Origin: Lunularia cruciata
Lineage: Eukaryota; Streptophyta; Marchantiopsida; Lunulariales; Lunulariaceae
NCBI GenBank assembly: GCA_948567375.1
Contig: OX419755.1
Span: 26,118,517 to 26,182,516, forward strand
Direction: 5' to 3'
Length of the DNA: 64,000 nt
Below, piece after piece: positions 1-64,000 of the stretch. Within the stretch, counting starts at the first letter, position 1. The number at the start of each line of letters is the position of its first letter. Below the pieces are notes generated by a model. The model saw only the letters and a list, made by a program, of their open reading frames with translations. It ran no database searches and was not told where the DNA came from. Made by a program: the position numbers and the translations under genes.

Positions 1-701
1 TGCCTATAGTACCGCAACAAGTCTAGTGCTAATCCTACCAAACAACTCCAATACACATACTCCCTTTTCTAGATACTACCAAGCAATGAGTGTATTATTT
101 AAAGATGATAAAGTAATAGAGTTTAGAGGTTCATCCTCACATTGGTCTCCTAGTGATACAAAGGCTCCACTCCAAGTCTACCGTACCAATTGATTTGCAT
201 GCTGTGCCTCCTTAGAACTTCACAATAAAATATCCAAGGTGGATAGAATGGTCCCACTTGTACTCCAAATCCAATTGATCTTTTCTAGTATTGGGGTATC
301 TTCCATTTAGGCATTCCCGACCATTAAGTCACTAGTCCAAGTAACAAAACCATTGAAAGTTGAAAGAGGTGCAATGGTCCTTGGTAATAGTGAGTCAAGA
401 TTGTCACTACAAAAGCATATGGGTAGGTAACATACCCATCTTTCACCTGAAAACCAACCTAGCCTATAAGAGATTATCTCCTCTCAAGAGTCGATACTAA
501 AACCCATGAGGTATAACACTACTCCACCAACTAGCATATCATATGACTCAAGTATTGTCACCATGGTTGAGCTCTCACCTTAGAGATACCCGTTGGATGA
601 CCAGGCTAAATCTAGACAATGACCTCTCCACATATGATGTACTATGTAGAACCACCCCTAGAGATGTTTGGATCTGAAATGGACACCTCTCTACATTGGT
701 C
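1..701 (-). pseudogene. E-old pol: protease-to-methyltransferase spacer and start of methyltransferase motif I
   Basis: Read on the minus strand, the last codons before the window edge spell a methyltransferase motif I (E-L-F-G-R-I-S, about 28-48), followed by an in-frame TAG at 4-6. E has a TAG at exactly the same codon. The rest matches the E spacer between protease and methyltransferase. Bases 698-701 (GGTC) correspond to the target site of A in E and are single here. The catalytic part of the domain lies outside the window. Several stops make this a pseudogene. Confidence 0.75.
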
Positions 702-2930
702 TTTTGTAGCTCAAGACCAATAAGTACAACTTTTCCCAACATAAAGGGATGTGCACTAGAGTTTAATAAGACCTTTTGTGGTGTATAGACCTTCTATGAA
801 GGTCACACCAAACCAAAATTCCCCCTCTAGCTAGCCAATATGACAACTCCAAGTGTGAACCAAGCTCACTCAAAGGTAGGTCTAGTTGGTAACTCCTCCA
901 ACCTAGTTGATACTACCTACCATAAACTACTAATGAACAAATCCCATGCTCCTCAACCAAGTCAACTCTACTACCAACTAGCTCCACTCTAGAAGCAAGA
1001 AGCATATCATTACTACTCTCACAAAGTGTGGTAGCCAATGAAAGCACTAGAGCTAGGTCACCTCCTAATGTAAACATGTCATTGGCTAAGAACAAAGAGA
1101 AATGCATAATCAACCAAGCCACTCCCAACATTATGCTAGACTTAATTTGTGTAGTAGCAAGTGGTTGACTAGCATCTAGTCCATCATGCACTCCATCACC
1201 ACCTACCACACATGCACTAGGATGTTTAGGAGCCATGGATATCTTCTATAGTGCATTAAAGAGTGTGAAAGATTGAGGAAGTTTGACCTATCTACCAACC
1301 TCTCCTCTTTGTAGGTCCAACTCCACTAATGCTCCTCTAGGCTTTAGAGCACATATTGCACTCTTAGTCATTACAGCAGATGCATATACCTGTGCTACTC
1401 TATACATAAAGTTTTAAGATATCTTTGTTACCAACACAAGAGATGGAGGTCTCAACACCTAAAGTTGACCTCCTTTGAGCTATGGTCATGCTAGCCAATC
1501 TCTACTCTAACTACTCAATCCAAGTAACCATGGTTGTATCAAAAGCAAGGGTAGGTATTATACCCCTTCCAAGTGTGGATCCTCTACTACCATCTCTACT
1601 ACCTAGTCCTTTATGACCTGGAGCTCCCTACCACTTGTCATAGTAGCCCTACCACTCCAAAACTCTGGGTGAAGGTCAAAGCATTGGTCACTAGTGTGAC
1701 CAAATCTATGGAAATGGTCATATTATCTCCATGTTGGTTGTGATGCACCAAAGGTATCATGTCCACTATCTTGAGTGCACTCTCTCTTGTAGTGAGGTCC
1801 ACCACAAGTCCAACAAGCAACACCACCACTCATTAGCTATTGCTAACCCAAAAATGAAAGTAAGGGTCTACATGCATCAGACCCTCTATTGCTCCATAAG
1901 ATCAAGGCTATCTACTCTGCACTCAAAAATCTAACATGGTGTAGTGCACTCTACTACACTCTAAAAGAAGTAAAAATTGTGGATGAGATCTACCTACCAA
2001 ATCCAAATTTCATCACTCTCTCCTTTACCATGTTGAGCTCAATATGCTTAACTAAACTAAAGACCACCAACAAATTAGGTGAGGTAGCCTATAACAACAT
2101 AAAATCATGTACTCTATGTTGCAACTCTCTATTCAAGATCCCATACCAAATTTGGACTACTTGGGCCCCAATAACTCACTAAGTGAAATTGATCAACCAT
2201 CTCATGCAAGTGTATGCCTTGTATAGGCTCTCTCCAGCCTTCCATTGGAACTTTTGCAAGATCCTTAGCTTGTCACTTTGCACTCCTTGGTAGTTCTTTC
2301 TCAAACACTAGAGGAACTCTACCATGGCATAAACCCCAATACTTTGCCACCTCCTATAACGGTACCCCCACTCATAGTAACATCATCTCCAATTAGTGTT
2401 ACACCACCACTATTGAAGTAAGAACATTTGTGTACTATCAATCTACCTAGAAAACAAACCTAAAGCAATGGAGATGTAGTTTGGAGACCAATATTGTCTC
2501 CATAGCTTAATCTTCTACAAGTGAGCTCTCTTGAACTCATGATAGTAGACCTTCCCAAGTGCTAGAAAAACCTCTTTTATGCCATGAAAAGTGTGAACAA
2601 AGTTGGATTCCACATCTGCTATAGATCACACCAAACTCTTGGATAAAGTCATCCAACTCAATGTATACTCACTATACTAGAGTAGCACTAATGGCTTTTG
2701 GAGGCCCCATAAATCTTGTCCATGTCCCATAACAATGGTGCTGACATTTCATGTGCACTCTCAATTGAATCAACTCTTGTATCAAACTCCAAATTAAAGT
2801 CAATCTCCTCCCTCATTGGGACCTAAGATACAGACTGATATCAAGCCACTCCATGTAAGCCTATTACATACTACAGCAATATCTCCTTTGGAATCTCCAA
2901 AGTACTCCATTGTGACAATGTAACTCAAAT
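702..2930 (-). pseudogene. E-old gag and protease region
   Basis: Homologous base by base with the E gag-protease region at 49418-51746, in the same order and strand. The best-preserved open piece is at 913-1236. The knuckle region near 1700-1830 still shows fragments of the paired CCHC motifs. An in-frame TAG at 1502-1504 sits between the gag knuckles and protease, at the same codon as the TAG at 50225-50227 of E. Many other stops differ between the two copies. Not functional. Confidence 0.75.
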
Positions 2931-3994
2931 CACAATTGTAATCACCACAAGTTCCCCATCAAGTGCCAGCACCAACTAAATACCACTCACTAATATAGCT
3001 TCAATTGTGACAACTATACTAGAGGAAATGACAACTTGTAACACCATCACAACATGCACTCTCATGGTCTAAAGGGCACCACTTCTTGCCTTCCCAAAGA
3101 AAAACATATATAGTCTAATTAGTCATCACTCCAACCTCACTATCGAGAGTACACCAGAGCACTAATGCTCTAAAGTTAGGGCACCTCACACAAACAAGAA
3201 GTAGAGAATGGAGGGGAGCCAATCACAAGAAATCTAAACAAAACACTTCCATCTCATAAATTAACATGGGACTGAATATGCCACTATTTGGCATTTGACA
3301 TGATAGGATTGTCTATCTAATCCTAGGCTATTATGATCACCAAGGATGGGATCAAATTATCTCTCCCAGCCAAAGCTACATGTATATATGTATCAATTGA
3401 CTTGTCATTAGGATAGCAAGTGAGGGTGGACTAGCTGGCTAGGGCATCAATCTAGGAACCAAAGATTTGGGGTTCAAACCCTATTGCACACAGTCTAGAA
3501 AGAAGGATAGATTTTACCAAAACATAACCAAAACCTACCAAGAACTCATCTAAACTGGCTAGCTTCATGCTAACCTCTAAATGCCAAAAGAAGCCCTTCT
3601 TCTTGCCAATTTGAAGCTTCTCCAAGTTTGGCCAAGCTTCACTAACTCAAGCACTAGTTAGGGCAATTTGAGCAATCTCTAACTCTGGACAACCTTTGCC
3701 AACTTGAACTCCAAATCGTAACAACCTCCAAATTTTAAAAAACTTTGCTAATTTGATGCACCTCTTCTATAGTTAGCTGACCACCAAATCCTCCACTAAC
3801 TGTCAACTTGGGCCAAATTGAGAGGATGGGGATCAACTTGAATAGGGCTTCCGCACAAATAACTCTCAAGAAAATCTAGGACCACGATCAAATGTATCAA
3901 TGCCCTTAGTTCTTGCTCGATCAACCAAGCTTGGAGATACCACCAATGTCCTGAGTTCTTGCACTTGATTTCTCCATGACTCTCACTTCTTTGA
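2931..3994 (-). other. E-old untranslated leader between 5' LTR and gag
   Basis: Aligns with the E leader (51747-52982) in patches, with indels. I see no conserved coding frame. No convincing tRNA primer site lies beside the LTR, as in E. The short open frame at 3796-4104 is not conserved in E. Confidence 0.5.
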
Positions 3995-4446
3995 TGTAAT
4001 GAGTTCAATCTTCCACTCAAATCACACTCAAACCAGATCTCTATTTGATCTTCACTCAACAAGCTACCAACAATCGGGCATCGATTACAATCAAACCACA
4101 TCACTCTAGCTACAAGACCCCATGTGATGCTCCTTGGTCTCTGTCTACCATAGCCAAGAACTCAATGGCTCAATATTAGAGGAGTGAGCTCTTTGGAGTT
4201 GCATTTCAAAAGAATACCTCTTTGCTTGACCTAGGTCTCTAGGCCTAGTGATGCCATTGATGGCACATTAATAGTGTGAATGGTGTAAGTGATGATGGGT
4301 CACACCATGTGATCAATAGCTCTAATATGAAATCTGGTTGCCAACAAGTAGTCCATGAGCAATTACCAAAATAACTATGATTGCCAACACTACCACTCTA
4401 GTGTTTGAGCAAACTAGCTTCAATGCTAGTTCCAATGATTATGACA
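3995..4446 (-). repeat. 5' LTR of E-old (452 bp)
   Basis: On the plus strand it runs from TGTAATGAG to TTATGACA, so on its own strand it starts TGTCA and ends TTACA. It aligns end to end with the 451-bp 5' LTR of E (52983-53433), which fixes the family LTR at about 450 bp. The base following it (4447) begins RT sequence of element D. Confidence 0.75.
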
Positions 4447-5541
4447 AAGATATTGGTATGTTGAATGGAGAGTTTTACTATTTGGGCTCACTAATGCTCT
4501 AATAGTGTTCATGAATCAAATTCATTGGGTGTTAGATGGGCTATTGGATCAATACATGGTATTGTTTTTGGATGAGATTTTGATTTGTAATAATAAGATG
4601 GAAGTAGAACAAAAAACCACATCTAAGAAGTTTTGAGAAGACTGTGAAATGGAAATTCTATTGCAAGAAGCCAAGTGCACTTTTTGGCAAAAGGAAGTTA
4701 TTGTATTGTGTCATAAAGTTTTAGTAGAGTGGATCAAGATGGATGAGGAGAAAATCGAGGCAATTATTGATTGCCGTACTCCTAAGGATACCATAGAAGT
4801 TTGGGGATTTAATGGATTAGCAAGTTTACTCACATATTCATCCATTATTTTGCTCATGTGGCTGCACCCTTAATTGACCTTTTGGGGAAGATAATAAGCT
4901 TCAAATGGAATACCAAGCAAGAAGAGGCATTCAAGAAGCTTATGGATATCGTGTCTTCATGCCAATCATACAACCTCAACTACCTTATATGGTTGAATTT
5001 AATGCTTCTAACTTTACTATTGGAGCTATGTTGCATTCCTAAATGGTTTGTATCCCATAGCCTTTGTATATCAATGACTAAATGTAGCAAAAAGGAATTA
5101 TTTTGCTCAAGATCATGAACAATTTGCAATGGTGTATGCAACAAAAGTGTAGTGAAATTATCTCTTGGGAAAACAAGTGATAATGCTGACCAATCACAAA
5201 CCCTTGTTGTAGACCTTACATTCGGAGCAAATAAAAAATTGGCATCACTAATGGGAGGAGAAACCCTTTTTGTCTAATTTTAAGCTTAAATACAACCCAA
5301 GAAAGTTCCATGTCATTTTTTATGCCTTGTCACAATGACTTGATCTGAAGACTCCTCTTCAAACTCTCACAATAGCAACAATTACCACAATGTTGATAGA
5401 CTCAAAGATCCACATCAAGTTCAAGATGACTTTACAACAAAACCTCTTCTTTCACCTAGTACAAATTTTCTTGCAACACAAAATAAGGATTACAACACTT
5501 TCTCATTCAAACAAAGCATTCTATTGTGTGAGAATCGGATT
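4447..5541 (+). pseudogene. Element D: gypsy RT C-terminal half and RNase H, decayed
   Basis: Plus-strand frames show RT palm and thumb sequence. An L-F-G-L-T-N-A segment near 4485 is followed by F-L-D-E-I (the active-site loop, normally F-L-D-D-I), then the W-Q-K-E-V-I-V-L-C-H-K segment around 4690. RNase H follows from about 4860, with the F-V-S-H-S-L and N-H-K-P equivalents. Frameshifts and stops are frequent. The 5' part must lie left of E-old, outside the window. The element resumes at 31625 after B. Its RT style is close to chromoviruses, but too little remains to place it firmly. Confidence 0.65.
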
Positions 5542-6206
5542 TGCAACACCCAATTGTGCATGTATGTATTGTTGTGATATTTAGTTGATATTATAAGTAC
5601 TTGAGAGATATTATTTATATAGAGATAAAGGATTTCTCTACATTAGTCATGATTAGCTAAATTTATTCATAGCAAAGATAGAAGGGACCTTACTTTAGAA
5701 GAGGTGGTAAAGATGAGTACCACTATTTTGGATTCTAGTGTATTGACTTTGTATTATTCTTAGATGTTTGGCTTGAGGAAAGAGTTGCAATCTCTTTGGT
5801 TTCTTCTATAGTCCAAGGATAGACCATGTGAAAGAATCCTCAACTTAGTGGTTGGGTCAAGATAAGACCACATGCTTAGGAGAATATTCCCATGACTATA
5901 GATATTCCTTTAAACTTTAGACTTTATTTGACTTTTAGCCTAGTAACTTGAGTTACTCAAGTAATTAGTAACTTTGGTGCATAACTATTTCATAAGTATA
6001 TACAAAGGGGTGAGGAGGTACTCATCATCTTTTCATTTACAACTATCTCTCTCTCATTGAGTTCTCTAGTGAGCAATGGTTTGAGTCTTCAAGTGTTAGT
6101 CTTGAGGAGTATGATGGAGTTGGGGTTCCTTGCCTTCCTAGTCCATGGTGCGCTACCATAATAACCATCAAAGGTTCATCTTGAGTGAGAGATACACCAA
6201 CTCACA
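5542..6206 (+). repeat. 5' LTR of element B (665 bp)
   Basis: Starts TGCAACACCC and ends ACTCACA, and aligns over its length with the 693-bp LTR of A with many substitutions and small indels. The conserved TATATAG-rich stretch near 5617 and the 3' segment carrying ATGGTGCGCTACC (about 6145-6157) are both present. Confidence 0.85.
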
Positions 6207-6247
6207 TTTTTGTTTTTGTTGCCATGATCTCTCCAGAAGGCAAGATA

Positions 6248-6418
6248 ATGTTCCACGCACAATTTTATATTAGACAGAAGGAGGCTACGAGAGCTCACTT
6301 GGAGAGAACATTAGAGGAGGAGAGGGCTAAACTTACATTAGAGAACTTGGACCCGTTTTTATACTCTATAGTTAATTATGATAATTTTGAGGTGATATTT
6401 TATATATTATACACATGA
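6248..6418 (+). CDS. 56-codon leader ORF of element B, conserved in length with A
   Basis: Begins at an ATG (M-F-H-A-Q-F) just downstream of the primer-site position and ends at TGA. The equivalent frame in A (42311-42481) has the same length with about 13 substitutions in 56 residues. No stop or indel has entered it, although B's other genes are full of both. It is rich in charged residues (an E-R-T-L-E-E-E-R-A stretch), with no recognised domain. It could be a real small protein, a regulatory upstream ORF, or chance. Confidence 0.3.
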   Translation: MFHAQFYIRQKEATRAHLERTLEEERAKLTLENLDPFLYSIVNYDNFEVIFYILYT

Positions 6419-7067
6419 GAGGATTTGGGGAGATTGTGTGAGATGGATTGCAGATTTGGGTATTACAATGATTTTGGGCAAAATCTCAAGTTTGAGATCT
6501 AGACTTGAAATTTTCACAAAGAATAGCTTGGATTATGTGTTAGTTGGGACACTTAAAATTACTACAAGTGCTGCTATACACATTGAGCTAGACTTTTTGG
6601 AAGGTGGTAGGGTAAACTATTTTTGCCAATTGCATGCTCTCTGGAATTTTGTACAAAGTTTTCCATTTCTTCATTTTCCATTGGATTTTTTTGAAACTTT
6701 CCAAGAAAATTCAGTGCATAGTATTCTAAATTTTGGCTTCTAATATGAATAGGGAGAGACCATTCTTGTGCATGAAGATATGAGTTTTAAAGTGAGGGGG
6801 ATTAGTTTCAGATCAAATCTAAAATATGTGTGCTGAATAGAAAGGTGCATAGGCCAAATGGCTCAATGAAAAGATCTAAAATTTTTTAGAGGAGGATGCC
6901 CTAGGTTGTGATCAATTATGAAAAATATCAAAGGACTATGACATAGCAATTGAGAGAATTTAGTGATATTGTGAGGAGTAGTCAATTTTGGACAATGTAG
7001 ATCTCATGCATGAGGAATGTGACAGCAACCGAAAGCATATTTGAGTGTTTAGACTCATCTTGGGAAC

Positions 7068-7483
7068 ATGGAAGGTTATCAAGAGTGGAATTTGAGGCTA
7101 TGCAAGGTTCCCTTAGGGTTTGAGATGATTGTAAGAATGGATTTGAGGAAAAGAGAGTTTAGAATAGAATTTGAAAAGTAAAAGAGGATCCAAAAACATA
7201 CACTACTTGGAGGAAAGAGTGATTCTAAGTGATTTTTATATGGAGAGAAAGGAGAGGCTTACTTGACTTGGGATTGTAGTTTGGACCTTCTTCACAAAGA
7301 TTAGGATGGAGGAGATCTAAGACCAAAGAGTTGTGTGAGGTTTGTGGAGTGGAAGGACTTCCAAAAGTGCATGAGTCTAGTGGACTAACAATACTTTTGG
7401 AGATTTTGGTGAAAGATCTTGGAGAGAGTCTAAGTTTAGTTATAGAAAAACTATCACCTTCATCAGCTAGTTCTCAAGATTAG
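7068..7483 (+). pseudogene. Remnant of the zinc-knuckle ORF upstream of gag in element B
   Basis: Aligns with A's intact ORF at 43130-43603, from the ATG to the terminal TAG. The CCHC region is damaged (the first cysteine codon and part of the knuckle are lost around 7220-7250) and in-frame stops are present. The second cysteine cluster near 7335-7375 is still readable. Its presence shows that the extra ORF is a family trait and not a peculiarity of A. Confidence 0.65.
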
Positions 7484-7710
7484 TGATAGAAATAATCTTT
7501 CAACTTATGGATAAACTATCCATGAGAATTCAATTAATATGCAATCTAGGATTTGATGTTGCTATAAAAATCTTGGAGCAACCTAAACTTTTTTTGTTCC
7601 CTTAGGTGGATTACTCTCAAATGGTGTTATTCATGTATATACTCTTTTAGTTATACAGTAAAAGAAAAGAAAGAAATTGAGAGAAAAGAGAAAAAAAGTG
7701 AGGGGCTAAG

Positions 7711-10700
7711 ATGGGGAAACTTCCAGTTTTCTTTGGCAAGAATGGAGAAGATATGGAGACTTTTATGAGAGACTTCAAGAGAGCTTGCATAGGAAACATT
7801 AGTGAGAGAAGAATGAGTGGATCCCATTATTATTGGATTTCTTTGAGGATGCAGCCCTTACATGGTATGAGTCAAAATACCAAAAGAGAGAGAGGAAAGA
7901 TGGGCAAGATGAGTCTTGGAAGAGTTTGACTTCAGCACTCATTGAGAACTTTCTTCCATATAAGTATTATGAGAGACTGATGAGTGAGGTTACCTTCCTT
8001 AAATAAGGAAATGGAGAGAAAGTGTGAGTCTATGTAGAAAGAGTGGAGAAGTTAGAGTCCAAATTTCACATAATGTTGAGGAAGGGTGTGGATGATATGG
8101 AGACTACTATGATTGGCATAGGAGCCATGATTACCAAGAATTTTGTGAGAGGGTTGAGACCTCAAATGAGAAGTAAGGTAAGATATGAGAAACCTTCTTC
8201 CAAGGTTAAACTGTCAAGATTGCAATTTGTATGGAGGAGAGTTTGGAAGGAGATGAGAGTGATTTGGTGGTGAAGGATGTTATACATCCTCCTCAAGGCT
8301 ACAGGTATGGTTGAAATTCTGATATTTTTGGTGGCAAGGTTGCACCACAAGTAGTATTTGTTCTTGTTCTTGCACGTCTACCAAAGATCCACTTCAATCC
8401 CTCACAAAACAACTTGTAGATCTCAAGATCAATGTAGTGCAACTATGGGAGAAGAGAGAGGTGGATCAGAATGTGGAGAGATGGCTTAAGAGTTATAGAA
8501 GCTATCCATAAAGAGAAGGCCAACCAACTCAAATTTCATTGATAAAAATTGTTTTGGTTGTGGAAGAAGATGCCACATCCAAAGGAATTGTCCAAATTAC
8601 ACTTACCATGGAAGAAGGGGTTATGAGGGATCCAAAAGAAGGAAAAGGGGAGGCAATGAAGCCCACGTGGCTTCTTATCCAAACAAAGGTAAGGGGATAA
8701 ATCCATAGATGTGGTTGAGAGCAAGTATGAGAAAGAAGAGTGCTCAAACTCCAAAGGTCTTAATTTGGAGCTTTTGGCATAGGAGAAGAAGAGAGCTCAT
8801 TTTGTAGAGGATGTACACACTTTTCAAGAATTTACTCCTAGCAAGGATACTCCTATGTCTACTATGATCACTTTCACTAGCACCTCAACATCATCAACAA
8901 CAAAGACTACAAGGAAGAAGTTGGAGATGGAGGACTTCTTGATCTCAAAGCAAAAATGGAACTACAATGTGTTGGAAGATGTTGGTAGTCACAAGGCTAA
9001 CATCATAGTGGGCCAACTGATTACTTTGAATCCTACCTTGAGAAATGAACTTACAGGTGGTTTGAGTTTTACAAGGAGCAAGAGGAAGAAGAAAGCAAAA
9101 GCTCCACTATCAATGGAGGTGGTGGATGCCAAACTAGTATCATGGGATGCTTGTGAATATGCCTCCAAGATTGATGTGAAAGTGAATGGTCACAACCTCA
9201 AGGATGCACTTGTTGATGAGGGATCTATAGTGAATGCCATGTTTGAGAAGTTGATAAAGAAGTTAGGTATCATACCCTCTAGACCTTCAACATTTGTGGT
9301 GAGCATTGCAAACAAGCAACAAATTTGACCAATGAGGATGATGGATAAGGTGGTAATTTCAGTAATGAAAGTTCAAAATCTAATGACTTTCCAAATCTTG
9401 AAGGATTCAAGCTATGATTTGCTTCTTAGGAGACCATGGTTGAGAGCAGCACACATAATTGATTGAGAGCACAAAGTGTACTTGAGGATTGGACCATCAA
9501 ATCATAGAGTAACAATTCTTGTGATTGATACCACCAACACTTCATATTCAAATACACTATCTTTTGATTATTGAGAATCAAATTTAGAAGGAGCTTTAGG
9601 TACAGACACAAGCATGGAGGAAGAGACTTCCATGGAAGAGGATGAATTTGAATCTAGTTCAAATGTGAATCTTGTGTGCTACGGATTTTGCACCTAAGCT
9701 AAAGTTTTTGAAGGACTAGATAAATCACCATTGACACTTGAGGAGATAGAGAAGATGTTATCTACCCTCAAGTATGGTCCAAATGTTACCAAGGAAGAAA
9801 AAGTGAGATTTGACATGATTTTCCACAAGTTCATTCATGTGTTTGCTTTCAATTACAAGGATCTAAAGGAAGTCATCTTGGAGGAGTACAAGATAGAGGT
9901 GGAGTCACATGCAAAACCAGTCTGCCAAAAGCATAATTTCATTAGCCCACCAATAGCTTTGGCTGTAAAAAATGAAATTGATAAGCTCAAGGAGGTTGGA
10001 TTTATCTTTGAGGTGGAAAATTTAGAGTGAGTGTTTCTAGTTGTGATTGTGAAAAAAATGAATGGCAAGTTTCAGGTATGTGTGGATTACAAGAAGCTCA
10101 ACGTTGTTACTATGAATGATTATTATCCTTTGCCATTCATTGATGAGATCTTGGAGAAAGTTTTAGGTCATGAGAGATACAATTTTTTTGTATCTCTCAT
10201 GATATCTCTCATGATATCATGTATCTCTCATTTTGAGATGGTTATAGTGGGTATAACCAAATCAAGATTGCATTAGAGCATTAACAACTCACCACATTCA
10301 CCACACCTTTGGAGACTTATGCTCTCAAGGTCATGCCTTTTAGGCTTTGCAATGCTTTAGTCATATTCCAACGGTTCAGAATAAGGTGTTTGAACCTTTA
10401 ATTGGGGAATTTGTGAGAAAGTCTTGGATTTTGGAGAAAGTTGTAGGCCATGAGAGATACAATTTTGAGATGGTTATAGTGAGTATAACCAAATCAAGAT
10501 TGCATTAGAGCATTACCAACTCACCACATTCACCATACCTTTGGAGACTTATGCTCTCAAGGTCATGCCTTTTGGGCTTTGCAATGCTTTAGCCATATTC
10601 CAACAGTTCATGAACAAGGTGTTTGAAACTTTAATTGGGGAATTTGTGAGAGACTTCATTGAAGACTTTTGTGTCTATGGGAGCAAGGAGGCGCACTTTG

Positions 10701-11642
10701 AGAACTTGATCAAGGTCTTGCAATGCTTGGATGAAGCCAATGCATCACTCAACCTAAAGAAGTGCAATTTTGGTTGTGAAGGTTTGCTTTTGAGGCATAT
10801 CATCTCCAAGGATGGAATAACAATTGATCCTAAGAAGGGGAAGAAAATCTCAATCCTTCTATTCCCTTCAAGCTTGACAAAGTTACACCAATTTTTGGGG
10901 ATGGTTGGGTACTATAAGTGGTTCATCTTTTCATTTTCCAACAAGGCTTATGCATTGACCATCTACATGAAGAAGTAGTAGAATACATGGTGATTTTGGA
11001 GGACAAAGAGGCTCTCAAAGCTTTTGAGGAGCTCAAGCAATCCCTTGTGGTGGCTCCAATTCTTACTAAACCTGATCAGAGTAAGCTTTTCATGGTCTAT
11101 ATTGATGCTTCCAATGTGGCTAAAGGATGCACTCTTAGTAAATTAGACCAAGATGAGCATGATCATCCAATAGCTTATGGTAGTAGGCAAATGGTTTAAG
11201 CAAAAGAGAATTACTCAGTCATAAAAAGAGAAGGGTTAGCAATAATCTTTGGTCTCAAGAAGTTTAGAACTACTTGATTGGAGGGAGAGCCACCATTTTC
11301 ATAGATCACAAAGCTTTGAAGTACATCCTCAACAAGCCTAATGTGGAAGGAAGGTTAGCAAGGTGGATGATACTCTTGTCTGAGTATGACTACAAAATTG
11401 AGGATAGGCCAGGGAAGAACCATGCAAAGGTTGATTTGTTATCTAGACCTATGATCATGATGGAGTTGAACAAGTGGATGATTCCTTCCTGATGAGGAGC
11501 TCATGACAATCTCAATCACTCAAGAGGTTCCAATGGAGTATAAGGAGATTGTGGAATTTTACAAGAGATAACTATCCAGAAGTGATGCATGCTAGGGAGA
11601 AGAAGGCTCTTGCAGCAAGATCTAGGCCTTACACAATGGTGG
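7711..11642 (+). pseudogene. Element B gag-pol, 5' part (gag, protease, RT, RNase H), decayed
   Basis: Starts at the ATG matching A's Gag-Pol start (M-G-K-L-P-V-F-F-G-K). Open pieces at 7711-7929 (gag), 8043-8273 (gag), 8855-9328 (protease, with D-E-G-S for A's D-G-G-S), 9731-10276 (RT start), 10541-10978 (RT, with F-I-E-D where A has F-I-D-D) and 10918-11492 (RNase H) follow A's order. Breaks are mostly C-to-T or G-to-A changes, plus small indels and one local duplication (10151-10654). The frame is cut at 11642 by C, with TSD GGTGG at 11638-11642, and resumes at 29122. Confidence 0.85.
10151..10654 (+). repeat. Tandem duplication (about 280 bp period) inside B's RT
   Basis: The stretch starting TTGGAGAAAG at 10151 recurs at 10431 and each copy runs through the Y-N-Q-I-K and P-F-G-L-C-N segments of RT. 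Copy 1 carries an extra run of TATCTCTCATGA-type repeats at about 10187-10235. A and other gypsy RTs have only one copy, so this is a post-insertion event. Confidence 0.8.
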
Positions 11643-14600
11643 TGTGACAACCCGGCAAATATCACTTTTGCAGTAATCGGGTAAGTAAAGTTCATTCCTG
11701 TAGAGATACGAGTTAGAAAGGTCCAAATACAAAGTCAAACAATAACAATGTAGTTCTTCTTGAGTTCTTCTTTAGTCTCTCAGGTAGAAACCACACCCAG
11801 AAGAGAGTAACAAGCACTGATTTGCAGTCTTGTCACAAATTCACACTCCTTAATCACAAATCCATCAATTCTTTCCAAACAATCTTGATTGTGATGATTC
11901 AGGCTCTCCCAAAAATGGCACTTCACTGCAAAATGACTTCGCCTCAGAATTGTGTTCCACCCCTCCACTGAAGGCACAATTTCCTTGATCAAAATTGCTT
12001 CACATCAACTTCGCACTGCACTCACAAATGCAAAATACTACCAACACTACAATTCCTCTCAGATTTGTCAAAGAATTGCTCCGATTGCACTTCACTCAGG
12101 ATCAAACACACAGAATGAAGATCAAGGCTGTGGAATCCAACATCCAACAAACACTCTGACTTGCACTTTGAATTTCTCCAAACACTCACAAACACAATTG
12201 CAAAGCTTATACTCGGAATCAAGCTCAAGCGACCAGCACTGCTTCACAGCACTTTGCTTTATCTATTCTCAGAAATTATGAGCACTGAACAACAATTCTC
12301 TGCGAATGCCACTCTTAAGTAGTGAATCAATCGACAATTCTAACAACTATACCGTTTCTACGACAACTGTTCTAACCTGCATATCCAAAATGACAATGCA
12401 ACTCTTCATATTTGTCTATTCAAATCTCAAATCTGTTACCACTACAATCCGATGTCTACTTCTTCATCGGCTTTCAAACCCAAACCCAAAGTAATCTTAC
12501 TTCCTACTACTCTGTCTTTGGGTTTCACATCTTCTACTTCTTCTACCAGATCCAGCAATTCTCTATCCTGATCTGAAATTTCACTAGTGGGTAATCTATC
12601 TAACTCCTTATCTCCTGACCCACTCTTCTCTAATGTCTTTGAGGGCAACTCCAAAGACATTTGGACTCTTATGTTATCTACTTCGGGTTTTGCTTTAACA
12701 TCTTTCCGAAGTTTTTCTAGCTCTACTTTCACTAAGTCTAATCTAATGGAAATGTTATCCTCTACCTCCAAAACCTTCCTATCTACACGAGTTCTTAATT
12801 TTATTAACAAGGCATTCATCTCCGTTTCCTTCACTTGTCTTCGCCTCGTCTCCTGCACCAACAACTTCAACTTGTGTAGACACGCTTCTTCAATTCGAAC
12901 GCCGGCTTTTGTACTTAACATCACGTTCACCCTGAGGACTATCTCCTGCAATAGCTCCAATCTTGTCTTCCTTTCTTGTTCCCGATCTGCAAGCCATTCC
13001 TCTCGGTACATTGCCAACTCTTCCTTGAACTCGGCTTTCACTGCTTCCTTCTCTTCCTGATTACAAAGTAACTCTCGTAATCTCTCTTCTTCTCTATATC
13101 GCGCAGCCAACTCTTGTTGCCAGAGTTGCTCGAGCTCTTGATCCTTCGCTACTACTCTCGCCATAGCATGGATAAGCTCTACTCTTGAATCAGCAAACTG
13201 TTGCTTCAAGATTTTGTATTCAGCTACATGTCTCTCTCTTGCGATATCACTCTTCCTCGCAAGATCTTCTTGATAGCTCACTTCCCTCTTCAGGTCTTCG
13301 ATTACCTGACTTCTCTCTACTGCCTCCGCTCGCAGTACTTCCCTCTCCTCCTCACCTCGGGTTACACTCCTCTTCAACTCCAAGTTCTCCTCTTCTAATC
13401 TTGCTACCACCTGCAATACAGTCTTTACCTCTGGACAAGTCGACTGCATCTCCTTCTTCTTCTGCTCCAACTTCACCAACAGCGGACACACTACCTCTCA
13501 CAGGTACTCCACTCCATCACAAGCAACTTCTTCCTCCCGCGGAGTGGTCTCTCTTTTCTCCTTGTGTTCTCCTGATACTCGCCTTCTTCTCTAGAGTCTT
13601 TGTATCGAGATTGATGCCTCACTGCCCGAGCTTTCTTCTGCCTCTTCCTTCACTCTACTTGGCCCCGCCTCACACTTTGCCTTATGTCTCGAGCAAACTC
13701 CTTGCTATACTGCGATCTTCTTGTCCTTTGGCACCAGTACTTTGTCTTCTAGCGCTGTATTGTCTTCCGCTTCTACCTCGGCTTGCACTTCTTCTTCATA
13801 TTTTGCAGCCACTGGCGCCGAGGTCATCTCTCCTCCGTCTTCACTATCACTGCTTGTATCTCCACTTTGCAATGTCAGTTCAGGTTCCTCCTCATGTTCC
13901 AAGTCCTCCGTTTTGAGCTCGGCCTCGCCTTCTGAGTCTTCATCTTCCGACTCAATTACCACCATTCCTTGCCTCGGGTTACTTCTCTACATCTTCCGAG
14001 GTTTCTTGTTTTCTTCGGCTTCTGCTTGCCGAGTTCTCTTCTTCGTCGGGGTACTCACTACGACCTCCACATTTTCCCTGTCTTTGCGTAGTAGTCGTTC
14101 GTGCTCCGGAGTTGGAGAATGTATTGCTGCTCCTTGACATCGACCTCCTTTTGCACATTAGGATGGAAATGCGACACCATCCGATTCCGCTTCGCCAAGT
14201 TCAGCAAATTGAGCCCAAGGTAGAAGTGTGCTGCAAATGGCACAATGTAGTGTGGAGGCGACTTATCCCGCAGATTCCACACCATCTGCCTCGTTCTCTC
14301 GTGAAAACACCTCGCCCAATTTATAGGCTCTCCTGCAAACAACTTATGGAAGAACACCGCTTGGTGTTTCATCACATAAGTCGTTCTCTTTGGCTTCAAA
14401 ATTGCCATGAGAGCACTCACGATCCCTCTCTTCACTGGATCCTTGTAACTCTCCACCTTGTACCCATTCTTCGTTCTCTTCGACAAGAAGGCATCTTTCA
14501 CCTCCTGAGTTTCTTGGGCTATCTCTCCTTTCCCCAAGAATGTAGCTCCCTGCTCCGAGCCCGCCTCCTTTCCGAGTACGAGTCTCCAGTCCGACTCTGT

Positions 14601-15368
14601 CCAGCAAGCCGGATTTCCTCTCTTCCCTTCTTCCTCGGGTCCATCGAGACACTTACTCTTGATGATTTATGTCATGAATCCTGGGAAACTTACGTTCCAG
14701 TTCCATGCTAGAAAGGTGATCCAAAGTCGGCTCAAGACTTTGATCCTTGCTATCACATCTAATCTCCAAATCGCATGATTTCTCACTACAAATTTGGAGT
14801 TCTTCTTCCCTCCTCCCATCTCTTCTGCTTTCTCACTTTCTCTTGATTTCACTTTCGCAACTTCTCCCTTGCGCACTAACACGAGTCCAACTCTATTTCC
14901 CTTTTCCCAATCACATGCAAGACGACTCCTCAATGGCGAAGGAAAATTGCTCAACATTTTGTCATTGCAGTTTCATTTTTTATAGAGTTGCACTTCTTTG
15001 TTCTTCGTCACTTTGAGTTTTTACCGAGAAATCACACCTCCGGCATGCACCTATCACTATCAATCAACCTTCGCGCGTATGAGCCGCCAATTTTGAAATG
15101 GTCCCTTCTTGAATTTCTTGCCCCGACAAAAGGTTGTTAGACTATCTTTGCCTCGGGTTGAGCTCCCCCAATCCGAAGACAATTTACTTCATATTGTATG
15201 CTGACAGGGCATTTCTGAGTACTTTGCCTTATGATCCGAAGTTACTTTACTTTGGGTTTCAACCCAAAGACTCTTTTCTTTGCCTTCTTTGGCCATACAG
15301 GCGCAATCCGACTTCTCTATACACTTCTTCTCCTTTATTCTGAAAAAACAAAAAATGTGGGCACCACA
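11643..15368 (-). repeat. 3' LTR of element C (3726 bp)
   Basis: On the plus strand it begins TGTGACAACCC and ends GGGCACCACA. It matches 25290-29121 in the same orientation and 20095-23844 in the opposite orientation over the whole length. It contains a long coding frame (12442-14957). It is shorter than the 5' LTR because of internal deletions, one of them within the coiled-coil coding part near 13100-13130. Confidence 0.92.
12442..14957 (-). pseudogene. LTR-encoded coiled-coil protein, copy in C 3' LTR
   Basis: Minus-strand frame from ATG 14957 (M-L-S-N-F-P) to the stop at 12442. N-terminal basic region (W-R-L-D-V-I-A-R-I near 14760), then a conserved block with Y-K-V-E-S-Y-K-D-P and I-N-W-A-R-C-F-H (14058-14537), then an acidic run (E-S-E-D-E-D-S-E-G-E near 13950), then a long E/K/R/L/Q-rich coiled coil (12442-13491, 349 residues open). 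One frameshift near 14058, plus stops, break this copy. It lies wholly inside the LTR, sense to the element. Function unknown. The N-terminal block is reminiscent of plant retroelement accessory ORFs, but I cannot confirm a family. Confidence 0.7.
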
Positions 15369-15384
15369 TACTCCCTCCCTCAAA
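15369..15384 (-). other. Polypurine tract of element C
   Basis: Reading the minus strand, a purine-rich run (TTTGAGGGAGGGAGTA) ends directly at the TGTGGTGCC start of the 3' LTR. This is the expected site of plus-strand priming. Confidence 0.8.
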
Positions 15385-15468
15385 TGTGAGCATCCCCATG
15401 AACATAGACCTCGGGTGCTTTAGAAACGTCCAAGTCTATGGTCCAATATCTCTGAACTCTCCACTTGT

Positions 15469-16635
15469 TTACTCGAGTGGCAAAAGGATTACCTTCCAAA
15501 TTGACAAGTTGCATGGATCCATTTTTGTAAAGATGAAGAACTTGATAGGACCCATCCATCTCAAATGCAACTTGCCTGGAAAAAATATTCGGCGATTGTC
15601 ATATAAGAAAACCAAATCCCCTTCTCGTACAGTCATAGGCTTGATTCTCTTATCATGCCTGACTTTCCTCTGTGCTTGTACTTCTTTTGTGGTGTGCATT
15701 GCATCGTCTCTTTTCTCTTCTAACCACATCAGTTGATGAATCCAAAGATCTTGACTTTCTTCTTCCGACATTTGTTCTTCGCACAGAACCCGATATGTCG
15801 GAACTTCAAATTCAACTAGCAGTATGGGATGCAAGCCATATGTCAAGAAGTATGGAGTTTGTTTGGTTGTAATCTTCTCTATCGTTTGATATGCCCACAA
15901 CGCGGCTGGTAATTTTGTATCCCAGTCATAGGCATAATTGACAATCACCTTATTCAAAATTTTACAAAGTAACCCATTCGCTTTTTCTCTTAAGCCATTT
16001 GCTTTTGGGTTATAAGGAGTCATCTTCCGATGTTTAATCTGAAAGTACTTGGTTAATGCCTCCATTACAGAGTTCAAAAAATGTGTTCCTTGGTCACTGA
16101 CCAATTCCAGAGGACACCCATATCGGGAGATGATGTTTCGAAAGAAAAACTCCGCCACAGTTTCAGCATCATCTTTGCGAGTTGCTTCTGCTTCGACCAT
16201 CTTGGTAGCATAATCAGTGCAAACCAAAATGTAGTGCTTTCTTGTGACTCGGGTCACTGGTTGAATAGGACCCACATAATCAATTCTCCATTTCTCAAAT
16301 GGGGCCAAAGGCAAAATTGGTCTCAAAGGCCATTGAGAAGTAGCCATCGGCTTCCCCGTTCTCTGACAAGCATCACAGCTTCGGATATGAGCATGTACAT
16401 CTTTGTACATTGTAGGCTACCAATACCCTACCGAAAGAATTTTCTTTACAGTATTCTTCAGAGCATAGTGTCCTCCAGATGCCTTGGAGTGTAAAGATTC
16501 AATTACTCCTCCTACTTCATATGACTCCAAGCATCGCCGAAGTACGTCGTCTTCGCCCATCTTAAATAAAATGTTGTGTTTAAGCTGGTACGGCCCCATT
16601 TTCTTGAGAAAGACTGCCCGCTGTTCCGGGTCCAT
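15469..16635 (-). pseudogene. Element C integrase
   Basis: Open pieces 16417-16635 and 15469-16410 share one frame and are separated by a single TAG (TGG-TAG where a second W is expected). The first holds the histidines and the second the cysteines (S-C-D-A-C) of the HHCC zinc domain. The core has W-R-I-D-Y-V-G-P (first Asp), L-V-S-D-Q-G-T (second Asp) and N-G-L-R-E-K-A-N-G (Glu), so DD35E is complete. The C-terminal part continues to about 15469. No chromodomain is visible. Near-intact but with a stop, so probably non-functional as it stands. Confidence 0.85.
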
Positions 16636-16647
16636 CCCCTCAGGACA

Positions 16648-17990
16648 CTAGAGAGTATTCAGATAATTATATTTAGCTGCATACCTTGTACTTTGCATTG
16701 CTGATAAGTGATACAACTCTTTGTCAAGGAACTGATCGTCAATTTCCCACTCCCGGTCTTGAGTTTCTAACCTGGACAAGAAGTCCGCATTTGAATGCGA
16801 AGCTCCCTTCCTTACTTGTACAGTATACGTGAACTCTTGTAATGACAAGATCCATCTTGCAATTTGTCCCGATAAATCTGCCTTCTTGACCAAATGTTGC
16901 AATGTGTAATGGTCAACATAGAAGACAAACTCATACCCCAACAAATAATGACTGAATTTCTTGCAGGCATACACCATTCCGAGTGCTTCTCTTTCAATCG
17001 TCAAATAATTCTTTTCAGAAACTGAAAGTTGTCGGCTGGCATAATACACTGGGTAGTCCTTCTTCTTCTCATCCTTCTGACTTAAGACAACCCCGATGGC
17101 CATGGATGAAGTGTCCACATACACATGAAAAGGGACGTCCCAATTTGGGGCCCTCATGACTGGTGCTTCAACCAATTTCTTCTTCAACACCTGGAAAGCT
17201 TCTTCTTGATTTGCTTCCCACAGATAGTCTTCGGATTTCTTTAGAAGCTTTGTAAGTGGTGCAGCAAGCACTGCATAGTTTGACACAAAGCGTCTGTAAT
17301 ATCCACATGTCCCAAGAAGGCTCTCAGCTCCCGGATGTTCTTCGGTGATTCCAAAGCTGTGGTTATCTTAACCTTCTCAACATCGACTTCAATACCTCGG
17401 CTTGACACCCGATGCCCCAGAAGAATTCCCTCCTTCATTGCAAAGAAGCATTTCTCCGGGTGTAATGACAAGCCGGCAAAACGACACCTTTCAAACATTT
17501 GGCAAAGGTAATCTAAATGTACATCTCTTTGTCCAAACACACAAAAGTCATCAATAAAAACTTCCACAAATTTGTGCAAGAAATCCTTGAAGATTGAATT
17601 CATCATCCACTGGAAAGTAGCGGGAGCATTACACAACCCAAAGGGCATTTGATTGTAAGCAAAAGTGCCCCAATCAGTTGTGAATGTAGTTTTATCCTTG
17701 TCTTCTTCTTGAATGGATACTTGATTGTACCCTAAAAATCCATCGAGAAAACTATAACAAGGATGCCCAGCTACCTGATCTAAAATTGTATCGGTAAAAG
17801 GCAAGAGATGATGATCTTTCCTTGTAACTGCGTTCAACTTTCGGAAGTCTTGGCACACTCGGATCTTCCCTGTTTTCTTCTTCGGGACAATGACAATGGG
17901 GGAGACCTATTCATTGCTTAAGACAGGGAAGATGATTCTGGCCCCTAAGTACTTGTCGATTTCATCTTTTACCAAAAGCGAGTACTTCGG
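16648..17990 (-). pseudogene. Element C reverse transcriptase and RNase H
   Basis: RT piece 17241-17858 (its N-terminus extends to about 17990 in sequence reading S-P-I-V-I-V-P-K-K-K) has F-R-K-L-N-A-V, M-P-F-G-L-C-N-A-P-A-T-F and an intact V-F-I-D-D-F active site. RNase H piece 16648-17286 has Y-V-D-T-S-S, the E-R-E-A-L segment, Y-V-D-H and N-A-D-F-L-S-R. The two overlap out of frame, so one frameshift lies near 17241-17286. The motif style places it with Athila/Tat-like elements. Confidence 0.88.
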
Positions 17991-18062
17991 GTTCAGGCGG
18001 TATTGTCGCTGCCAAACCGGAACTGCACCTTCAACCAAATCAATCCGGTGTTCTCTAAATTC

Positions 18063-19295
18063 TCATGGAATACCCGGCATTTGATCAATCGACCAGGCGA
18101 ATACATCCTGGAACTCTATAATTAGGGCAGTGTATCCTGCCAACTCCTCCAAAGTAACTGTCTTCAAGATTTTTAAAATTTTTCCTTCAGTTAGTAACAC
18201 ATCTTGACAGTCATTGGGGTTGATGACTCCTTCAACGTGGCTTACTCGGCTTAATCCAAGGCGAGCGGCCATCAAACCCCCTTCCTCCAAGTCAGGTTCA
18301 CCCAAGGCAAGGTCATATGGATCTTTGTCTTCAACATCTACCTCGTAGCATTCCAAGTAATTAACTTGGACTTTGTCTTTGGATTTGTCTAAGGACGAAG
18401 ACGATGAGTCTTTGGATTTGTCCTCCTCTTCCGACAAACTTGTTTCCCTGAGATGGGGAACCTTTGTCCAACTCATAGTCACCAGCTTCTGATCTTCAGA
18501 CGAAATGTCCTTGAATCTTAACTTCTGCTGATGCCAATCCACTACAACTTGGGCACTGTACAAACAGGGTCTGCCGATCAACAGAGGGTAACCAGTTTTT
18601 GTCACTGGTCGCAACACAATGTAATTCAACTTGAAGGGTACCCCTCCAATGATCGTGGTAATGTTTGACAGCATGCCTAAGGGCCGTCTCCTGGTTTGGT
18701 CTTCAAACTTCAAAACTCAAGGTGTGGGTTCAAACGTATGATACCCGAGTCGATTCGCAGTATCTTTGGTCATGACATTCACACCGGGCCCAGAGTCAAT
18801 GGGTATCGATGTGATCATGCACCTTGCAATCTCCACGTCTACCTCGGGAGATCCCAAATCTTCTTGTTCAATACGATAAATAGCAGGCAGGTCCTTCTTT
18901 GACATTGACCTCACCTTCTTGAGGGCCAAATTAAGCTGTCTCTTGTACAGCTTGTTATCTTCCCACAATTGCTTGAATGGAACGTTGGCATTTGTGGTGG
19001 CCAGATTGGCTACAATATCATATTGGGGAACTCTTCCCAATTTGACCGTCTTCGTCTTTGGCTTTGGGTCCAAAGTCTCTCCATGTTCCCTCTTGACTTT
19101 GGGACGCTTCAAAATGGTGACGGGCTTGCTGATGGCCTTAACCCGAGGTTCCTTGGGTTGGCCCACCTTGGCTTGGATCAGACCCTTTACTTCGGATCGG
19201 ATGTTCGCCGGAAAAATTGGAGACTTCATCTTTGTCTCCTCTTCCAAACTCAGTTCTCGAGTCCTGAGTAATGCCTCCTTTAATTCTTTTTGCAA
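18063..19295 (-). pseudogene. Element C protease region of pol
   Basis: Two open pieces in one frame (18717-19295 and 18063-18713), split by a TGA. The aspartic protease site I-P-I-D-S-G-P-G-V-N-V-M-T is at about 18765-18803. A later L-L-I-G-R-P segment (about 18575-18590) is the conserved glycine-rich end of such proteases. The acidic, K/E/D/S-rich stretch after it is the protease-RT linker. This frame overlaps the end of gag (19280-19295) in a different phase. That could be mutation or a programmed shift. Confidence 0.8.
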
Positions 19296-20094
19296 GGCTT
19301 TAGCTTTGGCTTTTGTGAGGATCTTTTCCTCGACCGAAAGAATGGCTTTGGGAAAAGTCTCTTTGCCTTTTGGGAGGACGACAAAGTCGTACTCAGTTCT
19401 TCAGGATCATGCTTCTTCTTGCTGGAGCGTGTCTCAACCTTAAAAATTTCAAGGTCCGGCCATTCTCCTTCTGAGGCCGGACTCCTTTCTTGAGGTCTTT
19501 CTTCCTCAAGAGTAATACAATTTACATTCGTATCCCCCTTTGGCTGAAGTGCTGCACGCTCAGCAGGAGTCTGTACATACTTTACAGGTGGCTTCGGGTT
19601 TGGTGGGTAAGGACATTGGTTGCCCGTATCCCCCGATCCTTTACAATTTCCGCATAGGAGAACGTACCCAATTTGCCTTCTTGGCTCGGGACAATTTGGG
19701 GACCAATGTCCCATCGAGCCACAATTATAACAGGCTCCAGGTGCAACATTCTGAGGCCAATTTTGGTTGCTCATTGGTGGTCTTCATGGAGGAGCATTGG
19801 GGTTATACTCCCTGGGTCCAAACCTCGGACCTTGATACGATATGCTCACTTGAGACTGTACCTCTTGAGTTTGGTACACCGCCTCTTTGTCCTCGTCTTG
19901 GTTCCATCCCTGAAACCAATCAATTTGCTGCACCGGGAACGCATTATGAGTATTGCATTCTGTGTTGGCGTGGTCGGATTTGCCACATGCGGTGCACCAC
20001 ACATTAGATTGTCCAAATGCTGGGGCCTTTCTTTGATCCTTAGCCCCAATCATCTGGATCTTGAAATCCAAAAACTCCTTGATTAGGGCATCCA
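19280..20094 (-). pseudogene. Element C gag, C-terminal part with three zinc knuckles
   Basis: Pieces 19784-20094 and 19280-19774 share one frame, split by TGA (from CGA by position). Knuckles: C-T-A-C-G-K-S-D-H-A-N-T-E-C, then C-Y-N-C-G-S-M-G-H-W-S-P-N-C, then C-G-N-C with C-terminal N-Q-C, where the usual His is replaced. The N-terminal half lies at 23845-25201. Joining across the solo LTR and one ATCCA copy keeps the frame. Confidence 0.85.
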
Positions 20095-23000
20095 TGTGGT
20101 GCCTACATTTTTTGTTTTTTTTCAAAATAAAGGAGAAGAAGTGTATAGAGAAGTCGGATTGCGCTTGTATGGCCAAAGAGGGCGAAGGAAATTGTCTTTG
20201 GGATGAAACCCAAAGTAAAGTGACTTAAAGTGACTTTGGGTCATAAGGCAAAGTACTCGGAAGTGCCCTGTCAGCATACAATACGAAGTAGATTGTCTTT
20301 GGATCGGGGGGAGCTCAACCCGAGGCAAAGATAGTCTAACAACCTTTAGTCGGGGCGAGAAATTCAAGAAGGAGCCGTTTCAAAACTAGCGGCTCATACG
20401 CGCAAAGGTTGATTGATAGTGACAAGTGCATGCCGGAGGTGTGATTTCTCGGTAGAAACTCAAAGTGACGAAAGACAAAGAAGTGCAACTCTATAAAAAT
20501 CAAGCAATTTTCCTTTGCCGTTGAGGAGTCGTCTTGCAGGTGATTGGGGAAAGGGAAATAAAATTGGACTCGGGTTAGTGCGCAAGGGAGAAGTTGCGAG
20601 AGAGAAATCGAGAGACAGTAAGAAAGCAGAAGAGATGGGAGGAGGGAAGAAGAACTCCAAATTCACAGTGAGAAATCATGCAATTTGGAGATTAGATGTA
20701 GTAGCAAGGATCGAAGTCTTGAGCCAACTTTGGATCACCTTTCTGGCATGGAACTGGAACGTAAGTTTTCCAGGATTCATGACAAAAATCATCAAGAGTA
20801 AGTGTCTTGATGGTCCCGAGGAAGAAGAGAAGAGAGGAAATCCGGCTCGCTAGACAGAGTCGGATTGGAGACTCATACTCGGGAAGGAAGCGGGTTTGGA
20901 GCAGGGAGCCATGTTCTTGGAGAAAGGAGAGATAGCCCAAGAAACGCAAGAGGTGAGAGATGCCTTCTCGTCGAAGAGAACGAAGAATGGGTACAAGGTA
21001 GAAAGTTACAAAGATCCTATCAAGAGAGGAATTGTGAGTGCTTTGATGGCAATCTTGAAGCCGGAGAGAACAACTTATGTGATGAAACACCAAGTGGTGT
21101 TCTTTCACAAATTGTTTGCAGGAGAATCAATTAATTGGGCGAGGTGTTTTCACGAGAGAATGAGGCAGATGGTGTAAAATCTGCGGGATAAGTCACCTCC
21201 ACATTACATTGTGCCGTTTGCGGTGCACTTCTACCTTGGGCTCAATTTGCTGACCTCGGTGGAGAGAAATTGGATGGTGTTGCACTTCCATCCGGATGTG
21301 CAAAAGAAAGTCGATGGCGAGGAGCAGCAATAGATTCTCCAAATCTAGAGCACGGACGACTACTACGTGAAGACAGGGAAAAACGTGGAGGTCGTAGTAA
21401 GTACCCCGATGAAGAAGAGAACTCGGCAAGCAGAAGCTGAAGAAAACAAGAAACCTCAAAAGATGCAGAAAAATAACCCGAGGCGAGGAATGGTGGTGAT
21501 TGAGTCAGAAGATGAAGACTCAGAAGGCGAGGCTGAGCTCAAGATGGAGGACTCGGAACATGAGGAGGAACCTGAGCTGACACTACAAAGCGGAGAGACT
21601 AGCAGTGACAGTGAAGACGGTGGAGAAATGACCTCGGCGCCAGCGGCTGAAGAATACAAAGAAGAAGTAGAAGCCGAAGACAATGCGGTGCTAGAAGACA
21701 AAGTACCGATGCTCAAGGAGAAGAAGATCGCAGTACAGTGAGGAGTTTGCTCAAGACGTAAGGCGACGTGTGAGGCAGGGCCGAGTAGAGTGAAGGAAGA
21801 GGCAGAAAACAACTTGGGTAGTGAGGCACCAATCCCAATACGAAGACTTCAGAGAAGAAGGCGCGTATCAGGAGAACACGAGGAGAAACAAGAAATTACT
21901 CCGCGGGAGGAAGAAGTTGCCAGTGAGGGAGTAGAGTACCTTCAAGAGGTAGTGTGCCCGCTGTTGGTGAAGTTGGAGCAGAAGAAGAAGGAGATGCAGT
22001 CGACTTGTCCAGAAGTAAAGACTGTATTGCAGGTGGTAGCAAGATTAGAAGAGGAGAACTCGGAGTTGAAGAGGCGTATGACTCGAGGTGAGAAGGAGAG
22101 AGAAGTACTACGAGTGGAAGCAATAGAGAGAAGTCAGGTAATCGAAGACCTGAAGAGAGAAGTGAGCTATCGAGAGGATCTTGCGAGGAAGAGTGACATC
22201 GCAAGGGAGAGACAGGTAGCGGAGCACAAAATCTTGAAGCAGCAGTTTGCTGATTCAAGAGTAGAGCTTATCCATGCTATGGCAAGGGTAGCATCAAAGG
22301 AACAAGAGCTCGATCAAGTGATGGAGAGTATGGAGGAGAAGAAGCAACTCCGGCAAAGAGAGTTGTTTGTGCGGTATAGAGAAGAAGAGAGATTACAAGA
22401 GTTACTTTGTAATCAGGAAGAAAAAGTTGGACAGAAGGAGAAAGAGAAGGAAGCGGTGAAAGCCGAGTTCGAGGAAGAGTTGGCAATGTATAGAGAGGAA
22501 TGGCTTGCAGATTGGGAACAAGAACAAAAGACAAGATTGGAGCCATTGAAGGAGATAGTCCTCAGAGTGAATGCATTGTTAAGTACAGAAGCCAACGTTC
22601 AAATTGAAGAAGCGCAACTGCACGAGTTGAAGTTGTTGGTGCAGGAGACGAGGCGAAGACAAGCAAAGGACACAGAGATGAATGCCTTGTTAATAAAACT
22701 AAGAACTCGTGTAGATAGAGAGGTGTTAGAAGTAGAGGATAACATTTCAATTAGATTAGACTTAGTGAAAATAGAGTTAGAAAAGCTTCAGAAAGATGTT
22801 AAGGCAAAACCCAAAGTAGATACCATAGGAATCCAAATGTCTTCAGAGTTGCCCTCAGAGACATTAGAGAAGAGTGGGTCAGGAGATAAGGAGTTAGATA
22901 GATTACCCACTAGTGCAATTTCAGATCAAGAAAGAGAATTGTTGGATCTGGTCGAAGAAGTAGGAGATGTGAAACCCGAGGAAAATGTAGTAGGAAGTAA

Positions 23001-23844
23001 GATTACTTTGGGTTTGGGTTTGAAAGCTGAGGAAGAAGTAGACATCGGATCGGAGTAGGAAACGATTTGAGATTTGAAGGGCCAGATATGAAGAGGTGCA
23101 TTGTCATTTTGGATCTGCAGGTTAGAAGAGTTGTTGTAGAACGGTATAGTTGTTAGAACTGTCGATTGTTCACTACGTAAGAGTGGCATTCGCAGGAAAA
23201 TGTTGTTCAATGCTCATTATTTCTGAGAATAGATAAAGCAAAGTGCTGTGAAGTAGTGCTCGTTGCTTGAGCTTGATTCCGAGTATCAATTTCACAATTG
23301 TGTTTGTGAGTGTTTGGAGAAATTCAAAGTGCAAGTCAGAGTGCTTGTTGGATGTTGGATTCCACAGCCTTGATCTTCATTTTGTGTGTTTGATCCTGAG
23401 TGAAGTGCAATCGAAGCAATGCCTTGACAGATCTGAGAGGAATTGTAGTGTTGGTAGTATTCTGCATTTGTGAGTATAGTGCGAAGTTGAAGCAATTTCG
23501 ATTGAGGAAGTTGTGCCTTCAGTGGAGGGGTGGAATACAATTCTGAGGTGAAGTCATTTTGCAATGAAGTGCCGTTTTCGGGAGAGCCTGAATCATCACA
23601 ATCAAGATTGTTTGGAAATATTTGATGGAGTTGTGATTAAGAAGTGTTAATTTGTGACAAGACTACGAGTCAGTGCTTGTTACTCTCTTCTGGGTGTGGT
23701 TTCTACCTGAGAGACTAAAGAAGAACTCAAGAAGAACTAAATTGTTACTTTGCTTTGTATTTGGACATTTCTGACTCGTATCTCTACGGGAACAAACTTT
23801 ACTTACCCAATTACCGCAAAAGTGATATTTGCCGGGTTGTCACA
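20095..23844 (+). mobile_element. Solo LTR of the C family (3750 bp), opposite orientation, inside C's gag
   Basis: Begins TGTGGTGCC and ends TTGTCACA, with perfect 5-bp repeats ATCCA at 20090-20094 and 23845-23849. It matches C's own LTRs in reverse orientation. Removing it with one ATCCA restores C's gag frame across the site. No internal sequence remains, so it is a solo LTR from LTR-LTR recombination. With the flanking LTRs it forms very long inverted repeats. Confidence 0.95.
20515..23058 (+). pseudogene. LTR-encoded coiled-coil protein, copy in the solo LTR (best preserved)
   Basis: The pieces 20515-20853, 20896-21177, 21367-21741 and 21790-23058 all share one frame, so there is no net frameshift in 848 codons, only a handful of stops. 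The last piece alone is 422 codons. The first ATG seen in the other copies is lost in a short deletion just after the TATA box (20492). The next in-frame ATG is at 20635 (M-G-G-G-K-K). Layout: basic N-terminus, conserved block with I-N-W-A-R-C-F-H near 21130, acidic run near 21500-21700, then charged heptad-like coiled coil to the stop at 23056-23058. The TGA at 21739 aligns with a sense codon in the 3' LTR copy. Confidence 0.72.
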
Positions 23845-25201
23845 ATCCAGCTTGGTATCCGCCTTATGTACACTCTTTGCTGGAGGAGTCACTAGTTTCT
23901 TGCCTCCACGTCTTTTGACTCGTCTTGGCTTTGATTCTTCTTTGGATTCTGAAGAAGAGCTCAAAGACGTAGAGGATTCGTCCAAAGAAGGGGAGGTGCT
24001 GCACAAAGCTCTCCTTCTGGGCTTCTTGCCTTTCTTCTCCCAATTTCTTCCGGTTACCGGCAGAGTGAGAGTGTGCCGCTTCATAACAAGCGACATATTT
24101 GAGTACTTTGTCTAGGGAAGTTATGTTCCTCTCCCTGGCAAAGATTCGTATCTCTGGTGAAAGGCCCCAGAGGAACCAAGTAATGGCTTGGGCATCGGAG
24201 TAACCCACCACCCCCGATTGCTTGGGAACTTGGTTTAGTAGTGCCATGAACCACTCAGAGTAGTCTCTCAACTTCTCCTTCTTGCCGCGGTCCAAATCGT
24301 TGAGTGCCGCGAAGACACTCGTATCGTAGTCAACTTCACAGAATCGTTCCAGGAAGTTGTTTCTCAAGTCTGCCCAGTCCGCTGGTACAAACCCCTTTTG
24401 GGTCACATGGGTGTACCAGCTCCGAGCTTTCTTGCGGAGCAGACTTGGGAAAATTCTCAGTCGATCCGCCGAGTCATGCTCCTTGTTAGCAAAGGAGATG
24501 ACTTCAAATTCTTTGATGAATTCATTGGGGTCTTTGTCTTGTTCTGTCCCCTTATACTTCTGATAGGCATGTCGGGTGACAGGAAGCGAAGTCATCATTT
24601 GATGCACTAGGATTGGCTGAGGTAATGTGGAACTTGACGAAACGGAAGGATTGGCTGGAATTGACGTCGTGTTGTCAGCCCAGGGATTCCAATTCATCAA
24701 ATTCACGATAGGGTCTTCTTCGACAATTTCTGCTATGAGGGTGTCAACTTCAACCCGAGTGGAAGATTCAGGATCAACACCTTTGATGGGTCCTTCAAAA
24801 TTCCTTCGGGACAACCGAGGAATCATTTGTAGAAGATGTTGATACTCGTCTTCAGTAAGTGTTTGTGTTGTCTTTTCTTGAACAAAGGTCTTCAAGGAAA
24901 CAACATCCTTTACAGCTAAAGGGGAAGTTGGTGTACTGGGCCGCAATGCATATGTTTGCCCACTCAATTCTTTCTTCTTCTTGGAAGAAGAGGGAGATGC
25001 AAAGTAGCCTTGCCACCTGCCTTTGCGTTTCTTGTGGTCAAGTTCTCGCAAGGCTTCTTGCACTTCGTGAAGGAGTTGAAACTCCAACACCTCTTGTTCA
25101 GTTTTGTCAACGATGGATGGGGCGTTCATATGTTCATCTTCTTCACACTGAAGTGCTTGTCTTTGAGCTCTCTCTTCCCGTTGTTCTCTCAATGCAGACA
25201 T
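23845..25201 (-). pseudogene. Element C gag, N-terminal part
   Basis: Starts at ATG 25201 (M-S-A-L-R-E-Q) about 64 bases after the primer site. The retrotransposon-gag core lies around 24200-24650 (F-I-K-E-F-E, A-R-S-W-Y, F-L-E-R-F-C, L-R-D-Y-S-E-W-F). One frame is open for 445 codons to 23864, but the frame that joins the downstream gag is another one (23803-24096), so a small frameshift lies near 24090. Ends at the solo LTR insertion. Confidence 0.85.
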
Positions 25202-25264
25202 TCATATTGCGTTGCTACCCAGTTTCCAATTTGGCTTTGTATTCTTCCACTTCCAAGATTTGTA

Positions 25265-25282
25265 TCCCCGGTAGTGGCGCCA
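25265..25282 (-). other. Primer binding site of element C
   Basis: Minus strand TGGCGCCACTACCGGGGA lies 7 bases after the 5' LTR end. It resembles the tRNA-Asp type site of Athila/Tat elements (TGGCGCCGTTGCCGGGGA, from memory), with three differences. Confidence 0.75.
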
Positions 25283-25756
25283 AAAATCATGTGACAACCC
25301 GACAAATATCACTTTTGCAGTAATCAGGTAAGTAAAGTTTGTTCCCGTAGAGATACGAGTTAGAAATGTCCAAATATGAAGTCAGACATAACAATGTAGT
25401 TCTTCTTGAGTTCTTCTTTAGTCTCTCAGGTAGAAACCACACCCAAAAGAGAGTAACAAGCACTGATTTGCAGTCTTGTCACAAATTCACACTCCTTAAT
25501 CACAAATCCATCAATTCTTTCCAAACAATCTTGATTGTGATGATTCAGGCTCTCCTAAAAATGGCACTTCACTGCAAAATGACTTCGCCTTAGAATTGTG
25601 TTCCACCTCTCCATTGAAGGCACAACTTCCTCGATTGAAATTGCTTCACATCAACTTCGCACTACACTCACAAATGCAAAATACTACCAACACTACAATT
25701 CCTCTCAGATTTGTCAAGGCATTGCTCCGATTGCACTTCACTTAGGATCAAACACA

Positions 25757-25833
25757 CTCTTGTTCGAAATTGAATCTCTCCCGAACCCGCTGGCCCAAAG
25801 GGCACGAACACCAGAGGGAGAGGCCCGGAGGGA
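25757..25833. other. Small hairpin-rich insert unique to the C 5' LTR
   Basis: About 77 bp absent from the other two C-family LTRs, where the flanks (ATCAAACACA and GAATGAAG) are nearly contiguous. It can fold: GCCC-AAA-GGGC forms a perfect small hairpin, enclosed by CTCTCCC and GGGAGAG. It is richer in G+C than its surroundings. No family recognised. Confidence 0.6.
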
Positions 25834-26161
25834 AATGAAGATCAAGGCTGTGGAATCCAACATCCAACAAACACTCTGACTTGCACTTCAAATTTCTCCA
25901 AACACTCACAAACACAATTGCAAAGCTTATACTCGGAATCAAGCTCAAGCGACGAGCACTGCTTCACAGCACTTTGCTTTATCTATTCTTAGAAATTATG
26001 AGCACTGAACAACAATTCTCTGCAAATGCCACTCTTAAGTAGTGAATCAATCGACAATTCTAACAACTATACCGTTTCTACGACAATTGTTCTAACCTAC
26101 AGATCCGAAATGACAATGCAACTCTTCATATCTGTCTATTCAAATCTCAAATCTGTTACCA

Positions 26162-28710
26162 CTATGATCCAATGTCTACTTCTTCATTGGCTTTCAAACC
26201 CGAACCCGAAGTAATCTTACTTCCTACTACTCTGTCTTCGGGTTTCACATCTTCTACTTCTTCTACTAGATCTAGCAATTCTCTTTCCTGATCTGAAATT
26301 TCACTAGTGGGTAATCTATCTAACTCCTTATCTCCTGACCCACTCTTCTCTAATGTCTCTGAGGGCAACTCCAAAGACATTTGGACTCCTATGTTATCTA
26401 CTTTGGGTTTTGCTTTAACATCTTTCCGAAGTTTTTCTAGCTCTACTTTCACTAAGTCTAATCTAATGGAAATTTTATCCTCTACCTCCAAAACCTTCCT
26501 ATCTACACGAGTTCTTAATTTTATTAACAAGGTATTCATCTCCGTGTCCTTCGCTTGTCTTCGCCTCATCTCCTGCACCAACAACTTCAACTCGTGCAGA
26601 CGCGCTTCTTCAATTCAAACGTTGGCTTCTGTACTTAATATCGCGTTCACCCTAAGGACTATCTCATGCAATGGCTCCAATCTTGTCTTCCTTTCTTGTT
26701 CCCAATCTGCAAGCCATTCCTCTTGGTACATCGCCAACTCTTCTTCAAACTCAGCTTTCACCGCTTCCTTCTCTTTCTCCTTCTGTTCAATCTTCTCTTC
26801 TTGATTACGAAGTAACTCTCGTAATCTCTCTTCTTCTCTATATTGCGCAGCCAACTCTCGTTGCCAAAGTTGCTTCTTCTCCTCCATACTCTCCATCATT
26901 CTAGCAAGCTCTTGATCCTTTGCTGCTACCCTTGCCATAGCATGGATAAGCTCTACTCTTGAATCAGCAAATTGCTGCTTCAAGATTTCGTATTCAGCTA
27001 CCTGTCTCTCTCTTGCGATATCACTCTTCCTGGCACAATCTTCTTGATAGCTCACTTCCCTCTTCAGGTCTTTGATTACCTGACTTCTCTCTACTGCCTC
27101 CGCTTGCAGTACTTCTCTCTCCTCCTCACCTCGGGTTACACTCCTCTTCAACTCCGAGTTCTCCTCTTCTAATCTTGCTACCACCTACAATACAATCTTT
27201 ACCTCCGGACAAGTCGACTACATCTCCTTCTTCTTCTGCTCCAACTTCACCAACAGTGGACACACTACCTCTCGCAGGTACTCCACTCCATCACTGGCAA
27301 CTTCTTCCTCCCGCGGAGTGGTCTCTCTTTTCTCCTCGTGTTCTCCTGATACTCGCCTTCTTCTCTGGAGTCTTTGTATTGGGATTGATGCCTCACTGCC
27401 CGAGCTTTCTTCTACCTCTTCCTTCACTCTACTTGGCCCCGCCTCACACTTCTTGTCTACTCGGCGATCTTCTTGTCCTTTGGCACCGGTACTTCATCTT
27501 CCAGCGCTGTATTGTCTTCCGCTTCTACCTTGGCTTGCACTTCTTCTTCGTATTCTGCCGCCGCTGGCGCCAAGGTCATCTCTCCTCCGTCTTCACTATC
27601 ACTGCTCGTATCTCCACTCTGTAGTGTCAGTTCAGGTTCCTCCTCATGTTCCAAGTCCTCCGTTTTGAGCTCGGCCTCGCCTTCTGAGTCTTCATCTTCC
27701 GACTCAATTACCACCATTCCTTGCCTCGGGTTACTTCTCTGCATCTTCCGAGGTTTCTTGTTTTCTTTGGCTTCTGCTTGCCAAGTTCTCTTCTTTGTCG
27801 GGGTACTCACTACGACCTCCACATTTTTCCCTGTCTTTGCGTAGTAGTCGTCCGTGCTCCGGAGTTGGAGAATGTATTGCTGCTCCTCGACATCGACCTC
27901 CTTTTGCACATCAGGATGGAAATGCGACACCATCCGATTCCGCTCCACCAAGTTCAGCAAATTGAGCCCGAGGTAGAAGTGTGCTGCAAACGGCACAATG
28001 TAGTGTGGAGGCGACTTATCCCTCAGATTCTACACCATCTGCCTCGTTCTCCCATGAAAACACCTCGCCCAATTTATAGGCTCTCTTGCAAACAACTTAT
28101 GGAAGAACACCGCTTGGTGTTTCATCACATAAGTCATTCTCTTCGGCTTCAAAATTGCCATGAGAGCACTCACGATCCCTCTCTTCACTGGATCCTTGTA
28201 ACTCTCCACCTTGTACCCATTCTTTGTTCTCTTCAACGAGAAGGCATTTCTCACCTCTTGAGTTTCTTAGGCTATCTCTCCTTTCTCCAAGAATGTGGCT
28301 CCGTGCTTCGAGCCCACCTCCTTCCCGAGTACGAGTCTCCAGTCCGACTCTGTCCAGCGAGCCGGATTTCCTCTCTTCCCTTCTTCCGTGGGTCCATCGA
28401 GACACTTACTCTTGATGATTTCTGTCATGAATCCTTGGAAACTTACGTTCCAGTTCCATGCTAGAAAGGTGATCCAAAGTCGGCTCAAGACTTCGATCCT
28501 CGCTATCACATCTAATCTCCGAATTGCATGATTTCTCACTGCAAATTTGGAATTCTTCTTCCCTCCTCCCATCTCTTCTGCTTTCTCACTTTCTCTTGAT
28601 TTCACTCTCGTGACTTCTCCCTTGCGCACTAACACGAGTCCAACTCTATTTCCCTTTCCCCAATCACCTGCAAGACGACTCCTCAATGGCGAAGGAAAAT
28701 TGCTTGACAT
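26162..28710 (-). pseudogene. LTR-encoded coiled-coil protein, copy in C 5' LTR
   Basis: ATG at 28710 (M-S-S-N-F-P), stop at 26162. Pieces 28267-28710, 28030-28254 and 27457-27996 share one frame. Pieces 27218-27427, 26615-27184 and 26162-26590 share another, so there is one frameshift near 27440. Same order as the other copies: basic N-terminus, I-N-W-A-R-C-F-H block (about 28055), acidic run, coiled coil. As the 5' LTR copy it lies just downstream of the TATA box, so it would be the first frame on the element's RNA. Confidence 0.72.
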
Positions 28711-28730
28711 TTTGTCGTTGCAGTTTTGTT

Positions 28731-28737
28731 TTTTATA
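28731..28737 (-). promoter_or_regulatory. Probable TATA box of the C-family LTR
   Basis: Minus strand CTCTATAAAAAAC, conserved in all three LTR copies (about 14978 and 20492 in the others), about 385 bases into the LTR and just upstream of the first ATG of the LTR-encoded frame. Transcription would start near or just past that ATG, so M-G-G-G-K-K (about 80 codons... further in the same frame) may be the used start. Confidence 0.5.
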
Positions 28738-29121
28738 GAGTTGCACTTCTTTGTTCTTTGTCACTTTGAGTTTCTACCAAGAAATCACACCTCCGGCATG
28801 CACCTGTCACTGTCAATCAACATTCGCGCGTATGAGCCGCCAGTTTTGAAACGGCCCCTTCTTGAATTTCTCACCCCGACAAAAGGTTGTTAGACTATCT
28901 TTGCCTCGAGTTGAGCTCCCCCAATCCAAAGACAATTTACTTTGTATTGTAGGCTAACAGGGCATTTCCGAGTACTTCGCCTTATGACCCGAAGTCACTT
29001 TACTTTGGGTTTCAACCCAAAGACTCTTTTCTTTGCCTTCTTCGGCCATACAGGCACAATCCGACTTCTCTATACACTTCTTCTCCTTTAATCTGAAAAA
29101 ACAAAAAATGTGGGCACCACA

Positions 29122-31019
29122 GGTGGAGTATATTTATTTTTACCAAGGAACATATGGTCCACTTCAAAGATCAGTGGGTAAGTGTAATACCAAGAGGATA
29201 GGAGACTTGAAGAGAAACACACCATGAGAACCACACAACTTCACGCTCAAAACCTCTGATGCCCCAAAGGAGCACCTTCTCTTTATTATATAGACAAAGA
29301 GGATCTCCTCCAAGGAAGCTCCACCATAGGATTAGGCACATAGATAGTTGACTTGTCTGCAAGCTCCACCCTTGGATTACTTACATGGATGGGTGACATG
29401 TCGGTCCTGGTCCTATATGGTTGGTCAAACAAGCTTTGACTAGAGGGAATCTTTTAGGGAATATTCCTGTAAGAATCTCATAATCACATGGGTGAGGTAC
29501 CATTCAAAAGCTCTTGTCAAGACAAAGTATCGGGTGAAAAAGGATTATCACATTTTTGAGGCCTAATTCATCCATTTAGGCCTCTAAAATTGCCTTCAAA
29601 GATTTCAGGCATATTTTGATTCCTACTCTATTAGTAGAAGTCCCCTTTTGGTGATACCACTTTCTTATCTATTTATTCCATCATGTGTAACATCCTCCTA
29701 GATGTTAACAAACCAATTCTCACCTTTAAATCATATGTCTAGCTATTGGTTCTAAGGTTTTCAAGTCTATTTTGGTTTCTGCACTATTAGTAGAAGTACT
29801 CTTTTGGTGATACTTCTATCTGATCTATTTTTTCCATCATATATAAAATCATTCGAGATCTTACCAAACTGGATTTCATATCTAGATCATATGGCTAGCT
29901 CTTGGTATTACAATAAGGAGGAGTCTATCCTACTCATAAAGGAGTTTCATGAAGGTTTAGTGTGTGGGGAACACTTTGTAGGAAAGGTGACTACTTTCAT
30001 GATTCTAGATGCAAGTTACCATTGGAGAGGGATTCTCAAGGATTATCTTTATTATTACAAAACTTATCATGTTTGTTAAGCTTTTGCTAGAAAGTCTACT
30101 TCCACTCCTTGTCTTAGATCAATTCCATTGCCAAGACCTTCTAAGAAGTAGGGAATTGACTTTATAGGTCCTCTCAATAGAACCTCAAGGAACAATTGGC
30201 ACCTTTTAATAGTTATTCATTACCTTACAAAGTGGGTTGAAGCTAGACCATTGAGAGCAAGAATGAAGTTGAAGTTGGTAGATTTCTTTATGAATGCATT
30301 ATCACTAGGTTTGGGTGCCCTTTGGAGTTGGTTTTTGATAGAGGAGGAGAGTTTATAGGGAGCATTACTACAGCCATGCTATGACATTTCTATATCACAC
30401 ATAGAGTAACTACATCCTATAAACCAAACTTCAATGGCTTGGCAAAGAGAACCAATCAGACCTTGTGCATGATGTTGGCCAAAGATGCAAAAACAGAGAG
30501 TGCTAAATATCATTGGGACAAAAGAATTCATGCGGTTTTGTGGAAGTACATGATAACCATGAAGACTTCCATTGGATATTCCCTATTTCATTTAGTATTT
30601 GGTATTGAGTCTACCTTACCTATCACTTTGATCTTCCTACCTCCAAAGCATTCATAGGAGATTGAAGAAAGCACAAGGAGTGATGCAGAGAAGTCAAGGA
30701 AGGAACAACTCATGGAATTGGAGGAGGCAAGAGCAATTGTTATGGTTTGAGTGGAGCAAGCCCAAAGGAAACAAAAGGAGAGCTATGAAAGGAGGCAAGG
30801 AAAGAAGAAGCTGGAGCTCTTCAAAGAAGGTGATTGGGTAATGTTTTTTGATTCCATCTGATTCAAGAGAATGCAAAAGAATTTTTTGCCTAAGCATTTT
30901 GGACCTTTTATATTGGAGAGGGTGTAGGGCAATTACACCTATGATCTCAAGTTGTTAGGAAGAAGATAATTTGAGAGGATTAACCATGATAAGTTGAAGA
31001 TGTATCATAAAGGGTAGAG
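29122..31019 (+). pseudogene. Element B gag-pol, 3' part (integrase), decayed
   Basis: Resumes A-like sequence right after C (29122-29182), is interrupted by a solo LTR (29183-29912), then continues 29913-31019. Matches A's integrase: the E-F-H-E-G segment of the HHCC domain (about 29945), the core near 30150-30460 (V-F-D-R-G-G-E in place of A's V-S-D-R-G-G-E, then N-G-L-A-K-R where A has N-G-L-A-E-R, so the catalytic Glu is lost), and the C-terminal region to about 31019. Many stops. Confidence 0.82.
29183..29912 (-). mobile_element. Solo LTR of the G chromovirus family inside B (730 bp)
   Basis: Plus-strand ends TGTAATACC and GGTATTACA. Flanked by GTAAG (29178-29182) and ATAAG (29913-29917), a 5-bp TSD with one change. 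A has a single GTAAG here (near 47570). The reverse complement matches the LTRs of G (54631-55389), including the TATA and hairpin region. Confidence 0.88.
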
Positions 31020-31064
31020 AGACCTTCACTCCAAGGACAAGTGAAATCTTAGTCCGGAGGTAAA

Positions 31065-31624
31065 TGTAACACCTAATTGTGCATGTATGTACTATTGTGA
31101 TATTTATTTTGATATTATAAGTACTTCAAAGATATTATTTATATAGAGATAAAGGATGGTTCTACATTAATCATGATTAGCTAAAGTTATTCATAGCTAA
31201 GATAGAGGAGATCTTACTTGAGAAGAGGTGGAAAAGATGAGCACCACTATTTGGATTCTAGTGTATTGACTTGGTATTATTCCTAGGAGTTTGGCTTTGA
31301 GGAAAGAGTTGAAAAATTGAATGCAATTATGAATATTCCTTTAGACTTTTAAATTTATTTGACTTTTAGAATAGTAACTTGAGTTACTCTAGTAATTAGT
31401 AACTTTGGTCCATAACTATTTCACAAGTACATAAATGAGGAGTGAGATACTCATCATCCTTTCATTTGCAACTATCTCTCTCATTGAGTTCTTTAGTGAG
31501 CAATGGTTTGAGTCTTGTAGTGTTAGCCTTGGAAGAGTATGATCAAGTTGGGGTTCCTTGCCTTCCTAGTCCATGGTGCACTACCATAATAGCCATTAGA
31601 GGTGGTGAGGGACAGCCGGATCAC
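31065..31624 (+). repeat. 3' LTR of element B (560 bp)
   Basis: Starts TGTAACACC after a GGAGGTAAA purine run and ends GGATCACA. Shorter than the 665-bp 5' LTR because of an internal deletion around 31310-31330. Followed by GATC and integrase sequence of D. Confidence 0.85.
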
Positions 31625-32000
31625 AGATCTATGTTTCAATGAGAGATAAATTACAACTTGTGTGGCTTCAAGAGACCCATGACTTACTAATTGTTGGTCA
31701 CATGGGGTGGACAATACCTTAAGTACACTACAATATCAATGGTTGTGGCCTAACATGGCATGCAAGATTTGGGAGCTTGTCTAATATTTTGGGAGCTACT
31801 AATGCAACAAAGCCAAAAACCAAAAGCCAAGTGGATTCCTTCAACCGGACCAACTCCATCTTCCCATTGAGAATATATGAGCTTAGACCTCGTCACATCC
31901 TTGACAAAGATAGACCAAGACCATATAGTCATCATATGTTTGTTATTAAGCGCAACAAATAAATTTCCACACTCAACTATCCCAATGTGATATTCCATTC
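31625..32000 (+). pseudogene. Element D: integrase N-terminal zinc domain and start of core
   Basis: Plus-strand frames read M-R-D-K-L-Q-L followed by E-T-H-D and V-G-H-M (the two histidines of HHCC), then W-P-N-M-A, K-N-Q-K-P-S-G-F-L-Q-P, and M-S-L-D-L-V-T-S-L (first catalytic Asp region). It continues the frame that B broke at 5541. Stops and frameshifts throughout. The rest of the core fades near 32000. Confidence 0.6.
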
Positions 32001-32454
32001 CCCTATTTCTCTCCTTGGTCTTAGGTCTTTTACACTAAGGCACTTGGGTCATTCTACACCTCACTGAGTGCTTCTCATATCCTTTGTGACATAACTTTGC
32101 TTGCCACCTTGATACTTGGCCATGTAACTCCTTTGGCCTCTAAACTGATTTTTTTATGCCAGTATTTAGGATTATTCTACATCACTGTAAGTGTTGAACA
32201 TCCGGCAAGTAGGCTAGCCTACAAGTACTTGGGATTAGCTAGTATCAGTCCTCTAAGTACCTCTTCATTTGAGGCACTTCTCCAAGTAATTCTACAATTC
32301 TCAATGGTTCTCTAGCACTTAATCTTGATACAGAGTAAAACCTCCAAATAGTGCCACCTCGTATGAGTAACATCCTATCTTTAGTGACCAAGAACCCTAG
32401 AACAATTAGTCTAGACCCAATAAATATGCCCAATAATAATAACAACACGTCACA
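32001..32454. other. Unassigned stretch between D and the pogo-like transposon
   Basis: I find no confident homology. A minus-strand open frame (32245-32472, 75 codons) shows no motif. A degenerate knuckle-like C-H-K-G-Y-E-K-H pattern occurs near 32070 on the minus strand, too weak to call. It could be the lost distal part of D or H. Confidence 0.4.
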
Positions 32455-32692
32455 ATTGTGAAATAGTGACATGATGGTGCCAATAATGACAATTCTATAG
32501 TGTAAATATGGAGGTAACCTATCCTATCTGTATTTCAAGAGCACTATTATGGGTTGTGTGAAGGGGGAATGTGGCATCTTTATTAAACTTCAAATCCACA
32601 GTTCTCTCCATTGACTAAGGTTAATTTAGTTGGTCCAAGGTAAAATACATTGATAACTCGGATTTTTTCAACAACATATTTTTCTCAACTTT

Positions 32693-34376
32693 CTATTGAT
32701 GAATCAACGGCCGACGAGCTTTTTGAAGGTTAGAAAGCAGGTTGCTTTGAAGTTCTGGAGATAGCAATGATTTGAGAGAGGGAAAGTTGATTAAATTAGT
32801 GATGGCCCAATTTGCTTGCTCAACGCTTATCAAAGGTGGGATCTCCTCAACATCATCGTGATCAATATTTTTGGAATTCTGCATTAGGTTGTGTTGTTCA
32901 AGAACAGACTGGACAATGTTATCATCATCAACCTCATTGTCACCAGTAGCATCAAGCGCATCCATTTTAATGAGTTCTTCAGCAACCTGTTCAAAAATTT
33001 TGTCATCAAGACCCAATGATGCCAAGAAAGATTCCTCCAGTCAGATTTCTCTCAGCATTATCACTAAATCATTGACAACTTGATTGGAGCTAGGTGCAGA
33101 GTGATCAATATACTGATTGGCAATGATGTTTGTAACAACAAGGAGACAATTTTTTTGACAAAACATCGTCAAATAGTGTTCTCTTTGATCCATCTGATGC
33201 TGATTTGACCCAACTAAGCACGTTGTGCAAGTGCGTGTGGTTGTTGATCAGAAATTGAGAATCAAGTGCACGTTCACTAGTTTGCCAAATTTCATACTCA
33301 AAAAGAAGATGGTTCAGTTGGGCATGACAAAAGTGTGCTTTGAAAGAGCAAATGACACCTTGATCAAGAGGTTGAAAATCACTAGTAGCATTGGGTGGGA
33401 AGAAAATGATGCATAGGTTTTGATACTTGAAGAGCCTTTCTTGTGAGCCCGTTGGATCAAAAAATTTAGCCGCACAAACATGTGATGAATAGTTATCCTG
33501 GAGGATATAGAAGATGTTCTTGCATTGCTCGGCAATTTTGTTGTATGTGTGCAGCAAGTGCATATATAAGGAAGTGTCTTGCCATGCTTTGGCTTGGTGG
33601 TCGTAGATAATACCAAACGCCTTACTTATATCTGGAATATTCTTCAAAGTGCATGGACGCGCGCTCTTTGTAATAACCTGAGTGCAAAACTTCTTGCCTG
33701 AAGCGCTAACTCCGAGATTCATTGTGATTTGTTCTTTGACACCATGACCATCCATGTTGACTGTGCAAAATAATCTTGATGATGTGGTGCAATGCTGTAG
33801 AGCTAACTCATCAATGTTGATAATGCATTCAAGAGGGACATCATTCAGCATTTCACAAATTTCATGCAAACGCTTCTCAACTTGTATCGGATTGAGGCTG
33901 TTGTGTTCTCCACACTTCTTCTTGCTAGTTGTCAAGACACAATTCAAATACTTCTCAAGCCATCCATTCAAGGCAACAAATACCTACAGAGCAACTACAT
34001 CTGATGGTTTCAAACATTTGGTGAAGTCCTCCAAGATCTTGTCTCTAAAAAATAAAGCCTTATTCTTGAGCACCTCACCAGTTACATTCAGCATGGGTGC
34101 ATCAATCTCAACGCGCATATGCTATTGATGCACCATATTGGTAAGCAGTTGCACTCGAGTTGATGTCAAAACTTTTTTCAACCCAATTTGATGTGAATCA
34201 GATGCCACCTGCTTAATGAGTTCCCTCTCTTTCCAGATTTTGGTCACAGTCAGACACGCCACTACAAAATGCAATGCCGCTTGTTCATGGGTGGCTCTAG
34301 GTTGACTGAGAAAATTGATAACCTCTAACTTCATCATCACGTCCAAATGCCTCTGCTTCTTGACATTAACCAACAT
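32693..34376 (-). pseudogene. Pogo/Tigger-like transposase (CENP-B-type DNA-binding, DDD catalytic core)
   Basis: N-terminal helix-turn-helix (34376-34125: K-L-E-V-I-N-F-L, T-K-I-W-K-E-R). A second DNA-binding segment runs to about 33975. The core (33105-33971) has I-N-I-D-E-L-A (first Asp), I-L-Q-D-N-Y-S-S-H (second) and P-P-N-A-T-S-D-F-Q-P-L-D-Q-G-V-I (third). The N-terminal and core pieces share one frame, broken by TAG codons at about 34119 and 33986. The C-terminal piece (32693-33025), acidic and rich in L, is in another frame. A cut-and-paste transposase of the Tc1/mariner superfamily, now inactive. Confidence 0.8.
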
Positions 34377-34388
34377 GCCTGTAGATAA

Positions 34389-34514
34389 TCAAATTTGAAT
34401 TCAGCAATACAGTAACCCCAACACCACTCACTGCATGATCAAAAGGAAAAATCAAATTCAAATTCAGCAATACAGTAACCCCTACACCATTCACCTTGCG
34501 ATCAAAAGGAAAAA
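34389..34514. repeat. Two tandem 63-bp repeats at the pogo-like element's 5' side
   Basis: Units start at 34389 and 34452. Both contain TTCAGCAATACAGTAACCCC-like and GATCAAAAGGAAAAA segments. They lie just upstream of the transposase start, inside the transposon. Confidence 0.8.
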
Positions 34515-34865
34515 TAGCAAGAGTGGGAAAAACATGTGTGCGTCGGGCACCCAAGTTCCAGAATGCTCAAGAACGTAGAGAATCACACAGATAAATAGTG
34601 AGAGTGGAAAAAAGGTGTGTAGGTCGGGCACCCAAGTTCCAGAATACACAAGAACTCTAAGACTCATGCGGATGAATAGCCAGAGTGGGAAAAAGGTGTG
34701 TAGGCCGGGCACCCAAGTTCCAAACTCAAGAACTTTCTAGCACCTAAGTTCCAAAATGCTCAAGAACGTCTAGACTCATGCAGATAAGTAGCGAGAGTGG
34801 GAAAAAGATGTGTAGATTAGGCACCCAAGTTCTAGAACATTCGAGATCATTGAGACTCATGCGAG
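34515..34865. repeat. Four tandem repeats of about 80-110 bp, subterminal in the pogo-like element
   Basis: Units start near 34515, 34594, 34675 and 34787. Each carries AGAGTGGGAAAAA, then GTGTG, then GGGCACCCAAGTTCCA-like sequence and a CTCATGC-like tail. The third unit contains a partial internal repeat of the CCAAGTTCCA segment. Subterminal repeats commonly serve as transposase binding sites. That role here is inference. Confidence 0.8.
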
Positions 34866-34900
34866 AAAGAGGCTACGCACTTTCCTCTAGTTAGTGACAA

Positions 34901-34953
34901 CCTCTCAATAGTGACATCAATAGCCAGTACAGATGTATGTCACTATTGGGAGG
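34901..34953. repeat. Inverted repeat (17-bp arms) at the right end of the pogo-like element
   Basis: Arms CCTCTCAATAGTGACAT (34901-34917) and ATGTCACTATTGGGAGG (34937-34953) pair with one mismatch across a 19-base spacer. This may be a doubled terminal repeat. Confidence 0.75.
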
Positions 34954-35162
34954 TTTTGCTCTATATGATCAACAAAGCAAATTTTGAAGAAATTGGAGCA
35001 CCACACGTGTACATAACACATACAACCAAAGATCTCGGGGAAGGAATAGTCAAGCTTATTTCTTGTAAATGCCTCCAAATTTATATGTGAGTGAATTCTA
35101 GTTGTTGGTGTGTGATTCATTAAATACAATACACATGAAAAAGCTTCAACTTAATAGACCTT
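34954..35162 (-). pseudogene. Element H integrase, segment downstream of the catalytic core
   Basis: The minus-strand frame includes Y-L-M-N-H-T-P-T-T-R and P-E-I-F-G-C-M-C-Y-V-H-V, the hallmark copia integrase region (compare Y-L-x-N-R-x-P and F-G-C-x-x-Y-x-H). It joins 53434-53795 in frame once E and one AAGG copy are removed, giving H-M-S-K-V-Y and then V-E-A across the site. Confidence 0.8.
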
Positions 35163-35785
35163 TGTCGTGCGTATATACATTGGTACACAACATACATCGC
35201 TGTCAACATCATACACTATAGAAGCACAACTCACACATAAGTCATACATAGACTCTAAAGTGCCACAATAATCAGATTGCTTACCACTCTAAACTCAACT
35301 CAACTCAAATCAATACTTGATCTATCATTCTATAAACTGCCAACAACGGGGCACTAATTACAGTCAAGCCACACCCACTCAAGCATAAAGAATCCAAGTG
35401 ATGCTCACTGTCCTTTGTCCACCATAGCCAGGAACTCGAAGGCTCAACATCAGAGAAGTGAGCTCTCTAGAGCTCACTTTGAAACTATACCCCTTGGACT
35501 TGAGCTAGCACTGAAACCCTAACGGTCCCACTGATGGCACACTTGACGATGGGCCCCACTGTGAAGTCAGTACCCCGAACATGAAATCTGACCGTTGGAA
35601 AGTAGTCTCTGAGAAACTGCTGAAATAACTCTAACTATTATCACTAGAACTCAAGTGTCCGAGCATCTAGATGCGGCACTACAAATGGCGTGACAGCTAT
35701 CGTGCGTATATACATTGCTCACAACATCATACACTATAGAAGCACAACTCACACATAAGTCATACATAGACTCTAAAGTGCCACA
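35163..35785 (-). repeat. 3' LTR of E with extra repeats of about 90-105 bp on both sides of the LTR core
   Basis: The 427-bp core (35269-35695) matches the 5' LTR. On both sides of it lies a direct repeat (outer copy 35163-35268, inner copy about 35696-35785) containing CGTGCGTATATACATTG and TAGACTCTAAAGTGCCACA segments. Neither the 5' LTR of E nor that of E-old has this repeat. The outer copy starts exactly at the CCTT target duplication, so it belonged to the integrated DNA. The inner copy starts directly at the purine tract. Confidence 0.75.
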
Positions 35786-35798
35786 ATCGCCCCCCTAG
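35786..35798 (-). other. Polypurine tract of element E
   Basis: Minus strand CTAGGGGGGCGAT immediately before the TGTGGCAC start of the extended 3' LTR. Confidence 0.65.
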
Positions 35799-35956
35799 CT
35801 GGCGGTTAGGCCCCTCTAACTCCAGATAGCCATCTATTCTAAGTATATGGTATACCCTCTAATGGGCAAAGATCAAGAGGACGGGTGCTATGGAGCCCCA
35901 TCGTTAGTCGCTTGTCTGCAATCTATACCATATAAAGAATGAACTAGCTATAGGTC

Positions 35957-36684
35957 AAGTACATCTAGGACATAACCACTGTCCTTGAGGATCCATTGTG
36001 AGGGGAGGAGTCATACATGCCATATGTGTAATACTCCAAGGACAAGAGAAGAGAGAAAACACAAATTGCACACTCAAAACATTCGATGCCCCAAGGGAGC
36101 ACCTTCTCTTTATTATATAGACAAAGAGGATCTCCTCCAAGGAAGCTCCAACCTAGGATTAGGGACATAGATAGGTGATATGTCAGCAAGCTCCACCCTT
36201 GGATTACTTACTTGGATGGGTGACATGTATTGAGGGGGAGAATCTGCACATTTTTTAGGCCTAATTCATCCGGTTAGGCCTCCGAAATTGCCTTCAAAGA
36301 TTTCGGGCATATTTTGGTTCCTACTCTATTAGAAGAAGTCCCCTTTTGGTGATACCTCTTTCTGATCTGTTTAGTCCATCATGTGTAACATCCTTCCAGA
36401 TGTTACTAAACCAATTCTCACCTTTAAATCATATGTCTAGCTATTGGTTCTAAGGTTCTCAAGTCTATTTCGGTTTCTACCCTATTAGTAGAAGTACTCT
36501 TTTGGTGATACTTCTATCTTATCTATTTTGACCATCATGTATAACATCATTCTAGATGTTACCAAACCAAATTTCACATCTAGATCATATGGCTAGCTCT
36601 TGGTATTATAATATGCCATCCTCTCAAACAGCTATCACACACTAACATAGTAGCAGCTCCACCAGAAGAGCCACATAACATACA
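35957..36684 (-). pseudogene. PHD finger at the C-terminus of E integrase, split by a solo LTR
   Basis: First half (36684-36611): C-M-L-C, then V-C-D-S-C, then R-G-W-H. Second half (36026-35957): M-A-C-M-T-P-P-L, then W-L-C-P-R-C and a TGA one codon later. After removal of 36027-36610 and one ATATG copy, the halves join in frame as W-H-M-A-C, giving the full Cys4-His-Cys3 pattern C-x2-C, C-x2-C, H-x2-C, C-x2-C. PHD fingers bind histone H3 tails. At an integrase C-terminus this could act as a chromodomain does in chromoviruses (inference). Confidence 0.85.
36027..36610 (-). mobile_element. Solo LTR of the G chromovirus family inside E's PHD finger (584 bp)
   Basis: Plus-strand ends TGTAATACT and GGTATTATA, flanked by perfect 5-bp repeats ATATG (36022-36026 and 36611-36615). 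The reverse complement matches the G LTRs, with an internal deletion relative to 29183-29912. Confidence 0.92.
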
Positions 36685-38000
36685 CCTCAAGCCTGCACGT
36701 ACAAGTGCCAAGCTTGGGTCTATAGTACCATCAATGTTTGGGAGGTGGCATGGTGCACAATTGCGCACATGATCCTTGCAAACAACACCATCATGTCCTT
36801 CTAATACAAGGACTCTAGGTGGCAAAACCTCGCACACTCTCAAGATAGTGCGGCATGTAGAAACATCAAGTGTCGTCAGTGCTGTCTGCTGTAGATATAC
36901 ATAGTCACCTGGATGAAATTGATGGATCAAGGGTCTATAACCTCCTCCTCGAATGGTAGCATAGCATAAAGTATCTCTTTGCTGAGCAATCACCAAGTTC
37001 TCAAAGGCCATCGGCATCACTCTCCAAAAGATCTCTGCCCGTTGAGAACATGCGCTCATCCATACATTGGGGTCATCCAAGTCCAAAACTACAATAGTAT
37101 CTTGATGAATGGTTGCAAGTAAATCAGGATCTCATCCATAGATGGAGAGAAGGATGCTAAGGAAGCTTGCCGGCTGAACCAATAGCCCATGGCCAACCAA
37201 GGTAATTGGAGATCCCAATCTCCTAAGTGGCCTCTTTGCAAACCATACTTTTGCAATCCTCTCTTCACCGTCTAAACCACTCTCTCTGCTAAGCCATCTG
37301 CCTCAAGGTGATCTCGGGATGTAGTACGAAGATCAATCAAAGCCTTGTCACACATGACCTGAAACTCCCCCAAGAACTCTGTACCCTGATCAGTCAAAAC
37401 CTCAGCTGGTGCACCAAAATGACTAAGAATTTGATCCAGGAACAAGTAAGTTGTCCCTTCACTAGACTTGTCAGGAAGTGCCACCAACTCAATCCACTTG
37501 GAGAAGTGCTCCACCATCACCAAAACATATTGATGATGTCTCACAGTCAGCGGTAAAGGTCCGGCAAAGTCCAAACTCCAATGGTAACCCAATCCCATGA
37601 TAGGTAATGGGTGTAATTGTGGCGTAGGAGCATTGAATAATGCTCTAACTTCGTCACAAACCACACATCTAGCAACAAACTGCTATACCTTGGTCTGCAT
37701 ACCGCGCCACCAATAATGACTATGGAGTAAGCTATATGTATGCTTTACTCCAAAATGTCCTAGCTCCTCATGAGCATGACGGACCAACTGTGGTCTCTAA
37801 GATGGAAGTGGTACTACTCGCACTCTACCATCCTCCCATACACGCAAAAGGTGTCTACCCTCCAATCTGAACCGTCTGGCTCGCTGAAGAACACGGTCTC
37901 TCTCCTTGGCCCCAACTGTGCCACCCACAACACCAATGCAAAAATAGTCCATCACTAAGACATCATCATGAATGTCTTGCTGAACTACACCAATATCTTC
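36685..38000 (-). pseudogene. Element E integrase
   Basis: Open pieces 37272-37664 and 36685-37086. Core motifs: W-S-L-D-F-A-G-P (first Asp), L-T-D-Q-G-T-E-F (second) and D-G-L-A-E-R-V-V (Glu). A G-D-Y-V-Y-L-Q segment near 36890 is the usual post-core SH3-like region, leading into the PHD finger. The pieces are in different frames and stops are present, so it is inactive. Confidence 0.83.
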
Positions 38001-39500
38001 ACTCTCTGGATATGTGACCTCAATAACTCCTCTCGTATGCGTTGAGAGAGATACCACCAAAGTCTCTACAAATATACACAGAAAGGCCAATGCATGCCAA
38101 CTTGGCACCATCTCCTCATCTGTCTCACCATGCCAACGTGCTCCGGTCTGATCCTGCTGGCTGGGACATAGGTTTCTACTCAACCCATCTGCATCACGGT
38201 TCACCACTCCAAGTCTGTGAACAACCATGAAATCATATTCCTATAAAATTAGAGCCCATCGTGCAAGCTTCCCTAAAAGCTTGTCGGACTCCATCGACCA
38301 CTTCAGCGGCTGATGATCAGTGATGAGAGTGAAGGGATTACCAAATAGGTAACATCAAAAATGTGTTATTGCCCAAACTGCTGCCAAGCACTCTCCCTCA
38401 TATGAACTATACTTTGCCTCCGCTGAATTGTTGGAGCGACTAGCATAGGCCACCACAAACTCCTTCTCCTCATCATCATGTTGGGTGAGCACCGCTCCAA
38501 GCCCCAACATACTCCAATCAGAGTGAACCTGAAATGGTCATCCTCTAATCGGTCTCCTCAAAATAAGAGCAGATGTCAACCTCTCCTTGAGCTCTACAAA
38601 AGCTCTCTCCTACTCATCTCCCCAACACCACTCTTGTGTAAGCTTGGTCAGCTTCGTCAAGGCCTTGGCAATGGCACTAAATCCTCTAACATAGCGGCGA
38701 TAGAAGTTTGCCAAATCAAGGAATGCCCGCACTCTGCTCACATCTATAGGCCAAGGAATACGTGCAATAGCCTCCACCTTGGTCTGCTGGACACCAAGTC
38801 CTCCGGGGTAGATAGTGTGACCCAAATACTCAACCTGCTCGTAGAAGAACCTACACTTCCCAGGATGTAATTTGAGTCCATGAGATCTCAACCTCTCAAA
38901 CACCTCCAACAATTGTCTCTCATGCTCCTCCACAGTAGTGCTATAAACCAAAATGTCATAAATAGAGCACCGAGCAAAATCCAATCCAGCTAGGATCCTA
39001 TCCATGACCCTCTAGAACTCAGCAGGAGTGTTCTTTAACCCAAATGGTAAGAACTTCCATTGATATAGCACATCCTTGCCGTGAGGATCAATAGCCCAAA
39101 ATGTTGTCTTGGACTTATCCTCCTCCCTGATCGGCAACTGATGATATCCCGCTCGAAGATCCAAAGTACTGAAGACCTTTGCATGCCCAATCGCATCAAA
39201 AATCTCCTCCGGTGTAGGCATGGCATACCAATCAGCCTTGGTCTATCGGTTGATAGGACGGTAATCTCCACACATCTGCCTATCTGTATAGTTGCCATGC
39301 ATATCCTTCTTGGCTGGCATCAATGTCGTTGATGCATACTCTCCATGTGAAATCTCCACCAACCCAGCCTCAAAAAGGTCACTACTCCGGCTCTGAATCA
39401 ATGTCCTCTCCATATCACTATATCGATAAGGACATCAAAAAACTGGTGTGTTGCTAGTCAGCTCAATCCGTATACCATGTCCCTTTAGAGCACCCAAATC
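38001..39500 (-). pseudogene. Element E reverse transcriptase and RNase H
   Basis: RT from about 39300: M-C-G-D-Y-R-P-I-N, F-S-T-L-D-L-R-A-G-Y-H-Q, L-P-F-G-L-K-N-T-P-A-E-F. The active-site loop reads C-S-I-Y-D-I-L-V-Y (about 38960) where Y-I-D-D is required, so the first catalytic Asp is lost. RNase H follows, with T-D-H-Q-P-L-K-W (about 38310) and N-R-D-A-D-G-L-S-R (about 38190). Stops occur between pieces. RT loops resemble other gypsy RTs but differ clearly from A and C. Confidence 0.85.
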
Positions 39501-40081
39501 CTTCATACTGAAGGCAAAACAACTCGTGTGACTCCTCAAGAACCTCCAAACCCTCTGTCTTTCCTCTCCAATAAGCTTGGGTCCAAGATCTGGCTCCCAA
39601 GTATCCTCTGTAACTGTAGTAGGAGTGGAAGACGTACTGACTAGTTGCTACACTGGGCTCTTGGGAGCAATAGTGTCATGCTCCCAACCACTAGAGGTCC
39701 CAACCTCTATGTGAAAAACTCCCTCCACTTTGGCTGCAAGCTCCACACGTCCTCTAGCTGCATCCCAAGTGGACCAAGGGTGTAATCCAAGTAGCCCACG
39801 CTCACCTGGATGGACTCCAAGTAGGCCACTCTCCCTAGTAGCTACTAGATATGTCCCAAGAATACCATGTCCACTTGGTCCATCGCCCCCAACATGTGCC
39901 TGAATCGTCTCGATAGGCACAGGGCTCACAAGTGTCCGAGTGGTGATGCCTATCAAGCGCATCCTACGCTACTCTGCCAAGCCAAGGCTCATAATCCAGG
40001 TCAAACAGTTCAGGTCCATATCCACACCTGACGCCTAGATGCCTCTGACACTACTGGAATAGCGGTAATATTGGTGCAAAA
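39501..40081 (-). other. Linker between methyltransferase and RT of E
   Basis: An open piece (39648-39962) lies in the RT frame, so a frameshift separates it from the methyltransferase. It contains a near-duplicate G-L-L-G-V-H-P / G-L-L-G-L-H-P pair, low in complexity. No domain recognised. Confidence 0.5.
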
Positions 40082-40925
40082 ACCCATTGCATGCTCTCTC
40101 TCATCAGCATTGGGCTCCACCAACTACTGTAACTGTGAGTCCCAAACAAGTACAGGTCCTCCCTCTCAAAAAGCATGAGAGCCTCGGAAACTCATGAGTG
40201 TGGGAAATGTAGCTCTAGGCTGTCCAACTAGGTTCACCACTACCATAGGTGACCTATCAGCCACTACCACTGTCTGAGACTGACGCCCAACATCCAAGAT
40301 ATCATCAACAAGAATGTGGTCCAATCACTGAATCCCATCATAAGCACGCTGTAGAACCTCTTTGGGTAAGAGGTTTGTCCATCAAAGATGAAGACGATGA
40401 GCCCGTGATCCCACTCTAGCTGCATCTAACAATACAGTAGGTCCTATCCAAGAATGGACCTGATGTGTATTCGCCACCACTCTAGTGCGAGAATCACCCA
40501 TCAAAGGAATGTTCTCTAAAAGGTAAGCTAGAGAAACAGACTGATGAACCTGGAGATGTCGTAGTATCAGTAACATCTCCCACAACACACCAGAACAAGG
40601 ATCCTGAAGACCTAATCCTCTACCATCACGTGTATGTCCCTGACATGGCCATCCAGAAATCACCAAGTGAATAGGCCCATGTCTCTCTAGGTCATGCGCC
40701 CCCAATAAGGAAATGTCTCCTGGTAGGACCTTCTGGTAACCTCTGATTGCTAACATTGGTAATAACTTCGGATACCAATAGGCCAAGTGTGCCACATGAT
40801 GTAGAGAGACTTGCCTAGCAGTCTCATCTCTCTCTACATACAAGTACCTCTGTACTCGGATACCCGCCTATAACACCGTAGCTAGTCTGGTACTGATCCC
40901 ACCAAACAACTCCAATAGGCATATC
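40082..40925 (-). pseudogene. Cytosine-5 DNA methyltransferase domain (DNMT3-like) within E pol
   Basis: One frame throughout, broken only by stops (TAG 40868-40870, TGA 40382-40384 and a few further on). Motif I E-L-F-G-G-I-S (40892-40912). An acidic V-E-R-D-E-T segment (about 40835). Motif IV L-V-I-S-G-W-P-C-Q with the catalytic Cys at 40643-40645. Motif VI L-L-E-N-I (40508-40522). Motif VIII A-R-V-G-S-R-A-H-R (about 40400-40425). A target-recognition-like F-P-T-L-M-S-F-R-G-S-H-A-F. Motif IX/X E-R-E-H-A-M-G-F near 40082-40110. The motif order is canonical and the spacing and wording are closest to DNMT3, which methylates cytosine de novo. It sits between protease and RT of the same element. 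Confidence 0.88.
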
Positions 40926-41576
40926 CCCTCTACTGGATATTGCCAAGCAATGAGTGTGGTATCCAGAGGTGTCAAAGCAATCACCTTTGGAGGCTCATCC
41001 TCACACTCATCTCTTGATGGTACGAAGGCTCCACTCCAAGCCTGTTGCACCAACTGATCTGCATGCTGCTGCAATGCCTCCTCTGAACTCCATAATGGAA
41101 CATCCAAGGTGGATGGAACAATCCCACTTGTACTCCAAAGCCGAGTGATCTCCTCTGGTACTAGAGTATCCTTTGCATGGGCGTTCCTCTCCAAAAAGTC
41201 ACCAGGCCAAGTAATTGCACCACTGAAAGCTAAAACTGATGATGCCATGGTCCCGGACTGTAGTGAGCCAAGACTGCCACTATTGAAGCGTACTAGTAGG
41301 CGACATACCCATCCCTCACCAGACTGCCAACCAGGTCTATAAGACGCTATCTCCTCCCAATAGTCAATGCTGAAACCCATGGGGTATAACATTGCTCCCC
41401 CAACAATCACATCATATGACTCAGCTATCGTTGCAATAGCCTGAGCTCTCACCACCGAGCTATCAATCAGATGACCAGGCTGAACTTGGACAACAAGCTC
41501 TCCACGTGTGATGTACTGTGTCAAACCACCACCTAGAGATGTCTGGATCTGAAATGGACACCTCTCCACATCGGTC
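40926..41576 (-). pseudogene. Element E pol: protease C-terminal part and spacer before the methyltransferase
   Basis: Open without a stop from the A insertion site down to the TAG at 40868. It continues the protease begun at 49418-49560 after A is removed. The segment with L-I-D-S-S and V-I-V-G-G-A (about 41380-41460) looks like the C-terminal half of an aspartic protease fold. The following W-/S-rich region has no recognised domain. Confidence 0.6.
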
Positions 41577-42269
41577 TGTAACACCCATTTGTGCATGTGT
41601 GTGGTATTGTGATATTTAGCTTGGTATTACAAGTACTTAAGAGATATTATTTATATAGAGATAAAGGATGGTTCTATGTTAGTCATGGTTAGCTAAAGTT
41701 AGTCATAGCTAAGATAGATGGGACCTTACTTTAGAGGAAGTAGAAAAGATGAGCACCACTATTTTGGATTTTAGTGTGTTGACTTGGTATTATTCCTAGG
41801 TGTTTGGCTTTGGGGAAAGAGTTGAGAACTCTTGGGCCCGCAAGCCTTTTTGTTTTGGATTCTTCTTTAGTCCAAGGATAGCCCATGTGAAGGAATCCTT
41901 GCTTTAGTGGTTGGGTCAAGATAAGACCACATGCTTAGGGGAATATGCCCATGTGAATGGATATTCCTTTCTACTTTTTGACTTTACTTGACTTTTAGTC
42001 TAGTAACTTGAGTTACTACGGTAATTAGTAACTTTGGTACGTAACTATTTCACAAGTATATAAACAAGGAGTGAGGAGGTATTCATCATCCTTTCATTTT
42101 GCAACTATCTCTCTCTCATTGAGTTCTCTAGTGAGCAATGTCTTGAGTCTTGGAGTGTTAGCCTTGGAGGAGTATGATGGAGTTGGGGTTCCTTGCCTTC
42201 TTAGTCCATGGTGCGCTACCATAATAGCCATCAGAGGTTCATCCTGAGTGAGAGACAGGCCGGCTCACA
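41577..42269 (+). repeat. 5' LTR of element A (693 bp)
   Basis: Starts TGTAACACCC, ends GGCTCACA. It contains two candidate TATA segments, TTTATATAGAG near 41648 and GTATATAAACAAGG near 42055. The second is better placed for a transcription start. Confidence 0.96.
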
Positions 42270-42273
42270 TTTT

Positions 42274-42290
42274 TGGTTCCGTTGCCGGGA
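42274..42290 (+). other. Primer binding site of element A
   Basis: TGGTTCCGTTGCCGGGA begins 4 bases after the LTR. It resembles the tRNA-Asp site used by Athila/Tat elements, differing at two internal bases and at the last one. A different tRNA is possible. Confidence 0.6.
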
Positions 42291-42310
42291 CCTCTCTAGA
42301 AGGCAAGATA

Positions 42311-42481
42311 ATGTTCCGCGTCCAATTCTACATTAGGCAGAAGGAGGCTATGAGAGCTCACTTGGAGAGAACATTAGGAGAGGAGAGGGCTGAACTTATG
42401 TTAGAGAACCAAGATCCATTTGTATACCCTGTAGTTCATTATGATGTCTTTGAGGTGATTTTGTACATCTTGTACACATGA
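42311..42481 (+). CDS. 56-residue leader ORF of element A
   Basis: ATG 42311 (M-F-R-V-Q-F-Y-I-R-Q-K-E-A), stop TGA at 42479-42481, just after the primer site. Charged middle and a hydrophobic C-terminus (V-I-L-Y-I-L-Y-T). The same-length frame is kept in the old element B. No known domain. It may encode a small protein or act as an upstream ORF that limits gag translation. Confidence 0.35.
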   Translation: MFRVQFYIRQKEAMRAHLERTLGEERAELMLENQDPFVYPVVHYDVFEVILYILYT

Positions 42482-43129
42482 GAGGAATTGGAGAGATTGT
42501 GTGAGGTGGATTGCAGATTTTGGGGATTAAGGTGATTTTGGGCAAAATCTCAAGTTTGAGATCTGGACTTGAGATTTCTACACATGATAGCTTGGGTTAT
42601 CTTTCAGTTAGCACACTTGAAATTATTGAGAGAGCTTCTATGCGCACTGGGCTAGAATTTTTGAAAGTTGATAGGGTAAAGTGCTCCCGCAACTGCATGC
42701 TCTCTGGAAAATTGTACAGAGTCTGCCATTTCTTCAATGTTTAGTGAATTGTCCTGAAAATTTCCAAGAAAATTCAGTGCATTGTATCCTACCTGGTGCC
42801 ACAAAAATTAGAGAGAGATCATTTTTGCGCAGTGCGTTATGAGTTTTTGAAGTGAGGGGGGTGGTTTTCAGACCAAATCTGAAATATGGGTGCTGAATAG
42901 AAAGGTGTCTAGGCCAAATGGCTCGATGAAAAGATCTAAAATTTTGCAGGGAGGGACGCCCTAGAGTTGTGATCAAGTGTGGAAAATTTCAGAGGACTGT
43001 GACATATTAGTTGGGAGATTTGAGTGACATTGTGAGGAAGGGTCAATTCTGCAGAGTGGAGATCTCATGCATGAGAAGTTTGAGATCAACAAAAAGCATG
43101 TTTGAGTGTTTAGATTCATCTTGGGGAAC

Positions 43130-43603
43130 ATGGAGAGTCATCAAGAGTGGAAATTGAGATTATGCAAGGTTCCCCAAGGGTTTGAGGTGATTGTAGGGGT
43201 GGATTTGAGGAAAAGAGAGTTTACAATAGAATTTGAAGAGAGTGTTGAGAGGATCCAAAAACCTACACCACTTGGAGGAAAGAGTGAGTCTAAGTGCTTT
43301 CTATGTGGAGAGAAGGGACATAAGGCAAGTTCATGTCCATTGACCTTTGAGAGCAAGAGATTGAGGGAAAGGAGAGGCTTACTTGACTTGGGTTTGCATG
43401 TTGGACCTTCTTCACCAAGATTGGGAGGGAGAAGATCTAAGACCAAGGAGTTGTGTGAGGTTTGTGGAGTTGAAGGACTTCCAAAAGGACATGAGTGTAG
43501 TGGAGTAAAAGCACTTTTGGAAACTTTGGTGAAGGATCTTGGAGAGAGTCTTAGTACAGCTACAGAAATACTACCACCTTCATCAGCTAGTTCTCAAGAT
43601 TAG
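43130..43603 (+). CDS. Accessory zinc-knuckle protein upstream of gag in element A (157 aa)
   Basis: ATG 43130 (M-E-S-H-Q-E-W), TAG at 43601-43603, about 250 bases before gag. It holds a canonical CCHC knuckle C56-x2-C59-x4-H64-x4-C69 and a second cluster C109-x2-C112-x8-H121-x-C123. In between it is basic (R/K-rich, about residues 80-105). It is separate from Gag, which has its own knuckle. A decayed copy lies at the same place in B, so the ORF belongs to the family. Likely nucleic-acid binding. Function unknown. Confidence 0.7.
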   Translation: MESHQEWKLRLCKVPQGFEVIVGVDLRKREFTIEFEESVERIQKPTPLGGKSESKCFLCGEKGHKASSCPLTFESKRLRERRGLLDLGLHVGPSSPRLGGRRSKTKELCEVCGVEGLPKGHECSGVKALLETLVKDLGESLSTATEILPPSSASSQD

Positions 43604-43789
43604 TGATGGAGATAATCTTTCAACTTATGGATAAACTATCCATGAGAGTTAGATTAATATGCACTCTAGGATTTGATGTTGCTATAGAAATCTTGGAGCA
43701 ACCTGAACCTTTTGTGTTCCCTAGAGTGGATTATTCTCAGATGGTGTTAGTCATGTATATACTCTATTAGTAATAGAGTGAGAGAAAAG

Positions 43790-43815
43790 AAAAAAAAAAA
43801 AAAAAAAAAAAAAAA
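43790..43815 (+). repeat. Run of 26 A just upstream of gag in element A
   Basis: Uninterrupted poly(A) 35 bases before the Gag-Pol ATG. In B the same place holds only short A/G runs, so this is a slippage expansion or a sequencing-sensitive tract. Confidence 0.85.
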
Positions 43816-43849
43816 TTTTGAGAGAAAAGAAAGATAGTGAGGGGTTAAG

Positions 43850-46800
43850 ATGGGGAAACTTCCGGTTTTCTTTGGCAAGGATGGAGAAGATGTGGAGGCC
43901 TTTGTGAGAGACTTCAAGAGAGCTTGCATAGGAAACAATGAGAGGAGGAAGAATGAGTGGGCCTCATTATTACCAGATTTCTTTGAGGATGCAGCACTTA
44001 CATGGTATGAGTCAGAATACCAAAAGAGAGAGAGGAGAGAGGGGGAAGAGGAGTCTTGGGAGACTTTGACTTCAGCACTCATTGAGAACTTTCTTCCTGA
44101 TGAGAGTTATGAGAGATTGATGAGTGAGGTTACATTTCTCAAGCAAGGAGATGGAGAGAAAGTGAGAGTCTATGTGGAAAGAGTGGAAAAATTGGAGTCC
44201 AGATTTCGCATAGTGTTGAGGAAGGGTGGGGATGATGTGGAGACTACAATGATTGGCATAGGGGCCATGCTCACCAAGAATTTTGTGGGAGGATTGAGAC
44301 CACAAATTAGAAGCAAGGTGAGATATGAGAAACCTTCTTCCAAGGTTGAAGCTATCAAGATCGCAATTCGTATGGAGGAGAGTTTGGAAGGGGATGAAAG
44401 TGATTTGGTGGTGAAGGAGGTTGTGCATCCTCCTCAAGGCTACAAGTATGGTGGAACTTCTGATACTTTGGTGACAAGGGTTGCACCACAAGTAGTAGTT
44501 GCTCCAGTTCTTGCACCTCCACCAAAAGATCCACTCCAAACCATCACAGAACAACTTGCGGATCTCAAGATCAATGTGGTGCAATTATGGGAGAAGAGAG
44601 AGGTGGATCAGAATGTAGGGAGAGGGCCTAGGAGTTATGGAAACCATCCATATAGAGGAGGCCAACCAGCCAACAATTTCAATGATAGAAATTGTTTTGG
44701 TTGTGGGGGAAGAGGCCATATCCAAAGGAATTGCCCAAATTCCACTTACCATGGAGGAAGGAGTTATGAGGGAGCCAATAGAGGGAAAGAGGGAGGTAGT
44801 GAAACCCAAGTGGCTCCTAATCCCAACAAAGGTAAGGGGATAGCATCCATAGATGTGGTTGAGAGCAAGTATGAGAAGGGAGAGTGCTCAAACTCCAAGG
44901 GTCCTAATTTGGAGCTTTTGGCACAAGAGAAGAAGAGAGCTCGTTTTGCAGAGGATGTTCACTCTTCTCAAGGATTTACTTCAAGCAAGGATACTCCTAT
45001 GTCTACTAGGAGCACTCGCACCTCAACACCATCAACAACAAAGACTCCAAGGAAGAAGTTGGGGATGGAGGACTTCTTGATCTCCAAGCAACAATGGAAC
45101 TACAATGTGTTGGAGGATGTTGGTAGTCACAAGGCTAACATCACAGTGGGCCAATTAATTGCTTTGAACCCTACCTTGAGAAAGGAGCTTAGAGGTGGTT
45201 TGAGTTCTACAAGGAGCAAGAAGAAGAAGAAGGCAAAAGTTCCAATATCAATGGGGGTGGTGGATGCCAAGCCAGCACCATGGGAAGCTTGTGAATATGC
45301 CTCCAAGATTGATGTGAGAGTGAATGGTCACAACATCAAGGATGCATTGGTTGATGGAGGATCAGCAGTGAATGCCATGTCAGAAAGGTTGATGAAGAAG
45401 TTGGGTATGATACCCTCAAGAGCTTCAACATTTGTGGTGAGCATGGCAAACAAGCAACAAGTTCGACCAGTAGGAGTGATGGATAAGGTGGTAGTTTCAG
45501 TTATGGGAGTTCAAAATCTCATGACTTTCCAAGTCTTGAAGGATTCAAGCTATGACTTACTTCTTGGGAGGCCATGGTTGAGAGCAGCACGCACAACTGA
45601 TCGATGGCACAAAGGGTACTTAAGGATTGGGCCATCAAACCATAGAGTCACTGTTCCTGTGACTAACACCACCAACACCTCACATTCAGATACCCCATCT
45701 TCTGATTATTGGGAATCTGATTCTGAAGGAGGAGCTTCAGGTGTGGACACAAGCATGGAAGAGGAGACTTCCACGGAGGAGGATGAATCTGAATCTGATT
45801 CAGATGTGTATCCTTTGTGTGCTATGGATTTTGCACCTAAGCCAGAGGTTTTGAAGGACCCAGATAAATCACCATTGACACTTGAGGAGGTAGAGAGAAG
45901 GTTATCTACCCTCAAGTATGGCCCAAATGTTACCAAGGAGGAGAAGGTGAGATTTGAGGAGATTTTCCGCAAGTTCATCCATGTGTTTGCTTTTAGTTAC
46001 AAGGATTTGAAGGAAGTCACCTTGGAGGAGCACAAGATAGAGGTGGAGTCACATGCAAGACCAATCCGCCAAAAGCAACGTCGCATTAGCCCACCAATAT
46101 CTTTGGTTGTGAAGGAGGAGATTGATAAGCTCAAGGAGGCTGGATTTATCTTTGAGGTGGAGAATTCAGAATGGGTGTCTCCAATTGTCATTGTGAAGAA
46201 AAAGAATGGCAAGCTTCGGGTATGTGTGGATTACAAGAAGCTCAATGCTGTTACCAAGAAGGACTACTACCCATTGCCATTCATTGATGAGATCTTGGAG
46301 GAGGTTGCAGGTCATGAGAGGTACAGTTTTGGAGATGGTTATAGTGGATATAACCAAATCAAGATTGCACCAGAGCATCAACAACTCACCACATTCACCA
46401 CACCTTGGGGAACTTACGCTTTCAAGGTCATGCCTTTTGGGCTTTGCAATGCTCCAGCCACATTCCAACGGTTCATGAACAAGGTATTTGAACCTTTCAT
46501 TGGGAAATTTGTGAGAGATTTCATTGATGACTTTTGTGTCTATGGGAGCAAGGAGGAGCACTTTGAGCACCTAATCAAAGTCTTGCAACGCTTGGATGAG
46601 GCAAATGCATCACTCAACCCAGAGAAGTGCATTTTTGGATGTGAAGAAGGTCTACTTTTGGGGCACATCATCTCCAAGGATGGAATAGCAGTTGATCCTG
46701 AGAAGGTGAGGAAAATCTCAGACCTGCCATTCCCTTCAAGCTTGACAAAGTTACGCCAATTCTTGGGAATGGTTGGGTACTATAGGAGGTTCATCTTCTC

Positions 46801-48676
46801 ATTTTCCAACAAGGCTTATGCATTGACCATCTACATGAAGAAGGGTGTAGATTACATGGTGATTTTGGAAGACAAGGAGGCTCTCAAAGCTTTTGAGGAG
46901 CTCAAGCAATCCCTTGTTGTAGCTCCAATTCTTGCTAAACCTGATTGGAGTAAGCCTTTCATCCTCTACACTGATGCTTCTAATGTAGCTATAGGATGCA
47001 CTCTTAGTCAATTAGACCAAGATGGGCATGATCATCCAATAGCTTATGCTAGTAGGCAGATGGTTTCAGCAGAGAAGAACTACTCTGTCACAGAGAGAGA
47101 AGGGTTGGCAGTGATCTTTGGTCTCAAGAAGTTTAGACACTACTTGATTGGAGGGAAAGCCACAATTGTCACGGATCACAAGGCTTTGAAGTACATCTTC
47201 AACAAGCCTAATGTTGAAGGGAGACTAGCAAGGTGGATGATTCTCTTGTCTGAGTATGACTACACAATTGAGGATAGGCCAGGAAAGAAACATGCAAATG
47301 CTGATTTGTTATCTAGAGCCTATGATCATGATGGAGATGAGCCAGTAGATGATTCCTTCCCGGATGAGGAGCTCATGACAATCTCAGTCACTCAAGAGGT
47401 TCCAATGGAGTACAAGGAGATTGTGGATTTTGTGACAAGAGGTAACTATCCAGAAGGGATGCATGCTAGGGAGAGGAAGGCCCTTGCAGCAAGATCTAGA
47501 CCTTACACAATGGTGGATGATATTCTTTTTCACCAAGGAGCAGATGGTCTACTTCGAAGAGCAGTGGGTAAGGAAGAGTCTATCCTACTCATAAAGGAGT
47601 TTCATGAAGGTTTAGTATGTGGAGGACACTTTGCAGGAAAGGTGACTGCTTTCAAGATTCTAGATGCAGGTTACCATTGGAGAGGGATTTTCAAGGATTG
47701 TCTTGATTATTGCAAAACTTGTCATGTTTGTCAAGCTTTTGCTAGAAAGTCTACATCCACTCCACCACTTAGATCAATTCCATTGCTAGGACCCTTTGAG
47801 AAGTGGGGAATTGATTTTGTAGGACCTCTCAATAGAACCCCAAGGAACAATCGGTACATTGTGGTAGTTACTGATTACCTTACCAAGTGGGTTGAGGCTA
47901 GACCATTGAGGGACAAGAATGAAGATGAAGTGGGTAGATTTCTTTATGAACGCATTATCACTAGGTTTGGATGCCCTTTGGAGTTGGTTTCTGATAGAGG
48001 AGGAGAGTTTACAGGAAGCATTACTACAGCCATGCTACGACATTTCTCTATCACACATAGAGTAACTACATCCTATAAGCCAAATTCCAATGGCTTGGCA
48101 GAGAGAACCAATCAGACCTTGTGCATGATGTTGGCCAAAGATGCAGAAATGGAGGGGGCTAAACATCATTGGGACAAGAGGATTCATGCAGTTTTGTGGG
48201 AGTATAGGACAACCATGAAGACTTCCACTGGATATTCTCCATTCCAATTGGTGTATGGTATTGAGTCTACCTTACCTATTCACTTTGATCTTCCTACCTT
48301 CCAAAGCATTCATAGGAGATTGAAGAAAGCACAAGGAAGTGATGCAGAGAAGTCAAGGAAGGATCAACTCATGGAGTTGGAAGAGGCAAGAGCAGTTGCT
48401 ATGGTTCGAGTGGAGCAAGCCCAAAGGAAACAAAAGAAGAGCTATGACAAGAGGCAAGGCAAGAAGAAGGTGGAGCCTTTCAAAGAAGGTGATTGGGTAA
48501 TGTTGTTTGATTCCATTCGATTCAAGAGAGTACAAAAGAAGTTTTTGCCTAAGTACTTTGGACCTTTCATAGTAGAGAAGGTGTGGGGAAATTACACTTA
48601 TGATCTCAAGGAGTTGGGAGGAAGACACTTTGATAGGATTAACCATGATAAGTTGAAGATGTACCATAGAAGGTAG
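43850..48676 (+). CDS. gag-pol: Gag-Pol polyprotein of element A, intact (1608 aa)
   Basis: A single frame with no internal stop. Gag core about residues 1-230. CCHC knuckle C282, C285, H290, C295. Protease with D502-G-G-S. RT with V-C-V-D-Y-K-K-L-N, M-P-F-G-L-C-N-A-P and F-I-D-D (D893, D894). RNase H with Y-T-D-A-S, T-E-R-E, V-T-D-H and N-A-D-L-L-S-R. Integrase HHCC (H1252, H1260, C1291, C1294) and catalytic D1322, D1382, E1418 (35 residues between the last two). The C-terminus ends shortly after a G-P-F-I-V-E segment, with no chromodomain. ATG chosen because B keeps it and it follows the A-rich leader. It should give all enzymes for copying and integration. Gag and Pol share one frame, so their ratio must be set by processing or RNA-level means. 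Confidence 0.95.
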   Translation: MGKLPVFFGKDGEDVEAFVRDFKRACIGNNERRKNEWASLLPDFFEDAALTWYESEYQKRERREGEEESWETLTSALIENFLPDESYERLMSEVTFLKQGDGEKVRVYVERVEKLESRFRIVLRKGGDDVETTMIGIGAMLTKNFVGGLRPQIRSKVRYEKPSSKVEAIKIAIRMEESLEGDESDLVVKEVVHPPQGYKYGGTSDTLVTRVAPQVVVAPVLAPPPKDPLQTITEQLADLKINVVQLWEKREVDQNVGRGPRSYGNHPYRGGQPANNFNDRNCFGCGGRGHIQRNCPNSTYHGGRSYEGANRGKEGGSETQVAPNPNKGKGIASIDVVESKYEKGECSNSKGPNLELLAQEKKRARFAEDVHSSQGFTSSKDTPMSTRSTRTSTPSTTKTPRKKLGMEDFLISKQQWNYNVLEDVGSHKANITVGQLIALNPTLRKELRGGLSSTRSKKKKKAKVPISMGVVDAKPAPWEACEYASKIDVRVNGHNIKDALVDGGSAVNAMSERLMKKLGMIPSRASTFVVSMANKQQVRPVGVMDKVVVSVMGVQNLMTFQVLKDSSYDLLLGRPWLRAARTTDRWHKGYLRIGPSNHRVTVPVTNTTNTSHSDTPSSDYWESDSEGGASGVDTSMEEETSTEEDESESDSDVYPLCAMDFAPKPEVLKDPDKSPLTLEEVERRLSTLKYGPNVTKEEKVRFEEIFRKFIHVFAFSYKDLKEVTLEEHKIEVESHARPIRQKQRRISPPISLVVKEEIDKLKEAGFIFEVENSEWVSPIVIVKKKNGKLRVCVDYKKLNAVTKKDYYPLPFIDEILEEVAGHERYSFGDGYSGYNQIKIAPEHQQLTTFTTPWGTYAFKVMPFGLCNAPATFQRFMNKVFEPFIGKFVRDFIDDFCVYGSKEEHFEHLIKVLQRLDEANASLNPEKCIFGCEEGLLLGHIISKDGIAVDPEKVRKISDLPFPSSLTKLRQFLGMVGYYRRFIFSFSNKAYALTIYMKKGVDYMVILEDKEALKAFEELKQSLVVAPILAKPDWSKPFILYTDASNVAIGCTLSQLDQDGHDHPIAYASRQMVSAEKNYSVTEREGLAVIFGLKKFRHYLIGGKATIVTDHKALKYIFNKPNVEGRLARWMILLSEYDYTIEDRPGKKHANADLLSRAYDHDGDEPVDDSFPDEELMTISVTQEVPMEYKEIVDFVTRGNYPEGMHARERKALAARSRPYTMVDDILFHQGADGLLRRAVGKEESILLIKEFHEGLVCGGHFAGKVTAFKILDAGYHWRGIFKDCLDYCKTCHVCQAFARKSTSTPPLRSIPLLGPFEKWGIDFVGPLNRTPRNNRYIVVVTDYLTKWVEARPLRDKNEDEVGRFLYERIITRFGCPLELVSDRGGEFTGSITTAMLRHFSITHRVTTSYKPNSNGLAERTNQTLCMMLAKDAEMEGAKHHWDKRIHAVLWEYRTTMKTSTGYSPFQLVYGIESTLPIHFDLPTFQSIHRRLKKAQGSDAEKSRKDQLMELEEARAVAMVRVEQAQRKQKKSYDKRQGKKKVEPFKEGDWVMLFDSIRFKRVQKKFLPKYFGPFIVEKVWGNYTYDLKELGGRHFDRINHDKLKMYHRR

Positions 48677-48713
48677 AGAGACCTTCACTTTGAGGACAAA
48701 GTGAAAACTTAGT

Positions 48714-48724
48714 CCGGGGGTAAA
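48714..48724 (+). other. Polypurine tract of element A
   Basis: CCGGGGGTAAA ends directly at the TGTAACACCC start of the 3' LTR. B has CCGGAGGTAAA. Confidence 0.75.
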
Positions 48725-49417
48725 TGTAACACCCATTTGTGCATGTGTGTGGTATTGTGATATTTAGCTTGGTATTACAAGTACTTAAGAGATATTATTT
48801 ATATAGAGATAAAGGATGGTTCTATGTTAGTCATGGTTAGCTAAAGTTAGTCATAGCTAAGATAGATGGGACCTTACTTTAGAGGAAGTAGAAAAGATGA
48901 GCACCACTATTTTGGATTTTAGTGTGTTGACTTGGTATTATTCCTAGGTGTTTGGCTTTGGGGAAAGAGTTGAGAACTCTTGGGCCCGCAAGCCTTTTTG
49001 TTTTGGATTCTTCTTTAGTCCAAGGATAGCCCATGTGAAGGAATCCTTGCTTTAGTGGTTGGGTCAAGATAAGACCACATGCTTAGGGGAATATGCCCAT
49101 GTGAATGGATATTCCTTTCTACTTTTTGACTTTACTTGACTTTTAGTCTAGTAACTTGAGTTACTACGGTAATTAGTAACTTTGGTACGTAACTATTTCA
49201 CAAGTATATAAACAAGGAGTGAGGAGGTACTCATCATCCTTTCATTTTGCAACTATCTCTCTCTCATTGAGTTCTCTAGTGAGCAATGTCTTGAGTCTTG
49301 GAGTGTTAGCCTTGGAGGAGTATGATGGAGTTGGGGTTCCTTGCCTTCTTAGTCCATGGTGCGCTACCATAATAGCCATCAGAGGTTCATCCTGAGTGAG
49401 AGACAGGCCGGCTCACA
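48725..49417 (+). repeat. 3' LTR of element A (693 bp)
   Basis: Identical to the 5' LTR except C at 49230 for T at 42082. Followed by GGTC and resumed E protease sequence. Confidence 0.96.
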
Positions 49418-51746
49418 GGTCTTCCTTAACTCCAGACCAACAACTGCAACCTTCCCCAACATAAGGGGCTGCACACCAGAGTCTAACAAGACTCTCTGTG
49501 GTGTATAGACCTTCCTTGAAGGTCCCACCAAATGAAAAATCCCCCTCTGGTTATCCAATAGGACAACACCAAGTGTGAACCGTGCTCTCTCAAAGGCCAG
49601 TCTAGCTGGCAACTCCTCCAGTCTAGCCGCTGCTGCCCGCCATAAACCACTAGTCACTGAATGGATCCCATGCTCCTCAACCAAGTCAGCTCCACTACCA
49701 ACTACCTCTGCTCTAGTAGTAGGGACTGCACCATCCCTACTCTCATACAAGGTGGCAGCCAACCGGAATGCTGGGGCTGGGTCAACTCCCAATGTAAACA
49801 TATCACTGGCCAAAAACAAAGGACATCGCATAATCAGCTGAGCCGCCCCCAACATCATACTAGACTCAATCTGTGTAGTAGCAGGTGGCTAACTAGCAGG
49901 TAGTCCATCATGTACTCCATCACCACCTACCACACCTACACTAGGACGTCTAGGAACCATGAATGTTGTTTGCAATGCCTCAGATAGCGTGAAAGACTGG
50001 GGAAGTTTGACCTGTCTCCCAACCTCTCCTCTCTGTGGGTCCAACTCCACTGATGCTCCTCTAGGCTCTAGAGCATGTATTGCACTCCTAGTCATTGCTA
50101 CATATGCATCCACCTGTGATGCTTCACACATGAAGTCCAAAGCATCTCTATCACCAGCATATGAGGTGGAAGCCTCAACACCCAAATCTGATCTCCTCTG
50201 AGCAATAGCCATACTAGCCAATCTCTACTCCAACTGCTCAATCCGAGTAGCCATAGTTGTATCAAAAGTAAGGGCAGGTATTGCACCCCTACTAGGTGTA
50301 GATCCTCTACTACCACCTCGTCCTCCATGAACTGGAGCTCCTCTACTACCAGCCATAGCAGCCCTACCACTCCGTAACTCCGGGTGTAGGTCAAAACATC
50401 GGTCACTAGTGTGACCAAATCTGTAGCAATGCTCACACTGCCTCTGTGCTGGCTGTGATGTACCCAAGGTATCAGGTCCACTGCTCTGAGTACACTCTCT
50501 CCGATGGTGAGGTCCACCACAAATCCAACAAGCAACCCCACCACTCACTGGTTGCTGCTGACCCAAAAATGAGGGTAAGGGTCTAACTCCACTAGGCCCT
50601 CCACTCGCTCCATAGGATCTGGGTTGTCTACCTTGTCCTCAAAAACCAACTGGGCATGGTGCACTTTGTTGCACTCTAGAAGAAGTCACAGCCATGGATG
50701 AGGTCTCCCTACCAAATCCAGATGTCACCACTCTCTCCTCCACCATGTTGAGCTCAATACGCTCAGCCAAACCAAAGACCACTGCCAAAGTAGGCAAAGT
50801 AGCCTGTAATAACGTAGCATCACGAACTCTATGTTGCAACTCCATGTCCAGTATCCCATACCAAAATTAGACTGCCTGGGCCTCAGTAACTCCCTGAGTG
50901 AAACTGATCAGCCGCCTCATGCGAGTGTATGCCTCACGTAGGCTCTCTCCAGCCTTCCGCTGGAACTCTTGCAAGCTCCTCAGCTTGTCAGTCCGCACTC
51001 CTTGGTAGTTCTGCCTCAAACACAAGAAGAACTCCACCTTGGGGTTAAACCCCGGTACCACACCACCTCCTGCAGCGGTGCCTCCACTCGTAGTAGCACT
51101 ATCTCCAACTAGTGCACCTCCACTAGCTCCACCCACACTACTCGAGCTAGAACTCGTAGGTACAGCCAATCTACTCCTGGCCACCGAGCCTGAAGTGATG
51201 GAGACATAGTGTGGAGACCATACTATCTCTATAACTCAATCTCCTCCAAATGAGCTCTCCTGAACTCATGGTAGTCATCCATTGGCGGACCCTCTAGATG
51301 CTGAAACAACCCCTTCTATGCCATGAATGGTGTGAACAAAGTCGGGTTCCGCATCTGCTACAAATCACACCAACTATCAAACTCCTGGATGAAGTCATCC
51401 AACTCAATGGTACCCACTGTACCAGAGTAACACCTAAGGCCTTTGGAGGCCCCATAAATCTCATCCATGTCCCACAACAATAGTGCGGACACACCAAGTG
51501 CACTCTCAACTGAATTAGCTCCTGTGTCAAACTCCAACTCAGAGTCAATCTCCTCCCTCATTGGGACTTGAGATACAAGCTGATATTGAGCACCACTCCG
51601 AGTAAACCTACTGCATATTGCAGGGCTAACTCCTCTGGAATCTCCAAAGAACTCCGTCGGGACAAAGTAACCACAACAGCAAACCCAAACCACCAACTGC
51701 AACCGCAAGTCGCAACCGCAAGTACCCCACTAAGTGCCAACACCAA
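49418..51746 (-). pseudogene. Element E gag and N-terminal protease
   Basis: Gag N-terminus about 51746-51290 (a separate open piece). The main frame (51184 down to 49418) has gag core F-F-L-C-L-R-Q-N-Y-Q-G with S-L-R-E-A-Y-T-R-M (about 51020-50930), knuckles C-W-I-C-G-G-P-H-H-R-R-E-C (about 50530) and C-E-H-C-Y-R-F-G-H-T-S-D-R-C (about 50440), and protease V-L-L-D-S-G-V-Q (about 49490-49470). Stops include TAA in gag, TGA near 50640, TAG at 50225-50227 and TAG near 49889. The frame continues past A into 41576. Confidence 0.85.
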
Positions 51747-52982
51747 CTAAGCACCACCCACTAATGTAACTCTAACCGAGATAACTACACTAGGGGAAAG
51801 GGCAACTTGTAACCTACCATCATAACACGCACTCTCACAGTTTGCAAGTCATCGCTTCTTGCCTCACCGGAGAGAAACAAAGGTAGTCTGACTGGTCATC
51901 ACTCTAGCCTCACCACCGAGAGCACACCAGAGCACCAACGCTCAAAAGTCAGGGCACCTCACACAAACGTGGTGCACAAACAGGAAGCAGAGAATGGAGG
52001 GGGTCCAATCACAAGAAATCTAAACAAAAACCCTCCATCTCATAACACAACATGGGACTAACTCTACCACCATTTGGCATTTGACATAAGAGAAGTTCGT
52101 ATCTAAGTCCTAAGCTACCAGGATCACCAAGAATGGGATCAAACTGCCTCTCCTAGCCAAAGCTACATGTGTGTAGATAATAGTGGCACAATCACTAGGA
52201 CAACAAGTGAGTGTGGACCAGTTGGCTAGGGCACCAGTCTAGGAACAAGAGATCTAAGGGTCAAACCTTGTTGCACACAATCTAGCAGGAAAGGCAGATT
52301 TTGCCAACCAATGACCAAGATCTACTCTAAACTAACTAGCCTCATGCCAGCAAGTTGGCTTGCTGGCCCTTCTAGGCCTTTGTAGCCTCTCATAGCCCAC
52401 AGCTCTATGCCTCGAAGCCTCAAAACGCTAAAATTCAGCCAAATGAGGCCTTTCTTATTGCCACTTCGAACCTCCTCCAAAAGTGGCAAAACTTCTCCAA
52501 ATCAACAAAAGTCCTCCGAACTAGCAAAACTCCTCTAAATCTGGCCAAAATCTAACGTAAATCCCAACCAAAATTTGACGTAAACCCTAAAGTTGGTTGT
52601 CCACCAAATCTCCCGTTAACTTTCCACTCGAGCCAAATTGACAACATGGGTTTCTCCAAATCACAAATTCATGAGAATAGCTTCACAACTCCACCTTCAT
52701 TTTGACTTTCAAAGCCCAACTCGGAACAAAGTGGTCCTACCTTCACCTCTTGAGCTCAAAATCACAACCACTGCTCAAAATTTGCTCCTTCTTTGCTCAA
52801 AATTTGGCCAGCGCTTCTGCACACCGTCCGCCTAATTGCCAAATCTGCATCAATTGAATGAGCTTCTGCACACTAGGGAAATGCTGAACTTGAATCAAGC
52901 TACCAACGATCCACCGAGCTTGGAGATACCACCAACACTCAAAGTTCCTGCACCTGATTTCCCCCTGAGCTCACTTCTTTGA
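51747..52982 (-). other. Untranslated leader of element E
   Basis: Non-coding sequence between 5' LTR and gag, alignable in part with E-old 2931-3994. I see no convincing tRNA primer site next to the LTR end (minus strand TCAAAGAAGTGAGCTC). A TGGTATCTCC segment about 60 bases further in is a weak match to the tRNA-Met site. Confidence 0.5.
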
Positions 52983-53433
52983 TGTAATCAAATTGCTTAC
53001 CACTCTCAACTCAACTCAACTCAGATCAGTACTTGATCTGTCACTCTATAAACTGCCAACAACGGGGCACTAATTACAGTCAAGCCACACCCACTCAAGC
53101 ATAGAGAATCCAGGTGATGCTCGCCGGCCTCTATCCACCATAGCCAAGAACTCAAAGGCTCAACATCAAAGAAATGAGCTCTCTGGAGCTCACTTCAAAA
53201 CTATACCCCTTGGACTCGACCTAGCACTAAAACCCTAACGGTCCCGCTGACGGCACACTCAACGATGCAAACGGTGCAAAGTGATGGTGGGCCCCACCAT
53301 GAAGTCAGTACCCCAAACATGAAATCTGACTATTGGAAAGTAGTCTTTGAGAAACTACTGAAATAACTCTAACTAATATCACTGGACCTCCAGTGTCCGA
53401 GCATCTAGATGCGGCACTACAAATGGCATGACA
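52983..53433 (-). repeat. 5' LTR of element E (451 bp)
   Basis: On its own strand starts TGTCATGCC and ends GATTACA. Matches E-old 3995-4446 over its full length, and the core of the left LTR (35269-35695). Followed outward by the CCTT duplication. Confidence 0.88.
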
Positions 53434-53795
53434 CCTTGGACATGTGCTTATCATTGAGCATGGCGTGTGGCTACCTTAGCTATGTGACAATTTGTTTGCT
53501 CTATAGCTCCATTCTATTATGGGTTGTAGGCACACATCTTTTGTCTCAAGATACCTTGATCTCTCAAGTATTGGTCAAATTTGAGAGAAAGATCTCAATT
53601 GAAGGACATTGAACCAAATTGCTTCTCTACTAGTCTTTGGAAAGTTTGAAAAGACTTCTCTAGAAGTCTTGCTTTTTAGAAATTAGACCCAAATGTAGCA
53701 AGAGTAATCATTAATAAATGACAACTACTTAAGCTTGGTTCAGAAGCAATCTATATATTGGTATGAACCAATTCAAGGATTTTGCTAGCATGTCT
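53434..53795 (-). pseudogene. Element H integrase core
   Basis: Minus-strand frames read L-E-L-V-H-T-N-I (start of the copia core), N-D-Y-S and F-L-K-S-K, then Y-L-R-D-Q-G-I-L-R-Q, Y-N-P with two stops where Q-Q-N-G-V is expected, and N-G-A-I-E-Q (Glu). Degraded by stops. The clear copia order places it between 54488-54630 and 34954-35162. Confidence 0.72.
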
Positions 53796-54487
53796 TGTGA
53801 GCTGGCCTGTCTCTCACTCAGGATGAACCTCTGATGGCTATTATGGTAGCGCACCATGGACTAAGAAGGCAAGGAACCCCAACTCCATCATACTCCTCCA
53901 AGGCTAACACTCCAAGACTCAAGACATTGCTCACTAGAGAACTCAATGAGAGAGAGATAGTTTCAAATGAAAGGATGATGAGTACTTCCTCACCCCTTGT
54001 TTATATACTTGTGAAATAGTTACGCACCAAAGTTACTAATTATGCAATAACTCAAGTTACTAGACTAAAAGTCAAGTAAAGTCAAAAAGTTGAAAGAAAT
54101 ATCCATTCACATGGGCATATTCCCCTAAGCATGTGCTCTTATCTTGACCCAACCATTAAGTCAAGGATTCCTTCACATGGGCTATCCTTGGACTCAAGAA
54201 GAATCCAAAACAAAAAGGCTTGCGGGCCTAAGACTTCTCAACTCTTTCCTCAAAGCCAAACACCTAGGAATAATACCAAGTCAACACACTAAAATCCAAA
54301 AATAGTGGTGCTCATCTTTTCTAATTCCTCTAAATTAAGGTCCCCTCTATCTTAGCTATGACTAACTTTAGCTAACCATGACTAATATAGAACCATCCTT
54401 TATCTCTATATAAATAATATCTCTTACGTACTTGTAATACCAAGCTAAATATCACAATACCATACACATGCACAAATGGGTGTTATA
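53796..54487 (-). mobile_element. Solo LTR of the A family inside H (692 bp)
   Basis: Plus-strand ends TGTGAGC and GTGTTATA. The reverse complement aligns end to end with A's LTRs with scattered changes. Flanked by the 4-bp repeat GTCT (53792-53795 and 54488-54491). Confidence 0.93.
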
Positions 54488-54630
54488 GTCTACCTTGGCT
54501 TTTAAGGTTTTTCTATCTTGCTTGCCAAATTGACATGCTTCACATATGGTAGAAGTATCAACAAAAACAAGTTTGGGCAACCCAATGACCAAACCAAAAG
54601 AAGGAAGACTCTTCAATATCTAAACATTTT
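54488..54630 (-). pseudogene. Element H GAG-pre-integrase (zinc) segment
   Basis: Minus strand reads V-I-G-L-P-K-L-V and C-E-A-C-Q-F-G-K-Q-D-R-K, the conserved C-C half of the copia HHCC motif. The H-H half (H-K-Q-V-G-H-M-N) lies on the far side of G near 61010-61035. Confidence 0.8.
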
Positions 54631-55389
54631 GTAATACCAACAGCTAGATAGATGATCTAGAGATAAAATTTGGTTTGGTAATATTTGTAAGGATGTTCTA
54701 CATGAAGGACTAAGTAGTTAAGCTAGAGGTATCACCAAAATAGTACTTCTACAAATAGGCCAAAAACCAAAACATGCTTGGAAACTTTAGAATCAATAGC
54801 TAAGCATATGATCTAAAGGTGAAACTTGGGGTGGTGACATCTAGAAGGATGTTACACATGATGGAGAACATAGATCAGATAGAGGTATCACCAAAAGAGC
54901 ACTTCTACTAATAGGGCAAAAGCCAAAATAGGCCAAAAAACTTCAGAGGCAATTTGGAGGCCTAAATGGATTAATTAGGCCTTAAAAAATGTGTTGATGA
55001 TTCCCCTCTCCCAATAGAGGAAAGGCTGGCCTTACCTTCCTCCTTGGTTTTTCTTGCCAAGAGCTTTCCAACGACACCTCACCGGTGATTCTGAGATTCC
55101 TACAAGAAGATTCCCTAAAGATTCCCTCTAGTCAAAGTCTATTTGACCAACTAGATGGGACCAAGACCAACATGTCACCCATCCAAGCAAGTAAACTAAG
55201 AGTGGAGTTTGCTGACAAGTCACCTATCCATGTGCCTAATCCTATGGTGGAGCTTCCTTGGAGGAGATCCTCCTTGGTTATATAATAAAGAGAAGGTGCT
55301 CCTTTGGAGCATCGTAGGATTGAGTGTGAAATCTGTGTTTTCTCTCTTGTATCTCTCTTGAAGAGTTCTCTTATCTGTGGAATATTCCA
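54631..55389 (+). repeat. 5' LTR of element G (759 bp)
   Basis: Starts TGTAATACC, ends ATATTCCA. Longer than the 3' LTR, which has lost an internal stretch containing the repeated CACCAAAA-AGTACTTCTAC segment. Confidence 0.85.
55279..55313 (+). promoter_or_regulatory. TATA box and downstream hairpin of the G-family LTR
   Basis: TATATAATAA (55279-55288), then GGTGCTCC-TTT-GGAGCATC (55296-55313), an 8-bp stem (one G-T pair) with a 3-base loop. In the 3' LTR (about 60911-60929) the stem is perfect. The two solo LTRs also keep a TATA and most of the stem. Just upstream, GGAGGA-GA-TCCTCC is a second inverted repeat. The position suggests the transcription start region. Confidence 0.6.
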
Positions 55390-55390
55390 A

Positions 55391-55402
55391 TGGTATCAAA
55401 GC
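55391..55402 (+). other. Primer binding site of element G (tRNA-Met type)
   Basis: TGGTATCAAAGC, one base different from the standard initiator-Met site TGGTATCAGAGC, one base after the LTR. Confidence 0.88.
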
Positions 55403-55486
55403 AAGTATTTTAATCCAAGAGAGTAGATCACTCTTCTTAGAACAACACAAGCTACTAAAACTAAGTAATTTGAGGTAGAGACCATA

Positions 55487-56980
55487 GTGCAATTGCTAGA
55501 CTTGGAGAAGGGCTTTAGAGAGCGAATGGGATGGATGCACAAAAGAGGAAATTTTCCTATACCTAGCTTCCTATTCTTGAATCCATTCCACATCAAGATT
55601 ATATACATCCAACGTGAGCAAATGAAAGTATTGCTAGTTTATCGCTTTGGAGCAAAATTCATGGACAAAGTGATGAATTCACCAAACCCAATGATTCTAC
55701 CTGTGGTGCTATACAACCAAAAGTAGGATTTGACAATCTACATTCTTTTATGATGTTATGGATCTAAATGTACCAAATCTGCACCCTTTCAACAAGCGAG
55801 TAGAAATCCATTATGTAGTTAGACCAAAAGTGATGTTTAGGGAGCTTGTAGTCCTAAATTTTGGTGAGTAATATTATCAACAAGTGATGGACTTTGAGGT
55901 CCCAATCGTAGTCCCCATAGTTTTTTCACCCTCTCAATGATCATTCTAACCCTCTATTGAAGTAGGAAGTAGCAAGTGAACATTGATCATGTGTAGGAAT
56001 CATGGATCCGCAATTGTAGGAGTTAATGCAAGGAATGCAAGGGATGTTAAACCAAGTTTCAAGAAATCAAGATTGCCATGGAGGAATTGAAAAATCAAAT
56101 AAGTGTTGTCAAGAAGGATCAAGTAATGCAAGAAGTGGAGCCGTCTCAACAACCTGCCCCAACAATCGAAGTACTTGGAGAGTTATGCATGTCGATGACA
56201 CCAATTCCAATCAACAACCAAGCCATGTTGTTACTACAAATGAAGAAGACATGCAACATCAAGCCTTACAAGGGAAAACATTCCATAAGAGAAGTGGAAA
56301 ATTGGATTTCAAGAATGAATTGATACCTTTGATGGTTCAAAATGGAGATCATTGATCATTCTACATGTGTGTTTGCATGTGAGTACTTGACCAATAAAGC
56401 CTTCACATGGTATGACGCTTGGGAACTATCATTGCTGGTAGAAAGAAGAGAGATCACTTGGACAGCCATGCAAGAAGGGCTGCTCAAGAATTTCCAATCT
56501 ATAGATTTCATGCAAATGGCTCAAATCAGACTCTAGGGTTGAAGTAGAAGAATAGCATACAAGAGTACATGGAAGCATTTTTGGATCTACAGGTTGCAAT
56601 AAGCAATTTGAGTCCAGCCAAAGCTCTTGATACGTCGAAGAGAGGATTAAAAGAGCAAATTCACTAAGAGGTAATGGTGCAAAATCCTTGTACTTTTTGA
56701 AGCCATTGCCTACGTCCAAATAATAGCATGGGTGCTTGGAGGAAGTGAAGCAATAACACCAATGCAAAACTATCAAGACACACTATTTTGGTGGATCAGT
56801 ACCTATGGAATTGTGCAACATTTGGTTCTAAGATAGAGGAGCAAGACCTCTCCAAGGAGAACAAGGATGGGTTGAAGAAAGGAGAGAAGGAGTCCCACAG
56901 GGAGAAAGGGCTCAATCAAAACAACAATGATGTTACAAGTGTGGCAAAATTGGGCACATAGCCATCAATTGTCATGCTTG
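55487..56980 (+). pseudogene. Element G gag
   Basis: Pieces in several frames: an N-terminal region 55487-55730, a Q-/E-rich region 56026-56340, the gag core about 56280-56540 (V-E-N-W-I-S-R-M, A-F-T-W-Y-D) and a single CCHC knuckle at 56931-56972 (C-Y-K-C-G-K-I-G-H-I-A-I-N-C). Frameshifts and stops between them. Confidence 0.75.
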
Positions 56981-57189
56981 TAATCTTAGAGGCCCTTGGC
57001 CTCCATACAAGCAACCTCTGAACCACATGGAGAGACAAATTGAAGAGGAAGATATAGAAACCACATCGGATAAACAAAGATTGCCAATAAATGTACCTTG
57101 TGGCCTTATTGGCTTGGTGAAGAAGAGTAAAAGTAGGAGGAGGAAGAAGATGAGTGTGCAAAGAAGGAGAAAGATAAATGCACAATTAA

Positions 57190-59000
57190 TTGGTAAATGG
57201 AGTGCTAGAAGGCAATCCAGTGAGAGTGTTGATAGACCTTGGGGCAACAAAGAATTTCTTGTTCCACTCTCTTGCAATAAGGTTGGGGATAAAACTAGAG
57301 AAGGATGAGAAGGATGAAGTAGAGTTACCTAATGGTCATATAGAGAAGATGGAGTCGTTACCTAGAAAGGTAATACTCTCTATAGGAGGGAATCAAGAAG
57401 CAATCAAGTGGTGAGTGATACAACTAGCTCGTTATGATGCAATCTTAGGTATGCCATGGATATAGCACTACAACCCCACGGTGGATTGGAGAAAGAAAGT
57501 AGTGAAAACTAGTCAATGGGAGATCTTTGGGATTAAAGGAAGATCACAAAGGCAAGAGTTGCCTCTATATGTCATAAAGACCACATCTATTGGTAAGATA
57601 GATAGATGTTTTATGGGTTTAATAAAAGAAGTCCAGAGTGCTCAACACAATAGACAAATTCCTATGAAATTGAAAGATGTGGTTAATGAGTTCCAAGATT
57701 TCTTTTTGGATAAATTACCTGTAGGATTACCACCAAAAAGGAGAGTAGATCATGAAATTGAGATACATCTTGGGAAGACAGCTCCTTGTAAGGCTCCATA
57801 TCAACTATCACCTCAAGAGTTGGAGGAGTGTAAGGCTCAAATCAAGGATATGTTGCAGAAGGGATTTTATCCAACCCGGCATACACCATATGGAGCTCCT
57901 ATATTGTTTGTGAAGAAGAAAGACAGAACATGCACATGTGCATTGACTACCGGGGACTGAATCAACAAATGATGAAGAATAAATATCCACTACCTTGCAT
58001 GGATGACTTGTTTGATCATCTCAATGGGGCAAGGCACTCACCAAACTTGATTTGTAGAGCAGTTACTACCAAATCAGGATTGCAAAAGAAGACCTACACA
58101 AAACTGCCTTTCAAACAAGGTATGGTCACTTTAAGTACTTGGTGATGCCATTTAGCCTCACCAATGCTCCAACCACTTTCATAAGTCTTAGGAATGAAAT
58201 ATTTTGTTTGTACTTGATGACATCTTAATCTACAAAAGTGTGTGGACAGAGTACAAGCAACATCTACAAAAAGTCCTCCATATTCTACAACATAATCAAT
58301 TGTATGCCAACATCTCAAAGTGCAAGTTTGGAAAATCTGAAGTAGACTACTTAGGGCATAGAGTAAGTGTGGAGGGTATCCAAGTGTTAACAAATAAAAT
58401 AAAGATCATTCAAAAATGGAGTGCTCTAGAAGATCAGACTCAACTCAAGAATTTCTTGGGATTGATGGGGTTGTATCATTGATTTGTCAAGGACTTCTCC
58501 AAGATTGCTTAACCCCTAATAGCACTATTGGGCAAGCAAAAGAGGTGGATATTGAGAACCGCTCAAAAATTGGCCTTTCAAGAGTTGAAAGATACATTAC
58601 TATATGCACCAATCTTGAAATGGTATGACCCAAAACGTCCAATCAAGATGGATACAGATGTAGCAAAAGAGCAATCCTACAACAAGAATGGCAAGATAGA
58701 TGGCACCCAATTGCATATTTCTCTTGTAAGTTGCTACCAGCAAAATGCAACTATCATACCACCAAACTAGAAGAGCTGGCCATTGCACTTGCAACCAAGC
58801 ATTGGAAGCACTATTTGGGTGAGAAGGCATTTGTGGTAGAGACAGACCACAAACCTCTAGTCTACCTTGAGACACAAAAGGATCTTTCTCATTGATAGAT
58901 TTGGTGGGCAAAAAGGAGACAATAATTCAGCATGAAAATCGAATATATGGAAGGTAAGAAGCAATTTGCAGATGCATTCACCCAAATGCTGATGGCAAAC
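57190..59000 (+). pseudogene. Element G protease, RT and RNase H
   Basis: Protease V-L-I-D-L-G-A-T-K-N-F (about 57225), with Leu where most chromoviruses have Ser or Thr. [27 protein letters not shown] (about 58207), Y-L-G-H-R-V-S. RNase H around 58520-58990, with K-M-D-T-D-V and V-E-T-D-H-K-P-L. Several frameshifts. Confidence 0.82.
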
Positions 59001-59129
59001 AATTTGGTGGTAGGCATCAAGATGAACCCTGAATTCCGGCCCAGGTTTCTTGTTGCTACAAAAATTGATCCATAGATTGTAGGTGCTCAAGCATCCAAAA
59101 GCATCACTAGCACCTAAGGACTCATCTTC

Positions 59130-60447
59130 CATGATGGTAGGTTGTGGATTCCAGATGATATGGATCTAAGAACCACCATCCTAACAAAATATCATGATTT
59201 TGCCATTGCAAGTCACATTGGAATGGACAAGACCTTGGATGCAGTCAAACGCCAGTATTATTGGCCCAAGATGAGCAACAATGTGACAAAATATGTTTGG
59301 AGTTGCCTACTTTGTCAACAAAATAAGGCTTCTAATCAAGCTCCCACTGGACTCCTTCAACCTCTCTCCACTCCTACACAACATGGGAACAAGTAAGCAT
59401 GGATCTGTTTTGTGAATTGCCCAAGACCACCTCTAGGTTTGATTCTATTGTAGTCTTTGTTGACCGACTCAAAAAAATGATTCATGTATGTCTTGCCACC
59501 AAGGATGTGACTGCCCCACAACTAGCTCAATTATACTTAGATGCAGTCTTTTCCCATCATGGCTTGTCTCAAATGCTCATCACAAATAGAGGTACTCAAT
59601 TCACCAGTTTGTTTTGGAGAACATTCTTTGGGTTCTTCAAAACCAAATTGGTTATGTCCACAACTTACCATCCATAGACTGATGGACAAACAAAGAGGGA
59701 AAATTGCACTATTGAGGACATGATTTGGGGCTTTACTTTGGATGAGCAAGAGAGTTGGGACACCTTACTCCCATTGGTGGAATTTGCATACAACAATTCA
59801 ATGAATGCTTTCAATGAATGCCAAGTCACACTGTTCTTCCTCATGTATGGAGAGCATCCTTTTACACCTTCAAGCTTGATGAAGGTCTGCCCAATGCCTA
59901 CCAAGGTGGACGCTATCAACACTTTTATTTCTAGAATCCAACAAGGGTGGAGCACGTCAAGCATAGGTTATAGATCACCCAAAATTGGCAAAAGCAATAT
60001 GCATATGCACACCTCAAACACATGGAGTTCAATGTGGGAGAGCAAGTATGGCTACAACCACCAACCTCAAGTTAGTTGGTCCTCATAAGCTCAGACCTCC
60101 TTTCATTGGACCTTTCTCCATCCTGCGTCACATTGGAACTATGGCCTATCACCTTGAGCTATCGCCACATATGAAGATCCACCAAGTGTTCATGTTTCCT
60201 TCTTATGATGAGATGCTCCCCGGCCGCCCCACTTCTCTTCCATCCAAGAAAGTTGACCTTGTCCAACCTTGGTTGATGACACAGAGGAGTATGAAGTCAA
60301 ATGCATTTTCCAGAAGCAGATCCGGGGTACTCGCCATCCATGTGTGGAATACTTGGTAAATTGGAAAGGGTACCCCTTATATGAGGTGACATGGGAGGCA
60401 ACAACCAACTTGGCACACGCATCAATGTTAGTGAAATCTTTTGAGTA
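59130..60447 (+). pseudogene. Element G integrase and chromodomain
   Basis: HHCC: K-Y-H-D and S-H-I-G-M-D-K-T, then C-L-L-C-Q-Q-N-K (59142-59396). Core: S-M-D-L-F-C-E-L, L-I-T-N-R-G-T-Q-F (second Asp changed to Asn) and a stop before D-G-Q-T-K-R. C-terminal chromodomain about 60280-60446, with V-E-Y-L-V-N-W-K-G-Y and V-T-W-E, ending at TAA. Chromodomains steer chromovirus integration to heterochromatin. Confidence 0.85.
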
Positions 60448-60491
60448 ATAGCTTTGCAATGAGGACGTTGCGTCTTAAAAGGAGAGAGGTT

Positions 60492-61003
60492 TGTAATACC
60501 AATAGCTAGATAGATGATCTAGAGGTGAAATTTGATTTAATAATGTCTGTAAGGATATTATACATGAGGCCTAAACGGATGAATTAGGCCTCAAAAATGT
60601 GTATATCCCCCCCCCCCCCACCCAAATGTAGGAAAGTTTGGCCTTCCCTCCCCACTAGTTTTTCTTGCCAATAGCTTTCCAATGGTACCTCATCCACATG
60701 ATTTTGCTTTTCCTACAAGAAAATTCCATAAAAGATTCTCTCCAAACAAAGCCTGTTTAACCAACCAGATGAGACCAAGACCGGCATGTCACCCATCCAA
60801 GCAAGTAATATAAGGGTGGAGCTTGCTTTCAGGTCACCTATCCATGTACCTAATCCTATGGTGGAACTTCCTTGGAAGAGATCCTCCTTGGCTATAGAAT
60901 AAAGAGAAGATGCTCCTTTGGAGCATCGGAGGATTGAGTGTGAAATCTATATTTTCTCTCTTATATCTCTCTTGAAGAGTTCTCTTGTCCTCAAAATATT
61001 ACA
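60492..61003 (+). repeat. 3' LTR of element G (512 bp)
   Basis: Starts TGTAATACC after AAAAGGAGAGAGGT (purine tract) and ends AATATTACA. Contains a C-rich run near 60608-60620 and a perfect GATGCTCC-TTT-GGAGCATC hairpin. Confidence 0.87.
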
Positions 61004-62400
61004 AGTTCATATGCCCAACTTGCTTGTGCTAGATAGCAATGTCATGGACAATTGGACCACTCTATCCATACATGATAGATTACAAGGGAGGTATAGAAGC
61101 ATCAATCTTAAACAATCTGACATTCCTACTACCTTGTGCTATAAGATTACCATCAACATCTTCAATAAAGCATCCATTTTTGTTGAAGCGCATTTGCATC
61201 CCATGCTCTACCAACTGTCCTTTAGATGGAAAAAAAATTTGGATATGGTAGGCACATGAAGAACATTTTGTAATCCTTTGAATGAAGAATATGCAATAGA
61301 GAGTGAAATGTGACCAATATATTCAATCTGGTACTTGGTGTCATCTCTTATCACCATGTATTATGGCATCTCCATAGGTTGAAAGGTAGTGAACCACTCT
61401 TTATATGGTGTCATGTGAGTAGTAGCACCCAAATCAATCACCAATCAATTTCAAGTTGGAACATTGCATAGCTTTGAGAGTGATGACTAGCAATTGCTCT
61501 TGCTCTTTTGTGCAAGCATAACCTTGTTGCTTGTTCTGGTTGTTCAGCTTCTTGAAGCAGAATTTGGCAATGTTTCCTTATTGGTGATAGTAGTTATAGG
61601 TACCAAGAGCGGGTCATATGTTTTGTCCTCAAATATTCTGCATATATTGTTGTGGTGCTCCACGTTCATCACTAACCTGATTGCCAACGTTAAGAACACC
61701 ACCTCTTGTAGCATTCTTGAATCAACCCCTTCCTCAAAATTCTCCAATGCCTACAAAAACAAGCCTTTTGGGACATTGAACAAGGAGGAGCTAGCACTTT
61801 GCAACAATCACACCTCCTCACCAAGTAGCATCACAATCAATTCATCCCACTTGAGAAGTGGCTCTTAGGTAGAAATCAATGTCACAAACTATTTATAGTC
61901 TGGTGTGAGTATCTTGTAGCATACTTTCTATTAGTATAGTTTGATCAATTACAATCTCCACAATGGCAAGTTAATCCACTCGGCTCTTCATGTGGTTAAC
62001 ATAACTATTAATGCACATTGAGCCTTTCTTGGCCATATTGAGCCATTGTAGCAAGTGAAAATTCCTAGCCTCTATTCCAGATTGAAAAAATTCATCATAG
62101 CATCCCAAGCCATCTTTGGTGAAGTGAGATCCTAAATGTGACCTATCATTGATGATGAAACACCCAATGCAATGTAATGGAATGATGAAATGATCTATAT
62201 GCACATGTTGCATGTGTTGCTTCCAATATTGCATCACCAACTATCACAACCATTTTTTTTATCCTCCTTTATCACAAGACTCCATAGTCCTTGACCCCAT
62301 AGGAACATCTATATGCAAATTTTTGAAATGGTCCAATTGAGCTTGTTGAGCTTCTCTCCATTGATCAAACCTATGGATGGACTCTGCCATTACTACATTA
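61004..62400 (-). pseudogene. Element H gag, zinc knuckle, protease and start of GAG-pre-integrase
   Basis: Minus-strand frame starts M-A-E-S-I-H-R-F-D-Q-W near 62392. A gag body follows with an open piece at 61971-62240 (L-N-M-A-K-K-G-S-M-C-I-N-S-Y). A degraded knuckle lies near 61580 (G-N-I-A-K-F-C-F-K-K). Copia protease-end and pre-integrase sequence runs 61250-61004 (G-Q-L-V-E-H-G-M-Q-M-R-F, then H-K-Q-V-G-H-M-N at the junction with G). Many stops. Confidence 0.7.
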
Positions 62401-63214
62401 TAGAATTATATCACTCATACTCATGAGAACAATCAAGAAATGCACCATAGACAAGGTGGGTTGACAACATGGTGCAAACAAGTAATTCTTATATTGATAA
62501 GAAACACATAGCTTGACTCATAGAGTCCAAATTTACATTGTACCTCAAAAGTGAACTCACTCAATAATTGTAACAAAAAAATGGATGATAGCTCAAATTG
62601 ACCCAAGAATTCCCACATTGACAATATGACCAATTGTGGATTCTTTTTGGCCTTTGGGTTAACCAAATGTGCACTATAGCCCCAAAAAATCATTTGGCTC
62701 TTCAAATTGATTGCAAAAGTTCTCAAAAGATGTTACCAATGACAAAATGACCTCCAAATGTCACAAAAATTGAGTGTTTACTAAATTGGATGTTGAGAAA
62801 AAAATAATTCTATGACTTGGTGCATCAGCTTGGGCAAAAGCTACAATCTTGACCTCCAAATTGCAATTTTAGGTCAAAATAGCACAAATTGTGACTCATG
62901 TTGCATCAGCTGAATCCCAAAACTCTCAAGATGCTCTCACTTATCTTTCTCCATATGTAAACATCTTACTAGACCCTCACTTGCTCTAACAATGTCAAAG
63001 AATACAAGGATTGGACAAACATCCAAGACCCTTCATAGCAGATCATGAAGGAGAGTATGAGAGAGCACACAAGGAGAATAAGCAAGAAATGAATGAAGAG
63101 AGGTACTCCTCTCATGTTTATATAGTAAATATGTGTATCTTGAACCCTAATACAATTGTACAATGAGAACTAAGTCACTAACTAAGTCACTATGACCTTG
63201 GGATAATATCAACA
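62401..63214 (-). other. Probable 5' LTR and leader of element H
   Basis: Minus strand starting at 63214 reads TGTTGATATTATCCC, a typical copia LTR beginning. ACTATATAAACATGAG near 63115 is a good TATA box. I could not find the LTR end or a primer site, and no second LTR is in the window to confirm it. Confidence 0.35.
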
Positions 63215-64000
63215 CGTTTGAACATAGCAATATACAATGTTGACATGTTTGTGGGTCTATGCTCATGAGTTTGATGTAGTTATAGGAAAAAACATCCAAG
63301 TATTCTTGGAAGAGGGCTTGGTAAGTAGGTTGTTCTTCAATGCACATATTGGTGCTAATCTTGAAATACTTGGGTGTTTCTTCCATCCTAGAGATATCCA
63401 AATCTTGAATTTTTTCCACTACTTGTAAGTGGATGCGGGATGGTCATAAACAATGTTTTGGGAGGTTTGTCCAAAATATACTATTGTAACTCATCCTCAT
63501 GTATGGTTTAATGGACCTCATGTTCTTTTTTCAATCCACTTTGTGGGTTTTGGCATGGCGTCAACAACAATGGTGTGGATTGGAGGACTCATCTTCTTAG
63601 AAATTGTTTGGAGAACTACTTTGCTCATAAAAGGCTATGTTTTTCTATCCTAGGGAATAATAATATTTTCATGAAGAGTCTCAACAAGTTGGAGGCATTC
63701 CTCATCTATTTCTTCAACCTAACAATTGATGTCATCTTTGATATAGAAGCAAGAGGTAGTCAAGGTTTCTTGAGTATGTCCTAGGTGTAAGGCAGTGGGA
63801 ACATTGTATGGTGGAAAGCTTCATTGTTAGTTCTAAATGAAGTGTCCTTTGATCCAAAGAGACTGTGCTTGGGGCCAAGGAAGTGTGCCTACCAAGAACA
63901 TTTCATTGACTCACCGGAAGAATGGGGCTATTGCATTGTGGTTTTTTGGCATGATCACTCATTTCTTCCTTTGTTATGAAAAGACAATTGGAAATGGCAT
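63215..64000 (-). pseudogene. Element I: gypsy pol remnant (pre-RT region)
   Basis: The best piece (63237-63419, minus) reads Y-F-K-I-S-T-N, L-F-Q-E-Y-L-D-V-F-S-Y-N-Y and I-D-P-Q-T-C-Q-H, matching the segment just before RT in plant gypsy elements (compare F-x-D-V-F-A-W-S-Y). Upstream sequence to 64000 is decayed pol in several frames. H appears to have inserted here. The remainder of the element is not recognised. Confidence 0.5.

What the first reader, a model, noticed from the sequence alone, without database searches (positions are those of the whole stretch)
40082..40925. DNMT3-like cytosine methyltransferase built into a plant Ty3/gypsy polyprotein
Seen: in one minus-strand frame, methyltransferase motifs I, IV (P-C-Q), VI (E-N-I), VIII and IX/X occur in canonical order, between the protease and RT of element E. 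The frame continues from gag through protease once A is removed. Known (from memory, unchecked): methyltransferases captured by retroelements have been reported in dinoflagellates and a charophyte alga. An occurrence in this kind of genome, with DNMT3-like wording and not plant DRM, would extend that. Inference: the element may methylate its own or target DNA.
Basis: partly seen in the sequence, partly recalled or inferred. Interest (0 to 1): 0.93.

Follow-up and report, generated by a model that had tools for sequence, protein, structure and literature searches.

The report
Liverwort retrotransposon carrying a DNA methyltransferase
An abundant jumping gene in what is probably a liverwort carries its own DNMT3-type DNA methyltransferase, encoded with the particle proteins just before a stop codon of the leaky type, which makes it a land-plant case for asking why a parasite would carry the kind of enzyme that hosts use to silence parasites.

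Summary
Window 39971-40930 (minus) is a C5 cytosine methyltransferase domain inside a decayed Ty3/gypsy-type element, E (35163-53433, 4-bp target duplication AAGG), interrupted by a younger Ty3 element, A (41577-49417). A nine-sequence family profile matches DNMT3A at 7e-23, DRM at 3e-9, M.HhaI at 6e-8. The window copy is dead (5 in-frame stops in 283 codons), but its family is large and young: 150 of 150 scored genome hits matched, six in 1428-aa open frames. Sampled copies have ORF1 = Gag-protease-methyltransferase, then a UAG (22 of 22) followed by CAR YYA, the TMV-type leaky context (21 of 22), then ORF2 = RT-RNaseH-integrase-PHD finger. Terminal repeats are split, A...B-A-B, with 4-bp target duplications (7 of 7 checked). 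Homologues occur in Marchantia, Riccia, Calypogeia, Sphagnum, Closterium, Haematococcus and Volvox. On a tree 44 element enzymes separate from 4 cellular DNMT3/DRM. Precedent: KnitGypsy-Dnmt3 of Klebsormidium (Gypsy domains, A-B-A-B repeats). New here: land-plant abundance, a Gag-linked enzyme before a leaky-type stop, an integrase PHD finger, and hints of one old green-lineage association. Activity and purpose are untested.

The parts
35163..53433 (-). Element E, whole span (Ty3/gypsy-type, decayed), including nested element A and a small insertion
   Evidence: Repeat layout and flanks; 4-bp target duplication AAGG at 53434-53437 and 35159-35162
52985..53433 (-). Repeat A1 (5' end of E, begins TGTC)
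   Evidence: 86.9% identical to 35269-35695
49418..51450 (-). 5' part of ORF1: Gag and N-terminal part of protease (upper limit approximate)
   Evidence: 78% identical to the second copy at 698-3520; position taken from relatives' ORF1
41577..49417 (+). Element A: younger Ty3 element nested in E, LTRs 99.9% identical, 4-bp target duplication GGTC, one 1611-aa open frame
40931..41576 (-). C-terminal part of protease and linker to the methyltransferase
   Evidence: Open frame 40868-41626; comparison by eye with ORF1 of a relative
39971..40930 (-). DNMT3-like C5 cytosine methyltransferase domain, 5 in-frame stops in 40082-40930 and a frame shift near the end
39642..39650 (-). UAG stop followed by CAA CUA (fits UAG CAR YYA) between ORF1 and ORF2
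   Evidence: rule from PMC2754532
38610..39390 (-). Reverse transcriptase region (broken); Pfam hit in 38610-39011, the rest by eye
37272..37682 (-). Integrase core (rve)
   Evidence: E = 1.5e-12
36608..36690 (-). PHD finger, first half
   Evidence: (0.01, below cut-off); whole PHD in a relative 9.7e-9
36049..36615 (.). Small repeat insertion that splits the PHD finger (present elsewhere in the window)
35955..36026 (-). PHD finger, second half, and ORF2 stop
   Evidence: relatives read it uninterrupted
35710..35786 (-). Repeat B1 (77 of 106 bases matched)
35269..35695 (-). Repeat A2
35163..35268 (-). Repeat B2 (3' end of E, ends GACA)
2..4336 (-). Second, older copy of the family, cut by the window start at motif I of the methyltransferase
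   Evidence: 75-78% identical to E; the rest lies in L029

Best explanation
E is a dead copy of a large, recently active retrotransposon family of a probable liverwort. Shown from sequence: ORF1 encodes Gag, protease and a DNMT3-type methyltransferase with its catalytic residues kept; ORF2 encodes RT, RNase H, integrase and a PHD finger; a UAG in the TMV leaky context separates them; terminal repeats are split A...B-A-B; integration leaves 4-bp duplications. Inferred: most translation stops at the UAG, so the methyltransferase is made in Gag-like amounts and packed into particles, with RT and integrase supplied by readthrough. The enzyme most likely methylates the element's cDNA (or the DNA at the new site) before or at insertion, so that a new copy arrives already looking like silent host DNA; the PHD finger on the integrase steers insertion by reading histone H3, as chromodomains do in other Ty3 elements (recalled).
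For: DNMT3 identity: profile vs PDB, DNMT3A 7.2e-23, DNMT3B 5e-19, DRM 3.2e-9, HhaI 6.2e-8, DNMT2 5.8e-5. Non-rearranged motif order, while the host has its own DNMT3 in at least two exons (L030) and rearranged DRM-type genes (L033, L039). Catalytic Cys, motif VI Glu-Asn and motif VIII Trp kept in 33 of 33 aligned copies; mean codon conservation 0.949. Cys kept in 170 of 175 readable homologues. Mean dN over mean dS of stop-free copies 0.36 (17 of 33), near RT 0.31 (16 of 32). Methyltransferase 74% identical to a Marchantia protein, linkers about 46%. UAG in 22 of 22 copies looked at, CAR YYA after it in 21 of 22. ORF1 ends before RT in 13 of 14 homologues examined for it. PHD: Pfam 9.7e-9, PDB 3.9e-17. 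Young copies: A1/A2 identity 96.0-99.55%, median 98.44, 15 copies. Integrated copies look methylated: 88 transitions to 9 transversions between A1 and A2; of the transitions 42 CG, 34 CHG, 12 CHH.
Against: No activity, expression or readthrough data. The published yeast test of a KnitGypsy-Dnmt3 domain gave no methylation, called inconclusive because human DNMT3B also failed (PMC5890265). CG and CHG decay can be the host's own doing. Longer motif blocks are not fully kept: GWPCQ in 27 of 33 copies, the motif VIII AHR.R residues in 25 of 33. A Volvox relative lost motif IV. Integrase dN/dS is 0.42, so 0.36 is not specially low, and against the window copy the methyltransferase value is 0.53. 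Some predicted proteins of Marchantia, Riccia, Sphagnum and Closterium hold methyltransferase and RT in one chain, so the split is not seen in every relative. The 22 copies share descent, so the kept UAG is not 22 independent events; the oldest copy (L029) no longer has CAR after it.
Confidence: 0.5

Rival explanations
1. The methyltransferase acts on host chromatin, not on element cDNA: released by the protease, it goes to the nucleus and methylates target sites or competing elements, changing where and how well copies persist.
For: A PHD finger on the integrase points to chromatin interaction; predicted excess of ORF1 product over RT.
Against: No nuclear signal or chromatin association tested; protease cleavage sites not mapped.
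Confidence: 0.2
2. Self-restraint: pre-methylated new copies are silenced at once, which limits damage to the host and lets the family persist at high copy number.
For: At least 150 copies with strong CG/CHG decay after insertion.
Against: Ordinary plant silencing gives the same decay; many sampled copies are young and have long open frames, so restraint is not strict.
Confidence: 0.15
3. The domain methylates RNA, or serves as a nucleic-acid-binding or structural part of Gag, not as a DNA methyltransferase.
For: It sits in the Gag frame before the stop; a Volvox relative lost motif IV; 62 of 175 readable homologues have Glu-Cys where Pro-Cys is usual.
Against: Cys is kept in 170 of 175 readable homologues and 33 of 33 copies; similarity is to DNMT3 rather than DNMT2.
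Confidence: 0.12
4. Artefact: a host DNMT3 pseudogene picked up by chance beside a retrotransposon, or motif matches by chance.
For: The window copy alone scores weakly (Pfam 0.0046, below cut-off).
Against: 150 of 150 scored genome hits matched, those other than the window's own at 87-91% identity, many in long open frames; homologues beside RT or integrase in other genera; family profile 7.2e-23.
Confidence: 0.01

Closest known systems
KnitGypsy-Dnmt3 of Klebsormidium nitens (de Mendoza et al. 2018, PMC5890265; abstract, parts 1, 3 and 4 of the text and passages seen)
   Same: Gypsy-type domains with a Dnmt3 methyltransferase, no DRM rearrangement; repeats described as those of a DIRS element (for SymbioDIRS: A-coding region-B-A-B) with Gypsy domain composition; purifying selection (Ka/Ks < 0.2).
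   Different: Described there in the Pol polyprotein ORF, as an independent acquisition in the K. nitens lineage, with fewer copies. Here the domain is in the Gag-protease ORF before a leaky-type UAG, there is an integrase PHD finger (not mentioned in the parts read), verified copies number at least 150, and homologues span green algae, Closterium, mosses and liverworts.
SymbioDIRS-Dnmt3 and SymbioLINE-Dnmt of Symbiodinium (PMC5890265)
   Same: Retrotransposons carrying DNMTs; SymbioDIRS enzymes are Dnmt3-type and methylate CG in yeast.
   Different: DIRS elements with tyrosine recombinase, or LINEs; here a DDE integrase (rve) with 4-bp target duplications.
Ty3 chromoviruses with chromodomain integrases (PMC3350952 and PMC2864245, search listing and abstract starts only)
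   Same: Ty3 pol order with a chromatin-reader-type domain after the integrase.
   Different: PHD finger instead of chromodomain; an added methyltransferase; split repeats.
Orchid Ty3/gypsy elements with an m6A RNA demethylase domain (PMC9289625, search listing and abstract start only) and an arthropod retrotransposon with a methyl-CpG-binding domain (seen only as a reference)
   Same: Retrotransposons that captured a host gene for modifying nucleic acid or reading the mark.
   Different: Other domains and lineages.

Membership tests
DNMT3-type C5 methyltransferase | Motifs I, IV, VI, VIII, IX/X in non-rearranged order with catalytic Cys | tested here: met
DNMT3-type C5 methyltransferase | Closer to DNMT3 than to DRM, DNMT2 or bacterial enzymes | tested here: met
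   Profile E-values. In the tree element enzymes form their own clade beside DNMT3+DRM, so they are DNMT3-like, not nested in DNMT3
DNMT3-type C5 methyltransferase | De novo methylation of DNA | not testable with these tools
   Needs an enzyme assay
Ty3/gypsy retrotransposon | Gag, protease, RT-RNase H-integrase order | tested here: met
   RVT_1 1.4e-31, RNase H 1.4e-32, H2C2 4.3e-18, rve 1.2e-12; Gag by Pfam only 0.056 (below cut-off) plus one canonical zinc knuckle; protease by its DSGA motif
Ty3/gypsy retrotransposon | Two equal LTRs at the ends | tested here: not met
   A1 at the 5' end, B1-A2-B2 at the 3' end; two B copies in 17 of 20 loci placed on a copy (one in L015 and L026, none in L028); no B in the 5' half in any of the 15 loci where A1 was in view
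Ty3/gypsy retrotransposon | Short target duplication and TG...CA ends of DDE integration | tested here: met
   4-bp duplications in 7 of 7 copies checked: six loci and E
KnitGypsy-Dnmt3-like elements | Gypsy domains + Dnmt3 + DIRS-like A-B-A-B repeats | tested here: met
   against the text and legend
KnitGypsy-Dnmt3-like elements | Dnmt3 domain inside the Pol polyprotein ORF | tested here: not met
   Here it is in the Gag-protease frame, before the UAG; relatives with RT-RH-methyltransferase-integrase do have it in pol
KnitGypsy-Dnmt3-like elements | Common descent with the K. nitens elements | not tested
   No K. nitens sequence was among the hits listed (all 61, best 120 of 305, best 120 of 366)
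DIRS/PAT-like YR elements | Tyrosine recombinase | tested here: not met
   No such Pfam domain in ORF1 or ORF2; rve integrase instead
Readthrough UAG of TMV type | UAG followed by CAR YYA | tested here: met
   21 of 22 copies; the old copy L029 keeps the UAG but not CAR; rule in PMC2754532
Readthrough UAG of TMV type | Measured readthrough | not testable with these tools
   Needs a reporter or ribosome profiling

The most novel reading that the evidence does not exclude
A single ancient capture of a DNMT3 methyltransferase founded a green-lineage-wide clade of retroelements that combine a DDE integrase, DIRS-type split repeats, a PHD finger and a methyltransferase. The Klebsormidium case would then not be independent but one branch of it. 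In the land-plant branch the enzyme has become a Gag-level particle protein through a leaky stop codon.
Probability: 0.45. Interest if true: 0.85.

Novelty: new variant of a known kind. Interest (0 to 1): 0.74.

Why it matters
DNA methylation is what plants use to silence transposons, so a successful plant retrotransposon that keeps a DNMT3-type enzyme under selection is a paradox that can be tested. Marchantia, which has homologues at 74% identity, is a tractable laboratory plant, unlike the earlier algal hosts. The split repeats combined with a DDE integrase also raise a separate question: how such an element finishes its cDNA ends.

Tried and rejected
Chance motif match or adjacent pseudogene: rejected. 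DRM origin: rejected; the motif order is not rearranged and DNMT3 scores far better. DIRS membership: rejected, no tyrosine recombinase. Viral contigs: no match to the six peptide patterns tried. Plasmid records: no near match. A genome-wide count by a methyltransferase pattern was asked for 12 times and never answered, and an RT pattern once. Whether copies without the methyltransferase exist in this genome is therefore unknown. Rfam and tRNA scans found nothing. One search's comparison of shared and singleton changes was too confounded by C-to-T decay to carry weight (ratio for shared changes: methyltransferase 0.38, RT 0.34, tail and integrase 0.72).

Full report
What is there. On the minus strand the window holds an element, E, from 53433 (5') to 35163 (3'). 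It is broken by a younger Ty3 element, A (41577-49417, plus strand, LTRs 99.9% identical, target duplication GGTC) and by a small repeat insertion (36049-36615). The reported region is the methyltransferase part of E. Motifs I, IV, VI, VIII and the start of IX/X stand in order in one frame, with 5 stops in 283 codons, and a short deletion shifts the frame near the end, at about 40020.

Is it a methyltransferase? The window copy alone is weak: Pfam DNA_methylase 0.0046, below cut-off; PDB 0.1-0.2. With X at the stops it matches DNMT3A at 4.7e-6, though Pfam stays at 0.018. An open-frame relative reaches Pfam 5.2e-7, above cut-off. A nine-sequence profile (A1) gives DNMT3A 7.2e-23, DNMT3B 5e-19, DRM 3.2e-9, M.HhaI 6.2e-8, DNMT2 5.8e-5. 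The genome also has its own DNMT3 in at least two exons (L030) and rearranged DRM-type genes (L033, L039) (names assigned by me from motif order and DNMT3A similarity). The element enzyme is none of these.

The family. The window lies in a 565.8-Mb assembly of 74 contigs. The methyltransferase piece gave 9960 first-look candidates; 150 were scored and all 150 matched, those other than the window's own at 87-91% identity, six of them in 1428-aa open frames. The other candidates were not scored, so the copy number is at least 150 and otherwise unknown. I fetched 20 copies as 10-kb stretches (L022 was placed wrongly). Nine of the 20 were taken for their long open frames (1288-1428 aa), so the sample is not random. 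A1/A2 repeat identity in the 15 copies where a pair was measured is 96.0-99.55%, median 98.44 (two of the pairs, L017 and L018, over 319 and 340 bases only). The family was thus active recently, while the window copy (A1/A2 86.9%) is older, and the second window copy at 2-4336 is 75-78% identical to E.

Architecture. In open copies ORF1 encodes Gag (Pfam only 0.056; one canonical zinc knuckle), a protease with LLDSGA, the methyltransferase, and a tail. ORF2 encodes RT, RNase H, integrase with H2C2 and rve domains, and a PHD finger (Pfam 9.7e-9; PDB 3.9e-17). Between them stands a UAG: 21 copies, the window's included, have UAG followed by CAR YYA. The oldest copy (L029) was missed by that pattern; aligned by hand it keeps the UAG but has a second UAG where CAR stood. 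So the UAG is kept in 22 of 22 and the context in 21 of 22. PMC2754532 (passages seen) names CAR YYA after UAG as essential for TMV readthrough and notes candidate readthrough among rice gypsy elements. I looked at the ends of 14 homologous ORF1 proteins: 13 end before RT, and one Marchantia model runs into RT. Other homologues have ORF2 as a separate frame. Against this, other predicted proteins from Marchantia (P0006, P0014), Riccia (P0176), Sphagnum (P0032) and Closterium (P0058, P0117) hold methyltransferase and RT in one chain; some may be spliced gene models, some real fusions. Readthrough is therefore predicted, not shown.

Ends. The 449-base repeat at the 5' end (A1) is found again near the 3' end (A2), but a 106-base repeat (B) stands on both sides of A2 and not after A1. 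Two B copies were found in 17 of the 20 loci placed on a copy; L015 and L026 showed one, L028 none; L029 also showed two, at 84 and 81%. No B lay in the 5' half in any of the 15 loci with A1 in view. The element ends are TGTC...GACA with 4-bp target duplications in 7 of 7 copies checked, E included. A DDE integrase with such repeats is unusual: they belong to tyrosine-recombinase elements (recalled; SymbioDIRS). The legend of Fig. 4c in de Mendoza et al. 2018 says KnitGypsy-Dnmt3 has the repeat structure of a DIRS element with Gypsy domains. This shared oddity is the best hint that the two are one lineage.

Selection. Catalytic Cys, the motif VI Glu-Asn and the motif VIII Trp are kept in 33 of 33 aligned copies, dead ones included; the mean over all codons is 0.949. 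Whole blocks fare less well: LFGG 30, GWPCQ 27, the AHR.R residues 25, GQAM 29 of 33. Stop-free copies give a ratio of mean dN to mean dS of 0.36 for the methyltransferase (17 of 33), 0.31 RT (16 of 32), 0.32 protease (20 of 31), 0.23 Gag (7 of 20), 0.21 RNase H (13 of 21), 0.42 integrase (10 of 21); against the dead window copy the methyltransferase ratio is 0.53 and against L029 0.38. Picking stop-free copies lowers these values. Against one Marchantia protein (P0003) the methyltransferase is 74% identical, Gag core 69%, protease 62%, linkers 46-47%; against another (P0006) it is 70%, RT 66%, RNase H 80%.

Methylation footprint. Between A1 and A2 of 15 copies (6425 bases compared) there are 88 transitions and 9 transversions. 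By context the transitions are 42 CG, 34 CHG and 12 CHH, against 34, 48 and 139 sites per A copy, counted in L020. Inserted copies have therefore decayed as heavily CG- and CHG-methylated DNA would. This says nothing about which enzyme placed the marks.

Distribution. Homologues are named in Marchantia polymorpha, Sphagnum fallax and Closterium (61 hits), in M. paleacea, Riccia sorocarpa, Calypogeia fissa and Sphagnum troendelagicum (best 120 of 305 listed), and in Haematococcus and Volvox (best 120 of 366 listed), besides many unnamed metagenome proteins. Of the five Haematococcus and two Volvox proteins examined, one each showed the methyltransferase in the same chain. That the host is a liverwort is inferred from the nearest names (Riccia integrase 88% over 54% of the query); the species is unknown. 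Two positions of the domain occur: before RT, and between RNase H and integrase. Of 66 proteins with RT and integrase, 31 also carry the methyltransferase in the same protein; the others may have it in a separate ORF1 or lack it. Motif IV is Pro-Cys in 103 and Glu-Cys in 62 of 175 readable sequences (220 aligned); Cys is kept in 170. A Volvox protein has lost motif IV.

Tree. From 127 usable element enzymes I chose among the found proteins 46; two (P0131, P0060) fell out as too partial. With host DNMT3, human DNMT3A and two host DRM, the 44 element enzymes separate at 100/100; 18 fall in a clade whose multi-domain members have RT-RH-methyltransferase order (92/95), 25 in one whose multi-domain members have the domain before RT (95/95), and one (P0109) lies outside both. 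Weak points: only four cellular sequences; element enzymes were found by searching with one of their own; no K. nitens or Symbiodinium sequence; 10 of 45 inner branches are under 80. A single old capture is favoured, not proved.

Reading. Best supported is a Ty3-type element whose particles carry a DNMT3-type enzyme in Gag-like amount, acting on the element's cDNA or its landing site, with a PHD finger for target choice. The parts are shown; the amounts, the substrate and the benefit are inferred. de Mendoza et al. already proposed cDNA self-methylation (abstract and text parts 1, 3 and 4 of 7 read).

Novelty. Retrotransposon DNMTs and a Gypsy-Dnmt3 element are published (PMC5890265); PMC12344493 (passages) mentions DNMT3 in retrotransposons of streptophytes and dinoflagellates as previously reported. 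Searches of the held library for liverwort, moss or PHD cases listed, by titles and abstract starts, none describing this family; most subscription papers and preprints are not held, so this is no proof of absence. Hence a new variant of a known kind.

Noticed in passing
36049-36615; also 29206-29915, 54625-55372, 60566-60986: A short repeat family, partly with a 156-base tandem unit, sits at four places in the window, once inside the PHD finger of E.
   Followed up: no
11643-15369, 20094-23844, 25290-29121: A unit of about 3.7 kb occurs three times, two copies direct and one inverted, 88-95% identical; the one long ORF tested (21742-23058) has no Pfam match.
   Followed up: no
33105-33983 (minus): DDE_1 transposase fragment (pogo/Tigger-type by recall), Pfam 1.2e-15.
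   Followed up: no
P0041 (homologue), residues about 1700-1860: A relative with RT-RH-methyltransferase-integrase-PHD seems to carry a second, different methyltransferase-like stretch (DPWAGTG...TSPWF) at its C-terminus; read by eye only.
   Followed up: no
P0088, Sphagnum troendelagicum: Moss methyltransferase fragment 72% identical to the liverwort family over 83% of the query, about as close as Marchantia, and placed among the liverwort sequences in the tree: possible horizontal transfer or contamination.
   Followed up: partly
P0067: A 455-aa protein assigned to a Candidatus Obscuribacterales MAG falls inside the element clade, most likely a binning contaminant.
   Followed up: partly
5' end of E copies just after A1: Sequence after A1 (CATCAGAGAAG) resembles the initiator-Met tRNA complement only in part; the primer for reverse transcription is unclear (resemblance recalled).
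   Followed up: no
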